DNA from: Pseudomonadota bacterium
Lineage (GTDB): Bacteria; Pseudomonadota; Gammaproteobacteria; Burkholderiales; REEB80
Direction of reading: 5' to 3'
DNA: 55,343 bases
Assembly (NCBI GenBank): GCA_018971485.1
Contig: JAGXAQ010000010.1
Span: 1 to 55,343 of the forward strand
Positions within the stretch are counted from its first letter, which is position 1; every line of letters starts with the position of its first letter. The notes beneath the pieces were generated by a model. That model saw only the letters and a program-made list of their open reading frames with translations. It was not told where the DNA came from and did no database searches. The translations under genes were made by a program, and so were the position numbers. Positions 1 through 55,343 of the stretch are shown here, piece by piece.

Positions 1-1
1 G

Positions 2-91
2 AGCGCCCGCCTTGAGGCCGAACGCTTCCAGAAAGTAGGCGACCAGCTCAAAGGCAACCTCTATAGCCTGGGCGTCCAATACGGCTTCTAA
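2..91 (+). CDS. 3' end of an outer-membrane protein gene (partial)
   Basis: Only the last 29 codons are inside the window; the reading frame is open from base 2 to a TAA at 89-91. The peptide ends in NLYSLGVQYGF. A terminal phenylalanine preceded by alternating hydrophobic residues is the usual C-terminal signature of outer-membrane beta-barrel strands recognised by the BAM complex. The family cannot be named from this fragment; a porin or opacity-type barrel is the likeliest reading. A strong hairpin follows immediately, so this is the last gene of its transcript. Confidence 0.6.
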   Translation, partial: SARLEAERFQKVGDQLKGNLYSLGVQYGF

Positions 92-100
92 CCACCCCCA

Positions 101-122
101 CCCCCATCCTTCAGGATGGGGG
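101..122 (+). terminator. Hairpin after the outer-membrane protein gene
   Basis: Perfect 9-bp stem CCCCCATCC/GGATGGGGG with a TTCA tetraloop, starting 9 bases after the stop codon. No T-run follows, so it may act as a transcript-end or mRNA-stabilising hairpin rather than a classical intrinsic terminator. Confidence 0.6.
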
Positions 123-235
123 AACATTCCCCGCAATACCTGCCAAGCAATGAATAAAATCTCTTTAAGATGAACTTTTCATTTCACTTGAACGTAAAAT
201 CTGAAAGGGGTTAAATTAAAGGCGATTTATGAAAA

Positions 236-304
236 CAAAAAAAACCGCCAGTGGGGGACCGGCGGCATAACGCGCCAGGGAGGCGCAAGGAGAATCGGCT
301 ATAC
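236..304 (-). ncRNA. Candidate sRNA with C-rich loops
   Basis: On the minus strand, about 70 nt starting near 304 show three things in order. First is an unpaired TTCTCCTTG (299-291 region), complementary to a Shine-Dalgarno core. Second is hairpin 1, GCGCC-TCCCT-GGCGC (286-272). Third is hairpin 2, CCGCC/GGCGG (265-245), whose loop contains CCCCC, followed directly by eight Ts (244-237). That is the layout of an intrinsically terminated small RNA with anti-SD, C-rich loops. A heat-shock-type promoter sits at the right distance upstream (310-337). No open reading frame explains the segment. The general architecture recalls the CcsR/cuckoo type of C-rich-loop sRNAs, but membership of a named family is inference. 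Confidence 0.6.
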
Positions 305-309
305 TTCTT

Positions 310-337
310 TAATGAGGGCAAAAAGGTAAATTTCAAG
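310..337 (-). promoter_or_regulatory. Sigma-32-like promoter for the candidate sRNA
   Basis: Minus strand: CTTGAAA (337-331), a 13-base spacer, then CCTCATTA (317-310). CTTGAAA is an exact match to the RpoH -35 core, and CCTCATTA matches CCCCATNT at most positions with the usual spacing. The predicted start is around 303, just before the anti-SD stretch of the candidate sRNA. Confidence 0.5.
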
Positions 338-398
338 CAACAAGTTAAATTTTAACTGTAAAGTACGCGTATTAATTCTACATCATATTTCACAAAAC

Positions 399-428
399 TT
401 GACAGGCCACGGTATCAAACGGTATCAA
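399..428 (+). promoter_or_regulatory. Putative sigma-70 promoter of tamAB
   Basis: TTGACA at 399-404 (perfect -35), then an 18-base spacer and TATCAA at 423-428 as a weak -10. The -10 lies in the second copy of a GGTATCAA direct repeat, which could be a regulator half-site pair. The start of transcription would leave a leader of about 135 bases. Confidence 0.4.
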
Positions 429-572
429 TAAAGAAAAGACACCAAGCTTTCCTGTTTATTAACAGGATACGAAATAGGCTTTATCAAACCTGTCTCCTAC
501 TTTATGTAGATTTTCGCCATTTAAACTTAAAATAACCTTAAGACAAGGTCTATCAAGGATAAAACCTGCAAT

Positions 573-2405
573 ATGCCCGATTTAAAAAAAATGTCCTATT
601 TACTATCACGCCTACTTTATTCTGGCTTCAAACTAAAAAAAAATAATTTTCAACCAATCCGAAATACCAGATCCCCTGAATATTTTTATTCCAGCTGGCA
701 CTGGATAGCATGTCTTGCCATTTTCTTTCTCCTTAAATCATCACCTTCTCAGGCAGACGATTACCAGGTAAAAATTCTAGCACCAAAAAATATCCAAGTT
801 TTACTTGAGCATAACCTAGAATTAATCAGCAATAAAAAAGCTCAATCAATTCCACCTGATTATCTGGCGCTACTTATTAAAAAAACACCATTACAAATCA
901 AAAAGATATTATCGACGCAAGGATATTTTAACTCGAAAGAAAGTATAAAAAAGTCAATCCAAAATCATCTACCGCTATTTATTATTCATGTTCAAATCGG
1001 ACCCCAGGCCATCATTCATCGCGTTCACCTCCTCATACTGGGTAACGCAAGCAAAAGCAAAACAGACTACATACATTCATGGCCCCTGCATTCAGGAAAA
1101 CCCTTTACTGTTAATGCATGGGCAGACGCAAAATCTACCCTGCTTAGCCAGATCAAGGAGGATTACCCCCTTGCTAAAATTACGCACAGCCTGGCTCTGG
1201 TCAATCCCCACAACAATACTGTTGACCTATCCGTTACGATCAACAGTGGGCCCAAGGTTTTTTTGGGCGCCTTAAAAATTCACGGGCTAAAACGATACCC
1301 TGACACGATTATCAAAAACATTATCACTATCTACCCTCATGAACCTTATAATCGAAGCGTACTCGATCGCTTTTCCGAAAAACTCTCTGAGACTGGATAT
1401 TTTGATACGGCAACAGTAAGGATCGGTACGCCTAACAATCAAAATATTGTCCCTGTTGAAGTTCACGTCATTGAACACCCCAGGAAAAAAATAAATGCTA
1501 GTATCGGCTATAACTCAGATATTGGACCACAATTCAACATAAATTATCTTGATCTCGACTTAAGGCATTCTACCTGGCAATTCAACCCTTCCTTAAATAT
1601 TGCACGACAACTACAAAACTATAACCTGAATTTTCTTCTGCCGAGAGCGCAGCCTGGTTTAAGTTATGCCATAACCTCTGCTTTCTCCCACAGCAATATA
1701 CAAAACAATGATCTAAAAACATTAGTGTTGGGGGGTAGCCGAATCCAGAAGAATAATGGTAATGAACACATTCTTTCACTCCAGCTTTATTTTGACCGCC
1801 AATCACTACCCTACTCTCCCATCCTAATCAGTAAAACACTTTATCTAAGCTACCTCATTCATATTTTTAGGATTAATAACCGGCTTTGGCCCTCAAGGGG
1901 ATATTACATCAGCATGGGAGCAGGCATATCACAACAGGGTATTATCAGTGATCAATCCTTTATTCGAGAACATATAAAAGGAATGTGGTTTATTCCTTTC
2001 CTGACAACAAACACTCTCATCCTAAGAGGTGAGATAGGGGCTATTGAATCCCGTGGAAGTAACGGTATTCCTCCAACCTTACTCTATATTACTGGTGGTG
2101 GACAATCAGTTAGGGGTTATGCCTATAACAGTCTCGGAATTAATGAAAACGGTGCTATAGTGGGGGGAAAGTTCCTCACTATCGCTTCAGCAGAAGCAGA
2201 CCACTGGTTTACACCAAAATGGGCTGGTGCCGTGTTTTATGACGCCGGAAACGCCTCAAACCGATGGCATATGCCCCTCAAAAAAGGGGCGGGTATTGGG
2301 GCACGCTGGAGAAGCCCGGTTGGGGCAGTCAGTATAGATATTGCCCATGGTTTTGAATCAGGCTCTTCGTATCGTTTTAATCTATCAGTTGGTTATAGCT
2401 TCTAA
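573..2405 (+). CDS. tamA: TamA, Omp85-family outer-membrane assembly protein
   Basis: 610 aa; the family is usually near 580. The N-terminal 61 residues end in a hydrophobic stretch and a likely signal peptidase site (PSQA before DDYQ). Residues ~70-320 look like the three POTRA domains, and ~325-610 form the C-terminal beta-barrel. It carries GGGQSVRGY, the conserved barrel-lumen motif of the family, and ends in GYSF with a terminal aromatic residue. TamA inserts in the outer membrane and pairs with TamB to help assemble autotransporters and other barrels and to move phospholipid. tamB follows with a TAATG overlap, which settles the assignment. The N-terminal extension before the hydrophobic segment is long, so a later start (ATG at codon 7) is possible; no good RBS decides between them. 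Confidence 0.93.
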   Translation: MPDLKKMSYLLSRLLYSGFKLKKNNFQPIRNTRSPEYFYSSWHWIACLAIFFLLKSSPSQADDYQVKILAPKNIQVLLEHNLELISNKKAQSIPPDYLALLIKKTPLQIKKILSTQGYFNSKESIKKSIQNHLPLFIIHVQIGPQAIIHRVHLLILGNASKSKTDYIHSWPLHSGKPFTVNAWADAKSTLLSQIKEDYPLAKITHSLALVNPHNNTVDLSVTINSGPKVFLGALKIHGLKRYPDTIIKNIITIYPHEPYNRSVLDRFSEKLSETGYFDTATVRIGTPNNQNIVPVEVHVIEHPRKKINASIGYNSDIGPQFNINYLDLDLRHSTWQFNPSLNIARQLQNYNLNFLLPRAQPGLSYAITSAFSHSNIQNNDLKTLVLGGSRIQKNNGNEHILSLQLYFDRQSLPYSPILISKTLYLSYLIHIFRINNRLWPSRGYYISMGAGISQQGIISDQSFIREHIKGMWFIPFLTTNTLILRGEIGAIESRGSNGIPPTLLYITGGGQSVRGYAYNSLGINENGAIVGGKFLTIASAEADHWFTPKWAGAVFYDAGNASNRWHMPLKKGAGIGARWRSPVGAVSIDIAHGFESGSSYRFNLSVGYSF

Positions 2406-5400
2406 TGCTTAATAAAATTACGTTTTTTCTTCTCGGTATTATTGGCTTTACCCTGTTTCTTGCAAGCTCAATCCCATTACAATTAATCGCTTCCAGCCTC
2501 AATCTGTTCTTGCCCGGAACACTCCAGGTAAGCCATATCACAGGAAATATTTTTGGGCCAATCCGCTTTGGTTCATTAAACTATGACAGTGCTTCAACCC
2601 ATATCCACGCCCATTCAATTAAAGTTAAATGGTCTCACCTGGGAGGCTTCCCAGGGCAGGTTAGAATTTCATCATTCCATATAAAACAGCTCAAAATCCA
2701 GCACCATAGCTCACAGCAAGGGGCACCCCAATCCATAGGATTTCCTCTTAAGCTCGCCATACCAAACCTAGTCATTGATCAATTTTCCTTCAACCACACA
2801 CAGCTGCATAAAATTCATGCAAATATTGACATCAACCACAATCGATATCGGTTCAAACAAATCAAGGCTGTCTGGAATCAAAGCCAATTATTGCTAAATG
2901 GAAGTTTAGGATCAAAAAAACCATTCAACATCAATACCAATATCGAGATACACTCTTCCTTCACTACCATGAAAGCTTCCTTGACAGGATCCTTGTGCCG
3001 CCTCCTGCTTAAAGCGACTGGAAAATCAGAAAAAGGAACAGCGACAGTTTATGCCAAACTAGCCCTATTCAACCCTCAAGTAATTCATGACCTGGCTTTG
3101 CAAACAAACCGCCTTGACCTACATTATCTAGATAAAAAATTACCCCTCACAGAATTAACTACCAAAGCATACCTGCACTCAACAAACCAAGGGGCACAAG
3201 GTTACTTCATTGTTCAAAACAGTCTGACCGGATCACTTACCCAAAACAAAACACCCATATCAAGTATCCACGGGACAGTATCCTTGCAAAAGGATTTACT
3301 CCGCATTCCAACTTTCAAAATCGCTCTTGATGCAAACGGCACGCTTACTGGCAAAGCCAGAATCAATGCAAAACATCAGGATGTTACTATTGATGTCACC
3401 AAGTTAAATCTCAAGGCATTTTATCCAAAACTCTATAACACAAAACTAAATGGCACGATTCATATCATTCGTAAAACTCCATCTGCCCACATTTTGGTCT
3501 ATCTTCATGGGAATAAAATCAGACTTAAATCAAATCTGGCATTGAATCATGATTATATAATAATTAACAAATTCAAGTTATTAAAGAATAAGTCGGTTAT
3601 ATCAGCCAAAGGGCAGTTTGGCCTAAACCATCATCATTTCATGCTTTCAGGCTTCTTGCTAAATTTTAACCCGGCTAATTTTGGTTCCTATATTACAGCC
3701 AATCTAGGTGCACACTTTAAAGCCAATGGAAGTTTTAAACCAACTCCGATTATCTATTTGGCTTTAAAAATAAATTCCAAAAGCACTCTTAACCATCATC
3801 CTTTTACTGGTCATGTTTTTCTTACCTGGCAACACACCTTAACTAGCACAGATATCGCACTAATCTTAGGTCACAACCATTTCAGCTTAGAAGGTGGGCT
3901 TAGCAAGGGCCACACTCTTCATCTGGATGCCAACCTGACTGCCCTTCAAGAACTAGGGCCTGATTTCTCGGGGCACATCCAGGCAAAAGGAAATGCATCA
4001 GGAGCCTGGAACCATCTGGTTTCAACACTACACATTCGTGGAAATGACATCCATTTACCACATCACATCAGCATTACAGGCATAAAAGGAGATCTGAAAA
4101 TAGGACAGGCACCTACCGCTCCTTTTAAAATTCATGTCGCGTTAAAAAAATTGGCTGTGGCCCATCACATCTTTCCTGCCTTCTTAGTCAAGATAGGCGG
4201 AACCCGTTCCAACCATACAGGCATAATCACGCTATCCACGCCCGCGGAAAAGATCAGCTCCAGATTTTCCGGGAGCTTTCAGAACCGCCGGTGGACTGGC
4301 TTTATTCAGACGTTCACAGGTCAAGGACTGTACAACACATATCTCCTGTCACCAGCCAGGGTTAAAATTTCAAGCCAGCAACAAAACGTAACAAACCTGG
4401 CACTTAATCTGAACGGGGGGACAATCCATCTGTCAAAGTTTCTAAAAACCTCTACTGCACTTCATATTCAAGGCTCAATACATAATCTACCGGCTAGTAT
4501 TATTGAAACCCTACCCTTAAAACTTCCCGTGCAGTCCGAGGGCCTAAAAATCAATAGCCAATTTAACTTCACGACAGGAAATAGCATTACAGGGCATGTA
4601 ACCCTGGATATTCCAACAGGGGATGTCCGGATTACCTCTCTTCATAAGAGACTAAAATTAAAGGCACTCCATCTCAGCTGCACTATTCTTAATAACCATT
4701 TCATCACAAAAGTCTTTCTCAAGTCCGGACTAATTCATGCTGTTGCATTAACAGTGCAGGGTAATTTGACCCTGGCTCATAAAAAACCGGTAATCAACTT
4801 TAACGATCCGATAAAAACAAGTGGGTATGCCAAAAATTTTAATACCCAAGTATTAGCTATGATTGATCCCCATCCTTCCCTTGTCATCGACCATAACCTC
4901 GTTATTTCATCGAACTGGAACCTGACTTATAAAACTGGACTTAAAGGTCAGCTCTCAATTGAAAGAAACTCAGGCAACCTGACCTTTTCTGGATTAAATG
5001 GAGGCAAACTCCCTATCAATTTCCAGAAACTTTCATTCACAGGACAATTTATTCCAGGAAATGCCCTCATTCATCTTAAGGCCCAAGCAAAGCACATCGG
5101 TTCACTCAAACTGGATGGAACACTCCCCCTAAAAATTTCTCTTACAGGGATACACCCGAATCGCTCTTCCAAAATCAATCTTCAAACTAACCTTAAAATC
5201 TACTCGCTTAGCTTTTTACCCACAATACTTAACAAGACAGACGTAATTACCCAGGGGGAACTAACTTCAGACATTCTCATAAAAGGGACAGTCAACAATC
5301 CAGTTTTATCAGGGGCAATATCAGGTAAAAACCTAAGGGTTGCTTTACCCAATACTGGATTAACCCTAGAACACGGTACATTTGATACCCGAATTTCAGG

Positions 5401-6430
5401 CAATGAGCTATACATTCATGACCTTGATTTCGACTCTTCAAAAGGCCATATTGCTGCTCAAGGGCCTATAATCTTTGGCAACAGGATTAATGCTGCCCTA
5501 AATTTCACATTCACCCATATTCCCATTTTTGACATCCCGAAGCAGAGGATTATCGTCAGCGGCAATACCCTGCTTAAGCTTTCTGGAAAAAATGTTCAGG
5601 TAACAGGCAAACTTGTCGCAGATTCCGGAAAAATCACCCTGGAAAATTTAGCCACGCCAAGTTTAGGCCCAGATGTCGTCATCATCGGGAAGAAAGTACC
5701 TCGCCTGCAGAAATCCCCTCCACTTCCAGTAAATCTGGATATCCTGTTTGATCTAGGCAAAGATTTCACCCTACAGGGCCATGGAATTCGTACCCGGCTC
5801 ATTGGCCATCTCCAGATTCATTCTAAAGCAGGATCGCCTATTCAATTATTTGGCACAATCCACTCTCTTGACGGAACCTATGCTGCATATGGGCAAAATT
5901 TAAGCATCAGCAAAGGCGATATTACCTTTCATGGCCCAACCAATGATCCCGCACTCAACATCTCAGCCATCCGAAAAAACCTTCAGGTGCAGGCCGGTGT
6001 AGCAATTACTGGATCAGCCCAACATCCGGTTATTCGGCTCATATCAACACCGGAAGTTTCTGACTCTGAAAAACTATCATGGCTTGTACTGGGGCATGGC
6101 CTCAGTTCAGCAAACAGCAATGATATGGGCACGTTAGGTTTGGCGGCAGCGCAACTTCTCACCAGCGGAGCAGCCATGCCCTTAGGCAAGAACATTGCAA
6201 ATTTTGTCGGACTAAACCAATTGAGTGTATCAGGTACAGGAAACTTGCAGACAACAGTCATTAATCTTGGAAAACAATTCACGAAACATATCAATATAGG
6301 CTATTCCCAATCCCTAACAGGGGGATACTCAATAAATATCAGATATTTACTTGACAGATACTGGTCTATTGAAACATCTAGCGGCCTGACTAATAGCATC
6401 AATTTGCTATTCACACATAGTTTTGACTAA
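2405..6430 (+). CDS. tamB: TamB, inner-membrane translocation and assembly protein
   Basis: 1341 aa, close to the usual ~1260-1350 of TamB. Residues ~5-27 form a signal anchor in the inner membrane. The long middle is a run of beta-strand repeats typical of AsmA-like/TamB proteins, thought to build a hydrophobic groove across the periplasm. The C-terminal ~350 residues carry the DUF490 domain that contacts TamA, including the stretch DSEKLSWLVLGHGL. The start ATG shares its A with the tamA stop (TAATG), so the two are translationally coupled. No terminator with a T-run follows. Confidence 0.93.
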   Translation: MLNKITFFLLGIIGFTLFLASSIPLQLIASSLNLFLPGTLQVSHITGNIFGPIRFGSLNYDSASTHIHAHSIKVKWSHLGGFPGQVRISSFHIKQLKIQHHSSQQGAPQSIGFPLKLAIPNLVIDQFSFNHTQLHKIHANIDINHNRYRFKQIKAVWNQSQLLLNGSLGSKKPFNINTNIEIHSSFTTMKASLTGSLCRLLLKATGKSEKGTATVYAKLALFNPQVIHDLALQTNRLDLHYLDKKLPLTELTTKAYLHSTNQGAQGYFIVQNSLTGSLTQNKTPISSIHGTVSLQKDLLRIPTFKIALDANGTLTGKARINAKHQDVTIDVTKLNLKAFYPKLYNTKLNGTIHIIRKTPSAHILVYLHGNKIRLKSNLALNHDYIIINKFKLLKNKSVISAKGQFGLNHHHFMLSGFLLNFNPANFGSYITANLGAHFKANGSFKPTPIIYLALKINSKSTLNHHPFTGHVFLTWQHTLTSTDIALILGHNHFSLEGGLSKGHTLHLDANLTALQELGPDFSGHIQAKGNASGAWNHLVSTLHIRGNDIHLPHHISITGIKGDLKIGQAPTAPFKIHVALKKLAVAHHIFPAFLVKIGGTRSNHTGIITLSTPAEKISSRFSGSFQNRRWTGFIQTFTGQGLYNTYLLSPARVKISSQQQNVTNLALNLNGGTIHLSKFLKTSTALHIQGSIHNLPASIIETLPLKLPVQSEGLKINSQFNFTTGNSITGHVTLDIPTGDVRITSLHKRLKLKALHLSCTILNNHFITKVFLKSGLIHAVALTVQGNLTLAHKKPVINFNDPIKTSGYAKNFNTQVLAMIDPHPSLVIDHNLVISSNWNLTYKTGLKGQLSIERNSGNLTFSGLNGGKLPINFQKLSFTGQFIPGNALIHLKAQAKHIGSLKLDGTLPLKISLTGIHPNRSSKINLQTNLKIYSLSFLPTILNKTDVITQGELTSDILIKGTVNNPVLSGAISGKNLRVALPNTGLTLEHGTFDTRISGNELYIHDLDFDSSKGHIAAQGPIIFGNRINAALNFTFTHIPIFDIPKQRIIVSGNTLLKLSGKNVQVTGKLVADSGKITLENLATPSLGPDVVIIGKKVPRLQKSPPLPVNLDILFDLGKDFTLQGHGIRTRLIGHLQIHSKAGSPIQLFGTIHSLDGTYAAYGQNLSISKGDITFHGPTNDPALNISAIRKNLQVQAGVAITGSAQHPVIRLISTPEVSDSEKLSWLVLGHGLSSANSNDMGTLGLAAAQLLTSGAAMPLGKNIANFVGLNQLSVSGTGNLQTTVINLGKQFTKHINIGYSQSLTGGYSINIRYLLDRYWSIETSSGLTNSINLLFTHSFD

Positions 6431-6540
6431 AAAAACCAGGCCAACCCATTGCCCCATTCACGTTAGTACTGGTGAAAAAACCCGATCATGACTAAAATCA
6501 AGCAGATCCTATTTCTTTCGTCTAAGCAGAACTCGAGCAG

Positions 6541-7803
6541 ATGGTGACAAATCAAGTGCTGGAAAACTGGGTACTACTTCTCGGGTTATCCTTTTTCTTT
6601 GGTCTTGCTTTTGAGGATTATTATGCCAACCGGCTTCGAAACCGCCCGGGAGGCATTAGAACCTTTCCACTTCTGGCTATGATTGGAGGCATGCTTTATA
6701 GCATTGACCCAACGCATATCATCCTTCTTACATCCGGATTCCTAACAATTGGATTCTGGCTTGCAATTTATTACAAAGCGCGACTCGACCAAAAAGAAGC
6801 TGACCGTTATATCCCAGGCAGCCTCATAATTGGCCTATGCAACATCTTGGCGTATTTGCTGGGCCCAATTACGCTGGCCCAACCGCACTGGATGGCCATT
6901 GGCATGACAGTTATATCTGTCGTACTTATTGGAACCGAAGAAACACTTCATTCCTGGGCAAAAAAAACACCAAAAAATGAAATCCTCACCTTAACCAAAT
7001 TTCTCGTTCTTACCGGGATCATTTTACCTCTGCTACCTAATCACCCTGTCAGTCATCTGACCCAGATTACACCCTATACTGTCTGGCTGGCTGTCATTGT
7101 TGTTTCCAGTCTTTCCTATTTTAGCTACTTGATGCAGCGTTATATCTGGGGCAATCGGGGGCTTATGATTTCAGCTCTTCTCGGAGGTTTATACTCTTCG
7201 ACAGCAACCACGGTCATGCTGGCAAAAAGAAGTCACGAAGCAATGGCAAGCAAACTGGATATTCAGGTCGCCATGATTCTGGCCACTGCTTTAATGTATT
7301 TCCGTATCCTGGTATTTATTGCCTTGTTTAACCTACCTCTTGCCGCTGTATTAGTTATAAGGCTAAGCATCCTTTTCCTGTTAACGCTTGGTATCGCTGC
7401 AGGGCTCTCTCGATTTAACAAAAAATCGCCACCACCTGAAACAGATATCCACATTCGCAATCCACTTGAGCTGGGTTCAGCTTTCATTTTTGCATTACTT
7501 TTCGTTGCAATTTCCATCCTTTCTTCTCTCACACAACAATACTTTGGTGCAATCGGCCTCTATGGAATGGCTCTAATAGTCGGTGTAACCGACATTGATC
7601 CATTTGTCTTAAGCATTATCCATCACGTCGCCAATGGGCCAGGTCTACAAGTAAGTGCAGCAGCCATACTCATAGCGGCATCCAGCAACAATATCCTGAA
7701 AGCCATCTATGCGCTTATTTTCTCAGATTGGAAATCAGCTTCGTTAGCCATCCTGATTTTAATTGGCTTGGCCCTGGGCGGCTTTCTTGCTGCCGTTTAT
7801 TAA
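6541..7803 (+). CDS. MgtC/DUF4010-family multi-pass membrane protein
   Basis: 420 aa, almost entirely hydrophobic with about 11-12 predicted membrane segments. Near residue 35 it has RPGGIRTFPLLAMIGG, which matches the R-x-G-L-R-T motif of the MgtC/SapB N-terminal domain. The remainder matches the layout of DUF4010 proteins (two repeated membrane halves). The function of this family is not settled; links to divalent cation homeostasis come from MgtC and are inference here. It follows tamB by 110 bases and ends convergently with the next gene. The ATG at 6541 has no strong RBS. Confidence 0.75.
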   Translation: MVTNQVLENWVLLLGLSFFFGLAFEDYYANRLRNRPGGIRTFPLLAMIGGMLYSIDPTHIILLTSGFLTIGFWLAIYYKARLDQKEADRYIPGSLIIGLCNILAYLLGPITLAQPHWMAIGMTVISVVLIGTEETLHSWAKKTPKNEILTLTKFLVLTGIILPLLPNHPVSHLTQITPYTVWLAVIVVSSLSYFSYLMQRYIWGNRGLMISALLGGLYSSTATTVMLAKRSHEAMASKLDIQVAMILATALMYFRILVFIALFNLPLAAVLVIRLSILFLLTLGIAAGLSRFNKKSPPPETDIHIRNPLELGSAFIFALLFVAISILSSLTQQYFGAIGLYGMALIVGVTDIDPFVLSIIHHVANGPGLQVSAAAILIAASSNNILKAIYALIFSDWKSASLAILILIGLALGGFLAAVY

Positions 7804-7828
7804 AAATAAAATTATTTTGCCGTATTTA

Positions 7829-8677
7829 TCAAGAGAAATGAACCGGTTCAATATCAAGTTTACCAGCATATTCCGGAAAATCTTCGGCCAGTTTCTTCAA
7901 TGCATCCCGTGCCATAGCAGCACCAACAAATTTCATTGCAGCAGGTTTGTCGCCAAAAACAGGTTTAGCATGCTTTTTCGAAGACGGGGATGAATCATGT
8001 AAATAACCCCCGTTCACATTCCTTAGATAAAACCGGCCTTCTTGGAACGCATGCAGGGAATGCTGGATATGCTCTTCAGTCACTGCTCCGGTCTGCGCCT
8101 TACAACTATCATTAATAAATGACATCAAATCAGCAAGACTGCTATCGACGGTTTTCAGAAGCAAATCAGCCATAGCCACAGCTACTGCCCGTTTTCTGGG
8201 CACAATAATCTGGCGATAATTTCTAGCTCCTGCAGCCAGGCTCATGTCATCTAGCACCTCAATAGACAAAGTATCCAGAAATGCGCTCATTTCAATCGCA
8301 ATACCATGCTGTGACACCTCGCCTGTCAAAGTGATCTTTCGCCAGCCGGCTGGCAATTTACAATTTTCTGGCGCCATCTGAAACAAGGGGGCAATATCCC
8401 TGTCAGTATAACCGGCCTGTCCACAACCTACTCGAGTAACATAAAAACTCAACTCGGGGTGAGTTCTAGAAAACCGGATAAACTCGTCAACATAAGATTT
8501 GATATGGCCAATCGGTAACGTAATAATATCTTCATCTTTCGTAGGTATGGCATAACTGTTTCCCTGTAGCCCTGCCGCCCTACCCTCAATTGCACCATGA
8601 TGCTCAACTGCATAACGCGAAGCCCCTGCAAAATGACGTCCTGCAAGATTGGAACCGAATACGAAGATTTCACTCAT
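7829..8677 (-). CDS. Conserved FGSN-motif protein (phage A1S_2505-like N-terminal domain)
   Basis: 282 aa, start supported by GGAGGAG ahead of the ATG. Residues ~1-130 carry FVFGSNLAGRHFAGASRYA, GLQGNSYAIPTK and VTRVGCGQAGYTDRDIAP. This is a family often annotated as a phage non-structural protein and also found scattered in bacterial chromosomes. The fold and reaction are not established; the Gly-rich motifs suggest nucleotide or ADP-ribose binding, which is inference. Residues ~135-282 are a second region that I do not recognise, with Ala-rich helices. No phage genes are nearby. It lies upstream of nothing obvious on its strand and is separated from dps by 164 bases. Confidence 0.6.
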   Translation of the reverse strand: MSEIFVFGSNLAGRHFAGASRYAVEHHGAIEGRAAGLQGNSYAIPTKDEDIITLPIGHIKSYVDEFIRFSRTHPELSFYVTRVGCGQAGYTDRDIAPLFQMAPENCKLPAGWRKITLTGEVSQHGIAIEMSAFLDTLSIEVLDDMSLAAGARNYRQIIVPRKRAVAVAMADLLLKTVDSSLADLMSFINDSCKAQTGAVTEEHIQHSLHAFQEGRFYLRNVNGGYLHDSSPSSKKHAKPVFGDKPAAMKFVGAAMARDALKKLAEDFPEYAGKLDIEPVHFS

Positions 8678-8841
8678 ACCGCTCCTCCATTGTCTAGATG
8701 TTTACCTAATAGCCCCAGTTGGTATTGGCCATACAACATAAAACAGACAGCATGATTACAATCAGAAATATATCCAGATTACTCCAAATCTTGCGATCAT
8801 GTCATAGTATGAAATCATTTAGATAACCTAACAGCCTATAT

Positions 8842-9312
8842 TCAGCTATCCAGTAAAGAACGTAACATCCAGGCAGTTTTTTCATGAATCTGCATCCTCT
8901 GTGTCAAAATATCAGCAGTAGGTTCATCCCCAACTTTATCAACCAAAGCAAACAGGCCACGCGCAACCCTCACAACTGATTCTTGTCCTTGCACCAGGAT
9001 ACGTATCATTTCCTCAGCCTTTGGTACACCTTTTACTTCACCGAACTCAGATAACCCGGAAAATTCCGAATAAGTGCCTGGAGCTGCAAATCCCAAAGAG
9101 CGGATCCGCTCAGCTATCTGATCCACAGCCAATGCCAATTCGTTATACTGGGTTTCAAACATCAGGTGAAGTGTATTAAACATGGGGCCTTTGACATTCC
9201 AATGAAACGCATGCGTCGTCAAATATAGCGAATAAGTTGTAGCAAGCAGCTTACCCAATCCAGATGCGATATTTTTTCGGTCAGTTTCATTTATTCCAAT
9301 ATTAATTTCCAT
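8842..9312 (-). CDS. dps: Dps-family ferritin-like DNA-protecting protein
   Basis: 156 aa, the usual Dps size. Residues ~30-70 hold the ferroxidase signature: [12 protein letters not shown], then [20 protein letters not shown], with the expected His, Asp and Glu ligands. Dps forms dodecamers that oxidise and store iron and shield DNA from hydroxyl radicals in stressed or stationary cells. A GGAGG-type RBS precedes the ATG. Neighbouring photolyase and Fur-family genes on the same strand make this a DNA and oxidative stress protection neighbourhood, though a 206-base gap suggests its own promoter. Confidence 0.92.
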
Positions 9313-9518
9313 TTCTCAACCTCCAGTTTGTTTCAAGATTCGCGCTTCCTTCGCCACACACAAGCTAAAACTCAAAAAGACAGCAAATAAACAGCCGGGC
9401 TTATTACCCTAATCAATCACTAAATCAAGCTTATCTGACATCACCCTAAGGTGAAAACTTGATGAACAGCAAGGCTGCTCCTGCACTCCCAATAGCATTC
9501 AGTTCTAAATCGTATCAA

Positions 9519-10994
9519 CTATTGCCCTACTCCTGCAGCATTTTTATACATATCCAAACTAACGAGTCTTTCCTTGGCATGATCGACTACAGGCAAGGAG
9601 TAATCCCGGCCCAATACAATTCCTACAGAGCGCTGAACAGAAAGTGGCATGGTCCATGGAGCATGGATATAGGCATCCGGGCAACGTAATAATTCCGGTA
9701 CATAAGTCCGAATAAAATGCCCCTTTGAATCAAATTTTTTTGACTGGATTACCGGATTAAATATCCGAAAATAAGGTTGGGCATCTGTACCTGTCGAGGC
9801 GCTCCATTGCCAGCCACCATTATTGGCTGACAAGTCAAAATCCAGCAGCCTAGCTGCAAAATAAGCCTCTCCCCATCTCCAGTCCACATGAAGATCCTTG
9901 CAAAGAAAAGAAGCTGTAATCATTCTTAAACGATTATGCATATACCCCGTCTCGTTAAGCTGGCGCATCCCTGCATCTACAATTGGGTAGCCTGTATTGC
10001 CATATTTCCATCGTTCAAAAAACCCAACTGAATTCGACCAGTTCAAATTACGGCAGTCTGGTCGAAAAGATTGGCTGGCAACAAAAGGGAACTGAGCAAG
10101 AATCATAAAAAAGAAATCACGCCAGATTAATTCTGACAAGAAAGCCATCGCTCCATCTGTTTTCATATCCTGGCATAATCTAACAAGCTGTCGAATGGAC
10201 ACCGTCCCAAAACGTAAATGTGCCGATAAATAGGAAACGCCATCATATGCTGGCTGATCACGAAGTAAGTGATACTGGCCAATACGATCACAAAAACGAT
10301 CAAGCAATACTTTTCCTCCCTTCATTCCTGGAGGTATGGCATCATTTCCATTTTTAGAAGGATAAAACCCTAAATCCTTTAATTCAGGCCGTATCCCGAA
10401 TTCTGGTTTCATCATACGACCCGATAGATTTTCAACAGGATAGCTTTCAACTGAGCATCCTTCGAGCTTTTTTAGCCAAGCTTTCTTGTAATAAGAGAAA
10501 ACCCGATACGGCATACCTCCATCGGTTAAAATTTCATGTTTCTCGAAAATAACCTGATCTTTCAGTAAAATGAGCTTTTTACCATAACCCTGCAGACTGC
10601 TTGCCACTGCCTTATCTCGATCAATGGTAAAAGGCTCATAGTCTGATGCCGCATAAACCACATCAGCACAAACAGTAACTGCAATACGGACTACCTCACT
10701 TCTTGCGCTTCCTAAAACAATACCCAGTCCTCCTCCCTCAAGTTCCAGGGCCTGGTGGAGTTCATTCACGCTCTCAAGAATAAAATCTATCCGCCTATCC
10801 TGGCGCTCTGAAAGAGCATCCAAGATATCTGTATCAAACACAAACAGGCAATAGACATTTTTCGCTGTTGATAAGGCAGCATGCAGAGCAGCATGATCGA
10901 AATTGCGTAAATCGCGACGGAACCAGACTAATGCTGTTTCATATATAGCTGACAAGGGAGATTTGAATCCTGCTTTAATTATGTAGACATTCAT
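9519..10994 (-). CDS. phrB: Class I deoxyribodipyrimidine (CPD) photolyase
   Basis: 491 aa. Residues ~19-150 form the N-terminal antenna domain starting at ALVWFRRDLR. The C-terminal FAD domain holds the class I signature DLSANNGGWQWSASTGTD, followed by PYFRIFNPVIQSKKFD, and WRWGEAYFAARLLDFD just before. It uses blue light to split cyclobutane pyrimidine dimers in DNA. About 18 residues precede the conserved N-terminal core, more than usual, and no clear RBS precedes the ATG, so the true start may lie inside. Its start is 27 bases from the stop of the Fur-family gene upstream, so the two are probably one transcript. Confidence 0.93.
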   Translation of the reverse strand: MNVYIIKAGFKSPLSAIYETALVWFRRDLRNFDHAALHAALSTAKNVYCLFVFDTDILDALSERQDRRIDFILESVNELHQALELEGGGLGIVLGSARSEVVRIAVTVCADVVYAASDYEPFTIDRDKAVASSLQGYGKKLILLKDQVIFEKHEILTDGGMPYRVFSYYKKAWLKKLEGCSVESYPVENLSGRMMKPEFGIRPELKDLGFYPSKNGNDAIPPGMKGGKVLLDRFCDRIGQYHLLRDQPAYDGVSYLSAHLRFGTVSIRQLVRLCQDMKTDGAMAFLSELIWRDFFFMILAQFPFVASQSFRPDCRNLNWSNSVGFFERWKYGNTGYPIVDAGMRQLNETGYMHNRLRMITASFLCKDLHVDWRWGEAYFAARLLDFDLSANNGGWQWSASTGTDAQPYFRIFNPVIQSKKFDSKGHFIRTYVPELLRCPDAYIHAPWTMPLSVQRSVGIVLGRDYSLPVVDHAKERLVSLDMYKNAAGVGQ

Positions 10995-11021
10995 GCATAG
11001 GGAAAAGCTATCCCGATTAAC

Positions 11022-11465
11022 CTATTTCCACTTGCAGTTTGGACAAATGCCCCTGACGGTCAGCTCTATCTCCTTGAGCTGGTAACCACCAGGCAAGGGG
11101 ACATCCACTTCAGGTTGAACACCATCAAGGCAGGTAATCTCGTCACATTTAATACAGCGAAAATGAGCATGATGATGCCAATTGTTTTCTGGAGCAGAGC
11201 CAAAACGCAACAATCGATCTTGACTGGCCACCTGATGAGCAAATCCCGCCTTACAGAGCCAGTCCAGCACACGATAAATAGTCACTCTATCAATATCAGG
11301 CCCACTTTTAAGCCGCTCCCGGATTTCATGATGAGACAGTGCTCGGCGCTCACTAATCAGCATGGCCAAAACTCGTATTCTTGCAACAGTTACTGAAGCA
11401 CCACTTTTACGTAGCATCCGTTCGGCTTCCTGAACAAAATGATCAGTGACACTAATTTTACGCAT
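11022..11465 (-). CDS. Fur-family metal-responsive repressor (Fur/Zur/PerR type)
   Basis: 147 aa. Residues ~10-85 are a winged helix with RVTIYRVLDWLCKAG as recognition region. The C-terminal dimerisation domain has HHHAHFRCIKCDEITC and a second Cys pair CPNC, giving the CxxC...CxxC structural zinc site of the superfamily. I use ATG 11465; three bases upstream is a TTG alternative. Subtype is not decidable by eye; the two Cys pairs and lack of a clear Fur-type HHDH iron site make Zur-like or PerR-like plausible. It is placed directly upstream of the photolyase, probably cotranscribed, an unusual partner. Confidence 0.85.
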   Translation of the reverse strand: MRKISVTDHFVQEAERMLRKSGASVTVARIRVLAMLISERRALSHHEIRERLKSGPDIDRVTIYRVLDWLCKAGFAHQVASQDRLLRFGSAPENNWHHHAHFRCIKCDEITCLDGVQPEVDVPLPGGYQLKEIELTVRGICPNCKWK

Positions 11466-11540
11466 CAAAAGTCTACCCTTTTAACTTTTTAAATATAATC
11501 AAGCAATCAATCCACTCCCGCAAGAAAAATATAGTTTTAT

Positions 11541-12199
11541 CCATAGGACAACAACTAGCAGATAGCCTTAAAGACAAAAAAAGACGTACGCACATTTTTA
11601 ACAAGAATGCGGAATATCTTTATCCCGCTTGGGAAACAAGTTCAGATTGCACACCAAAAAAAGCAGATCTATCCATATCAATCCATGCTGATGCTTCTAT
11701 AGATAGAAAACACCGGTTCTTCTGCCTATCTTCATCAAGACACGGGGTATCTGGCATCATGGCACGTACCCTGGCTGAACGAAAAATCAATGCAGGCAAT
11801 ATTGGAAAAATCAATCCAGGTACAAAAAACCGCTACCTTCAAATGCAATAACTCAATCTAACCCGAACAATAACAATCAACCCAAGAACTAAACTGGCTC
11901 ATAGGCTTCTTGAACATATCAGCCAACCTGAAACCATTTTCAAACCGCGTATGGAACGTGCAGGATTTGCCGTTCTCAAATCACCTGATACACCACCAGT
12001 TCTGGTCGAGACTGCATTCAATTTCCAACCCGGCCGAAGAATACAGACTTTATACCATCCATTTCCAATCAGGCTGGACTCATGCATATAACAAAATATC
12101 CTGCAGTATTTCCGCAAGAATGCTGCCATTGGTAGCCTTGTTCACGCTCTAGGTCAACCCAGCATAATCCCCTGCCAACCTGTAATGCATCTTCAATGA
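11541..12199 (+). pseudogene. Decayed N-acetylmuramoyl-L-alanine amidase (AmiC-type)
   Basis: No intact frame exists, but three frames on the plus strand give consecutive pieces of an Amidase_3 domain. At ~11594-11656 one frame reads TFLTRMRNIFIPLGKQVQIA. At 11663-11842 another reads ADLSISIHADAS and MARTLAERKINAGNIG. From ~11880 another gives RMERAGFAVLKSPDTPPVL then VETAFNFQP. A last frame ends YFRKNAAIGSLVHAL with a stop at 12197-12199. The first break falls in a run of seven As at 11656-11662, where one extra A restores the frame. The zinc-binding N-terminal DPGHGG part is missing. Intact relatives cleave the peptide from murein during daughter-cell separation. Several independent breaks make a sequencing error unlikely as the sole cause. 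Confidence 0.8.
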
Positions 12200-12906
12200 T
12201 TAAAAACGGTAACCTGTTTAATCCACTCTAACATGGAATACCGTGCTGCATCTGCAAGATGTTGTGTATTAACGATACCTTGCTGCCTAAATTCACCTAC
12301 GTCTATTCCCGCACAAGACAACTCAGCCACATGACCAACATACCATCGCTCAAGATCAACTGCCTCCACCTCAGAATGAAACTGTAGTGCCAACCCATGA
12401 CACCCGAAACTAAACGCCTGATTCACATAACGGGACGACGAGGCGAGCAATGTCGCCTCAGAGGGCAAATCAAACGTATCTCCATGCCAATGAAGCACCT
12501 CAATTTGCTTTTTACCAAAAATGGATAAAGGGTGGTTATACCCTGCCTCAGTCAATTGCAGGCCAGACCAGCCTAGCTCCTTACCATTTTGCCCAGGATA
12601 AACTTTGGCTCCTAGTGCCTTTGCCATAATCTGTGCCCCAAGGCAAATACCCAGCACAGGCAAGCCAGCCAGAAGGCGGCGCCTTGCCAGATCAACTTCA
12701 GCAGTCAAAAAAGGGTAATCCTTATCTTGATAGACCCCAATCGGTCCCCCTAAAATCACTACAATGTCAGCTCGAAGTAGCCAATTAATATCAAATGCAC
12801 CTGTTGCATCCACATAATGAACCCGATACCCCGTTTCCTCAAATAGCGAAGCGAATCTGCCCAGACTCTCAAATGCCACATGATAAATGGCAGCGACTAA
12901 TTTCAT
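12193..12906 (-). CDS. Class I glutamine amidotransferase (GMP synthase-like)
   Basis: 237 aa from ATG 12906; an upstream TTG at 12918 is less likely. A single GATase class I domain with GICLGAQIMAKAL (nucleophile Cys ~90) and the His-Glu pair in LQFHSEVE near residue 180 completes a catalytic triad. Stand-alone proteins of this type are usually annotated as GMP synthase-like amidotransferases, and many act on gamma-glutamyl compounds. The substrate is unknown here. Given the gamma-glutamylmethylamide chemistry elsewhere in the window, a role in gamma-glutamyl-amide breakdown is possible but not shown. The 3' end overlaps the tail of the amiC pseudogene by 7 bases. Confidence 0.85.
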   Translation of the reverse strand: MKLVAAIYHVAFESLGRFASLFEETGYRVHYVDATGAFDINWLLRADIVVILGGPIGVYQDKDYPFLTAEVDLARRRLLAGLPVLGICLGAQIMAKALGAKVYPGQNGKELGWSGLQLTEAGYNHPLSIFGKKQIEVLHWHGDTFDLPSEATLLASSSRYVNQAFSFGCHGLALQFHSEVEAVDLERWYVGHVAELSCAGIDVGEFRQQGIVNTQHLADAARYSMLEWIKQVTVFNH

Positions 12907-13074
12907 CCTTTTTCCCAAGATTATTAAAACATTTTACAATCATACTAATATTGCAATATAAATCATTGAAAATATTGAATCAAATGAAAAATATTTTTTC
13001 TTGTCCCCGATTCTAAAATTCCATCTGATTCAAGATACCTAAATAGCCTCATCAAATGATTGACTTTTTGCACG

Positions 13075-13084
13075 TCAACGTTGA
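13075..13084. promoter_or_regulatory. Palindrome upstream of the GGDEF/EAL gene
   Basis: Perfect 10-bp palindrome TCAACGTTGA, 46 bases ahead of the start codon at 13130 in the 223-base divergent intergenic region. It is a possible operator; no confident -35/-10 pair is seen around it. Confidence 0.3.
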
Positions 13085-13129
13085 AACTTGTTATAAGTCA
13101 GTCTTAACATACTAAAAAAAAAGGAATAA

Positions 13130-14914
13130 ATGGATACATCCCAAGAAAGAATAGCTCTGTACGATGCCTTATTGTCTGCCGCATCTAATGTCGCATTACG
13201 AGAAACACCCACAACAATCCTGCGCTCAGCCTGCGATGCTCTAGCTTTTGCATCTCCTCATATCCAACTCGCCTGGATGTATTTTGGAGAAGAACCAATA
13301 GATCATTTTCAACCCAGTTACGCCACAGGACGTGCAAAGGAACAGGCCGATCACATTCTATCCAACGTTTCAGCCTCCCATCTTAGCGAACCCGCCTATC
13401 AGGCCTGGGTTACAAATGAACCAATTACAGCCAGAATTGACCAAAACACCCATTTGAATTCATCAAACAAGCTTCTTTCCAGCTACGGTCTGAAATCTCT
13501 TATTACCCTACCCATAGGCGAACCCGATTTTTCACACCGGGGTATCATTTCCATCTACTCAAGTTTAGCTGATTATTTTCATGAAATAGGTACAAAACCC
13601 TTTCAATCCTTCATTGATCTGGCCAAAGTCTCCATCAAGCAAACCTTCTTTCAGAACCAATTAAAACAATTGGCATCATTTGACAGCCTAACCCGTTTAC
13701 TTAATCGTACAGCCATGCAGGAAATTCTTCTAAATGAACACAACCATTCAATTCTAGAAGGTAAACCTTATTGCCTTATCCTAATGGATGTAGATCATTT
13801 CAAGGCCATTAATGACCGGCTAGGGCATGATGCAGGCGATTTGGTACTCATAGAAATTGCCAAGGAGCTAAAACGGCTGGTCCGGGATGGTGACACGATC
13901 TGTCGCTGGGGCGGAGAGGAATTCCTCATTCTACTAACCAACACAGATGATTACAAAGCCAATCATACTGCTCAACGGCTAATTGAAGGAATTAACAGCC
14001 TGCCTATTGAATTAAATGATTTTAAAGTAGAAACAACCATGAGTGCAGGCATTGCCACCTTCCCGGAGGATGGGGACAGTCTGGAACAGCTCCTTAAAAA
14101 AGCAGATGCCGCCCTTTATGAAGCAAAAAAGACAGGCCGAAACAGGGTCATTAGAGGACGAAATGCATCCAACAGTTTTGCAAATGCATCCGAACTTAAC
14201 CAAGCGCTGGTTAATGGATTAATCCATGCTGCATATCAACCCATTGTTAATCTGGAAACCAAGCGAACAGTTGCAGTAGAAGCACTGGCACGAATGGTCA
14301 ATGCAAACAAACCACCCCAGGTTGCGGCCACTTTTATTCGTGCGGCCTCTGAATTGCACTTGCTTCATCGAATTGATGAAACCATCATGCTTCAAGCGTT
14401 CAACCAGTTCAAACTCCAGAACAAGTTATGCTATTTCATGAATATTTCCGTGAGCATGTTACGTCACACGGAAGTCATGCAACACCTGACTGAAACCTTC
14501 CAAAATTTTCATTCAAACAGCCATGACGTAACCCGAAAGAACCTGAAGCTGGTTATCGAAATTAATGAGGGAGAACTGCTTGAGGCAACCAAAGAGGCCA
14601 ACAAGCTGATTCAACCGCTTCTAGAACAAGGTTTCCAGATTGCTCTCGATAACTTTGGCAACCATCACTCCTCCTTCAGGCTTCTTGCCGAACTACCAGT
14701 CAGTTATCTTAAAATTGATGGGCAACTGATACGGCGCATGACCTTCGAACCACGTGTCAAGCAACTCATAAAAGGGATCAATGCCATGGCCAAAGGCCTG
14801 GATATTATTACTATCGCTGAATATGTTGAAGATCAGAAAACTGCGACTATACTGAATAACATCGGGATTGACTGGGCGCAGGGCTATTACTTTGGAAAAC
14901 CACAACTCCTCTAA
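13130..14914 (+). CDS. GAF-GGDEF-EAL cyclic-di-GMP signalling protein
   Basis: 594 aa, no membrane segments. Residues ~15-175 form a GAF-like sensor region. The GGDEF domain (~185-350) has an intact active site GGEEF near residue 262 with RDGD five residues before it, the inhibitory RxxD site, so a working, feedback-inhibited diguanylate cyclase is expected. The EAL domain (~365-590) keeps VEALAR, the Asn of MNIS, IEINE, YLKID, AEYVE and WAQGY. However, the loop-6 motif normally DDFGTG reads DNFGNH, so phosphodiesterase activity may be weakened. An AAGGA RBS lies just before the ATG. It is alone in its transcript by spacing. Confidence 0.9.
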   Translation: MDTSQERIALYDALLSAASNVALRETPTTILRSACDALAFASPHIQLAWMYFGEEPIDHFQPSYATGRAKEQADHILSNVSASHLSEPAYQAWVTNEPITARIDQNTHLNSSNKLLSSYGLKSLITLPIGEPDFSHRGIISIYSSLADYFHEIGTKPFQSFIDLAKVSIKQTFFQNQLKQLASFDSLTRLLNRTAMQEILLNEHNHSILEGKPYCLILMDVDHFKAINDRLGHDAGDLVLIEIAKELKRLVRDGDTICRWGGEEFLILLTNTDDYKANHTAQRLIEGINSLPIELNDFKVETTMSAGIATFPEDGDSLEQLLKKADAALYEAKKTGRNRVIRGRNASNSFANASELNQALVNGLIHAAYQPIVNLETKRTVAVEALARMVNANKPPQVAATFIRAASELHLLHRIDETIMLQAFNQFKLQNKLCYFMNISVSMLRHTEVMQHLTETFQNFHSNSHDVTRKNLKLVIEINEGELLEATKEANKLIQPLLEQGFQIALDNFGNHHSSFRLLAELPVSYLKIDGQLIRRMTFEPRVKQLIKGINAMAKGLDIITIAEYVEDQKTATILNNIGIDWAQGYYFGKPQLL

Positions 14915-14991
14915 AACAAAGCATGTACGTATCACAAGACTTCAATCAGGGCATGTATCGCCTCCATTTTCCGTATAAAAACAGTTACAAT

Positions 14992-15010
14992 ATAAATGAG
15001 AATCATTGCT
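14992..15010. promoter_or_regulatory. Fur box 1 of the iron uptake operon
   Basis: A 19-bp element with core AATGAGAATCATT, 12 of 19 matches to the classical Fur box GATAATGATAATCATTATC. It lies about 85 bases ahead of the cupredoxin-like gene and 25 bases upstream of a second, better box. Confidence 0.65.
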
Positions 15011-15031
15011 ATTTATAAAAAGTGATGCTAG

Positions 15032-15054
15032 TATAATTAATGAGAATGATTATT
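15032..15054 (+). promoter_or_regulatory. Perfect -10 box overlapped by Fur box 2
   Basis: TATAAT at 15032-15037 is a consensus -10. ATTAATGAGAATGATTATT at 15036-15054 matches the Fur consensus at 14 of 19 positions and overlaps it, so Fur-Fe2+ binding would block RNA polymerase. No good -35 is seen at 17 bases; the promoter may rely on the -10 and upstream AT-rich DNA. Confidence 0.75.
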
Positions 15055-15078
15055 AATACTACAGGGGTGCCTTAGCGT

Positions 15079-15429
15079 ATGTTTTATCACCAGGCCAAAA
15101 AATTTAGCCTCATTTTTTTAATTTGCAGTATTTTCCTGACAAATATAGCAACTGCAGAATCTGTTATTGAAATCAAACATCAGCAGTTTTTTCCTATGAA
15201 AATAGTTCTTCCGCCAGGGAAAAAAGTAAAGCTAACCCTAAAAAATAATGATGCCATACCAGCTGAATTTGAAAGCACCGATTTATCACGGGAAATCATT
15301 GTACCAGGACACGATCAGGTCATTGTATATGTTGGACCACTAGATCCGGGCAATTACCGTTTTTTCAATGACTTTAACCGCGCATCAAAAGGCACAATAA
15401 CTGTCCTGACGCCATCAAAGAGACAATAA
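15079..15429 (+). CDS. Periplasmic cupredoxin-like protein of the FTR1 iron uptake system
   Basis: 116 aa with a signal peptide (residues 1-26, cleavage after IATA). The rest is a single cupredoxin-like beta-sandwich of the EfeO/P19-associated type, with FFPMKIVLPPGKKVKLTLKN and PGNYRFFNDFNR. It lacks the full His-Cys-His-Met copper set, as many FTR1-linked members do. The likely role is to bind or oxidise iron in the periplasm and hand it to the FTR1 permease encoded 2 bases downstream. Two Fur boxes precede it, so it should be expressed when iron is scarce. Confidence 0.85.
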   Translation: MFYHQAKKFSLIFLICSIFLTNIATAESVIEIKHQQFFPMKIVLPPGKKVKLTLKNNDAIPAEFESTDLSREIIVPGHDQVIVYVGPLDPGNYRFFNDFNRASKGTITVLTPSKRQ

Positions 15430-15431
15430 AT

Positions 15432-16244
15432 ATGCTCGCTACAGCAATTATTCTTTTTAGGGAAGTTCTAGAAGCCTCCTTGATCATTGCAATTATCCTT
15501 GGTGCCAGCAAAACCATTCCTAATCGAGGTAAATGGGTAGCCGCCGGGATTGGCATAGGACTGGCAGGAGCTTCTTTGGTAGCCCTGTTTGCTGATCAAA
15601 TCAGCTCAGCCTTTTCAGGAAATGGTCAACCACTATTCAATTCAAGCATACTTCTTCTTGCTGTCTCCATGCTAGGCTGGCATAGCATCTGGATGAGCCA
15701 GCATAGTAAAAAAATGACTGAAAATATCCAGGTTCTTGGCAATAACATTCAAAAAGGCACAAAACCGCCCTTTGCATTAATGATCATCACGCTTATTGCA
15801 GTCATGAGAGAAGGATCCGAGGCTGTCTTGTTCCTTTGGGCCATATCAACTGGAGGAGCTCAATATAATACAATGATAACAGGGGGAATCCTTGGAGTCA
15901 TGGCTGGCATTCTCAGCGGGATTCTGCTGTACAAAGGACTGCTTCGTCTACCGATCAGACACTTCTTTTCCATAACCAATGCCTTTATTCTTCTCCTAAC
16001 TGCTGGCTTGGCTGCACAAGCAGCCGGGTTCCTGAATCAGGCTGGCATCGTGCCTTCCTTGGGAAACCAAATATGGAATTCCTCAAGGTTTCTCAGCCAG
16101 ACCAGCATTCCCGGTCAGCTCATGCACATCCTCATTGGATACACAGCAAGACCAATGGGCATACAAATCGTCTTCTATCTCCTAACCCTGTTCATACTTT
16201 TTTCACTTACACACCTAATAAAGATTCATAAAAACAAAACATAA
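15432..16244 (+). CDS. FTR1-family high-affinity iron permease (EfeU-like)
   Basis: 270 aa, about seven membrane segments. Two RExxE-type iron-translocation motifs are present: REVLEAS near residue 9 and REGSEAV near residue 130. These define the FTR1/EfeU family, which moves ferric iron across the inner membrane after oxidation at the periplasmic face. It sits 2 bases after the cupredoxin-like gene in a Fur-controlled operon, which replaces the peroxidase (EfeB) and full EfeO of the enteric system. Confidence 0.93.
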   Translation: MLATAIILFREVLEASLIIAIILGASKTIPNRGKWVAAGIGIGLAGASLVALFADQISSAFSGNGQPLFNSSILLLAVSMLGWHSIWMSQHSKKMTENIQVLGNNIQKGTKPPFALMIITLIAVMREGSEAVLFLWAISTGGAQYNTMITGGILGVMAGILSGILLYKGLLRLPIRHFFSITNAFILLLTAGLAAQAAGFLNQAGIVPSLGNQIWNSSRFLSQTSIPGQLMHILIGYTARPMGIQIVFYLLTLFILFSLTHLIKIHKNKT

Positions 16245-16271
16245 CGCCAACTTATACATACAAGGCCCAAG

Positions 16272-16994
16272 ATGCAAATTCGACATTTACTTCTTGCAGT
16301 AAGCATGACAGCTTATTGCTTTCATATTGCTTATGCGGATGATTTTATTGTCTACTCACCGTATGTAACGAAAAACCAATCAGAAATTGAATTACGAACC
16401 TCTGATCAATTAGATAACAAGACTGATATCAATGGCACACGGGCTATTCAGGCATCTATCTCACATGCATGGACCTCATGGTGGCGCCCTGAGATCTATA
16501 TTGCTTCTTATCAACACCGCCCAGGAGTACCATTCCAGCATTCAGGTTATGAATTCGAAAATGTCTTCCAGCTCGCCCCAGAAGGAAAATACTGGGTTGA
16601 TAGCGGATTCTTGTTGTCATATGCCTACAAAAATCAACCGGGTATCCCCTCTACCCTGGAGTTCGGCCCTCTTTTTGAAAAACAGGAGCAACGCTTCATT
16701 GAACAGGTCAACTTTATCTGGGAAAAACAAATCGGACGAAGAGCCAATAACCAGTATGCCTTTCGTACCGACGCAAGCCTGATTTATCATATCAGCCAAT
16801 CGCTTTCACCAGGAATTGAGATGTATCTACGGCCAGTCGATCACAGCTATCAAATAGGGCCTGTCTTTTCAGGGGAAATTCCCTGCGGTGAACACGGCTC
16901 GGAAATGGAATACAGACTGGGTACCGTGTTAGGAATAAACAAGGCTGCTCCCAACGTGACCTTACTTGGAAGTCTTTCTTATGAATTCTTTTAA
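16272..16994 (+). CDS. Predicted outer-membrane protein linked to FTR1 iron uptake
   Basis: 240 aa with a signal peptide (cleavage after AYA, residue ~22). The mature part is rich in alternating Tyr, Trp and Phe and ends in SYEFF, which fits a small outer-membrane beta-barrel. I do not recognise a named family. It lies 27 bases after the FTR1 gene with an AAGG RBS, so it is the third cistron of the Fur-regulated operon. Its location suggests a channel or sensor for iron at the outer membrane; this is inference from position only. Confidence 0.7.
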   Translation: MQIRHLLLAVSMTAYCFHIAYADDFIVYSPYVTKNQSEIELRTSDQLDNKTDINGTRAIQASISHAWTSWWRPEIYIASYQHRPGVPFQHSGYEFENVFQLAPEGKYWVDSGFLLSYAYKNQPGIPSTLEFGPLFEKQEQRFIEQVNFIWEKQIGRRANNQYAFRTDASLIYHISQSLSPGIEMYLRPVDHSYQIGPVFSGEIPCGEHGSEMEYRLGTVLGINKAAPNVTLLGSLSYEFF

Positions 16995-17026
16995 TAACAC
17001 CGGAAAGACGTTCTCATTTCTACCCA

Positions 17027-17920
17027 TTAAACAGCAACAGGAGCGGAAATGGCAGGATGATGGATATACCCCACCAACTCAAAATCTTCGGGCCGGTAAT
17101 CAAAAATTGAGCCTGGATGCCGCTTGATCACCAGACTTGGCAAAGGCAAGGGTTCGCGTGAAAGCTGAAGATCAACCTGTGGCAGATGATTGGCATAAAT
17201 ATGGCAATCCCCTCCTGTCCAAATCAATTCTCCTACTCCCATACCAGTTTGCTGCGCCACAATATGGGTCAACAAGGCATAAGAAGAAATGTTATAGGGT
17301 GTGCCTAAAAATGAATCCTGGCTTCTTGCATATAGCAGACAAGACAATCTTCCATCAATAACATAAAATTGAAACGATGTATGGCACCAGGCCAATGCAG
17401 CACGCCCTTTCATCACGTTTTCCTGAGCGGACTCTGATTCATTGGGCAAGTCCTCCGGACACCAGGCGCTAACGATTATTCGTCTCGAATTAGGCTTGTT
17501 TCTTAACATTTCCAAAGCCATGCTGATTTGATCCACCCCACCTTCCCAATGACCCGGTACGCCATCAGGAGACGGCCGACCTCCAAAATGGCGCCATTGC
17601 TTGCCATATATCGATCCAAGATTACCATCAGGTAGCGCCCATTCTTCCCAAATTGTTGCACGATGCTGGCCATCATCATTCACTGGAGAGCCATTGAGTT
17701 TCCAAAGATCATGGTTATTGGTTGATCCAGATAAAAACCACAATAACTCGCCAATAACAGTTTTAAATGATACATATTTTGTTGTCATGATAGGGAAACC
17801 CTGCTGTAAATCAAAACGCATCTGGGCTCCAAACAAGGAGTAAGTACCGGTTCCCGTTCGATCCTGCTTATAAACCCCATCGTGTCGGACATGAGCCAAA
17901 TAATCCAGATAATTCCTCAT
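17027..17920 (-). CDS. thyA: Thymidylate synthase
   Basis: 297 aa from ATG 17920. I prefer this start because AAGGGTAAGGG sits just ahead and conservation starts at MRNYLDYL. The family features are present: [13 protein letters not shown], the catalytic Cys in [24 protein letters not shown], and the folate end. It methylates dUMP to dTMP with methylene-tetrahydrofolate. At 297 residues it is longer than the 264-residue E. coli enzyme, with an extra segment around residues 75-125, as in some other family members. It is convergent with the iron operon. Confidence 0.95.
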
Positions 17921-18047
17921 TAAAAAACCCTTACCCTTCGAACCAACCAATTTATTCGTATCATTTTTGCCGAAAAAACATATCCTGCGGACAGGAAGCA
18001 AACCGGATCAATAACCAATTAAGAAAAAGGCTACCACTTTTGGTATA

Positions 18048-18075
18048 TTGCCATTATTGTTCAACAAGTTAAAAT
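18048..18075 (+). promoter_or_regulatory. Sigma-70 promoter of the second candidate sRNA
   Basis: TTGCCA (18048-18053, 5 of 6) and TAAAAT (18070-18075, 5 of 6) are separated by 16 bases. The spacer contains a perfect inverted repeat TTGTT-C-AACAA (18057-18067), placed where a repressor would block polymerase. Confidence 0.55.
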
Positions 18076-18081
18076 AAAGCT

Positions 18082-18181
18082 TAACATTCATGAAACTGAA
18101 TGTGGATGAAAGTATCTTATTGTACCACCCATCATATTCTACCCGCCTGAACTTGCCCGCCATCTGGCGGGCTTTTTTTTT
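18082..18181 (+). ncRNA. Candidate intrinsically terminated sRNA, about 100 nt
   Basis: No plus-strand gene leads into the strong terminator at 18155-18181, so it must end something else. A promoter at 18048-18075 predicts a start near 18082. The transcript would open with hairpin ACATTCA-TGAAAC-TGAATGT (18084-18103), continue through a single-stranded stretch containing ACCACCC and ACCCGCC, and end in the terminator. It has no credible coding frame. It lies between divergently placed thyA and the end of the NMG operon, both on the opposite strand. Its targets are unknown; the C-rich stretches could pair with Shine-Dalgarno regions. Confidence 0.55.
18155..18181 (+). terminator. Strong intrinsic terminator (plus strand)
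   Basis: Perfect 7-bp stem GCCCGCC/GGCGGGC with an ATCT loop, followed by nine Ts. It works only for plus-strand transcription because the other side of the hairpin lacks a T-run on the minus strand. Confidence 0.85.
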
Positions 18182-18201
18182 AAAACGACACGCCCAGGAT
18201 C

Positions 18202-18232
18202 TTAAAACCGGCTTAACATAAGAAAGCCGGTT
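18202..18232 (-). terminator. Terminator of the NMG operon
   Basis: Perfect 9-bp stem AACCGGCTT/AAGCCGGTT with a 9-base loop, followed on the minus strand by TTTTAAG. It overlaps the stop codon of the XRE-cupin gene. Confidence 0.65.
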
Positions 18233-18872
18233 AATCAACGACGGTCAAGCTGCCGTCATAATCTTCACCGTAAATAATCAAGGCAAGAAAACGGATTGGC
18301 ACCTCAATCAATTGCTCTGGGCCATGAACAATATTGCCATCAAACATTAGCGAGTCACCTGGGGTTAATATGTAGGTATGCTGGCCATGACGATATTCGA
18401 TTTTCCCTTCTAGCATATAAATAAACTCAGTACCAGGATGCTCAAAAGTACCAAACACTTCGGATTGATCATCCATGCTAATCAAAAAGGGTTCAAATAC
18501 TTTTTTCGGGCCTAAATCATAGGCCAGCAAACGATAAGTATGCCCCATCCTGGTGCCAGCACGAACCACTTCCATGCCTTCACCTTTATGCACATGCTGG
18601 GCACCACCGGTCGGGATATTAAATTGCTTGAACAATCGTGAAAGAGTAATGCCAAATGCTTGGCACAGACGGTTAAGGGTATCCAGGCTTGTTGACGTCT
18701 GTCCATTCTCGATTTTGGAAAGCATACCTCGACTAATTGAAGCCTTTGCTGCCACATCAGCGATAGTCAATCGATTCTTAAGACGTAATTCTCGAATAGT
18801 ACGGCCAATATACTGTTCAAGGCCAGACACCTCATTTTCTGCTACAGATGGTTGAAGCGCATCATCGTTCAT
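18231..18872 (-). CDS. XRE-family regulator with C-terminal cupin sensor
   Basis: 213 aa from ATG 18872; a GTG at 18905 is an alternative. Residues ~15-75 form a helix-turn-helix (LTIADVAAKASISRGMLSKI). Residues ~110-205 form a cupin barrel with HPGTEFIYMLEGKIEYRHG and GDSLMFDGNIVHGPE. Proteins of this build, such as PuuR and related regulators, usually repress amine or amino-acid catabolic genes and sense a small metabolite in the cupin. As last gene of the mgd-gmaS-mgs operon it is the obvious local regulator, possibly sensing an NMG pathway intermediate. The palindrome CGAGTACTCG sits just before the ATG. Confidence 0.85.
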   Translation of the reverse strand: MNDDALQPSVAENEVSGLEQYIGRTIRELRLKNRLTIADVAAKASISRGMLSKIENGQTSTSLDTLNRLCQAFGITLSRLFKQFNIPTGGAQHVHKGEGMEVVRAGTRMGHTYRLLAYDLGPKKVFEPFLISMDDQSEVFGTFEHPGTEFIYMLEGKIEYRHGQHTYILTPGDSLMFDGNIVHGPEQLIEVPIRFLALIIYGEDYDGSLTVVD

Positions 18873-18952
18873 TCGAGTACTCGTTAAATGACAGGAAAGG
18901 GGCACCTCACTATATCAAGAAGCCCCATTTTCTGCCAAATAAATCGTCAAAC

Positions 18953-20299
18953 TCAAATTGCAGTATATCCTGGAATCCAGTTGGTTCCTGCAAGCGGCAA
19001 GCGTGCCATTGCGGCTGATTCAACCGTCAGGGCGACCAGATCCTCACGTTCAAGATGATGTACATTGGACTTTCCACAAGCACGTGCGATTGTAGTTAAC
19101 TCCATATTCAACGTCTTGAAGTAATTTTTGACACGACGAGCACCAACTTCTGGAATAAGACGCTGTTCCAGAATTTCATCTTGGGTCGTCACGCCTACCG
19201 GACATTTACCCGTATGGCAATGATGACAAAACCCAGGCATAGTCCCCAATTTGGCATATTCCTCACTGGCATTAACATGCTGGCCTTCATGGTTAACCCA
19301 TGTAGAAGAATTGCACCCGAGAGCAAACAAGACCCCCTGGCCAATTGAGACTGCATCCGCACCTAACGCTAATGCCTTGGCAACATCTGCCCCAGAACGA
19401 ATGCCACCTGAAACAATCAGCTGAACCTTATCCTTCATATTCATTTCTTCAAGCGCTGCAACGGCCTGTTGAACTGCAACAAGGGTTGGCACCCCTACAT
19501 GCTCGATAAATACCTTTTGTGTAGCCGCCGTTCCTCCCTGCATCCCGTCAACCACCACTACATCAGCTCCAGCATGAACAGCCAGCTTCACATCATTAAA
19601 CACTCTAGTGGCCCCAATTTTGATATAAATGGGTATCTGCCAATCTGTCAGCTCACGTAATTCCTGAACCTTAATTGTCAAGTCGTCCGGGCCGGTCCAG
19701 TCAGGATGCCGGCAGGCAGAGCGCTGGTCCACTCCAGCTGGTAAAGTCCGCATTTTTGCAACCCGGGCCGTAATTTTCTGCCCCAAAAGCATCCCGCCAC
19801 CGCCTGGTTTTGCACCCTGGCCGATGACAAGTTCAATGGCATCCGCCCGTCTTACATCATCAGGATTAAAACCATAGCGAGAAGGCAAGCATTGATAAAC
19901 CAGTGTTTTTGAAGATGCACGCTCTTCAGGTGTCATACCTCCATCACCAGTAGTCGTCGACGTGCCCAGCTCAGTTGCTGCTGCTCCCAATGCTTCTTTC
20001 ACATTGGCCGAAAGTGAGCCAAAACTCATTCCTGCTATTGTAATCGGGATTTTCAGCTCAATTGGCTTTTTGGCAAACCGTGTTCCCAGTACCGTCGTAG
20101 TCGTGCATTTTTCACGATATCCTTCCAAGGGGTACCTGGATGCAGAGCCTGCCAGAAAAAGCAAATCATCAAAAGAAGGCAAATGACGTTTTGCTCCTAA
20201 GCCACGAATATCATAAAGACCCGTAGCAGCCGCATGCTGAATATATTGAATCGTATCGTGACCAAACAGAAAGGATTCTTCTTTAGATAAATTAGACAT
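18953..20299 (-). CDS. mgsC: N-methylglutamate synthase subunit C (FMN/Fe-S glutamate synthase domain)
   Basis: 448 aa from ATG 20299, chosen because CAGGAG lies 7 bases before it. It matches the FMN-binding central domain of glutamate synthase: TTTGDGGMTPEER, GQGAKPGGGGMLLG, VDGMQGGTAAT and VSGGIRSGADVAKALALGAD for FMN and substrate. CHHCHTGKCPVGV near residue 360 supplies cysteines for an Fe-S cluster. In the NMG pathway MgsABC moves methylamine from gamma-glutamylmethylamide or free methylamine onto a 2-oxoglutarate-derived carbon skeleton to give N-methylglutamate. It follows mgsB with one base between. Confidence 0.92.
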   Translation of the reverse strand: MSNLSKEESFLFGHDTIQYIQHAAATGLYDIRGLGAKRHLPSFDDLLFLAGSASRYPLEGYREKCTTTTVLGTRFAKKPIELKIPITIAGMSFGSLSANVKEALGAAATELGTSTTTGDGGMTPEERASSKTLVYQCLPSRYGFNPDDVRRADAIELVIGQGAKPGGGGMLLGQKITARVAKMRTLPAGVDQRSACRHPDWTGPDDLTIKVQELRELTDWQIPIYIKIGATRVFNDVKLAVHAGADVVVVDGMQGGTAATQKVFIEHVGVPTLVAVQQAVAALEEMNMKDKVQLIVSGGIRSGADVAKALALGADAVSIGQGVLFALGCNSSTWVNHEGQHVNASEEYAKLGTMPGFCHHCHTGKCPVGVTTQDEILEQRLIPEVGARRVKNYFKTLNMELTTIARACGKSNVHHLEREDLVALTVESAAMARLPLAGTNWIPGYTAI

Positions 20300-20300
20300 C

Positions 20301-21023
20301 TTAGTACTCCTGATTGGCATCAGCATTCCAGTGATAAAGTCCACGTGCCGAAGCTACTTTTTTAAATTCTTTCGGTTCATAACCAAAACCTGCGCGGGCC
20401 AATAAATCCTTCAGAATCCGGTGATCATCATCTGTCATTGATTCAATCTGTGCATCTGCACCTAAAGACTTAATCTTGCCACGGACATAAATGACAGCTT
20501 CATAAATGGAATCTCCCAGACCATCACCTGCATCGCCACAGATCACCAGATGGCCAGCCTGGGCCATGAAAGCAGAAAAGTTGCCCACTGATCCGCCCAC
20601 AACAATATCCACCCCTTTCATGGAAATACCACAGCGTAAACTCGCATCACGCTCTATAATGACCGTACCACCATGACCGGATGCTGCAGCTGACTCAGAA
20701 GCAAATCCTTTCACACGAACAAGACCAGACATAATGTTTTCAGCGACTGACCAACCCACATTTCCATGAATCGTGACATGGGCTTGCTTGTTCATGCCTG
20801 CACAAAAATATCCTGCGTGACCTTCAATATCAACATTGACCGGTGCGTCAAGACCCACGGCAATGTTGTGGGCTCCATCTGGATGAGTAATTTTGACAGA
20901 ACCAAGTTTTTCTTTCTCCAGATCATGATGTAAGAACTGATTCATCTCCCTGACTGTCGTCTGGGATAAGTCAAACAGAATAGTCTTGTCACCACTTTCC
21001 TTTTTGCGGGCTAAATTGTCCAT
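20301..21023 (-). CDS. mgsB: N-methylglutamate synthase subunit B (GXGXG domain)
   Basis: 240 aa, corresponding to the C-terminal beta-helix (GXGXG) domain of glutamate synthase as a free subunit. Repeats such as GHAGYFCAGMNKQAHVTIHG, GHGGTVIIERDASL and GNFSAFMAQAGHLVICGDAG are visible. The domain is structural and brings the amidotransferase and synthase sites together. It overlaps mgsA by 13 bases and has a GAGGAG RBS within the mgsA end, so translation is coupled. Confidence 0.92.
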   Translation of the reverse strand: MDNLARKKESGDKTILFDLSQTTVREMNQFLHHDLEKEKLGSVKITHPDGAHNIAVGLDAPVNVDIEGHAGYFCAGMNKQAHVTIHGNVGWSVAENIMSGLVRVKGFASESAAASGHGGTVIIERDASLRCGISMKGVDIVVGGSVGNFSAFMAQAGHLVICGDAGDGLGDSIYEAVIYVRGKIKSLGADAQIESMTDDDHRILKDLLARAGFGYEPKEFKKVASARGLYHWNADANQEY

Positions 21024-21910
21024 ACATACAACTCCTCAGGAGCAGGTTCGAACAAACGTGCATTTTTAATGTCAGGCAATCGCGCTAAAGAACGGAACTC
21101 GGATGAAATAGCCACATAATCATCATTTTCAGCCACGACTGCCGGTTTACAGGCAAACGGGTCTCGCACCAGCGCCAGCTTGTCCTCAGTTCCAATCAAA
21201 AACGTATAGAATCCATCCAATTCCTCAAATCCCGCCTTTAATGCTTCTTCAAGCGTATCCCCCTCACGCATGCGCCACTCCAGAAAACGGCAGGCCGCCT
21301 CAGTATCATTATCGGTAACAAAACGAATACCAAGAGGTTCAAGTTTTTTTCGGATACTGTAGGGATTGGATAAAGATCCGTTATGAACCAGACAAAAATC
21401 ATGTCCCGCCGTAAAAGGGTGGGCGTGCTGGGGAGTCACGGCCGATTCAGTTGCCATTCTGGTATGGCCAACCAGATGCGTACCATGTAACTTGCTAAAA
21501 TCATACCGGTTCGCCACCTGCTCTGGTGTACCAATATCCTTGTATATATCCATGCTGTTTCCAACACACAGGATTGTCAGCTGATGGCGATAGTCCTGGA
21601 CCAGCCATTCACGAACGGATTCCCACTGAACTGATGTGAGCAAAATTGCATGCCGGCCTTTGATGTTTAACTCAGCATGGCTACCGAAATGGTGATCGAA
21701 TGCTTTCTCAAATGCCTTCCAATCAAACTCGGAGCTTAAGGTGAAGAGGTTAAACTTAATCTTTCCCTTGGCAAGCTTATCACCAAACACAGCAAGCCCC
21801 GCCGAGTCCGGCCCGCGCTCGGTCATGCCAATCAGCATGGGAAGCATCAGCTTTCCCAGCTCATCACGCATGGCCGGATTCTTAACGAGCAATCCAACTA
21901 TTCCGCACAT
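21011..21910 (-). CDS. mgsA: N-methylglutamate synthase subunit A (class II amidotransferase)
   Basis: 299 aa from ATG 21910. This start is required because Cys2 of MCGIVGLL must become the N-terminal nucleophile after Met removal; GAGGAG sits 5 bases upstream, and the GTG two codons earlier would bury the Cys. Class II (Ntn) amidotransferase features are RGPDSAG, HTRMATESAV and NGSLSNP. In MgsABC this subunit would release the amine from gamma-glutamylmethylamide. It follows gmaS by 18 bases. Confidence 0.92.
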   Translation of the reverse strand: MCGIVGLLVKNPAMRDELGKLMLPMLIGMTERGPDSAGLAVFGDKLAKGKIKFNLFTLSSEFDWKAFEKAFDHHFGSHAELNIKGRHAILLTSVQWESVREWLVQDYRHQLTILCVGNSMDIYKDIGTPEQVANRYDFSKLHGTHLVGHTRMATESAVTPQHAHPFTAGHDFCLVHNGSLSNPYSIRKKLEPLGIRFVTDNDTEAACRFLEWRMREGDTLEEALKAGFEELDGFYTFLIGTEDKLALVRDPFACKPAVVAENDDYVAISSEFRSLARLPDIKNARLFEPAPEELYVWTI

Positions 21911-21928
21911 GTGCACTCCTCTCTAAAA

Positions 21929-23296
21929 TCAGAAAAACTCCAGGTAACGTTTGACTTCCCAGTCGGAAACATGCCGCTGATAATCCACCCATTCCATTCT
22001 TTTCAATTCAATAAACTCACCCACAAAAGCCTCACCCAGCGCTCCAGAAAGAACTTTATCGTTCTCAAGTGCTACCAGGGCTTCATTCAGGTTCTGAGGC
22101 AATAGCCCAATTTTTTTAGCTTTAAGTTGAGCCGGTGAATAATCATATAAATTCTCATTCTGGGCAGCGCCTGGATCAATCTTGTTATCCAGCCCATCAA
22201 GGCCGGCAGCAATCAGTGCCGCTGTCGACAGATAAGGATTCGTACTACCATCAGGTAACCGCAGCTCAAGACGACCCGGCGGGATCCGGACCATAGTTGA
22301 ACGATTATTATTACCATAGCTAATATAGGCTGGTGCCCAGGTTGCTCCGGTTAACGAGCGTCCAACCACAAGGCGTTTATAAGAGTTGATGCTTGGACAG
22401 GCCAATGCAGTCAAAGCACGGGCATGTTTAAGGATACCGCCTAGAAAGTGATAGGCCATGCCGGAAAGATCGAGCCCTTGAGCATCAGTTTTATCCTGGA
22501 ACAGGTTGCCATTACGCGCATCACTCATTGATATATGCATATGAGTGCCATTACCAGGCAGATGCGAAAATGGTTTAGGCATAAATGAACAGACGAGTCC
22601 AAGTGAATGGGCAATTTCTGATGCGGCCATTTTGAAAAAAATATAATGGTCCGCCGACGTCAAACAATCAGTATAGGTATAGTTAATCTCAAACTGGCCA
22701 TTGGCATCTTCATGATCAATCTGGTACACATCAATGCCTGTTGCAATCAGGGACTGGGTCAGTTTGTCCAGGAATTCATGTGTTCTGGCCAACCCTTTAT
22801 AGTCATAACAAGGCTTTGCCAGGCAGTCAGATTCCAGATGAGGCTGTATTTTCCCGTCAGCATCTCGAACGAGAAGCGAGAACTCCGGTTCAATACCCGT
22901 GTTCATAGTCAGACCCCGTTCAGTAAGCCTCTTGATCTGATTCTTGAGAATAACTCTTGAGCAATATTGATGAGGGGCATCATTCACATGGCCATCACAG
23001 ACAATTCTGGCATAACCTGGCATCCAAGGAATAAGACTTAAAGTACTAAGATCACCCTTTGCCATATAATCCGGGCCATGAGGCCCAATCCCCATTCCCC
23101 AGATGGCAAAAGCTGCAAATCCAGCTCCGGAGGTAAGAATTTCTTCAAAGTGTGTGGCAGGAACTGCCTTGGTCTTTGCCGAACCGTGGATATCCACAAA
23201 CTGGGCCAAAACATATTTGACCTGATTGGCTTCAATCCATCTTTTTGCATCTCCTGCGCTGGTCAATTTATGATCCAGCTTCATTGCCGCTGTCAT
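21929..23296 (-). CDS. gmaS: Gamma-glutamylmethylamide synthetase (glutamine synthetase type III-like)
   Basis: 455 aa from ATG 23296 (CAGGAG six bases ahead). It has the glutamine synthetase fold: Glu ligands in GIEPEFSLL and [26 protein letters not shown], then [19 protein letters not shown] and [18 protein letters not shown]. GmaS joins glutamate and methylamine with ATP to form gamma-glutamylmethylamide, the first committed step of the NMG route. Assignment over an ordinary glutamine synthetase rests on its place between mgdABCD and mgsABC. It lies 38 bases after mgdD. Confidence 0.93.
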
Positions 23297-23334
23297 ATTA
23301 GTCTCCTGTTTATAATAATTCCCCCTCTTGTGCA

Positions 23335-24000
23335 TCATGCCAGACCCGGGTAAAGCCTGTTACAACCCACAGCACCCCCCCCCATTTCCAGCGTAATACC
23401 AAAAAGCGTTTCCCAAAAATAATGACCAAAGGTCCCATCACACCAAATTTTCCATGAGTATCTTTCATTAATTTTGTTTTGTACCATCACGACACTCACA
23501 CCAACCATATTAGTCATCACAACCTGCCTGTTTTTCTCATCGATTTCTGCAAAATTGACATTACAGGTCTGAGAAAGAAAATCATTCTGTTTCGTACCGC
23601 ATAAAATTAAGGCTGCATCCTGCCTGCGGACAGGATAAGCTCCCTCGATACCATCCATACCCAGCTTCTCGGAAATAAGCCTTGCTATCCCTCCCGAAGG
23701 GCCGTCTTCAATAAAAAACTCGGTCATCCCCAGCCGCATTAAAATCCCACCACCCTCGAGGGGTTCCCAATGGTTGGGCCGTTGCGGTACAGGCAGGCCA
23801 AGGGATGACAGGAATTCCATGGCTAAAGGACCTTTCAGGCCAGTTCGCTCTAGAAAGCTGCAGTCTGCAAGGCCGATGGTTTCCAGGTTCAATGACTCTG
23901 CCTGGCTATCTGCCAGTCTTAAAAAGGTACGCATATCGCCTACCTGGCCAAAATCACCCGGCAACTGACTAAAACAATGCTCAATCGGACTTTGTCTCAT
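23335..24000 (-). CDS. mgdD: N-methylglutamate dehydrogenase subunit D (SoxG-like gamma subunit)
   Basis: 221 aa from ATG 24000 (AAGGAA RBS). It is related to the gamma subunit of heterotetrameric sarcosine oxidase and to part of the folate-binding GcvT fold. Conserved points are [26 protein letters not shown], and a C-terminal half around [12 protein letters not shown]. It is the smallest folded subunit next to MgdC and helps hold the folate site. Gene order mgdABCD is the standard one for this enzyme; it starts 10 bases after mgdC. Confidence 0.88.
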
Positions 24001-24010
24001 CGTGTTTTCC

Positions 24011-26962
24011 TTATACCTTCTGTCGCATTCCATCCGGATCATAAAAGGGAGTGGCAACGATTTGTGCCGGTACCAGGGCTCCATCAGATAGACGGAACTG
24101 AACCATTCGCCCTATTTCGTTCAGGTCCGGGCGAACGAAGCATAGGCCAATGACACGACCTAATGCTTCCGAATCAGTGATACTGGTAATACGTCCAGCT
24201 ATGTCTCCTGCTTCAATCAATAGATGAGACTCTTTCGGCAATTCACCACGATAGTTTTCCGCAAGAGCAAAACCTGCCAGGACCTGTTTCCTCTCAGTAG
24301 CCTGGGCAATTTTCAGGCTACGCTGCCCTATAAAAAATGGTTTGTTCATCTTGACTGCCCAGCCACAGGCCGCATCAAATGGGTTTGTTAACCCATCAGT
24401 ATCCTGGCTGACGATGATATGCCCTTTCTCGAGCCTTAAAATCCGCTGGGCTTCAACGCCAAACGGCTGAATCCCGTACTTTTGCCCCTCTTGCATCAAT
24501 AAATCCCAAACATAAGCGCCTTTCTCGGAAGGAACATGGATTTCATAACCTAACTCCCCCACAAACCCCACGCGCATAATCCGGGCAGAAACCCCCCCGA
24601 TTTCACACGTCCTCAAAGCCAAATAGGGAACAGATGCATCACTTACATCTATATTGCAGTGAGGAGCCAAGACTGCCCTGGATTTTGGTCCGGCAAGATT
24701 CATGGCCGCCATATACCCTGTAGCATTGACAATACCCACATTCATCTTCCAGAGCAGGGCCCATCGATTCATCTCACGATAAATTTGTGCAGAGCCAGTG
24801 GTAGTCGTTGTTACAAAGAAATGCTCCTGCGCCAGACGACCCACTACTCCATCATCAATAACTACTCCCGTTTCATCCAGGCCAAGCGCATAACGTGTCG
24901 TGCCTACTGCCTGTTTTGCAAAAAGCCCGGTATACATTCGCTCAATAAACAAAACAGCATCCGGGCCAAAGATTTCAATTTTTCCCAAGGTACCGACATC
25001 AATCATGCCTACATTAGTTCTGACACTACGCACTTCCTGACGGATTGCTTCTATACGGGATAGACCCTCGATCTGATAATATTCAGGACGCTTCCAGTTG
25101 CCTGCATCCATGAAAACCGCACCTAATTCCTGATGACGGTGATGCATTGGTGTCAGACGTTCAGGGGTGAAACCTTTTCCGGCCAGATGGGACAACTTGA
25201 CAGGATGGAAAAAAGGTCTTGCTGTCGTTGTCCCAATTTCATCGATATTTTTGCCTTTTAGCCTTGCTAGGATACGAATGGCATTCATATTAGAATGCTT
25301 ACCCTGTGACGGTCCCATGCCAACCGTTGTGAAACGTTTCATAAGTTCTATATTGTCAAAAGCTTCCTGGACGGAGACATAGAAGTCCCGCAAATGGAGA
25401 TCTTCATCGAAATCAACAAAGTTCATCCCCTTGGGGTGGGAAATAATAGGATAGGGATGAGTGGGGCCTGAAGGTTCTGCAGGCACATCCACTCGCTTTT
25501 GCTCTACGACATAACCTGCTTTTTGAGCAGCCTCAAGCCCGGCCCGCTCACCATCCAATAGGCGTGATGAAAGAGTATAAACACCATTGACACGTCCGCA
25601 GGCAAAAATGGATTCCGGCAAAAGATCAGGAACAAACTGTTCAATCTCATGGCTATAACGCATTTTTGTTCCGGCCTGGTATAACAAATTAGCTGCCGGA
25701 GCATAACCAACCGCCATCAAGATGGCATCACAGGAAAACGTCACTCCCCCTGCCTGCTCTATCTCTCCTGCAGATGAAAGTCTTTTTACCACAGCTGCGG
25801 ATACCCCATACCTGCCTGGTTCAGGTATGGCTTCATAAATACAGTGGCCCGCAAGAATACGTATTCCCAGCCCTGCAGCCAACTCATGCCAGTGGCTCAA
25901 CTCACCCTCAGGACGCATATCAACAATTGCAGCAACTGAAGCTCCACCTGATACCATGTCCAAAGCGGCACGATAGCCAGCACTATTCGAAGTGAGAACA
26001 ACAAAATTTCGACCCACCCGAACTGCATACCGGCGCAGCAACCGCTGAGCAGCAGAAGCCATCATCACGCCAGGCAAATCGTTATTCCTGAACACGCAGG
26101 GCTGTTCATAGGAGCCAGATGCAACCACCACTGTTTTAGCCCGCATTTTAGTCATACGCTGATCATCCACCAGCGCAATCCAATTATCACTGTAGTAACC
26201 TGCTGCCAGGGTTCCTGCCCATATTTCGATCTTTTCACAGGCGGTTACTTCACTCAGCAACCTGCCAAGCAAGGCCGGGCTTTCATCCATCCCACCATAA
26301 TCATAAGTCAAGCTTCCACCTGGTCGAACATTCTCATCCACCACAACCACCTGAGCCCCTGCTTTCGCCGCTGCAAGAGCTGCACTCAATCCAGATGGAC
26401 CTGAACCTATTACCAGCACGTCAGCAAATGCATACCGTTTAGCCGTGTAACGGCGCGGTGTCTCAAAATTGACTTTACCTAGCCCCGTTAGCGTACGGAA
26501 CATCTTCTCCCACATCGGAAAAAGCCATTTAGGTGTATGAAACGTCTTGTAGTAAAATCCGGCCGGTAAAAAACGGGACAAACAATTCATGTAACGACCC
26601 CGATCGGACTTAAGCCCGCCGAAGGTGTTTACCGTACGAAGCTGCATACCATTCTGTGCCAGAACTACATCTGCTCGTATGGTTGGATCCTGATCATCCT
26701 GCATCATGGTGTTAATATCATGATTAGACATGGATAAAATACCGCGTGGCCGATGATATTTAAAACTACGGCCCATAAACAGGTTTCCTGATGCAGCTAT
26801 GGCACTACTGATGGTGTCTCCCACAAACCCACTATATGTTTTTCCTTCAAAAACAAAATGTAGCGGCTGATTTCGATCAATCCATTCTCCATCTTGCCTT
26901 GCCATGCGATTTTTTTCTAAAGCAGCATTGCTAGCCGCCTGTTGATTGCTTAAATCAGTCAT
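24011..26962 (-). CDS. mgdC: N-methylglutamate dehydrogenase subunit C (SoxA-like alpha subunit)
   Basis: 983 aa, the full alpha-subunit size. Residues ~20-125 form a small N-terminal domain (FVGDTISSAIAASG, FKYHRPRG). Residues ~155-500 form an NAD/FAD-binding oxidoreductase with VLVIGSGPSGLSAALAAAKA and the second Rossmann signature in VVVASGSYEQP. Residues ~600-975 form a GcvT-like folate domain (GMIDVGTLGKIEIFGPDA, GYEIHVP). This subunit passes electrons and captures the methyl-derived formaldehyde on tetrahydrofolate. It overlaps mgdB by 8 bases. Confidence 0.93.
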   Translation of the reverse strand: MTDLSNQQAASNAALEKNRMARQDGEWIDRNQPLHFVFEGKTYSGFVGDTISSAIAASGNLFMGRSFKYHRPRGILSMSNHDINTMMQDDQDPTIRADVVLAQNGMQLRTVNTFGGLKSDRGRYMNCLSRFLPAGFYYKTFHTPKWLFPMWEKMFRTLTGLGKVNFETPRRYTAKRYAFADVLVIGSGPSGLSAALAAAKAGAQVVVVDENVRPGGSLTYDYGGMDESPALLGRLLSEVTACEKIEIWAGTLAAGYYSDNWIALVDDQRMTKMRAKTVVVASGSYEQPCVFRNNDLPGVMMASAAQRLLRRYAVRVGRNFVVLTSNSAGYRAALDMVSGGASVAAIVDMRPEGELSHWHELAAGLGIRILAGHCIYEAIPEPGRYGVSAAVVKRLSSAGEIEQAGGVTFSCDAILMAVGYAPAANLLYQAGTKMRYSHEIEQFVPDLLPESIFACGRVNGVYTLSSRLLDGERAGLEAAQKAGYVVEQKRVDVPAEPSGPTHPYPIISHPKGMNFVDFDEDLHLRDFYVSVQEAFDNIELMKRFTTVGMGPSQGKHSNMNAIRILARLKGKNIDEIGTTTARPFFHPVKLSHLAGKGFTPERLTPMHHRHQELGAVFMDAGNWKRPEYYQIEGLSRIEAIRQEVRSVRTNVGMIDVGTLGKIEIFGPDAVLFIERMYTGLFAKQAVGTTRYALGLDETGVVIDDGVVGRLAQEHFFVTTTTTGSAQIYREMNRWALLWKMNVGIVNATGYMAAMNLAGPKSRAVLAPHCNIDVSDASVPYLALRTCEIGGVSARIMRVGFVGELGYEIHVPSEKGAYVWDLLMQEGQKYGIQPFGVEAQRILRLEKGHIIVSQDTDGLTNPFDAACGWAVKMNKPFFIGQRSLKIAQATERKQVLAGFALAENYRGELPKESHLLIEAGDIAGRITSITDSEALGRVIGLCFVRPDLNEIGRMVQFRLSDGALVPAQIVATPFYDPDGMRQKV

Positions 26963-27221
26963 CGCTCATCTTTCCGGTATAGAGATAAGTCCTTAACACG
27001 ATATCCCGTTCCGTATCGCGTTCTGCAATAAACCATACCCCGGATGCTGTATGATGCCACCACTCCTTCTTAACACCCGGGGCTCCACTTCGGTTGAATA
27101 CATAATCTGCCCACTCCTCATCAGTTGCTTGCTCAGGATCGGGCATCTCCCTAAACTCTCCCCCCCAGGTAAATTCCTGTAGAGGCCGGGTTCCATTTAT
27201 AGGGCAGGTTAGTAATTTCAT
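26955..27221 (-). CDS. mgdB: N-methylglutamate dehydrogenase subunit B (SoxD-like delta subunit)
   Basis: 88 aa, matching the delta subunit of sarcosine oxidase in size and pattern (FTWGGEFREMP, TDEEWADYVFNRSGAPG, VWFIAERDTERDIV). In sarcosine oxidase this subunit binds zinc through three Cys and one His. Here Cys6 and the central His remain, but the second Cys (position ~9, now Asn) and the C-terminal Cys are absent, so zinc binding is doubtful. It starts two bases after mgdA stops and overlaps mgdC by 8 bases. Confidence 0.88.
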   Translation of the reverse strand: MKLLTCPINGTRPLQEFTWGGEFREMPDPEQATDEEWADYVFNRSGAPGVKKEWWHHTASGVWFIAERDTERDIVLRTYLYTGKMSDD

Positions 27222-27223
27222 GG

Positions 27224-28465
27224 TTAATGTCCTACAGAAGCCGCACCTTTTTCACCGGTCAAATCCAACTCCTTAAATCTAGACAGGCGAAAGGTACGAA
27301 TCAATTCATGATCCTGATCATGGGCAACGGTGTAAGACATGGTCTCGCCACATACCGGTGTAGCCTTAAATCCCCAGGTACCCCACCCAGCATCAATATA
27401 AAAACCCTCAATGGGTGTTTTACCCATAATAGGAGCAAAATCTGGCGTCATATCTGCCATACCTGCCCACTGACGATTGACTTTCGTGTTAGAAAGGAAG
27501 GGGAACATATCCAGCATATGTGCTGTCAACCCTTCAGTAAAATCAAGCGTTGAACGAGTCGAATGAATCTCGTATGGATCTACGGAAGCCCCCATAACCA
27601 GTTCCCCCCGGTCAGATTGGGAAACATATACATGCAAACTCCCGGAAACAATAATGGTGTCAAGCCAAGGCTTGATAGGTTCGGTCACACAAGCCTGAAG
27701 CGGTTGAATCACTATCGGGGTGCGGATTCCGACCATTTGGGTGATACGCGGGGTTGATCCGGCAACGGCGCACAAGACCTTCGGAGTTGAAATATACCCT
27801 CTGCTGGTATCCACCCCTCTTACCTTGCCATGCTTAACGTCAATCCGGGTCACTTCGGTCTTCTGGAATATCTCGACTCCCCTCATATCTGCACCACGGC
27901 CATAGCCCCATGCAACCGCATCATGTCTCGCTACAGCACCTGGCTTATGGTATAAAGCGCCATGTATCGGGGAATGGCCTGAACAATCCAGATCCATCTC
28001 AGGAACCATGCGTCTGATAAAATCACGATCAACTACTTCAGATTCCACTCCGAGATGCTTGTTAACCTCAGCACGCCACCTCATGGTTCTCATCGCTGAA
28101 TCCGTATGGGCAAGCGTAAAATGTCCACGTGTAGAATAAAAAAGATTAAGATCAAAATCCTGAGAAAGATCCTGGAATAACTTGACACTTCGGTCATAAA
28201 AGGCAACACCTTCCGGTGTTAAATAATTAGACCTTACAATTGTTGTGTTGCGGCCTGTATTTCCACCTCCCAGATAATTTTTTTCAAGAACACAGACATT
28301 TTTAATACCATGATTCCTGGCCAGATAATATGCAGCAGCCAAACCATGGCCTCCACCTCCTATGATCACTACATCATAGGTTTTCCCAAGCTGGTCATGT
28401 TCAGTAAACATGGGGGGCTCCGGATGCTTGTGACTCAATGCAAATCGAAGAAGACGTAGTGGCAT
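27224..28465 (-). CDS. mgdA: N-methylglutamate dehydrogenase subunit A (SoxB-like beta subunit)
   Basis: 413 aa. The FAD-binding Rossmann motif VVIIGGGGHGLAAAYYLA lies at ~31-48, followed by YLGGGNTGRNTTIVRSNYL, which carries the flavin-attachment region of the sarcosine oxidase beta subunit. The C-terminal end has GFYIDAGWGTWGFKATPVCG. This subunit oxidises the N-methyl group of N-methylglutamate, giving glutamate and formaldehyde or methylene-tetrahydrofolate. It heads the second transcriptional block, with a promoter at 28535-28563. Confidence 0.92.
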   Translation of the reverse strand: MPLRLLRFALSHKHPEPPMFTEHDQLGKTYDVVIIGGGGHGLAAAYYLARNHGIKNVCVLEKNYLGGGNTGRNTTIVRSNYLTPEGVAFYDRSVKLFQDLSQDFDLNLFYSTRGHFTLAHTDSAMRTMRWRAEVNKHLGVESEVVDRDFIRRMVPEMDLDCSGHSPIHGALYHKPGAVARHDAVAWGYGRGADMRGVEIFQKTEVTRIDVKHGKVRGVDTSRGYISTPKVLCAVAGSTPRITQMVGIRTPIVIQPLQACVTEPIKPWLDTIIVSGSLHVYVSQSDRGELVMGASVDPYEIHSTRSTLDFTEGLTAHMLDMFPFLSNTKVNRQWAGMADMTPDFAPIMGKTPIEGFYIDAGWGTWGFKATPVCGETMSYTVAHDQDHELIRTFRLSRFKELDLTGEKGAASVGH

Positions 28466-28529
28466 GAAACTGTCCTATAAATAAGTGCTGTATCAGTTAC
28501 ACGATTATATTCATAATACTAAACATTAG

Positions 28530-28542
28530 TTCATATCATGAA
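28530..28542. promoter_or_regulatory. Inverted repeat over the mgdA -10 box
   Basis: Perfect 5-3-5 inverted repeat TTCAT-ATC-ATGAA covering the -10 of the mgd promoter. A closely similar repeat (TGCAT-GCT-ATGCA) covers the -10 of the transport operon. It is a candidate operator for the linked XRE-cupin regulator. Confidence 0.45.
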
Positions 28543-28563
28543 TTATTAATTTTAGCCTGTCAA
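28535..28563 (-). promoter_or_regulatory. Putative promoter of mgdABCD-gmaS-mgsABC
   Basis: On the minus strand TTGACA (28563-28558) is followed by 17 bases and CATGAT (28540-28535). The predicted start near 28528 leaves a leader of about 63 bases before mgdA. Confidence 0.55.
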
Positions 28564-28582
28564 CAACCAAATCAGGCTATAA

Positions 28583-28595
28583 ATCGTATTACGAT
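28583..28595. promoter_or_regulatory. Second inverted repeat upstream of mgdA
   Basis: Perfect 5-3-5 inverted repeat ATCGT-ATT-ACGAT, about 20 bases upstream of the mgd -35. The core CGTATTACGATA also occurs ahead of the PanE-like gene at 33852. It is a possible activator site. Confidence 0.3.
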
Positions 28596-28718
28596 AAAAA
28601 AATAGCGCAAACAGTCTAGAAATTCCTGAAAAATAAGCTATATTTATTTTTATCTTTTTGATAAAAAAGGATTAATTTTTATATCTATCACTGACGGGGT
28701 AGTTCCGAAAAAAAGAAT

Positions 28719-29015
28719 CTATACCCCTACTGAATCTGAGGGCGACGAGAGCATCTGCCTACGCCAGGCCTCCTGCCTAATTCGGGCAAACTTGTAGGCA
28801 TCCATCACGCTTATAGCGTAAATAAAGACACCTCCGGCATAACTGGCAATAAAACCTGAGCCTGGATGGGCAAAGTGAGCCGTAACCAGACCAAGGACAA
28901 CCATAAAGGTATCCATTGCTAAACCTCGATTGGGTTGGCCATTCAATACTTGCCCCAGGCCTGGCAGCAGGATGGAAATACCCATGACCAGATAGGGATG
29001 ATACGGTTTAGGCAT
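28719..29015 (-). CDS. Small membrane protein of the methylamine transport operon (98 aa)
   Basis: 98 aa from ATG 29015, which overlaps the previous gene by 8 bases. Two to three hydrophobic segments are visible (LVMGISILLPGLGQVLNGQP; DTFMVVLGLVTAHFA; GFIASYAGGVFIYAIS). The GxGQxxNGQ pattern resembles TM2/DUF5683-type small membrane proteins. The C-terminal tail is basic and soluble. No function is known; it is the last gene before the mgd promoter. Confidence 0.65.
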   Translation of the reverse strand: MPKPYHPYLVMGISILLPGLGQVLNGQPNRGLAMDTFMVVLGLVTAHFAHPGSGFIASYAGGVFIYAISVMDAYKFARIRQEAWRRQMLSSPSDSVGV

Positions 29016-29700
29016 ATTTATATTGATCCTCGTGAACAACTCCTGCCTGTTCGAGTTCGGAATGGATCCGGACAGACCACTCAATGAGATTACGCACGAA
29101 ACCAGCATCTAACCTAGATTGATCAAAATTGACATACCGCATGGTTGTATAAGAAGCCCTGCTAGCTTCTTTAGCCTGACAAACCAGCCGAACCCCATTA
29201 TGGCCCATTGTTAGCTCCTTCATATGTGTATCTTCAAACAGGAGTGGGATCATCTGCCTTACCCGATCAACCCACAACTCTGAGTCTACGCCTTCGGCTC
29301 GCAGAATCGCATGTTGTAGCCAGGTTTCCGGAACAGGTAAGCTCAAGGGTAAAAGCCAGGCTGGTGAATAGAATTCCGTATTATCCGGCCTGACCAGATA
29401 GTCAATCGTTCCTTTCAATTGCAAGGGAGAATTCAGGCTGACCACAAGCCATAAAGAAGGCAGTTTTCTAAAGGCGGTCGTATCTACAATCAGCTCAAGA
29501 CGTACAGTTTTCTTATTATAACTTCCAGTCAATTCAGGATAACCGCTTAAAGTCTGGGTAATCTTGTAATCCTCAAAAAGAGGCAAACAATCATCAAAAA
29601 ACAACAAACGTCTCGTTTTTGCAATTTTCTGATCATGAAGAAACCGCCAGCCCAAATAAAAAAACAGGACCAGAAGTAAGATATAAACAAATGGGTGCAT
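29008..29700 (-). CDS. Unknown single-pass membrane protein (230 aa)
   Basis: 230 aa with one N-terminal membrane segment (FVYILLLVLFFYLGWRF, residues 4-20). The remaining ~200 residues are soluble and mixed alpha/beta, with a short charged linker after the anchor. I do not recognise a family. A GAGGG RBS precedes the ATG. The place in the operon between the universal stress protein and a small membrane protein suggests a role linked to methylamine uptake or sensing, by position only. Confidence 0.65.
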   Translation of the reverse strand: MHPFVYILLLVLFFYLGWRFLHDQKIAKTRRLLFFDDCLPLFEDYKITQTLSGYPELTGSYNKKTVRLELIVDTTAFRKLPSLWLVVSLNSPLQLKGTIDYLVRPDNTEFYSPAWLLPLSLPVPETWLQHAILRAEGVDSELWVDRVRQMIPLLFEDTHMKELTMGHNGVRLVCQAKEASRASYTTMRYVNFDQSRLDAGFVRNLIEWSVRIHSELEQAGVVHEDQYKYA

Positions 29701-29720
29701 CCATTGTCCCTCTGGAAAGA

Positions 29721-29743
29721 GGGCCCGCCACTTTTGCGGGCCC
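29721..29743 (-). terminator. Hairpin between usp and the 230-aa gene
   Basis: Perfect 8-bp stem GGGCCCGC/GCGGGCCC with a 7-base loop, just after the universal stress gene. On the minus strand it is followed by TCTTT, too short for full termination, so it may reduce read-through and lower expression of the downstream genes. Confidence 0.55.
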
Positions 29744-29756
29744 TGATTTTACTGAA

Positions 29757-30191
29757 TTAACGTACTACCGTGACGGGGCAGTGCGCCAAGCTTACCACTC
29801 GCGAAGCAACCGAACCTAGCAAAAGCTTGGCAACTTCAGAGCGTCCCGTTGATCCCACTACAATATGCTCAATCTCATGTGCACTGGCATATTTCACAAT
29901 CGCTTCAGGAATATTGTGGCTACCGACAGCTGCAAGGGTTATCTGGGTTAACCCTGCTTTTTTTGCAACAGACTGGGCATCAACCAGATCCTTGTGTACC
30001 TGCCAGTCAACTGCATCCATAATATTGCCATCCCAGCTTCGAACCGGATCCATAACGGAGCCTTCTTCCACAGGATGAACAACCAGGAACGTTAACGGGA
30101 TTTTCAATCGATGTGCAAGATCCACACTATAAGCCACCGCTTTCATGGATGCATGCGAACCATCAGTTGCACATAACACTTTCTTGTCCAT
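29757..30191 (-). CDS. Universal stress protein (UspA family)
   Basis: 144 aa, single Usp domain. It starts KVLCATDGSHASMKAVAYSV and ends with GSTGRSEVAKLLLGSVASRV, the ATP-binding G-x2-G-x9-G-S/T pattern, so it is an ATP-binding type. Usp proteins are often encoded beside transporters and are thought to regulate them. The RBS AGGGGGAAAC is identical to that of the 55-aa gene in the same operon. It lies 8 bases after the permease. Confidence 0.9.
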   Translation of the reverse strand: MDKKVLCATDGSHASMKAVAYSVDLAHRLKIPLTFLVVHPVEEGSVMDPVRSWDGNIMDAVDWQVHKDLVDAQSVAKKAGLTQITLAAVGSHNIPEAIVKYASAHEIEHIVVGSTGRSEVAKLLLGSVASRVVSLAHCPVTVVR

Positions 30192-30199
30192 GTTTCCCC

Positions 30200-31594
30200 C
30201 TAATATCCTTTAGGCCGAGGCCAGGGCATCGTAAACTGATCTCCGCGTTTAACATACTGATAGCGATGAAAACTAAACCAGAGTGACGCTACAATGAAGA
30301 AAGCCATAATGGACAGCAATTGACCGCCGTAGCCTAGATAGGTTGCAAAGTAAACCGTAACACATAACAAGAACAGCATAACGGCTGGCAAGGGATGAAA
30401 GGGGTGAATATATCCTCGATGAATCGAACCAAGAGGCCACAACCTTCTGAATCGGACCATATTAATGGACATGAAGGTGTACCCAAGCAATCCGGAAAGT
30501 ATCGAGAAGGTAATGATTTGATCCAAAAGATTCGTAAAGGCAAATGATACGGCAATAGGAATCAAAAACAGGATCGAACGGTATGGGGTACGATAATGTG
30601 GATGAACCGCACCAAATACCGGTGGCATATAACGGTCCCTGGACAAGGAAAACCAGGCACGGGAAGCATCATTGATACAACCGTTTGCAGAAGCAAGATT
30701 GGAAAAAACAGTTGCTACAAACATGATAACCTGCATCCAGGTACTATTCGTAACTCGAGCTGCATCATAAAGCGGCGTTGTAGCCTGGCCCAAATATTCC
30801 CAAGGTAACAGGCCAGAACAGATATACCAGGTCAGTGAAGCGGCAATGACCAAAGTAATCATGCCGCTCATCGTGCCTAAAGGGATGGAGCGTGCTGCTG
30901 ATCGACATTCCTCAGCAGCCTGGCATGTCCCCTCAATTCCCAGGTAATACCACATTCCAAACTGAAAAGCGGCAATGATACCTATCCAGCCATAAGGTAA
31001 TCCGTGAATCAAATCAGCATGGTGCAATACAACCCCAGGTGACCAGGGCGAAACGCCAAAGAAAACTAGAATAATGGCAATAAATGCAAATGCGGTAATG
31101 ACAAAATTAAAGGTCAAGGTAACAAAAACCCCTCGATAATTCAGCCAGGCCAGGAAAATGATACATAAGAATACGAACGGTTTGGGATCAAGGTTGGCCA
31201 CACCAAAATTTCCAGCCACCTCCTGGAGCAGATCGCCAAAAACTGTTGCGTCTGCCGCTTCAAGCATCGTATAGGCCAGAACAAGATACAAGGCGACATT
31301 GAATGCCATGAGGGGGCCTATGATATGCTTGGCCTGAGTATACTGCCCCCCTGCTGCAGCAACCGTTGAGGTCACCTCGGAGTCAATCATGGCCACACAG
31401 GTATAAAGCAGGCCAATCACCCAGCAGGCTATTAATGAGCCTAACGCACCACCCTTGGCCACAGAAAAATTCCAGCCCATGTATTCACCGACCAGAACTA
31501 TCCCGACACCTAACCCCCAAATATGTATAGGACTCAGAACCTTCTTCAGGGCAATCTGATGCTGCTTTGGAACTTCAATCACCTGCTCGCTCAT
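30200..31594 (-). CDS. APC-superfamily permease, ethanolamine/amine type
   Basis: 464 aa with about 12 membrane segments. It begins the membrane part with GLGVGIVLVGEYMGWN, like ethanolamine and amino-acid permeases of the APC superfamily. Other points are TVAAAGGQYTQAKHIIGP, GMWYYLGIEGTCQAAEEC (the helix 6 region) and NGCINDASRAWFSLSRD. Its position directly upstream of the NMG genes makes methylamine, or a related amine, the likely substrate; the exact substrate is inference. Its ATG overlaps the stop of the 55-aa gene (ATGA), and AAGGAGG sits ahead of the start. Confidence 0.85.
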   Translation of the reverse strand: MSEQVIEVPKQHQIALKKVLSPIHIWGLGVGIVLVGEYMGWNFSVAKGGALGSLIACWVIGLLYTCVAMIDSEVTSTVAAAGGQYTQAKHIIGPLMAFNVALYLVLAYTMLEAADATVFGDLLQEVAGNFGVANLDPKPFVFLCIIFLAWLNYRGVFVTLTFNFVITAFAFIAIILVFFGVSPWSPGVVLHHADLIHGLPYGWIGIIAAFQFGMWYYLGIEGTCQAAEECRSAARSIPLGTMSGMITLVIAASLTWYICSGLLPWEYLGQATTPLYDAARVTNSTWMQVIMFVATVFSNLASANGCINDASRAWFSLSRDRYMPPVFGAVHPHYRTPYRSILFLIPIAVSFAFTNLLDQIITFSILSGLLGYTFMSINMVRFRRLWPLGSIHRGYIHPFHPLPAVMLFLLCVTVYFATYLGYGGQLLSIMAFFIVASLWFSFHRYQYVKRGDQFTMPWPRPKGY

Positions 31595-31758
31595 TTCCCG
31601 GCCTCCTTCTGTGTGAGCTCTTCTGCACCTTCTCTGGAACTCATGAGAAAAGACTCATCATATTGTTGCTGAACATGCCAGGTATCATAAATCATCCAGG
31701 CGGCCATCAATCCTGAAATCGCCCAGGATAAATCTGAAAAAATTTGCCAGAAACCCAT
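31591..31758 (-). CDS. Small single-pass membrane protein (55 aa)
   Basis: 55 aa: MGFWQIFSDLSWAISGLMAA is followed by WMIYDTWHV as one membrane segment, then a charged tail ending EAGK. The RBS AGGGGGAAAC is well placed. The stop overlaps the permease ATG as ATGA, a classic sign of coupled translation and often of a subunit pair. It is short enough to be missed by length-limited gene callers. I know no family; it is probably an accessory subunit of the permease. Confidence 0.65.
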   Translation of the reverse strand: MGFWQIFSDLSWAISGLMAAWMIYDTWHVQQQYDESFLMSSREGAEELTQKEAGK

Positions 31759-31766
31759 GTTTCCCC

Positions 31767-32153
31767 CTATGGCCTATCGCCGAATTTTTCACGAATAACT
31801 TCCCGGTATTCTTTATCCGAGATCTTAAGCATAAAAACGTAATATCCAATGATGACAAGCGCGGTTAAACCCAACACCGGCCAACTGATACTATATTCAA
31901 ATCGAGTCTGGATAATAGGTTGAGCCTGCTGCGGGGTATAACCTAGCTTTTTCCATTGTCCAGCTTCATAAGTATTCTGGTTCAATGACTGCCAGGTCAC
32001 CTTCTGGCTAGAATTTGAGCTGTTGCCGTTATCCTTGCCTTGCATAAACAAGGGGGCATACAAGCTCACATAAACCAGTACAAGAATGAGGATGCAATCC
32101 ACAAACTGGCCTAGCTTGCTTTGGATTTTTGGAACAAAATGTGCCTTTGCCAT
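31767..32153 (-). CDS. Small two-pass membrane protein (128 aa)
   Basis: 128 aa from ATG 32153 (GGAG seven bases ahead). Membrane segments lie at ~18-37 (CILILVLVYVSLYAPLF) and ~88-105 (WPVLGLTALVIIGYYVFML). A 50-residue Asn/Gln/Ser-rich loop sits between them and probably faces the periplasm. The C-terminus is charged. No family is recognised. It lies 8 bases before the 55-aa gene and 10 bases after the 102-aa gene. Confidence 0.65.
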   Translation of the reverse strand: MAKAHFVPKIQSKLGQFVDCILILVLVYVSLYAPLFMQGKDNGNSSNSSQKVTWQSLNQNTYEAGQWKKLGYTPQQAQPIIQTRFEYSISWPVLGLTALVIIGYYVFMLKISDKEYREVIREKFGDRP

Positions 32154-32163
32154 GATTTTTCTC

Positions 32164-32472
32164 CTAAGCCGCTTTTTTGTCACGGGCAGCTTCTGCTCGC
32201 GCCAAATCCAGATTTACAATATCGCGCTCATAAATCCATTCCTTATCTTCTTTATAATGACGAATCATGGCTGTCATCGATGAAGAATTGAATACAAGAA
32301 GAAAAAGCGCGGCGACTATCTCGACAATCCTGAATCCAGGATCCTTGAGGAAATTAAACATCTCATAAAAAACAAATCCGACCGATAACCAGACTGCAGC
32401 AATCATTGCTCCAGCAAACCAGATATCACTTAAGTACATTTTTTCTACTCTTTCAGACATACGTTGCTGCAT
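32164..32472 (-). CDS. Small two-pass membrane protein, first gene of the transport operon (102 aa)
   Basis: 102 aa with two membrane segments (IWFAGAMIAAVWLSVGFVFY and VEIVAALFLLVFNSSSM) and a charged, Ala-rich cytoplasmic tail. AGGAG is 7 bases before the ATG at 32472, so the first Met is used rather than Met5. No family is recognised. It starts the operon behind a strong promoter at 32592-32620. Confidence 0.7.
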   Translation of the reverse strand: MQQRMSERVEKMYLSDIWFAGAMIAAVWLSVGFVFYEMFNFLKDPGFRIVEIVAALFLLVFNSSSMTAMIRHYKEDKEWIYERDIVNLDLARAEAARDKKAA

Positions 32473-32588
32473 CTTCGTCTCCTAATCAATACGGCTTAGC
32501 CGCGATTTCACCTAATAAAGGTGCCCCCCGCGAAAGATGTTCAAAATAAAGTACTTCTAAGTGTGAATCTTTTTTTCTTGTTATGAAA

Positions 32589-32601
32589 TGCATGCTATGC
32601 A
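32589..32601. promoter_or_regulatory. Inverted repeat over the transport operon -10 box
   Basis: Perfect 5-3-5 inverted repeat TGCAT-GCT-ATGCA, which covers the -10. It shares the pattern TKCAT-N3-ATGMA with the repeat at the mgdA promoter. Confidence 0.45.
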
Positions 32602-32620
32602 CGAGATTTTTCTTTGTCAA
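32592..32620 (-). promoter_or_regulatory. Promoter of the amine transport operon
   Basis: Minus strand: TTGACA (32620-32615), 17-base spacer, TAGCAT (32597-32592). The predicted start near 32585 gives a leader of about 110 bases ahead of the 102-aa gene. Confidence 0.6.
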
Positions 32621-32753
32621 CCCCCGGTCACGTTAGGTATTCAAGCATCATGATAAAGGGATACCGGATTCAGTAAAACATAATAATATGTTAATTATTA
32701 ACGATAATATTAAATATATTTAAGAGAATTCTGCCCATTTTTTGTCAAAAAAA

Positions 32754-32769
32754 TACCCCTAATGAGGTA
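32754..32769. promoter_or_regulatory. NarL-like 7-2-7 inverted repeat
   Basis: TACCCCT-AA-TGAGGTA. The left half matches the NarL heptamer TACYYMT fully and the right half matches 6 of 7 on the other strand, with the 2-base spacing NarL-type proteins prefer. The full dyad extends to AATACC...GGTATT (32752-32771). The adjacent gene encodes a NarL/LuxR-type regulator, the likely binder. Confidence 0.55.
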
Positions 32770-32916
32770 TTAAAAAGGAAGTGTTTTTATGAAAAAGAAT
32801 ACCCCAAATCTTTAGCTAATCTTCAGCAAGCCCATTCTGATACATCTATTTGCGGACCATAGGCAATACTAAACAAGGATTATCTTCTAACTCATGATTT
32901 AAAAAGTAGGGATAGA

Positions 32917-32945
32917 TTGACAAGATCCAGATAAAAATTTATAAC
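32917..32945 (+). promoter_or_regulatory. Promoter of the luxR-type regulator gene
   Basis: TTGACA (32917-32922), 17-base spacer, TATAAC (32940-32945): 11 of 12 consensus bases. The predicted start near 32952 gives a leader of about 115 bases. Confidence 0.7.
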
Positions 32946-32998
32946 AATGGTAAAAAAAGTTTCATATAAAGAATTTTTAAAGCGGGGCAAAAAAGGGG

Positions 32999-33035
32999 GG
33001 TTCTCAAAACGACTCAAGATGTAATTTTGGGAACC
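32999..33035 (+). promoter_or_regulatory. Long hairpin in the 5' leader of the luxR-type gene
   Basis: GGTTCTCAAAA (32999-33009) pairs with TTTTGGGAACC (33025-33035) over 11 pairs with a single T-G wobble; the loop is 15 bases. It ends 32 bases before the start codon. No T-run follows, so a role in translation or mRNA stability is more likely than termination. Confidence 0.5.
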
Positions 33036-33067
33036 TATTTCTAGTATCCAGAGGTCTAGGAATAAAC

Positions 33068-33679
33068 ATGGACATGTCTCATCATAAACTGGTGCAACAA
33101 CGACGATATCGAATTATTTTTCTCACCGAAAAAAACAGACGGTATCTTAATTTACAGAAAAGACTACTGGAATCCGACCGTTTTGAGATGATAGGTGAAG
33201 CTTCCTGTATATCTGATGGCATGCTTCTAGCAAAATTATGTGCCCCGGATCTTCTTCTTGTTTCTGCAGGGCTAGGCAATGCAGATAACCAGAATCTGAA
33301 AAACACGTTTCAGCAAATCACGCCCGAATGCCAGATACTTTTCCTACAGGACGAAATTCAAGCAAGCAGGCGATGCAATCATCAAAACCCCGATCCAATA
33401 GTGACGATTAACGATACCGCAGAAATACTATACGCAAAATTGCTTGGCACAAAAAAACAAGCCGGTGAACACTACCTAACAAAACGTGAAGAACAAATTC
33501 TCGCCCTACTGGCAACCGGACAATGCAACAAGCTCATCGGTCGGGCACTGAATATCAGCGAAGGCACGGTCAAGGTACACGTCAAACATATTCTTAAAAA
33601 ACTAAAATTACGGACACGGCTTGAAGCTGCCCTATGGATTCTTTCACATGCACCGAAAAACCCATTATCACTGACATAA
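33068..33679 (+). CDS. Orphan LuxR/NarL-type regulator with degenerate receiver
   Basis: 203 aa. Residues ~12-125 have the size and strand pattern of a response-regulator receiver. However, the phosphorylation site region reads PDLLLVSAG, with Ser in place of the usual Asp, and the acidic pair of the first strand (FLTEKN) is also missing, so phosphorylation by a kinase is unlikely. Residues ~138-195 form a good LuxR helix-turn-helix (LTKREEQILALLATGQ, NISEGTVKVHVKHILKKL). No kinase gene is nearby. It is divergent from the amine transport operon and is the best candidate to bind the TACCCCT site between them. Confidence 0.85.
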   Translation: MDMSHHKLVQQRRYRIIFLTEKNRRYLNLQKRLLESDRFEMIGEASCISDGMLLAKLCAPDLLLVSAGLGNADNQNLKNTFQQITPECQILFLQDEIQASRRCNHQNPDPIVTINDTAEILYAKLLGTKKQAGEHYLTKREEQILALLATGQCNKLIGRALNISEGTVKVHVKHILKKLKLRTRLEAALWILSHAPKNPLSLT

Positions 33680-33916
33680 CATGGCTTAACTACAGACAAA
33701 CACCGACGAAATGCTTTTCTCACATCCAGGTTGATTGATAAATCCAACCACAAAGCCTGCCTGTACCGTTCAGAAATAGCTTTCAGGGCTAAACACCTGA
33801 GCCAGGCTTTACACGTTAAATAACTTCCTTCACTTCCTCTATCCCCCCCACCGTATTACGATATAGCTTAACCTGAATCCATTCACAACAAGGCAAATAA
33901 ATAAGAGGAGCCTTGA

Positions 33917-34927
33917 ATGCGTATCTGTATCGTTGGCGCTGGAGCAATAGGGGGGTTGCTGGCTTCTGGGCTAGCCGAAGCAAAACATGAAATAAGCCTT
34001 GTTACAAGAGGCCCTCACTTCGAAACCATCAAAGCGAAAGGGCTTCAAGTAATCTCTTCTAATGGAAAAACCATATATTCCAGACCTCATGTATTTAATC
34101 GGCTAAATGGAATTGGACCCCAGGATTTAATCATACTTGCCCTTAAAGCACATCAAGTTTCAGCGGTTTGCCCATTTATCCCCCTTCTTTTCCAAGAAAA
34201 TACAATAGTAGTAACCCTGCAAAACGGGATCCCTTTCTGGTATTTTCAGGGTATCGACGGACCCTATAAAGGATTACCCCTTAACACGGTTGATCCAAAC
34301 GGGATCATCATCTCTCATATCCCCTATCATCGGATTGTCCATTCAGTTGTCTACCCTGCCGCTGAAATAATCCAGCCAGGTGTCATCCAGCATCATGAAG
34401 GCGATAGATTCCCGGTAGGAGAACCTGACAACACTTCCTCAGAACGCATTAATAAAGTCTCGCGTGTTTTTAGCGAAGCTGGCTTTCGCTCCCCCGTATT
34501 GCAAGACACTCGGGGAGAAATCTGGCTCAAACTCCTGGGCAATTTAAGCTTTAATCCGATCAGTGCGCTTACCCATGCTACAGTTATTGAAATGCTGGCA
34601 TTTTCTGAGACCCGCGCCCTGATCGAAACCATGATGGCCGAGGGCCAGGCTGTAGCAAACAAACTCGGTGTCACTATAAGGCTGCCCATCGAACGACGCA
34701 TCAGTGGTGCCGAAAAACTTGGGGAACACAAAATGTCTATGCTGCAGGACACCGAATCAGGCAAAGCACTCGAAATTGATGCGCTAGTTGGGGCAGTAGC
34801 CGAAATTGGACAACACATCGGAATTCCAACACCATGCATTCAGACCCTTTTTTGTGTTACAAAGCTGCTCGAGAAAAAAATGCTAAGTACCCATAGCTGC
34901 GTGCAACTTACACCCAAGACACAATAA
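33917..34927 (+). CDS. 2-dehydropantoate 2-reductase-family protein (PanE/ApbA)
   Basis: 336 aa. The N-terminal NADP-binding Rossmann fold starts MRICIVGAGAIGGLLASGLA. The middle keeps ALKAHQ and TLQNGIPFWYF, and the C-terminal helical domain holds KLLGNLSFNPISALT with the catalytic Lys, plus KMSMLQDTESGKALEIDAL. PanE makes pantoate for coenzyme A, but this family has many paralogues acting on other 2-oxo acids, so the symbol is withheld. An AGGAG RBS precedes the ATG. It is a single gene with unrelated neighbours. Confidence 0.85.
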   Translation: MRICIVGAGAIGGLLASGLAEAKHEISLVTRGPHFETIKAKGLQVISSNGKTIYSRPHVFNRLNGIGPQDLIILALKAHQVSAVCPFIPLLFQENTIVVTLQNGIPFWYFQGIDGPYKGLPLNTVDPNGIIISHIPYHRIVHSVVYPAAEIIQPGVIQHHEGDRFPVGEPDNTSSERINKVSRVFSEAGFRSPVLQDTRGEIWLKLLGNLSFNPISALTHATVIEMLAFSETRALIETMMAEGQAVANKLGVTIRLPIERRISGAEKLGEHKMSMLQDTESGKALEIDALVGAVAEIGQHIGIPTPCIQTLFCVTKLLEKKMLSTHSCVQLTPKTQ

Positions 34928-35179
34928 ACGATTAAAATGCGCCTTTAAAAAATATCTTCAACCCACAACTCCATATTTATATTTAGGATTGGCGTTAAAC
35001 CCTTTCAAGACTGGCCAACCAAAGAGTTCTTATCTGGTTCTCTCATAAAAAATAGCATGTACTAAACATTCATCCATTTGATTTCCATGGGCCTACAGAA
35101 CCCTTATTTAATGAACAGTTAACCTTACCTTAAGACTTCCGCCCTTTTCGCAGTTAAACACATGAAGGATAGAAAGCTT

Positions 35180-35185
35180 TATAAT
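35180..35185 (+). promoter_or_regulatory. Possible -10 box of gap
   Basis: TATAAT about 35 bases before the gap start codon. No convincing -35 is found at 16-18 bases. The rest of the 292-base gap upstream shows nothing definite. Confidence 0.35.
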
Positions 35186-35219
35186 AGGGACTAAAATTGA
35201 ATTTCTGTGGAGGCAAACA

Positions 35220-36233
35220 ATGACAACACGTGTAGCAATTACGGGATATGGTCGTATTGGTCGGAATATATTGCGTGCAATCTATGAAAACAAGACTCGC
35301 CATGATTTAAAAGTCGTAGCGATTAATGCGATGGGAGATAAAAAAATCAACGCCCACTTAACGCAGTATGACACAGTCCATGGCCACTTCAATGGTACAG
35401 TCACCTATACTGATGAAAGCCTCATAGTAAATGGAGACAGCATTCCCATGTATCATGAACGTGATCCGGAAAAACTTCCATGGAAAGAACTTGATGTAGA
35501 TATCGTCCTTGAATGCACGGGGAAATTCACATCAAAAGAAAAAGCCTTGACCCATATCCATGCTGGTGCAAAAAAAGTACTTATCTCAGCGCCAGGAGGC
35601 AAAGACGTTGATGCGACAGTTGTCTACGGAGTCAACCACACCACCCTAACAGGAAAGGAAACTGTCGTATCCAATGCTTCCTGCACTACTAACTGCTTGG
35701 CTCCAATTGCCTACGTCCTTGAAAACAAGCTAGGAATCGAATCCGGGTTCATGACCACCATTCATGCCTATACCAACGATCAGGTGCTCACCGATGTCTA
35801 TCACAAAGATTTATTCAGGGCACGAGCAGCTACCCAGTCTATGATCCCAACCAAAACAGGTGCCGCATCAGCTATGGGTCTTGTTTTACCCCAGCTCAAA
35901 GGAAAGCTGGATGGCTTCGCCATCCGTGTCCCGATTATTAATGTTTCACTTGTTGATTTGACTGTTACTACAAAACAGAAAACTTCGGTTGAGGAAATTC
36001 ATGATTTCATGCGCGAAGCCAGCAAAAATAGCCTCCGAGGGATCTTGGCCTATAACGACATTCCCCTTGTTTCCGTTGATTTTAACCACACTTCGGTCTC
36101 AAGCCATTATGATGCCAACCTGACCCGGGTCATGAATGGCCATCTAGTCAAGGTAGGGGCCTGGTACGATAACGAATGGGGATTTTGCTGCAGGATGATT
36201 GATACAGCTTCCTACTGGATGCAACAAGCCTAG
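35220..36233 (+). CDS. gap: Glyceraldehyde-3-phosphate dehydrogenase, type I
   Basis: 337 aa. The N-terminal Rossmann motif is [14 protein letters not shown]; the catalytic Cys lies in SNASCTTNC (~155), with HAYTNDQ and the C-terminal WYDNEWGF. The stretch after the second strand reads VVAINAMGD rather than the VINDL/ELTD that carries the NAD-selecting Asp, so dual NAD/NADP use or a GapB-like anabolic role is possible. A GGAGG RBS lies 8 bases ahead. The pfp gene follows 50 bases downstream, so this is a small glycolysis/gluconeogenesis operon. Confidence 0.93.
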
Positions 36234-36283
36234 AAAAAAATCGCACATCCATAGCTTATAAGGACTGGAGATAAATTCCCATC

Positions 36284-37540
36284 ATGAAAAAAAATGCTAT
36301 TTATGCCCAATCTGGAGGTGTTACTGCTGTCATTAACGCCTCTGCCTGTGGTGTCATTCAAACCGCAAGAAATTACCCTGACAGAATTGGAACAGTTTAT
36401 GCGGGCCATAATGGTATTCTGGGGGTACTGCATGAAGAATTGATTGATACCTCCCTAGAATCAGATCTGAACATTGCCCGATTAAAACACACGCCAGGGG
36501 GAGCCTTTGGATCCTGTCGCTACAAACTCAAAGATCCGGAGGCCCATCCAGAAGAATATGAACGGCTCATTCAAATCTTTCGCGCACATGATATTGGCTA
36601 CTTCTTTTATAACGGCGGCGGGGATTCGCAAGATACAACCTGGAAAATTGCCCGCACTGCACAAAAAGCAAACTATCCGCTCACCTGCATAGGCATTCCA
36701 AAGACAGTTGATAACGACTTGCCATTAACTGACACATCTCCTGGATTCGGCTCAGTAGCCAAATATGTCGCAACAAGCATCCGGGAGGCCTCCTTCGACG
36801 TTGCAAGCATGGCCGAAACATCTACCCGGGTTTTCGTCATGGAGGTTATGGGGCGTCATGCAGGCTGGATTACAGCTGCATGTGCCCTGGCCCAGGAAAA
36901 TTCACATGATGCCCCGCATCTTCTCCTTTTCCCTGAGAAACCATTTATCGAAAAAAACTTTCTAAGGCGAGTCGAAGCAACCGTAGAAGAAGAAGGATAT
37001 TGCGTTATAGCCGTATCAGAAGGTATTCGGGATCAAAATGGAAAATTTTTAAGTGAAAGTGGTATACATGACGCATTCGGGCATGCCCAACTTGGAGGGG
37101 TTGCACCAGTCATCGCCCAGCTCATCCAAGCTCGACTGTCACTCAAAGTGCACTGGGCTGTAGCAGATTACCTGCAACGCTCAGCACGCCACATTGCATC
37201 ATTGACTGATGTCGAGCAGGCTTACGCTGTTGGCAAGGCCGCCGTAGAATATGCCCTTGCGGGAAAAAATGCCGTTATGCCCATCATCACGCGCCTATCA
37301 AATGACCCCTACAGATGGGAAATCGTACCCGCACTCATACAGGACATGGCTAACATTGAAAAACCTCTTCCCGAGCATTTTATCGCAAATGGGGGTTATG
37401 GCATCAGCGAAGCCTGCCGCTCTTATCTTCTTCCATTAATTCAAGGAGAGTCACCCGTGCCTATGAAGCAGGGTATCCCGGATTTCGTTCGGATGAAAAA
37501 GGATCTAATCGGTAAAAAACTGGCACCTTATATCTTATAA
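36284..37540 (+). CDS. pfp: Pyrophosphate-dependent 6-phosphofructokinase
   Basis: 418 aa. It has the group II phosphofructokinase pattern: YAQSGGVTAVINASACGV at the N-terminus, NGGGDSQDT for the phosphoryl donor, and GIPKTVDNDLP with the Lys typical of PPi enzymes. MEVMGRHAGWITA binds sugar phosphate. It interconverts fructose 6-phosphate and fructose 1,6-bisphosphate with PPi and works in both directions. PPi-PFK is common in methylotrophs that run the RuMP or serine routes. Its stop overlaps the convergent MarR gene by a few bases. Confidence 0.92.
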   Translation: MKKNAIYAQSGGVTAVINASACGVIQTARNYPDRIGTVYAGHNGILGVLHEELIDTSLESDLNIARLKHTPGGAFGSCRYKLKDPEAHPEEYERLIQIFRAHDIGYFFYNGGGDSQDTTWKIARTAQKANYPLTCIGIPKTVDNDLPLTDTSPGFGSVAKYVATSIREASFDVASMAETSTRVFVMEVMGRHAGWITAACALAQENSHDAPHLLLFPEKPFIEKNFLRRVEATVEEEGYCVIAVSEGIRDQNGKFLSESGIHDAFGHAQLGGVAPVIAQLIQARLSLKVHWAVADYLQRSARHIASLTDVEQAYAVGKAAVEYALAGKNAVMPIITRLSNDPYRWEIVPALIQDMANIEKPLPEHFIANGGYGISEACRSYLLPLIQGESPVPMKQGIPDFVRMKKDLIGKKLAPYIL

Positions 37541-37978
37541 AGAGTACTTGATATCTGAACGACAACGCTCATCCAGAAGAATGAGTACAGATTTAAATAT
37601 AAAAAGATGAGCATCTGGAATGCCAGAAAGCGTATTCTCAATAAAGGACTGCCGTAGAGGCAAGCATCTTTCAACTTCATTTTGGCCAGCAGAAGTAAGA
37701 GCCACCTCTATATACCGGCCATCTTTCTTGCTGGTCTTTCTCCTAACCCAGCCCTGTTTGTCAAGGCACTGCAATAATCGGGAAAGAGAGCCAGGATCAA
37801 TTTCTAATATATCGACCAGCTGTTTCTGCGAGCAGGGTTGATCCATCTGATAAAGCTGGATGAGAATACGCCAGCGAGGAAGGCAATAACCAACTTCAGA
37901 TTCAAAGGCGGCCAGCCATGAGCGGTAGGTCTGGCCTAACTGCTGTACCAAAGCAAGCCGCTCCACTTCCAGACTCAT
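37535..37978 (-). CDS. MarR-family transcriptional regulator
   Basis: 147 aa from ATG 37978. I prefer this start because GAGAGGAACC is just ahead and it overlaps the MFS stop as ATGA. A winged helix lies at ~45-110 (CSQKQLVDILEIDPGSLSRLL, shown in part; wing KDGRYIEVALTSAG). MarR proteins are dimeric repressors of drug-efflux genes and are released by small aromatic ligands. The MFS exporter is the first cistron of the same operon, and a perfect MarR-type operator sits before it (39598-39615), so autorepression is the clear model. Confidence 0.9.
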   Translation of the reverse strand: MSLEVERLALVQQLGQTYRSWLAAFESEVGYCLPRWRILIQLYQMDQPCSQKQLVDILEIDPGSLSRLLQCLDKQGWVRRKTSKKDGRYIEVALTSAGQNEVERCLPLRQSFIENTLSGIPDAHLFIFKSVLILLDERCRSDIKYSL

Positions 37979-39582
37979 GGTTCCTCTCCAGAAATTGAAG
38001 CACGTTGAATCTTTCTGGATAATTTGAGTGGCGGCACTTTTCGCATCAACCATAACCCAACAATAGCCATCATTACAGGTAAAACAAGACTGACATGAAC
38101 AGATTCAACCAATACAGCACGCGCAACAGCTATTAGCCTGTTTCCGTCCATATCAAATGCATGAGCATGAATAACAAGGGCGTGCTGAGCAACCGGGTTG
38201 ACTAGTATCTGGGGATCAGTCAACGCAGCAGCGAACGATGCAGCATGGCGTGCATGCAAATAATTGGTGACATGTATCGTATAGTACCGATGTACAATTG
38301 AACCTACAATTGCAGTGCCTATCATTCCTCCAACCATACGAAACGACTGGATCAGTGCAGTAGCAATTCCCAAATGGGACCGGCCAGCCAGTTCCTGTGT
38401 AAAAATTGTGAGGTTGGGCATAACAAGACCAATCCCTAACCCCCCTCCAATCATGCAAAGCAACGTCCATAAATGCCCCCTGCTTGGCTCTAGCACAGTT
38501 ATACCACATCCTGCAGCAATCAAGAGCCCTAAACCGGTATACATAATAATAGATAGGCTAGGCAGACGTGTAATGAGCCTTCCACTTGTTATGGCACCAA
38601 CTGTGATACAAACCACCAATGGCGTAACAATCAGCCCTGCAGCATTAGGGGTAAGACCAAATCCCCCCTGCAACATCAAAGGGATATAAAACATCCAGCC
38701 AAACAAAATAAAACCGATACAAACCGACAACATAAACAAAGCTGACAATGCACCTTGCCTAAACATGTCCAAGGGAATAATGGGCTGTTCTATCCGCCGC
38801 TCATGATATAGCAGGAACATCAGGCTAAGAAAACAAACCAGCGCTGCTGATATGGATATCAGAATAGAGCCTTGAAGCGGTACAGATTCCACAAAAAACT
38901 GTAAGCTCCCTAAAACCAATGCAACTAAAAGAGCTCCAAGCCAATCAAGCCCTATTGTTTTCTGGTGATGCAGGTTTTTAATATGGGGCATATGACGCCA
39001 GACAAACCATAGACTCAACAACCCAATCGGTAAATTGACATAAAATACAGATCGCCATCCATAATACTGGGTTAAAAATCCACCCAGCGATGGGCCAACC
39101 GCATTAGCCAGTCCAAAAGCTGTGCTAATGATAACCTGCCATTGCATACGAGCATGAGGATCGGGAAATAAATCGGGCACACATGCAAATGCAGTACCCA
39201 CAAGCATACCACCGCCAATCCCCTGCAACGATCGGGCAAGAACCAGAAAAGTCATACTCGTCGCTAATCCGCATAAGGCAGAGGCAAAAGTAAAAATGAC
39301 AATTGAAGCAACAACAAAATATTTTCGGCCATAATAGTCACCTAAACGCCCAAATATGGGCACCGTAATCACCGAAGTCAGAAGATAGCTGGTTGCAACC
39401 CATGAATACAGGTTGAATCCTTTCAAATCAGCCACAATGGTAGGTAATGCAGTGCCAACTACAGTTTGATCCAGTGCTACCATCATCACCACAAAAAAAA
39501 GCCCTATCATGGCAAGTAAAGACTCTTTGAATGAACGTTCCGAAGAATGGGCTTCATGTTTTTTCTGATGACTGGCTTGCAT
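37975..39582 (-). CDS. MFS multidrug exporter, DHA2 (EmrB/QacA) family, 14 membrane segments
   Basis: 535 aa from ATG 39582; an in-frame TTG ten codons earlier lies inside the operator. It has ~14 hydrophobic segments. DQTVVGTALPTIVADL in segment 1 is the DHA2 motif D1, WVATSYLL follows, GRLGDYYGRKYF is motif A, and GPSLGGFLTQYYGWRSVFY is motif C. DHA2 pumps export hydrophobic drugs and organic cations with protons. It is followed by a coupled MarR gene and preceded by a MarR box. Confidence 0.92.
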   Translation of the reverse strand: MQASHQKKHEAHSSERSFKESLLAMIGLFFVVMMVALDQTVVGTALPTIVADLKGFNLYSWVATSYLLTSVITVPIFGRLGDYYGRKYFVVASIVIFTFASALCGLATSMTFLVLARSLQGIGGGMLVGTAFACVPDLFPDPHARMQWQVIISTAFGLANAVGPSLGGFLTQYYGWRSVFYVNLPIGLLSLWFVWRHMPHIKNLHHQKTIGLDWLGALLVALVLGSLQFFVESVPLQGSILISISAALVCFLSLMFLLYHERRIEQPIIPLDMFRQGALSALFMLSVCIGFILFGWMFYIPLMLQGGFGLTPNAAGLIVTPLVVCITVGAITSGRLITRLPSLSIIMYTGLGLLIAAGCGITVLEPSRGHLWTLLCMIGGGLGIGLVMPNLTIFTQELAGRSHLGIATALIQSFRMVGGMIGTAIVGSIVHRYYTIHVTNYLHARHAASFAAALTDPQILVNPVAQHALVIHAHAFDMDGNRLIAVARAVLVESVHVSLVLPVMMAIVGLWLMRKVPPLKLSRKIQRASISGEEP

Positions 39583-39597
39583 AGACGAACCAAAAAT

Positions 39598-39615
39598 TAG
39601 TTGATCAATCAACTA
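39598..39615. promoter_or_regulatory. MarR-type operator
   Basis: Perfect 18-bp inverted repeat TAGTTGATCAATCAACTA (8-bp halves, 2-bp centre), 15 bases before the MFS start codon. It fits the TTGAT-N-ATCAA pattern of many MarR sites. A partial copy (ATGATCAATC) lies at about 39632. Confidence 0.75.
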
Positions 39616-40011
39616 TAACACCTCAGGCTAAATGATCAATCTCCCCTTGGAGGTAAACCATAACATCGTCACGCATTACCATTAGAAGAATCTGCTTGCA
39701 GATCCAATTATACGTTTAGCAAAGCCTACCTCTCATGCCAATCCCATTAAAGCAAACCTCCAGCCAATCCAATGACCCTCCATGACTTTGTCTTCTCCCC
39801 AAGGCGCCATAAATCATTCTTAAACACTGATTGAGAATAAGCCCTAAAAATGAGACGCAAGATATTCGGCATCTAAAATCACTCGATTTTTAATTCTTGT
39901 CTCAACTGTAATAAGCTCCGCTCCGATTCTAGAACAACTGCAAACAATCACTTGTCGCCAAAAAAAATGCCATGAGATAAAATAAGCCATTTATACGGTC
40001 TTTGCTAAATC
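39616..40011. other. Divergent intergenic region MFS/purE
   Basis: 396 bases without a protein gene. Apart from a partial MarR half-site near 39632 nothing recognisable is seen: no clear purE promoter, no riboswitch and no terminator with a T-run. Confidence 0.5.
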
Positions 40012-40500
40012 ATGAATCGTCCATTGGTAGGTGTCGTAATGGGAAGCAAGACAGACTGGGATATCATGAAACAGGCTGTCGCTACCCTCGAAAAAATGGG
40101 AATTGAGGTCGAAAAACGGATCGTTTCAGCGCACCGGACCCCGGATTTACTTTATGAATATGCCGCTACGGCAAAAGAACGGGGGCTTATAGCTATAATC
40201 GCTGGAGCAGGCGGTGCTGCGCATCTTCCAGGAATGCTCGCAGCAAAAACAACTGTTCCAGTTCTCGGTGTGCCCATCCCTTCCCGCTACCTAAAAGGAC
40301 TCGATTCTCTCCTTTCAATTGTACAGATGCCCAAAGGAGTACCGGTTGCTACTTTCGCTATTGGAGAGGCAGGAGCCGAAAATGCTGCACTATTTGCAGC
40401 CAGTATTGCCGCGCAAACCAATCCGGCCATCCTGAACAACCTTCTATCCTTCCGCACCAATCAGGAACTAGAAGCCTTAAATACGATACTTACAGACTAA
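40012..40500 (+). CDS. purE: N5-carboxyaminoimidazole ribonucleotide mutase
   Basis: 162 aa, the usual class I PurE size. [43 protein letters not shown] and [20 protein letters not shown] match the family, with the active-site His in SAHRTP. It converts N5-CAIR to CAIR in purine synthesis. The stop codon overlaps the purK ATG (TAATG). Confidence 0.96.
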
Positions 40501-41633
40501 TGACTATTCTTCCTGGTAAAACACTCGGTATGCTTGGCGGGGGACAATTAGGTCGCATGTTTACCATGTCTGCCCGTACCATGGGTTATAAAGTCGTCGT
40601 ATTAGACCCTGCTGAAAACTGCCCTGCTGGTGAAGTTGCAAATCTTCACATCAGAGCCAATTATGACAATGAAGCAGCACTAGATAATCTAGGCCATATG
40701 TGTGATGCCGTGACAACAGAGTTTGAAAATGTTCCTGCTAACACATTACGAATTCTACGCACTCTGACCCAGGTTTATCCAGAAGCTGACAATGTCGCCA
40801 TTGCACAGGATCGGAAACTTGAAAAACAGTTCATGCGGGATCATGGCTTCCCAATTGGCCCTTACGCCCTCATTTCAAGCCATGCTGATATTGATACCGC
40901 TCTAACTTCAATCGAATTTCCTGCAGTACTCAAGTTATGCAGGCTGGGTTATGATGGAAAAGGCCAATACATTGTCTCAAACACACAAGAAGCGCACATC
41001 GCCTTTGACCAATTAGACCAGGCTGAATGTGTCCTGGAAAAACTACTTCCTCTTGACTTGGAAGTCTCAGTGATAGTTGCCCGCACTTCCCGTCAGACCA
41101 TTGTCTATCCCGTTTCGGAAAACCAACATATTCGGGCCATTCTTGACAAAAGTATTATCCCTGCACGAATTGAAACCCGCCTCGCTCATGAGGTATCTGA
41201 AATCGCCGTCAACATTACAGGGAAAATGGACTACCAGGGAGTCATGGGAATTGAATTCTTTATTGTCAACGGCCGCCCTTATGTGAATGAAATTGCCCCA
41301 CGACCCCATAACTCCGGACACTATACACAAGACGCCTGTATTACATCACAGTTCGAGCAGCAGGTCAGAACACTATGCGATCTGCCATTGGGTAGCACAG
41401 AACTGCTAACTCCTGTGGTCATGATTAACTTACTTGGAGATTTATGGGAAAAAGGCGAGCCTAAATGGGATGAAGTATTTAAGCACCCCCAAGCCAAACT
41501 ACATTTATATGGCAAACATACGGCCAGAACAGGACGTAAAATGGCACACATTAACTGTCTGGCACCAACTGTTGAATATGCTCAAGAAATAGCGGAACAA
41601 ATCCGAACCTCACTGAATATCGAGTCGAAATAA
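40500..41633 (+). CDS. purK: 5-(carboxyamino)imidazole ribonucleotide synthase
   Basis: 377 aa, ATP-grasp enzyme. It starts with GKTLGMLGGGQLGRMFTMSA, has KLCRLGYDGKGQYIV in the ATP-binding domain and EIAPRPHNSGHYTQDAC in the metal/ATP site. It uses ATP and bicarbonate to carboxylate AIR to N5-CAIR, the substrate of PurE encoded just upstream. Translational coupling through TAATG fits the two-step function. Confidence 0.96.
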   Translation: MTILPGKTLGMLGGGQLGRMFTMSARTMGYKVVVLDPAENCPAGEVANLHIRANYDNEAALDNLGHMCDAVTTEFENVPANTLRILRTLTQVYPEADNVAIAQDRKLEKQFMRDHGFPIGPYALISSHADIDTALTSIEFPAVLKLCRLGYDGKGQYIVSNTQEAHIAFDQLDQAECVLEKLLPLDLEVSVIVARTSRQTIVYPVSENQHIRAILDKSIIPARIETRLAHEVSEIAVNITGKMDYQGVMGIEFFIVNGRPYVNEIAPRPHNSGHYTQDACITSQFEQQVRTLCDLPLGSTELLTPVVMINLLGDLWEKGEPKWDEVFKHPQAKLHLYGKHTARTGRKMAHINCLAPTVEYAQEIAEQIRTSLNIESK

Positions 41634-41695
41634 GTTATTCAGCGGTACCCCTGATTTATATCCCCTACCTGCCATCGAAACACCCATGAAAGATA

Positions 41696-42667
41696 TTACA
41701 CACCACCTGCTACATCAAGCAGAGAAGACGGGGGTGTTAACTTACCCTCATCTATCGCAAATCCAGAATCGATCCAGGCCTCTAACCCTCCCCGTAAAGG
41801 CCGAACCTTCTGAAAGCCTCTGTCCATCAATGCACGCGCAACCAAAGCTGCTGAAGCCTCATTAGGACAATTGCAATAAACGATTACTTCCTCATTACGC
41901 GGCAGATGGCCTACGAACTCATCCAACTCATCCAGACTAGTAACAATAGCGCCTGGTATATGCCCTCGGAGCGCCAAAGATGGGGGCCGAACATCTAAAA
42001 TGACAGGAGCGCGCTGCCCTTGCTGCATTAAAGCATTTAACTCCTCAACACTAATACGTGCCATTTCAAGTGCCTTATAAAATCTCCGGCGTTCCCACCA
42101 TTTAAACAAAATATATAATGCAAGTAGGGTCAGGACCACGATTCCAGACCAAGAGCCAATCTTTGTCATTTTTACAAGAATCGCCTGGATACCATCCTTG
42201 AATACCCTTCCAATAGCCATCATAAGGACAACCCAGGTGACTGAACCTAATCCATCAAATAATACAAAAGGCGCCCAAGCAATTCCGGTTGCTCCTGCCA
42301 AAGGCGGCGCTACTGTAGAAAACCCAGGTATAAACTTTGATAAGAGGAGGGCAATATGGCCAAACCGGGAAAAAATACCCTCTGTTTGCCTCACACAGGA
42401 ATCTGAAGAAAGCGAAATATTACAAAGAGAGCGCAAAATCTTAAAACCCCATCGCTTGCCGGCAAAATACCATAAAATGTCCGCCAATAAAGCAGCCACA
42501 ACTGCCACAGAAATTAGCACAAACAGGCCATCACCAGAAGGCTCAAATGCTCCTGCGACAATAAGAACAGGCATGGCAGGTATAGGTAAGCCAATCTGTT
42601 CAATAAATACAGCAAGAAATGTAATTTCTGGAGCATGATTTTTAAGCAGAAACAACAATTCATGCAT
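41696..42667 (-). CDS. DedA-family membrane protein fused to a rhodanese domain
   Basis: 323 aa. Residues ~1-195 form a DedA/SNARE-assoc membrane domain with IEQIGLPIPAMPVLIVAGA and FSRFGHIALLLSKFIPGFST, which carry the conserved Glu and Arg/Pro of the family. A membrane helix at ~170-188 leads to a cytoplasmic rhodanese domain (~205-305) with DVRPPSLALRGHIPGA and the active Cys in VIVYCNCPNEASA. DedA proteins are linked to lipid flipping and membrane potential; rhodanese adds sulfur or redox handling. The fusion is found elsewhere in Proteobacteria, but its function is unknown. It follows the 102-aa gene by 12 bases. Confidence 0.88.
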   Translation of the reverse strand: MHELLFLLKNHAPEITFLAVFIEQIGLPIPAMPVLIVAGAFEPSGDGLFVLISVAVVAALLADILWYFAGKRWGFKILRSLCNISLSSDSCVRQTEGIFSRFGHIALLLSKFIPGFSTVAPPLAGATGIAWAPFVLFDGLGSVTWVVLMMAIGRVFKDGIQAILVKMTKIGSWSGIVVLTLLALYILFKWWERRRFYKALEMARISVEELNALMQQGQRAPVILDVRPPSLALRGHIPGAIVTSLDELDEFVGHLPRNEEVIVYCNCPNEASAALVARALMDRGFQKVRPLRGGLEAWIDSGFAIDEGKLTPPSSLLDVAGGV

Positions 42668-42679
42668 ATCTGATTCCTT

Positions 42680-42988
42680 CTATTTCAGACTCAAATTAAG
42701 TCGCGACAATAATTCAACCAATCCAAGATCCATCAGATCATCAAAGAGCACCTGCCTGTTTTCAGTTAAAAACAAATAGGACAGATCAAAGCAATCAGCT
42801 GCGTCCAAATCATAAAAACTCGATTTCTCTGCAAAGACCTCAAGCAGTGTCTGTGCCGCATCCTTGTCAGAACCGACTAAGGCTTTCATACGTTTCCAGA
42901 CAACCCGCCGGGCCTCCTCAAGCGATACAACCATCCGCTCCATACCATCTGGTTCAGCTACTGTAATAACATTATCCTCGGATCCCAT
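42680..42988 (-). CDS. Unknown small acidic protein upstream of the DedA-rhodanese gene
   Basis: 102 aa, soluble, acidic, mainly helical by composition; no membrane segment, Cys motif or known domain is recognised. It is probably cotranscribed with the DedA-rhodanese gene (12-base gap). Short SD-like GATGGGA precedes the ATG. Function not assignable. Confidence 0.55.
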   Translation of the reverse strand: MGSEDNVITVAEPDGMERMVVSLEEARRVVWKRMKALVGSDKDAAQTLLEVFAEKSSFYDLDAADCFDLSYLFLTENRQVLFDDLMDLGLVELLSRLNLSLK

Positions 42989-43445
42989 TTCCCATCACCT
43001 GATTCAAATAAAATATATGGCCTATGAAATTATACCAAGTAAACAACCTGCTATTTCCCCTATACTAGAGATTGGATAGCCTAGATCAAGACAGGAATGA
43101 GCATTATGGGTCAGATCTTCCCAAACCGGCCGATATATGAACCCACACCAGCCAGTTCAAAAAGGACACGGGGAAATAATAAATAAAGAATTTAATAATA
43201 CTAATCATACTGGTCAATGTACCATTTAAAACCAGACCACCAATTTAATCAAAATTAATATCTCAGATAAATTGAGACCAGCTACACTTTGATCTAACAT
43301 AGACATCCATTTAAATTGTTTACTGCTCAATTTAATATCGTAATCATTACAAAAAACCTTACCACCCACACTAAAGCTCCCAAACCATATAACTCTTTTA
43401 TCAAAATTCATTCATTAAAATTTTGCCTGCAGTCAGGAATACAAC
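42989..43445. other. AT-rich gene-free stretch
   Basis: 457 bases between divergent genes. Only weak features are seen, such as the inverted repeat TCTCA-GATAAAT-TGAGA near 43260-43277. No convincing small gene, RNA or decayed protein is found in any frame. Confidence 0.5.
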
Positions 43446-44546
43446 ATGCCAAAATCAGGAAAGCTTCAAAATCGTTATCGCAAGAACTCGTTAATCAAGG
43501 GAATCCTGGATGCAATCAGCAATAACCCGCCCCCCTCACTCAAGCCCTGGACTGGTCCCTTTGAAATAGCCCTACGTGACCGTCAGAATGAAACAATCGT
43601 CAGCCTCCTGCAACAAGCAGGACCAGCCCTGCCCAAGGCCATGGCCTTCTTGCAACAACTAAGCGAATCTGGACAATTCAGCCTTATGGAAAAAAAATAT
43701 AGCGTAGAGCTTTTTGCAGCACCTGTTATTTTCGCAGCAGAAATTGATAACAGGGGAACAATTTCATCCCGATTTGCGACATCTGATTTAGGTCCCCTTG
43801 CAGAAATCTTTATTGATTGGTTTAACCCGGAAGCAGGGCAGGTCATTCTGCTGGATGCATTACCTAGCTCAGATGAAATTGAACAGCAAGACTACAGTGG
43901 CCTGCTGCATTTACGCGAAAATATGACTGCCGCTCTTTTAGCCAAGAAAAACACTTTCCCTTCACCCATTCCAACCGCTCCTATAGCACATAGTGGCATC
44001 CCGGGAGAAAACTGGCATCTACGCTATATTATAGGTCTTCTTGCTCAACCTGCCCATGAAAACTACCAGCAATTACCAGCTCAGGCAAAACCGGATGAAG
44101 CCAAGGCCAAAGCTTGGTCAAAAAGACTTAGCATTTACCTAAACATGCATATTGAAGCGACAGGAACCGGATTTGATGTCATGCCTTTACTGCCAAACCA
44201 GGTTTCCTATGCTACAGAGCAGGCTGAAGCAGCATTCTGCCTCCTCCAGCTTGAACATTTTGCCATTGCAAGAGCAAAAAAGATTTATTCAAACGATACC
44301 TTTCCAATCCGGGCAAGCTATCTCGAAAATCGACAGCTGATACTTGTCACGGTAGGTGACACTTATGAAACCATTTGGGATACGGTTTTCCCATCCTGGT
44401 TCATAGATAAAAAACAAACCATAGAAACCATTCAGGAAATAACCCGTCGCTGTCATATAAAAAACTATGACTTCATTGAATTTGAATCATACAGAAACTG
44501 GAGAAGCTCGCTTGAATATCCGGCTCAATGGCTACGACCCTTATAA
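43446..44546 (+). CDS. Unknown cytoplasmic protein (366 aa)
   Basis: 366 aa, no signal peptide or membrane segment, mixed alpha/beta, several Trp-rich stretches (SLKPWTGPF, WFIDKKQT, YRNWRSSLEYPAQWL). No catalytic signature is visible. The domain pattern vaguely recalls large uncharacterised betaproteobacterial proteins such as DUF2863, but I cannot support that. Codon use looks like its neighbours and the frame is clean, so it is a real gene. It stands alone between two gene-poor gaps. The SD CAGGA lies about 9 bases before the ATG. Confidence 0.6.
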   Translation: MPKSGKLQNRYRKNSLIKGILDAISNNPPPSLKPWTGPFEIALRDRQNETIVSLLQQAGPALPKAMAFLQQLSESGQFSLMEKKYSVELFAAPVIFAAEIDNRGTISSRFATSDLGPLAEIFIDWFNPEAGQVILLDALPSSDEIEQQDYSGLLHLRENMTAALLAKKNTFPSPIPTAPIAHSGIPGENWHLRYIIGLLAQPAHENYQQLPAQAKPDEAKAKAWSKRLSIYLNMHIEATGTGFDVMPLLPNQVSYATEQAEAAFCLLQLEHFAIARAKKIYSNDTFPIRASYLENRQLILVTVGDTYETIWDTVFPSWFIDKKQTIETIQEITRRCHIKNYDFIEFESYRNWRSSLEYPAQWLRPL

Positions 44547-44957
44547 CTGTATATGGCTTTAGCTGAATTTATCAAAAATAGGCCATATGGCTATTTTAAA
44601 ATTCAAACCTCTAATAATCAATTACTTCTACGCGGAAATAATCAAACCAGGATTTAAGAATTATTCATGTCTACAGCCCAAATCTCAAATCGGATACATT
44701 CTCTCTTTAAAAGCTGAACTAAAACGGGTCAAGACTGCCAGTTACCAGAGGCCTCCTATAAAACCCTTTATAACTGATTACATCCACAAGTCACCATGCT
44801 CAACTTGATAAACCTCATATCCATACCACCAACCAATAGCCTTTGGAAATAAACATAAACTGGATAAAGTATCCAACAAAATTAAATTTCATGCGAACAC
44901 TTGAATTTCTACAATAAATTTGTCATCTTAAAAGTGTTCTTTGCATAGGGGGTTTTC
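44547..44957. other. AT-rich gene-free stretch
   Basis: 411 bases. A 73-codon frame at 44587-44808 has low-complexity composition and no RBS and is not accepted. No RNA or decayed gene is recognised. Confidence 0.5.
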
Positions 44958-45392
44958 ATGAATAAAACGGATCAAATCTGGGTTATAGTCGCCAATGCAT
45001 CAGAAGCCAAACTTTTTAAATACCTGGGGCATATCAGCGGGGTTAAGCCACTCAAGGACTGGAATAACCCGGCAGTAAGGCAAGCCAGCCATAACCTGGT
45101 AACAGATGCCCAGGGTAAGTTCAATATGGGGGGTAATTTTGAACCCCACAAATCGCCTCAACGAATCGAAATGGAACATTTCGCACGGAAACTCGCCGAA
45201 TTTCTCGAAAAAGCCAGAATCCAAAACAACTTCACCAAGCTCATTCTTTGTTCTTCACCTGCCTTTCTAGGCGAAATTACCAACCTGATTAGCGCTCAAG
45301 TCAAAGAGCGGCTCAAATTGGTTGTTAACAAAGACTACACCCGACTTGATCATAGAGATTTAACCCGACACCTCAATGAACTTATGATTTAG
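44958..45392 (+). CDS. Host attachment/baeRF-like family protein
   Basis: 144 aa. It starts WVIVANASEAKLFKY and continues with a basic, Asp-Arg-rich tail. It matches the family annotated as proteins required for attachment to host cells (AtsE-like), which includes release-factor-like folds. Conserved points are the early VIVANASEAKLF strand, HKSPQRIEMEHFARKLA and LILCSSPAFLGEI. In free-living bacteria these proteins are often stress-related, and the host-attachment name comes from one plant-associated strain. GGGGG is placed ahead of the ATG, and a clear terminator follows. Confidence 0.8.
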   Translation: MNKTDQIWVIVANASEAKLFKYLGHISGVKPLKDWNNPAVRQASHNLVTDAQGKFNMGGNFEPHKSPQRIEMEHFARKLAEFLEKARIQNNFTKLILCSSPAFLGEITNLISAQVKERLKLVVNKDYTRLDHRDLTRHLNELMI

Positions 45393-45398
45393 GCAATG

Positions 45399-45421
45399 CC
45401 CCCTGATCTTTAATCAGGGGG
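45399..45421 (+). terminator. Intrinsic terminator after the host-attachment-family gene
   Basis: Perfect 9-bp stem CCCCCTGAT/ATCAGGGGG with a CTTTA loop, followed by TTCTTT. It starts 7 bases after the stop codon. Confidence 0.8.
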
Positions 45422-45526
45422 TTCTTTAACCCTGCTTTTCCCAAATCAAAGACGCAGACTAATTTATTAGCCATGACATCAACTGCATGCTGATGCTATG
45501 ATCTGCGACTTACCGGTTTCTTGCCC

Positions 45527-46339
45527 ATGCTGACTTATCTTATTTTTCTTACCGTCGGAGTGATCATCGGCATCACATCCAGCCTCTTTGGATTCGGCGG
45601 AGGATTTCTCGTTGTTCCAGCCTTATTTTGGCTGCTTCCACATGCCCATGTTCCTACCCATCTGGTTATGCATGTTGCCGTTGCTACATCGCTGACTATC
45701 ATGATGCTCAATTCAATCAATTCAACATGGACACATACCCGGCGTGGCCATATTAACTGGGCCATATTCTTTAGCATTGCTCCTGCTATCGCAATCGGCT
45801 CTATACTGGGAGCATTTCTGTCTATCTGGATATCAGGAAATACCCTGCGCTATTCTTTTATCTGTTTTCTGAGTGCTATCATTATCCGGAACCTGCTAAA
45901 CCTAAACAAAGAATTCAAAACGGTCTCTCCAGCAGAAATAAAACTGCCACCCGCTTATCTCCTCAAAACCATGGGACTCGGCATTGGTGCCATTGCAACC
46001 CTGCTTGGTGTAGGGGGTAGCGTCCTAACAGTCCCTTTATTAAGACGATCTAAAATGCGCATGATCAATGCTGTGGCACTAGCTGCTCCATTAAGTCTGC
46101 CAGTAGCCCTATTCGGCGCAACCAGTTATTACATTATTGGATTACATATCGCCGGCCTATCCAATGGGTTTGAAGGCCTGATTTACTTGCCAGCCTTCTT
46201 TGGTATTGGTTTAGGCGGATTTATAGGTGTACCACTCGGTGCACGTATCGGGCATCATCTACCAGACCGATTTTACGCCCGCATATATATTCTGCTTCAG
46301 ATATTGGTAATCCTGTTCATGCTAAAACATCAAAACTAG
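45527..46339 (+). CDS. TSUP (TauE/SafE)-family sulfite/anion permease
   Basis: 270 aa from ATG 45527; the TTG two codons earlier is less likely. It has about eight membrane segments in two repeats with SSLFGFGGGFLVVPALFW and GVGGSVLTVPLLRRSKM, the family's paired GFGGG/GVGGS motifs. Members export or import sulfite, sulfoacetate, sulfate or other organic anions, so the substrate here is open. The gene stands alone. Confidence 0.9.
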   Translation: MLTYLIFLTVGVIIGITSSLFGFGGGFLVVPALFWLLPHAHVPTHLVMHVAVATSLTIMMLNSINSTWTHTRRGHINWAIFFSIAPAIAIGSILGAFLSIWISGNTLRYSFICFLSAIIIRNLLNLNKEFKTVSPAEIKLPPAYLLKTMGLGIGAIATLLGVGGSVLTVPLLRRSKMRMINAVALAAPLSLPVALFGATSYYIIGLHIAGLSNGFEGLIYLPAFFGIGLGGFIGVPLGARIGHHLPDRFYARIYILLQILVILFMLKHQN

Positions 46340-46432
46340 TTTAAAATTTAATCTAACCTCTCTCCAACTTCAGTAAAGCCAGATTCAGAGAAAATAAAAT
46401 AACAGGAACATAAAATTACAAGGTAACCCATC

Positions 46433-47059
46433 ATGGTTTTAAATCATTTAAACAAAGCAATCTTTGTGCTTTTTCTTTTGACCAGTATTTCTGCAAATGC
46501 CAGCATTTTAGCAGGCAGGGATTACCGGATTGCTCCTGGAATCCCGCCCGCAGCAAAGAACCAGCCCATCCCCGTTACCGAATTTTTCTGGTATGACTGT
46601 CCACATTGCTATGCCATAGAAAACCAATTGGTCCACTGGTCTAAACAATTACCCAAAGATGTCATGTTCCGGCATGTCCCTGATCCGCTGGGAAACTGGA
46701 AACCCATGGCTATTCTGTATTATACCCTGCAAGACATGGGCTATGGTCAACGCTATCATGAAGCAATTTTTCATGCGACCCAGGTGCAAAAACTAACACT
46801 GGAAAACCCCTCAATCTTGTCAAAATGGCTCACTTCAAAAGGAATCAACCCTACCCGGTTTAATTTCGTATCTCAATCATTTGGTGTTCATACCCAAGTT
46901 AATGAGGCCACACAGCTTGCACTACAGTATCAAGCATTTGAAGTACCTACATTTATTGTTGATAACCAGTACGTCACAAATATGGCAATGGCTAAAAGTA
47001 AAACCCGCCTGTTCAAAATTCTGGATGCATTAATTGTCAAGGCCCGAACTGAAAAATAA
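46433..47059 (+). CDS. dsbA: Thiol:disulfide interchange protein, DsbA family
   Basis: 208 aa with a signal peptide (cleavage after SANA, residue ~24). The active site CPHC lies in FFWYDCPHCYAIE (~52), followed by an inserted helical domain and the cis-Pro loop in VPTFIVDNQYV (~176). It introduces disulfides into periplasmic proteins, with DsbB as the usual partner (not in this window). It is convergent with the MscS gene. Confidence 0.93.
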   Translation: MVLNHLNKAIFVLFLLTSISANASILAGRDYRIAPGIPPAAKNQPIPVTEFFWYDCPHCYAIENQLVHWSKQLPKDVMFRHVPDPLGNWKPMAILYYTLQDMGYGQRYHEAIFHATQVQKLTLENPSILSKWLTSKGINPTRFNFVSQSFGVHTQVNEATQLALQYQAFEVPTFIVDNQYVTNMAMAKSKTRLFKILDALIVKARTEK

Positions 47060-47083
47060 GCAGTTAATTATTTGCAGGCTTAT

Positions 47084-47974
47084 TTAATCATTCCTCACAA
47101 GAAACGGACTGCCATGACCTGTCTTAGGATGGCCGGCATATACTGTAAGATGTGGAAACGGGATTTCAATTCCTTTCTCATCAAAACAGGTTTTGACAAG
47201 ACGATAAAAGGCCCGCCGTACAGTCCACTGCTCAAGGGGCACAACCTTAAAGCGGCAACGGACTATCACTGCTGAATCCGCCAATTTATCAATCCCAGCC
47301 AATTCAAGATCCTCGAGAATCTTTTCTCCAATAATCGGGTCTTGACGTAATTGGGATCCTAGCTGCTGTAATATTCCAAATATTTCATCAATGTCTTCTC
47401 GATAGGCCACACCAATGTCAATCACTGAATAGGCAAACCCCCGACTCATGTTAGTCACGGTAGTAATCTGTCCATTTGGAATAAAGTGCACATTTCCATC
47501 ATAATCTCGCAATTGAATATAGCGGAGGGTAACTTCTTCTACGAGCCCTGACTTGCCGGCTGCCTCGACAACATCACCTCGACGAACCTGATTTTCAAGA
47601 ATCAGAAAAAATCCATTCAGAAAATCTTTCACCAGATTTTGGGCGCTAAACCCTAAAGCCACACCCACCACTCCTGCGGTTGCAAGAACAGGAGCGATAG
47701 AAATACCAAGCTCCCCCAAAACAAGCATCACCGTAATAACCGTAACCGTGACTGACATTGAATAGCGCATCACCCGAGAAATCGTTTCAACTCGCTTAAG
47801 ACTTTCTGGATCATCTGCCTTGGAGCGAAGATAATGTGCAACCAAATCAGCCAATTTCTTTGATAATCTCAAAAGTATCAGGGCTATAATTAAGATAATG
47901 ACAATATGCACCAGATTTTTAAAAATCGGTGTCCAGCCATCAAAAGAGTATCGTCCTAACCCTTTTATAAGCAT
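47084..47974 (-). CDS. mscS: Small-conductance mechanosensitive channel (MscS family)
   Basis: 296 aa from ATG 47974, chosen because GAAAGGAAAC lies just ahead; the longer frame adds 38 poorly conserved residues. It has three membrane segments at ~15-110 and the pore helix ATAGVVGVALGFSAQNLVKD with alternating Gly/Ala. The beta domain (ENQVRRGDVVEAAG) and the C-terminal alpha/beta domain follow. It opens under membrane tension to release solutes after hypo-osmotic shock. Confidence 0.93.
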   Translation of the reverse strand: MLIKGLGRYSFDGWTPIFKNLVHIVIILIIALILLRLSKKLADLVAHYLRSKADDPESLKRVETISRVMRYSMSVTVTVITVMLVLGELGISIAPVLATAGVVGVALGFSAQNLVKDFLNGFFLILENQVRRGDVVEAAGKSGLVEEVTLRYIQLRDYDGNVHFIPNGQITTVTNMSRGFAYSVIDIGVAYREDIDEIFGILQQLGSQLRQDPIIGEKILEDLELAGIDKLADSAVIVRCRFKVVPLEQWTVRRAFYRLVKTCFDEKGIEIPFPHLTVYAGHPKTGHGSPFLVRND

Positions 47975-48278
47975 ATGTTTCCTTTCCATATTAAACAACA
48001 TGTCCCATGCAGCCTGTTTTCGTACATTGATCCAGAAACAAAGGGCATGACATCTATTGGTTCTTGTTAAAATACCTGGAATAACCACAGGATTGATCCA
48101 GGCCTGCCATTTATTTCCTTATGAAATCAAACCTTCTGATATCCATGAATACCTTTATCTACTTAGTCCCTAAGATTATTAACCCTACTATCACCTTCTC
48201 AAAAAAACTCACCCAAACCCTGTCAAAAGGAGTGTCAGTAAAACTATTGTTTCGCTCATCCCATCGCCTGACAAAGCC

Positions 48279-48287
48279 TGATATAAT
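48279..48287 (+). promoter_or_regulatory. Extended -10 promoter of the arn operon
   Basis: TGATATAAT: a perfect TATAAT (48282-48287) preceded by TG at the extended -10 position. The -35 is weak, as expected for extended -10 promoters. The predicted start is ~20 bases before the arnT ATG. No obvious PhoP (GTTTA-type direct repeat) or PmrA box stands out. Confidence 0.6.
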
Positions 48288-48314
48288 AATCGCTTTTTAG
48301 AAGGTTTGGGTCTA

Positions 48315-49988
48315 ATGAGGAAAAAGCAGTGCACCAAGGAGCTCACATGGCTTTTCATCCTATTCACGGTCCTGTGGTTTTCTTTCCTTGGTTACCGCCA
48401 TCTAGTCCACCCAGATGAAGGGCGCTACGCCGAAATTCCCCGCGAAATGCTCGCTACCCATAATTGGGTTACTCCTAGATTGGATGGTTACAAATATTTT
48501 GAAAAACCAGCCCTCCAGTACTGGGCTACAGCCATCTCGTACGAAATTTTTGGACAAAATGAGGCAGCGGCTAGACTCTGGAGTGCATTAACTGGATTTT
48601 TGGGTGTTCTACTGGTCTACTTTACAGCCAAGAAGCTTTATTCCGCTCGCGCCGGCCTTTTTAGTGCGGCCATTTTAGGTTCAAGTATACTCTATAGCGC
48701 CATCGCACATATTAATACCCTGGACATGGGTGTGAACTTTTTCCTAACCCTTTCTTTATGTGCTTTTGTTCTAGGACAGGATCTTCGAAGCAAAAACGAA
48801 CACGATCCAGGCTATATGCTACTGTGCTGGGCTGCCATGGCAGCTGCCGTATTAAGCAAGGGTCTGATTGGGCTTGTTTTTCCAGGGGCAGTATTAATCA
48901 TATACATGCTAATCGAAAAGGATTTCCAGCTTCTTAAACGGATCGATTTCTGGAGAGGGTTAGCATTATTTATCCTGATTGCAGCACCCTGGTTTGTCAT
49001 TGTATGTATACGCAATCCAGAATTTTTTCATTTCTTCTTTATTTACGAACACTTTGATCGCTACCTAACCAAGGAACTTCACCGATACCAACCTTGGTAC
49101 TACTTCGTTCCTATTCTTTTGGCAGGTGCACTGCCCTGGATTGGCAGTATGGTGTCAGGAGTAATAAAAGCCTGGAGAACAGATACAGGACTCTTCAAAC
49201 CCTCACGCGTGTTTCTCATCTGGGCAGTCTTCATTTATGCATTCTTCAGCTTCTCAGATTCCAAGCTGCCTTCATACATCTTGCCTGTCTTCCCTGCACT
49301 TGCCTTACTTGCCGGCAATGCACTTGATACCATGCCATCCAGGCAGATCTATCGCCAACTGCTTCCCATGGCAGCCCTGGCACTGGTCTTGCTTATCCTG
49401 TCTCCATTCACACCCAATATGGCGCACAGCGCTTGGCTTAAACCCATGTATGAAGCCTATACCCCATGGGTTATTACCGCTGCCGCCATCTTTCTGGCTG
49501 GGTTGGTTGCTGCTTTAATTTTACTTAAGAAAGAACATAAGAGCCTTTCAGTTCTAATCGTGGCTTTTGCCACACTGCTAAGCGCACAACTAGGTCTTTG
49601 GGGATATAACACCCTAACTCCTCATGCTTCGGCATGGCGGGCCGCCATTGCCATTCGCCCATGGATCAGGCCTGATACACCTATCTATAGTGTAGGAACC
49701 TATCCTCAAACTCTGCCATTCTATATTGACCACACTCTGGAACTGGTTGATTTTTCGGATGAGCTGAAAATGGGGGAATCGCTTGAACCACAAAAATGGA
49801 TTCCCCACTTGAAACCCTTCATCAAAAAATTTGAATCAAGCCAATTTGCGTTGGCCTATATGAAACCTGATATGTATCAGCATTTGAAATCCATGGGTGT
49901 AAAAATGATCATCATCTATCAGGATCCAGATCGTATAGTGGTGCGTAATCCTGGCCCTGTTCCATTTGCAGAAAACAAGCCATCATGA
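48315..49988 (+). CDS. arnT: Lipid A 4-amino-4-deoxy-L-arabinose transferase (ArnT)
   Basis: 557 aa from ATG 48315, with AGAAGG 10 bases ahead; an in-frame TTG at 48306 is rejected for spacing. It has ~12 membrane segments and a GT-83/PMT-like N-terminus: HPDEGRYAEIPREMLATHNW and DGYKYFEKPALQYWATAIS. The first periplasmic loop carries the catalytic Asp of the family. It transfers L-Ara4N from undecaprenyl phosphate to lipid A on the periplasmic side, which lowers polymyxin and cationic peptide binding. It is the first gene of the operon; in enterics it is usually later. Confidence 0.93.
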   Translation: MRKKQCTKELTWLFILFTVLWFSFLGYRHLVHPDEGRYAEIPREMLATHNWVTPRLDGYKYFEKPALQYWATAISYEIFGQNEAAARLWSALTGFLGVLLVYFTAKKLYSARAGLFSAAILGSSILYSAIAHINTLDMGVNFFLTLSLCAFVLGQDLRSKNEHDPGYMLLCWAAMAAAVLSKGLIGLVFPGAVLIIYMLIEKDFQLLKRIDFWRGLALFILIAAPWFVIVCIRNPEFFHFFFIYEHFDRYLTKELHRYQPWYYFVPILLAGALPWIGSMVSGVIKAWRTDTGLFKPSRVFLIWAVFIYAFFSFSDSKLPSYILPVFPALALLAGNALDTMPSRQIYRQLLPMAALALVLLILSPFTPNMAHSAWLKPMYEAYTPWVITAAAIFLAGLVAALILLKKEHKSLSVLIVAFATLLSAQLGLWGYNTLTPHASAWRAAIAIRPWIRPDTPIYSVGTYPQTLPFYIDHTLELVDFSDELKMGESLEPQKWIPHLKPFIKKFESSQFALAYMKPDMYQHLKSMGVKMIIIYQDPDRIVVRNPGPVPFAENKPS

Positions 49989-50356
49989 ACCCAATCAGTT
50001 TCTTCCTGGTGCTTATCGGCGTTCTACTCAATGCTGCTGCACAACTCCTGCTCAAAGCAGGAGTCAATCAAATTGGGAAGTTCAATTTTTCCTTGAATAA
50101 TCTTCTCCCCATTGGAACAAAAATTGCAATGGAACCACATATTCTTGGTGGGCTTGGACTCTATGTTATCAGTGTGGGTGTTTGGATTATGGCCTTGTCT
50201 CGTGTGCCTGTCAGCATTGCGTACCCCATGCTCTCAATTGGCTACATCGTCAATGCGCTAGCAGCCTGGTATTGGCTCGGAGAATCAATTACACCTGTAC
50301 GCGTACTTGGTATGGCCGTCATAATTATTGGCGTCTACCTTGTAGCCCGTTCCTAA
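49985..50356 (+). CDS. ArnE/ArnF-like flippase subunit (SMR family)
   Basis: 123 aa, four membrane segments, SMR/EmrE-type fold. VLIGVLLNAAAQLLLKAG opens it, and RVPVSIAYPMLSIGYIVNAL and LGESITPVRVLGMAVIIIGV follow. In enterics ArnE and ArnF together flip undecaprenyl-phosphate-Ara4N; here only one such gene is present, so it probably works as a homodimer or with a distant partner. The start overlaps the arnT stop as ATGA. Confidence 0.85.
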   Translation: MNPISFFLVLIGVLLNAAAQLLLKAGVNQIGKFNFSLNNLLPIGTKIAMEPHILGGLGLYVISVGVWIMALSRVPVSIAYPMLSIGYIVNALAAWYWLGESITPVRVLGMAVIIIGVYLVARS

Positions 50357-50369
50357 GCAGGATCTCAAC

Positions 50370-51500
50370 ATGGATTACTTACCTTTCACCCGACCCACTC
50401 TAGACGAAACGACAATTGAACTGGTCATATCAACACTCCGATCAGGGTGGCTAGCCACAGGCCCAAAAGTGGCTCAGTTTGAAACCGCCCTCGCTAATTA
50501 TCTGGGCGGTCAACGTATTATACGAAGCTTTACTTCAGCAACCGGTGCTCTCCAGATTGCCCTTGAAACCATACAAGTCAACCCGGACCAGGAAGTAATT
50601 ACGCCAGCCATGAGTTTTGCCGCCACTGCAAATGTAATCGTCCGCGTAGGGGCCAGGCCGGTTTTTGTCGATGTCAATCTCCATAGCCGCAACCTGGAAC
50701 CTGAAACAGTCGAAAAAACCATTACACCAAATACGAGGGCTATCCTTCCTGTTCATTTCGCAGGCCTGCCCGTCAATCTAGATGCCATTTATCAACTGGC
50801 AAAACAACACGACCTAAGAATTATTGAAGATGCTGCCCATGCAATTGGAAGTTGTTACAAAGGAAAACCAGTCGGGAGCTTCGGTGATCTGATTTCCTTC
50901 TCTTTTCACCCCAACAAAAACATGACAACTATTGAGGGTGGAGCCCTGAGCCTGACCAGCTCGATAGAAGCCAACAAAATTGATGTGCTGCGCTTTCATG
51001 GTATCACCAGAGATAATAATGGTGAAATGGATGTTTTACTCGCCGGAGGAAAATACAATCTCTCCGATGTTGCTGCATCTGTTGGATTAGGGCAACTACC
51101 CAGGCTTGACTCATTCAACTTCAACCGTCGCAAGCTTGCCCACTACTATCTTGGCAGACTTCAAGGATTAGAACATATTCTTCTTCCTGAACAAGGAGAC
51201 GAGGGCCACAGTTGGCACATGTTTGCTCCACTCATTAACTTCAGCCAATTTAAAACAACCCGTCAGGGTTTCATTTCAGCAATGCATGAAAAAGGGATCG
51301 GGATCGGTGTACACTATCCTGCACTACATCTATTTTCAGCTTATAAACAATTGGGGTATGCGCGGGGTGATTTCCCGAACGCGGAAAAAATCGGGGATGA
51401 GACAGTCACCCTCCCCCTTTTCCCACAAATGACTGAAACCGATGTAGATCGGGTTATAACAGCACTCTGTAAAACATTAAAAATCAAGGAGCCGACTTGA
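50370..51500 (+). CDS. arnB: UDP-4-amino-4-deoxy-L-arabinose aminotransferase (ArnB)
   Basis: 376 aa, DegT/DnrJ/EryC1/StrS family PLP enzyme. TPAMSFAATANVIVRVGARP and IIEDAAHAIGSCYKGK are seen, and the PLP Lys in SFHPNKNMTTIEGGAL. It converts UDP-4-keto-arabinose to UDP-Ara4N using glutamate. It lies 13 bases after the flippase gene and overlaps arnC by 4 bases. Confidence 0.94.
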   Translation: MDYLPFTRPTLDETTIELVISTLRSGWLATGPKVAQFETALANYLGGQRIIRSFTSATGALQIALETIQVNPDQEVITPAMSFAATANVIVRVGARPVFVDVNLHSRNLEPETVEKTITPNTRAILPVHFAGLPVNLDAIYQLAKQHDLRIIEDAAHAIGSCYKGKPVGSFGDLISFSFHPNKNMTTIEGGALSLTSSIEANKIDVLRFHGITRDNNGEMDVLLAGGKYNLSDVAASVGLGQLPRLDSFNFNRRKLAHYYLGRLQGLEHILLPEQGDEGHSWHMFAPLINFSQFKTTRQGFISAMHEKGIGIGVHYPALHLFSAYKQLGYARGDFPNAEKIGDETVTLPLFPQMTETDVDRVITALCKTLKIKEPT

Positions 51501-52450
51501 ACAACACCATGCCTGAGCTGTCAGTTGTCATCCCGGTTTACAATGAAGCAGACGGACTTGAATCGTTGTTTGAGCGTCTTTATCCCTCGCTTGATGCCCT
51601 TAATCGAACCTATGAGATTATTTTCATCAGTGATGGCTGCACTGATACGTCACCAAGCATGCTAAAAAATCAGTTTTTACTCCGCCCGGATGTCACTCGG
51701 GTTATTCTTCTCAATGGCAATCATGGTCAACACATGGCCATTCTTGCAGGGTTTTCATATTGCCATGGCAGAAAAATTGTTACTCTTGACGCTGACCTGC
51801 AAAATCCCCCAGAAGAAATCCAGAAACTTATCCAAAAAATGGATGAAGGACACGATTATGTTGGCACAATACGCCGTAACCGTCAGGACAAAAGTTGGCG
51901 CCGTATCGCGTCTCGTCTCATGAACCGCATGCGAGAGCGATTGACAAAAATCCACATGACTGATCAAGGCTGCATGCTTCGTGCCTATGACCGTGCCATT
52001 ATAGATGCGATTAACCAATCAAGCGAAATTAATACCTTTATTCCCGCTCTCGCTTATACCTATGCCCATACCCCTACGGAAATAGAAGTAGAGCACGAAA
52101 GCAGGATAAAGGGGGAATCCAAGTATTCACTCTATAAACTCATTCGCCTGAATTTCGATCTGGTCACCGGGTTTTCTGTTGTTCCTCTCCAGTTGTTTTC
52201 ATTTGCTGGGATCCTGATTTCAATTTTTTCAGCTGTCTTTGTACTCTACCTCATTTGGCGCCGAATCTTTATCGGACCAGAGGTGCAAGGTGTTTTTACC
52301 CTATTTGCCATCGCATTCTTTCTTATTGGCATCATGCTTTTTGGAATCGGCCTACTAGGGGAGTATATCGGACGAATCTATCAACAGGTCCGAGGCAGAC
52401 CAAAATTTGTTATCCAGGCCATTCTTGAGTCTAAAAAAAATGAAACCTAG
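51497..52450 (+). CDS. arnC: Undecaprenyl-phosphate 4-deoxy-4-formamido-L-arabinose transferase (ArnC)
   Basis: 317 aa. It starts with TTG at 51497: AAGGAG is 5 bases ahead of the TTG but 17 ahead of the first ATG (51509), so the TTG is preferred. GT2 fold with VVIPVYNEADGLESLF and VTLDADLQNPPEEIQ (metal-binding DxD region), and two C-terminal membrane helices (~230-300). It transfers Ara4-formyl-N from UDP onto undecaprenyl phosphate. Confidence 0.94.
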   Translation: MNNTMPELSVVIPVYNEADGLESLFERLYPSLDALNRTYEIIFISDGCTDTSPSMLKNQFLLRPDVTRVILLNGNHGQHMAILAGFSYCHGRKIVTLDADLQNPPEEIQKLIQKMDEGHDYVGTIRRNRQDKSWRRIASRLMNRMRERLTKIHMTDQGCMLRAYDRAIIDAINQSSEINTFIPALAYTYAHTPTEIEVEHESRIKGESKYSLYKLIRLNFDLVTGFSVVPLQLFSFAGILISIFSAVFVLYLIWRRIFIGPEVQGVFTLFAIAFFLIGIMLFGIGLLGEYIGRIYQQVRGRPKFVIQAILESKKNET

Positions 52451-53363
52451 CGCGCTGGTTTTTGCCTATCATAATGTTGGGGTCAGATGCCTTAAGGTCC
52501 TGCTGGAACACAATCTGGATATCAAACTTGTTGTTACTCACAAAGATGCCAATAACGAAAATATCTGGTTTAATAGTGTGGAAAAAACCGCTCAAGAATT
52601 TGATCTGCCTACACTCACGCCTGAAGATCCGAATACCCCAGAACTTATTGACCTATACAGGAACATCCGGCCTGATTTTATATTCAGCTTTTATTATAGG
52701 CACTTATTATCTCAAGCTGTTCTTGATTTACCTATTAGCGGCGCCTATAACATGCATGGCTCCTTACTACCGAAATTTCGTGGAAGGGCACCGGTTAACT
52801 GGGCTATTCTTCATGGTGAAAGAGAAACCGGGGCCACTTTACATAAAATGATCCCCCAGCCTGATGCTGGTGATATTTATGCCTCCTATCGGATTCCCAT
52901 TTTATCTGAGGACAATGCCATAGAAGTGTTCAACAAGGTTACCCTGGCCTCTGAATTAGCACTCCACCATATCCTACCTGGTCTCATTGATGGAAAAGTT
53001 ATTCCCCGCCCACAGGATATCTCTCAAGCAAGCTATTTTGGTAGAAGGCGACCTGAAGATGGAGAAATTAACTGGAATATGACTGCCCAGACTATGCATA
53101 ATCTCATTCGCGCCGTTGCCCCCCCCTATCCCGGAGCATTCACAGTCATCAGAAAAAATCATTTTTTACTCGAAAAAAGCCATCATGTGAATATTCAGGG
53201 CATTCTTTCCCGCCCCGGCTTTTTTATTGAGAACAATACACTGTATTGCCAGGGTAGTGACAAAAATGTAATTGCAATCCCCAAACTTTACTGTAACGGC
53301 AAGCTTCTGACCCCTGAGCAGTTCAGGGCAAGATTTGGACAGGTGCTTCTACCCGATGATTAA
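52440..53363 (+). CDS. arnA: UDP-Ara4N formyltransferase (ArnA N-terminal half as a separate protein)
   Basis: 307 aa from ATG 52440, overlapping the arnC end by 11 bases. It matches the formyltransferase half of ArnA: NMHGSLLPKFRGRAPVNWAI with the catalytic Asn and His, then QPDAGDI with the catalytic Asp. It adds a formyl group from 10-formyl-tetrahydrofolate to UDP-Ara4N. The usual 660-residue bifunctional ArnA is split here; the dehydrogenase half is the next gene, with a 20-base gap and separate start, so this is not a simple frameshift. Confidence 0.92.
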   Translation: MKPSALVFAYHNVGVRCLKVLLEHNLDIKLVVTHKDANNENIWFNSVEKTAQEFDLPTLTPEDPNTPELIDLYRNIRPDFIFSFYYRHLLSQAVLDLPISGAYNMHGSLLPKFRGRAPVNWAILHGERETGATLHKMIPQPDAGDIYASYRIPILSEDNAIEVFNKVTLASELALHHILPGLIDGKVIPRPQDISQASYFGRRRPEDGEINWNMTAQTMHNLIRAVAPPYPGAFTVIRKNHFLLEKSHHVNIQGILSRPGFFIENNTLYCQGSDKNVIAIPKLYCNGKLLTPEQFRARFGQVLLPDD

Positions 53364-53383
53364 TTAAAAGGCTCTTCCTCACC

Positions 53384-54427
53384 ATGAAAAAAATTCTCAT
53401 TCTAGGCGTCAATGGTTTTATTGGACATCATCTTTCCCAACGAATCCTCAATACAACAAATTGGGATGTCTATGGAATGGACATGATGCAGGATCGCATC
53501 AAGGATATTCTTAATCATCCTCGCTTTCATTTCTTTGAAGGTGACATTACCATCAACCGCGAATGGATTGAGTACCATGTCAAAAAATGTGACGTAGTGC
53601 TGCCCCTTGTTGCGATTGCGACACCGGCAACCTATGTACGTCAACCCCTTAAAGTATTTGAGCTGGATTTTGAAGCCAATCTTCCGATTGTCAGAGATTG
53701 CGTCAAGTATAAAAAAAGAGTGGTCTTTCCTTCCACTTCCGAAGTTTACGGCATGTGTGGCGATAATGAGTTCGACCCTTATGCCTCAGCATTAACCTAT
53801 GGCCCGATTGACAAGCCACGCTGGATTTATGCCTGCTCAAAACAACTCATGGATCGGGTCATCTGGGGTTATGGCATGCAGGATAATCTGCACTTTACAT
53901 TATTTCGTCCTTTTAACTGGATTGGAGCCGGACTAGATTCAATCCATACACCCAAAGAAGGCAGTTCACGAGTCATTACTCAATTCCTGGGCCATATTGC
54001 CCGAGGTGAGGACATCAAGCTAGTTGATGGCGGAACACAAAAACGAGCGTTTACCTATATTGATGATGGTATTGATGCTCTCATGAAAATCATTGATAAC
54101 CCAAATGACATTGCCAAAGGTAAAATCTATAACATCGGTAACCCAAAAAACAATTATTCCATTCGTGATCTTGCCCACATGATGCTCAAAATTGCTGAAA
54201 CCATTCCTGAATATCGCGACAGTGCCAAACAGGTAAGACTGGTAGAGGTTACTTCTGGTGAATATTATGGCAAGGGATATCAGGATGTCCAAAATCGAGT
54301 CCCAAAAATCACCAACACCTGTACTGATCTGCAATGGAAACCCCAGGTAAACATGCAAGAGGCTCTCAAGCATATTTTTAATGCCTATCGGGAAATTGTC
54401 GCTGAAGCCAGGCGATTAATCGACTAA
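53384..54427 (+). CDS. UDP-glucuronate decarboxylase (ArnA C-terminal half as a separate protein)
   Basis: 347 aa, extended SDR. NAD motif LGVNGFIGHHLSQRI, ATPATYVRQPL, the decarboxylase-specific Ser-Glu in PSTSEVYG and KRAFTYIDDGIDALMKII with the catalytic Arg. It oxidises and decarboxylates UDP-glucuronate to UDP-4-keto-arabinose, the substrate of ArnB. It corresponds to residues ~315-660 of fused ArnA. It overlaps arnD as TAATG. Confidence 0.93.
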   Translation: MKKILILGVNGFIGHHLSQRILNTTNWDVYGMDMMQDRIKDILNHPRFHFFEGDITINREWIEYHVKKCDVVLPLVAIATPATYVRQPLKVFELDFEANLPIVRDCVKYKKRVVFPSTSEVYGMCGDNEFDPYASALTYGPIDKPRWIYACSKQLMDRVIWGYGMQDNLHFTLFRPFNWIGAGLDSIHTPKEGSSRVITQFLGHIARGEDIKLVDGGTQKRAFTYIDDGIDALMKIIDNPNDIAKGKIYNIGNPKNNYSIRDLAHMMLKIAETIPEYRDSAKQVRLVEVTSGEYYGKGYQDVQNRVPKITNTCTDLQWKPQVNMQEALKHIFNAYREIVAEARRLID

Positions 54428-55335
54428 TGCACTCCCTGGTTCTCAAAGTTGATGTTGACACCCTAAGGGGCACCCAAGAAGGAGTGCCCAATCTGGTTCG
54501 CCTGTTCTTGGAAGAAAAAGTTCAAGCCACCTTTTTATTCAGCCTGGGCCCTGATCACACAGGACGGGCTATTAAAAGGATTTTTCGTCCAGGCTTCATG
54601 AAAAAGATCTCCCGTACTTCAGTAATTGAATACTATGGAATTCGTACACTGCTTTATGGCACCTTGCTACCTGGACCTAATATCGGGCAACGCTGCCGCA
54701 ATGTCCTGCAAATGGTTCAATACAATGGGTTTGGAACAGGAATCCATACTTATGATCATATTCTCTGGCAGGATTATGTTCAGAAAAGAAACTATTCATG
54801 GACCAAAAAACAGATGCAGAAAGCCATTCATGCCTATGAAAATATATTTGGCCAACCAGCCAAAACCTTTGGCGCAGCAGGCTGGCAAATGAATGAAGAC
54901 GCTTTCAGGCTTGAGGAAACTTTAAACTTCGATTACTGTTCTGACAGTCGTGGATATAGCCCTTTCCTGCCTATCATTAACGGACAGACCCTACACTGTC
55001 CACAATTGCCTACGACCCTTCCCACTCTGGATGAATTGCTTGGTAGCGGGGGGATCACAACGGACAATATCGCGGATCACCTTTTAAACCTGACAGCCCA
55101 ACACCCTCTACAGGGCCATGTTTACACGCTCCATGCTGAACTTGAAGGCATGAAACTTTTACCCGTCATGAAAAAACTAATTAGGGGCTGGAAATCGCAA
55201 GGTTATCACCTATGTTCATTGCAGGACTTATTTTCAAGCCTAGATATCTCTTCCCTCCCACAATGCCCTATTCTGACTTCTGAAATTTCAGGTCGATCAG
55301 GTACTCTTTGTGTTCAGGCCCTACCCACTTCTTAA
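54427..55335 (+). CDS. arnD: 4-deoxy-4-formamido-L-arabinose-phosphoundecaprenol deformylase (ArnD)
   Basis: 302 aa, polysaccharide-deacetylase (CE4-like) fold. LKVDVDT near residue 6 and GIHTYDHILW near residue 105 supply the metal-binding Asp and His; AAGWQMNED follows. ArnD removes the formyl group from undecaprenyl-phosphate-Ara4-formyl-N before ArnT transfer. It is complete, with the stop at 55333-55335 eight bases from the window end, so it is the last visible gene of the operon. Confidence 0.94.
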   Translation: MHSLVLKVDVDTLRGTQEGVPNLVRLFLEEKVQATFLFSLGPDHTGRAIKRIFRPGFMKKISRTSVIEYYGIRTLLYGTLLPGPNIGQRCRNVLQMVQYNGFGTGIHTYDHILWQDYVQKRNYSWTKKQMQKAIHAYENIFGQPAKTFGAAGWQMNEDAFRLEETLNFDYCSDSRGYSPFLPIINGQTLHCPQLPTTLPTLDELLGSGGITTDNIADHLLNLTAQHPLQGHVYTLHAELEGMKLLPVMKKLIRGWKSQGYHLCSLQDLFSSLDISSLPQCPILTSEISGRSGTLCVQALPTS

Positions 55336-55343
55336 TACTTTAA

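Follow-up and report, generated by a model that had tools for sequence, protein, structure and literature searches.

The carrier described here has as its closest family the ethanolamine permeases (TIGR00908, APC 2A0305), which work in the direction of uptake. Carriers of the APC family are expected to have 12 transmembrane (TM) helices, and we know of no earlier carrier of the prokaryotic APC family that is obligately multi-subunit. ActP belongs to a different family of carriers (SSS). MmpL3 is a lipid transporter of the RND family, also unrelated to the APC carrier. Its transport requires an accessory protein, TtfA, which is a stable partner of the transporter (PMC6593404). CCDC47 belongs to the PAT complex and, with it, to the multipass translocon of the ER (PMC9630114, PMC12572126). 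Within the APC family, the carrier GkApcT has been crystallised with a bound single-TM protein, MgtS (PMC5803215). There, however, the small protein was an E. coli protein from the expression host, and the available part of that report describes no conserved gene set (PMC5803215).

Methylamine has been found to induce, 6-10-fold, the genes of the N-methylglutamate (NMG) pathway together with unnamed co-clustered conserved proteins, and also amino-acid permeases (PMC5023235). The tie between those data and the genes discussed here, which that paper leaves unnamed, is weak. In the open-access literature, to the extent that its text was available, we found neither a named methylamine uptake gene of NMG-pathway bacteria nor a description of the module that is the subject here.

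This module lies beside an NMG cluster in a window of 55,343 nucleotides (the whole stretch of DNA that was analysed). Across the methylamine users that we compared, the same five small, unstudied genes accompany one carrier gene, which suggests a multi-part uptake machine of a kind undescribed for such carriers. On balance, the operon is probably a dedicated multi-component importer of methylammonium, where the substrate, the direction, the complex and the accessory roles are what we infer.

Gene order of the locus

Seven ORFs lie on the minus strand at 28719-32472, transcribed in the order S1-S2-S3-permease-Usp-M230-M98. These and their neighbours are as follows.

S1: 32164..32472, minus strand; 102 aa, two predicted TM helices, ends probably both cytoplasmic
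S2: 31767..32153, minus strand; 128 aa, two predicted TM helices, conserved loop of ~50 residues
S3: 31591..31758, minus strand; 55 aa, single predicted TM helix, conserved SSREG-like tail
Permease: 30200..31594, minus strand; 464 aa, APC family, closest curated model TIGR00908 with a score under its cut-off
Usp: 29757..30191, minus strand; 144 aa, universal stress protein with ATP-binding-type motif, optional
M230: 29008..29700, minus strand; N-terminal TM anchor and TtfA/CCDC47-like domain, probably cytoplasmic
M98: 28719..29015, minus strand; small membrane protein with weak likeness to DUF5683/DUF6677/DUF7533
NMG pathway genes mgdABCD, gmaS and mgsABC: 18953..28465, minus strand; called by family matches and order
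NarL/LuxR-type regulator: 33068..33679, plus strand; divergent to the module, candidate regulator

This is the array that an earlier note on this DNA had described, with the ORF sizes that it gave. The ATGA overlap that it had reported between the 55-aa gene and the permease gene is there as well, shared by the S3 and permease ORFs. Its spacing of 8-10 bases holds for S1-S2 (10 bases), S2-S3 (8) and permease-Usp (8), but not for Usp-M230, where the gap is 56 bases, nor for M230 and M98, whose ORFs overlap by 8 bases. Scans for promoters and terminators gave counts near those in shuffled sequence (11 vs 10.1; 6 vs 4.4).

M98 ends the module 253 bases from mgdA, with the module upstream of the NMG cluster. 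The neighbouring genes do fit the NMG pathway in family matches and gene order, as had been proposed; the names mgd, gmaS and mgs are those that we presume from order and family. The mgdABCD genes (23335-28465) form a sarcosine-oxidase-like set, with soxB-, soxD- and soxA-family matches that are all under the cut-offs and a fourth ORF (249 aa) that matched no family. The gmaS product matches type III glutamate-ammonia ligase at 622 bits, above the family cut-off. The mgsABC genes (18953-21916) are amidotransferase-, GXGXG- and glutamate-synthase-like ORFs.

Occurrence of the module and of the NMG pathway

Gene order is identical, on one strand, in 80 of 80 permease loci from named proteobacterial genomes; these are the best 80 of 565 candidates, with distant permeases outside the set, and core members are absent from them only where a contig ends. 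The order is also identical in all 13 order-level loci, which served to build the profiles and six of which recur among the 80, as the same contigs to judge by their length (L029, L034, L042, L059, L063, L071). A search of 398 sampled genomes found the permease in 13 and S2 in exactly those 13 (Fisher 1e-24; nine of the 13 are of one family), with the two genes adjacent by coordinates in every one. Chance clustering is ruled out by the 80/80 order together with this 13/13 co-occurrence.

On plasmids, tblastn finds S3 in 19 records and the permease in 22, a gap that may reflect sensitivity. The record of an Aminobacter plasmid annotates all five accessory genes, here recognised by profiles, as "hypothetical protein". 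Correlations between the distance matrices of module proteins run from 0.69 to 0.86; they have no outside control, and hence are not counted as evidence.

Within the sample of 398, all 13 module genomes carry mgsB, a gene found in 43 genomes overall, and the module occurs in 0 of the 355 genomes that lack it. The association has p 4e-14 by genome and 5e-6 by genus, neither value being corrected for relatedness. One module genome (G438) gave no gmaS at E 1e-100; its mgsB is present. As many as 30 of the 43 mgsB genomes have no module. This rules out the view that the module is essential to the NMG pathway, and the module would therefore be one uptake route among others.

The earlier note had looked for its refutation in small genes that are absent from NMG clusters or unlinked to them. 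What was found is linkage at 58 of the best 80 of 565 loci, where the available flank holds at least one NMG-like gene (at least three at 53). In the other 22 the available flank holds none, several of these flanks being short. A search for distant mgsB in 20 genomes with such unlinked modules (L043 and L102 were left out) found a full-length gene elsewhere in 18; L087 has only mgsB fragments and L094 only a 32% match. The genome of L094 is thus a possible exception to the occurrence of the module solely with mgsB.

The carrier and its candidate partners

The permease matches the APC superfamily (PF13520) at 94.2 bits over residues 29-418, against a gathering score of 27 bits. With the ethanolamine permease model TIGR00908 it scores 188.8-189.2 bits; this is ahead of the next family (128 bits) and under the cut-off of 381.75, so that it falls outside that family. 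Its best PDB sequence match is GkApcT. The TM1 motif LVGE[YF].GWN is found in 81 of 81 permease copies, and the shorter GE[YF].GW is held in common with the ethanolamine permease family, as is the superfamily, and with permeases beside an EutB-like ORF (EutB assigned by eye). Small genes lie beside 7 of 7 module permeases but beside 0 of 8 other APC permeases in the same genomes (1.5-kb flanks), which rules them out as usual APC partners. The eight include three true ethanolamine permeases, above the TIGR00908 cut-off, which unlike the module permease have no small genes.

Two TM helices are predicted for S1 in 78 of 79 copies, with few K/R between them. S2 has a conserved motif, TW..L.Q....QW.KLG, in the loop between its helices (alignment A7, 65 homologues hand-picked from a longer list), and its structure model is poor (pTM 0.32). 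S3 is predicted to have one TM helix in 78 of 81 copies, that of the window being under the threshold. Family profile searches matched S1-S3 convincingly to no known family. The matches of S1 to FA_desaturase (9 of 14 S1 members, best E 0.0026) and DUF4153 (3 members, 1.9e-5), and of S2 to BCCT (2 of 65 members, 2.5e-4), were taken for generic hydrophobic-helix matches. S1 and S2, with no profile match between them, were rejected as mutual relatives. A PDB sequence search with S1, S2, M230 and M98 gave no relatives, or chance matches only.

The S3 gene overlaps the carrier gene in 39 of 81 loci, and on one plasmid (L136) S3 and the permease share one open frame. Such frequent translational coupling, with one fused frame, would be more typical of a stoichiometric partner. 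The arrangement is like that of YjcH and ActP, where a short membrane-protein gene also lies just upstream of the carrier gene with a 4-base overlap. S1 and S2 are, however, not DUF485 (YjcH) proteins; their profiles gave hhalign probabilities below 1% (0.5% and 0.4%, against a single YjcH sequence).

M230, which the earlier note listed as a membrane protein, is not polytopic. A confident structure model (pLDDT 92.2) has one N-terminal helix and then a soluble domain. The model resembles TtfA with Z 12.5 and rmsd 3.5 over 154 aligned residues (7% identity, no PDB sequence match), and 7tm3 chain 4 with Z 11.9, in an alignment of 206 residues that takes in the anchor helix (8% identity). This chain and that matched in 6w6l are presumably CCDC47; a match to 9i78 has a residue range that fits CCDC47. 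TtfA has a membrane anchor and a cytoplasmic C terminus (PMC6593404), as M230 probably does. CCDC47 is eukaryotic whereas M230 is bacterial, and the likeness is one of fold: no sequence family was found for M230, and the 15 Pfam families matched by its 67 members include no CCDC47 model. Nor is there an Asterix-like family among the 24 Pfam families matched by 55 members of M98. Both alignments (A8, 67 homologues; A9, 55) were hand-picked from longer lists. The median M230-M98 gap across loci is -4, with starts chosen by rule. An in-frame stop breaks M230 in L063; the M230 of L021, which also has one, was excluded from alignment A3 and its profile.

In the reading that we favour, the APC carrier would import CH3NH3+ to feed the adjacent NMG pathway. 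S1, S2 and S3 would bind the carrier within the membrane, either to stabilise it or as its small subunits. M230, anchored so that its domain faces the cytoplasm, may with M98 have an assembly, scaffold or accessory role for the carrier. The multi-part methylamine transporter of the earlier note survives as the best reading, while transport, physical subunits and the sensing that the note had proposed are the part that we infer.

It might be, of course, that the carrier transports alone and that S1-S3, M230 and M98 are biogenesis factors only, serving insertion, assembly or turnover. CCDC47, which M230 does resemble, is part of the machinery for multipass proteins at the ER, and the translational overlap of M230 with M98 fits a two-protein chaperone. 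This is nevertheless unlikely, given the frequent coupling of S3 to the carrier (once in one frame) and a top M230 match, TtfA, that is a stable transporter partner (PMC6593404). A composite view makes M230 and M98 a bacterial intramembrane assembly pair, CCDC47-like with a small partner and specific to one carrier, and S1-S3 obligate subunits; we regard it as distinctly unlikely. Methylamine oxidation yields ammonium, and APC carriers are often exchangers. The carrier might then exchange ammonium for methylammonium, or be an exporter, relieving an ammonium surplus when methylamine is the carbon source; with an amine uptake permease as the closest family, this is clearly improbable. The substrate might instead be a different compound that these organisms encounter, whether an amine such as ethanolamine or one of the N-methylated amino acids, such as sarcosine or N-methylglutamate. 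Kinship with ethanolamine permease might suggest this, along with modules set among other genes (in Paraburkholderia, in Hyphomicrobium, and beside glyA and PEP carboxylase on the Aminobacter plasmid). It is very improbable, given mgsB in all 13 sampled module genomes and a separate true ethanolamine permease (709 bits) in the three Paraburkholderia genomes searched.

If the multi-component importer is real, an APC carrier can rely on several small membrane partners. The conserved gene set is a testable candidate for uptake in cultured genera (Methyloversatilis, Methylophaga, Paraburkholderia, Roseovarius). The TtfA/CCDC47-like fold beside a carrier hints at a broader class of carrier-assembly factors.

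The regulator and the optional stress protein

A copy of the divergent regulator, 53% identical, has the same position in locus L016. Home-made models found GerE-type ORFs in 10, and NarX-like kinases in 9, of the best 80 of 565 loci. The regulator is therefore not general to the module, and a general module-specific regulator is ruled out. Calls for neighbours beyond the module are weak, longest-ORF calling in high-GC loci having given spurious antisense ORFs.

Usp belongs to its family by its match to PF00582 (89 bits), and 31 of 32 copies have G2xG9xG[ST], the motif of the ATP-binding type, the remaining copy being cut by a contig end. The earlier note had counted Usp as a component. It is present here, and in the same order, but it is optional: 31 of the best 80 of 565 loci have it, it was not found in the other 49, and 5 of the 13 order-level loci have it. 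Where present, it may bind ATP at the cytoplasmic face of the carrier and tune uptake, as an optional regulator. In two genomes (L087, L093), permease and Usp are fused.

Conservation of the module and its tie to methylamine genes

The seven open reading frames that the earlier note described are all present, on the minus strand. The features are as follows.

28719-32472, minus strand: the module, S1 (102 aa), S2 (128 aa), S3 (55 aa), permease (464 aa), Usp (144 aa), M230 and M98, in that order
29720-29744: strong GC-rich hairpin of 9 pairs (8 G-C), inside the Usp-M230 gap
33068-33679, divergent: NarL/LuxR-type regulator, with a counterpart of 53% identity at this position in the sister genome
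18231-18905, at the distal end of the NMG cluster: XRE-type regulator with a probable cupin domain (by eye)

Gaps of 10, 8, 8 and 56 bases separate S1 from S2, S2 from S3, permease from Usp and Usp from M230; S3 overlaps the permease by 4 bases (ATGA), and M230 overlaps M98 by 8. The hairpin, which has a terminator-like score on the opposite strand only, may set the relative expression of the two halves of the module. A homologue of the XRE-type regulator adjoins S1 in two loci elsewhere (L017, L018).

In Pfam, the permease is AA_permease_2 (94 bits) and the 144-aa protein is Usp (89 bits), while the window copies of S1, S2, S3, M230 and M98 have no match over cut-off. The start of mgdA lies 253 bases beyond M98, in a genome of 1.93 Mb in 35 contigs. 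Downstream, mgdABCD comprises a soxB/soxD/soxA-like set, under family cut-offs, and a 249-aa frame without family; gmaS is a type III glutamate-ammonia ligase that exceeds its cut-off (622 bits); and mgsABC are three frames that are amidotransferase-, GXGXG- and glutamate-synthase-like. These names of the N-methylglutamate (NMG) pathway are assigned here from gene order and family.

Of 300 genomes from this taxonomic order, 14 have M230, the window's own counted. In all 13 others, S1, S2, S3, permease, M230 and M98 are present and arranged alike; Usp is found in five. NMG genes lie within 13-16 kb around the module in 12 of these 13 loci, and the genome of the remaining one (L028) carries mgsB on a different contig. 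In a single metagenome-assembled genome (L063, 8583-9230, the same contig as L021), M230 is interrupted by a TAG codon in frame, which may be decay or a sequencing error.

Scanning a collection of named genomes with an alignment of the permease returned at least 565 relatives. The best 80 of these, 68-95% identical, were searched for the other members with profiles from the order-level set; six of these loci are on contigs that also contributed to those profiles. They span alpha-, beta- and gammaproteobacteria, including Methyloversatilis, Methylophaga, Methylotenera, Paraburkholderia, Methyloligella, Methyloceanibacter, Roseovarius and Hyphomicrobium. S2, S3 and permease are found in 80/80, M230 in 79, S1 in 78 and M98 in 76, always on a single strand and in a single order. 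Every locus that lacks a core member is cut by a contig end. Usp is found in 31.

The same gene set recurs near NMG genes in other genomes, the check that the earlier note had proposed. With a flank of up to 10 kb, 58 of the best 80 loci have at least one NMG-like gene, 53 have three or more, and 56 have an mgs gene. Of the 22 unlinked loci, 20 were followed up by an MgsB search of their genomes (L043 and L102 left out); 18 have a full-length match at 51-71% identity, one has fragments only (L087; 57% over residues 80-240), and one has a match of only 32% (L094).

The tie can also be counted in one fixed sample of the phylum, 398 genomes in all (S2 E<=0.001; permease E<=1e-60; MgsB E<=1e-60; GmaS E<=1e-100). 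S2 and permease occur in the identical 13 genomes, as neighbours by coordinates in each. MgsB occurs in 43 genomes, so that the module is found in 13 of 43 genomes with mgsB versus 0 of 355 without (p 4e-14 by genome; by genus 6/30 versus 0/182, p 5e-6), figures that leave relatedness uncorrected, 9 of the 13 being from one family. GmaS occurs in 37, among them 12 of the 13 (the exception is G438). The module is absent from 30 of the 43 mgsB genomes (G025, G452, G584 and G651, for example), implying that other methylamine uptake systems are still to be found there.

The permease and the proteins around it

The top NCBIfam match of the permease is the ethanolamine permease TIGR00908, at 189 bits, below the cut-off of 382. 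As a control, 15 TIGR00908-like permeases were taken with 1.5-kb flanks from seven genomes that carry the module. S1, S2, S3, M230 and M98 adjoin 7/7 module permeases, and none of the five is beside any of the other eight, three of which exceed the ethanolamine-permease cut-off. Against a module-permease profile, module copies reach at least 895 bits and the remaining permeases no more than 155, a clear separation of the subfamily. LVGE[YF].GWN stands in TM1 of every one of the 81 copies, from the window and the 80 loci; permeases adjoining an EutB-like frame (by eye) have SGEYFGW at the same site.

Hydropathy predicts two TM segments for S1 in 78/79 copies, two for S2 in 80/81, one for S3 in 78/81 (the window copy falls short), and two or three for M98 in 59/77. 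Lysine and arginine counts suggest that both ends of S1 are cytoplasmic; for S2 the orientation is more ambiguous. The tail of S3 is conserved, reading SSREG in 63/81 copies and either SS.EG or SAREG in the remaining 18. A loop of S2 is conserved, and the AlphaFold model of this protein is poor (pLDDT 75, pTM 0.32). Among 55 M98 members, weak matches are to DUF5683 (43), DUF6677 (28) and DUF7533 (15), best E 5e-5; the window copy is under the DUF5683 cut-off.

The closest solved relative of the permease is GkApcT (78 bits). In the reported GkApcT-MgtS heterodimer, a lone TM helix packs on TM5, and GkApcT made without MgtS transports less substrate at similar initial rates (PMC5803215). An APC carrier with a one-helix partner has a precedent here, although MgtS originated from the expression host.

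M230 has one TM segment in 70/79 copies (N-terminal in the window copy), and lysine and arginine counts suggest that its domain is cytoplasmic. Its model is confident (pLDDT 92.2, pTM 0.88; 67 sequences). In a Foldseek search of the PDB, the sole match below 0.001 is TtfA (9.5e-4), and the next two are translocon entries. VIA-align gives Z 12.5 with TtfA (154 residues, 3.5 A), Z 11.9 with 7tm3 chain 4 (206 residues, 4.3 A, anchor helix included), 10.3 with 9i78 chain 4 and 9.8 with 6w6l chain 7; the following row has Z 7.4. From residue numbers, we take 7tm3 chain 4 and 6w6l chain 7 to be probably CCDC47, with which the residue range of 9i78 chain 4 (modelled 76-447) agrees. Identity to these matches is 7-8%, and sequence searches (PDB; Pfam with M230 members) do not recover the relation; this is thus a fold resemblance, not family membership. 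TtfA is reported to be a membrane-anchored protein whose C terminus is cytoplasmic; it binds MmpL3, and MmpL3 transport requires it (PMC6593404).

A proposed role

The gene findings and predicted structures above are observed, whereas the substrate, direction, complex and roles proposed here are inferred. The most probable reading is that methylammonium enters through the permease to supply GmaS and MgsABC; S1-S3 would be attached to it, and M230 and M98 would be required for assembly or act as a scaffold. The sensing function that the earlier note had added is little supported, because Usp is found in a minority of modules and regulators occur only sporadically close to the module (in 10 and 9 of the 80 loci).

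Usp, being optional, is a tuning part at most. Its ATP-binding-type motif, G2xG9xG[ST], is found in 31 of 32 copies, the remaining copy being cut. In L087 and L093, from two Methyloceanibacter genomes, permease and Usp form one open frame (about 9944-11833), which places Usp at the carrier C terminus.

No description of the module was found in the open-access literature searched. One paper reports that methylamine induces both conserved proteins that are co-clustered with NMG genes and amino-acid permeases, none of them named (PMC5023235). Carriers with small partners are already known; what is new is an APC-family carrier with this fixed set (S1-S3, M230, M98).

Plasmid copies

The permease occurs in 22 plasmid records (15 from Aminobacter or Sinorhizobium), versus 19 for S3 at a lax limit, a gap that may reflect search sensitivity with a 55-aa query. 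In an Aminobacter aminovorans record, where the genes were identified by profiles, the annotation has "amino acid permease" for the carrier and "hypothetical protein" for each of the five accessory genes.

On pSymB of Sinorhizobium meliloti Ak57 (L136), S3 and permease form one open frame with no intervening stop (5779-7398), a fusion found in none of the 80 loci; in this single record it may have arisen recently. Before the permease, a start codon and a stretch rich in purines are retained, so that a fusion as well as a separate permease could be made. The module there is flanked by gmaS/mgs-like genes and by a PDR/VanB oxidoreductase and an aminomethyltransferase, surroundings that resemble a dimethylamine monooxygenase cluster.
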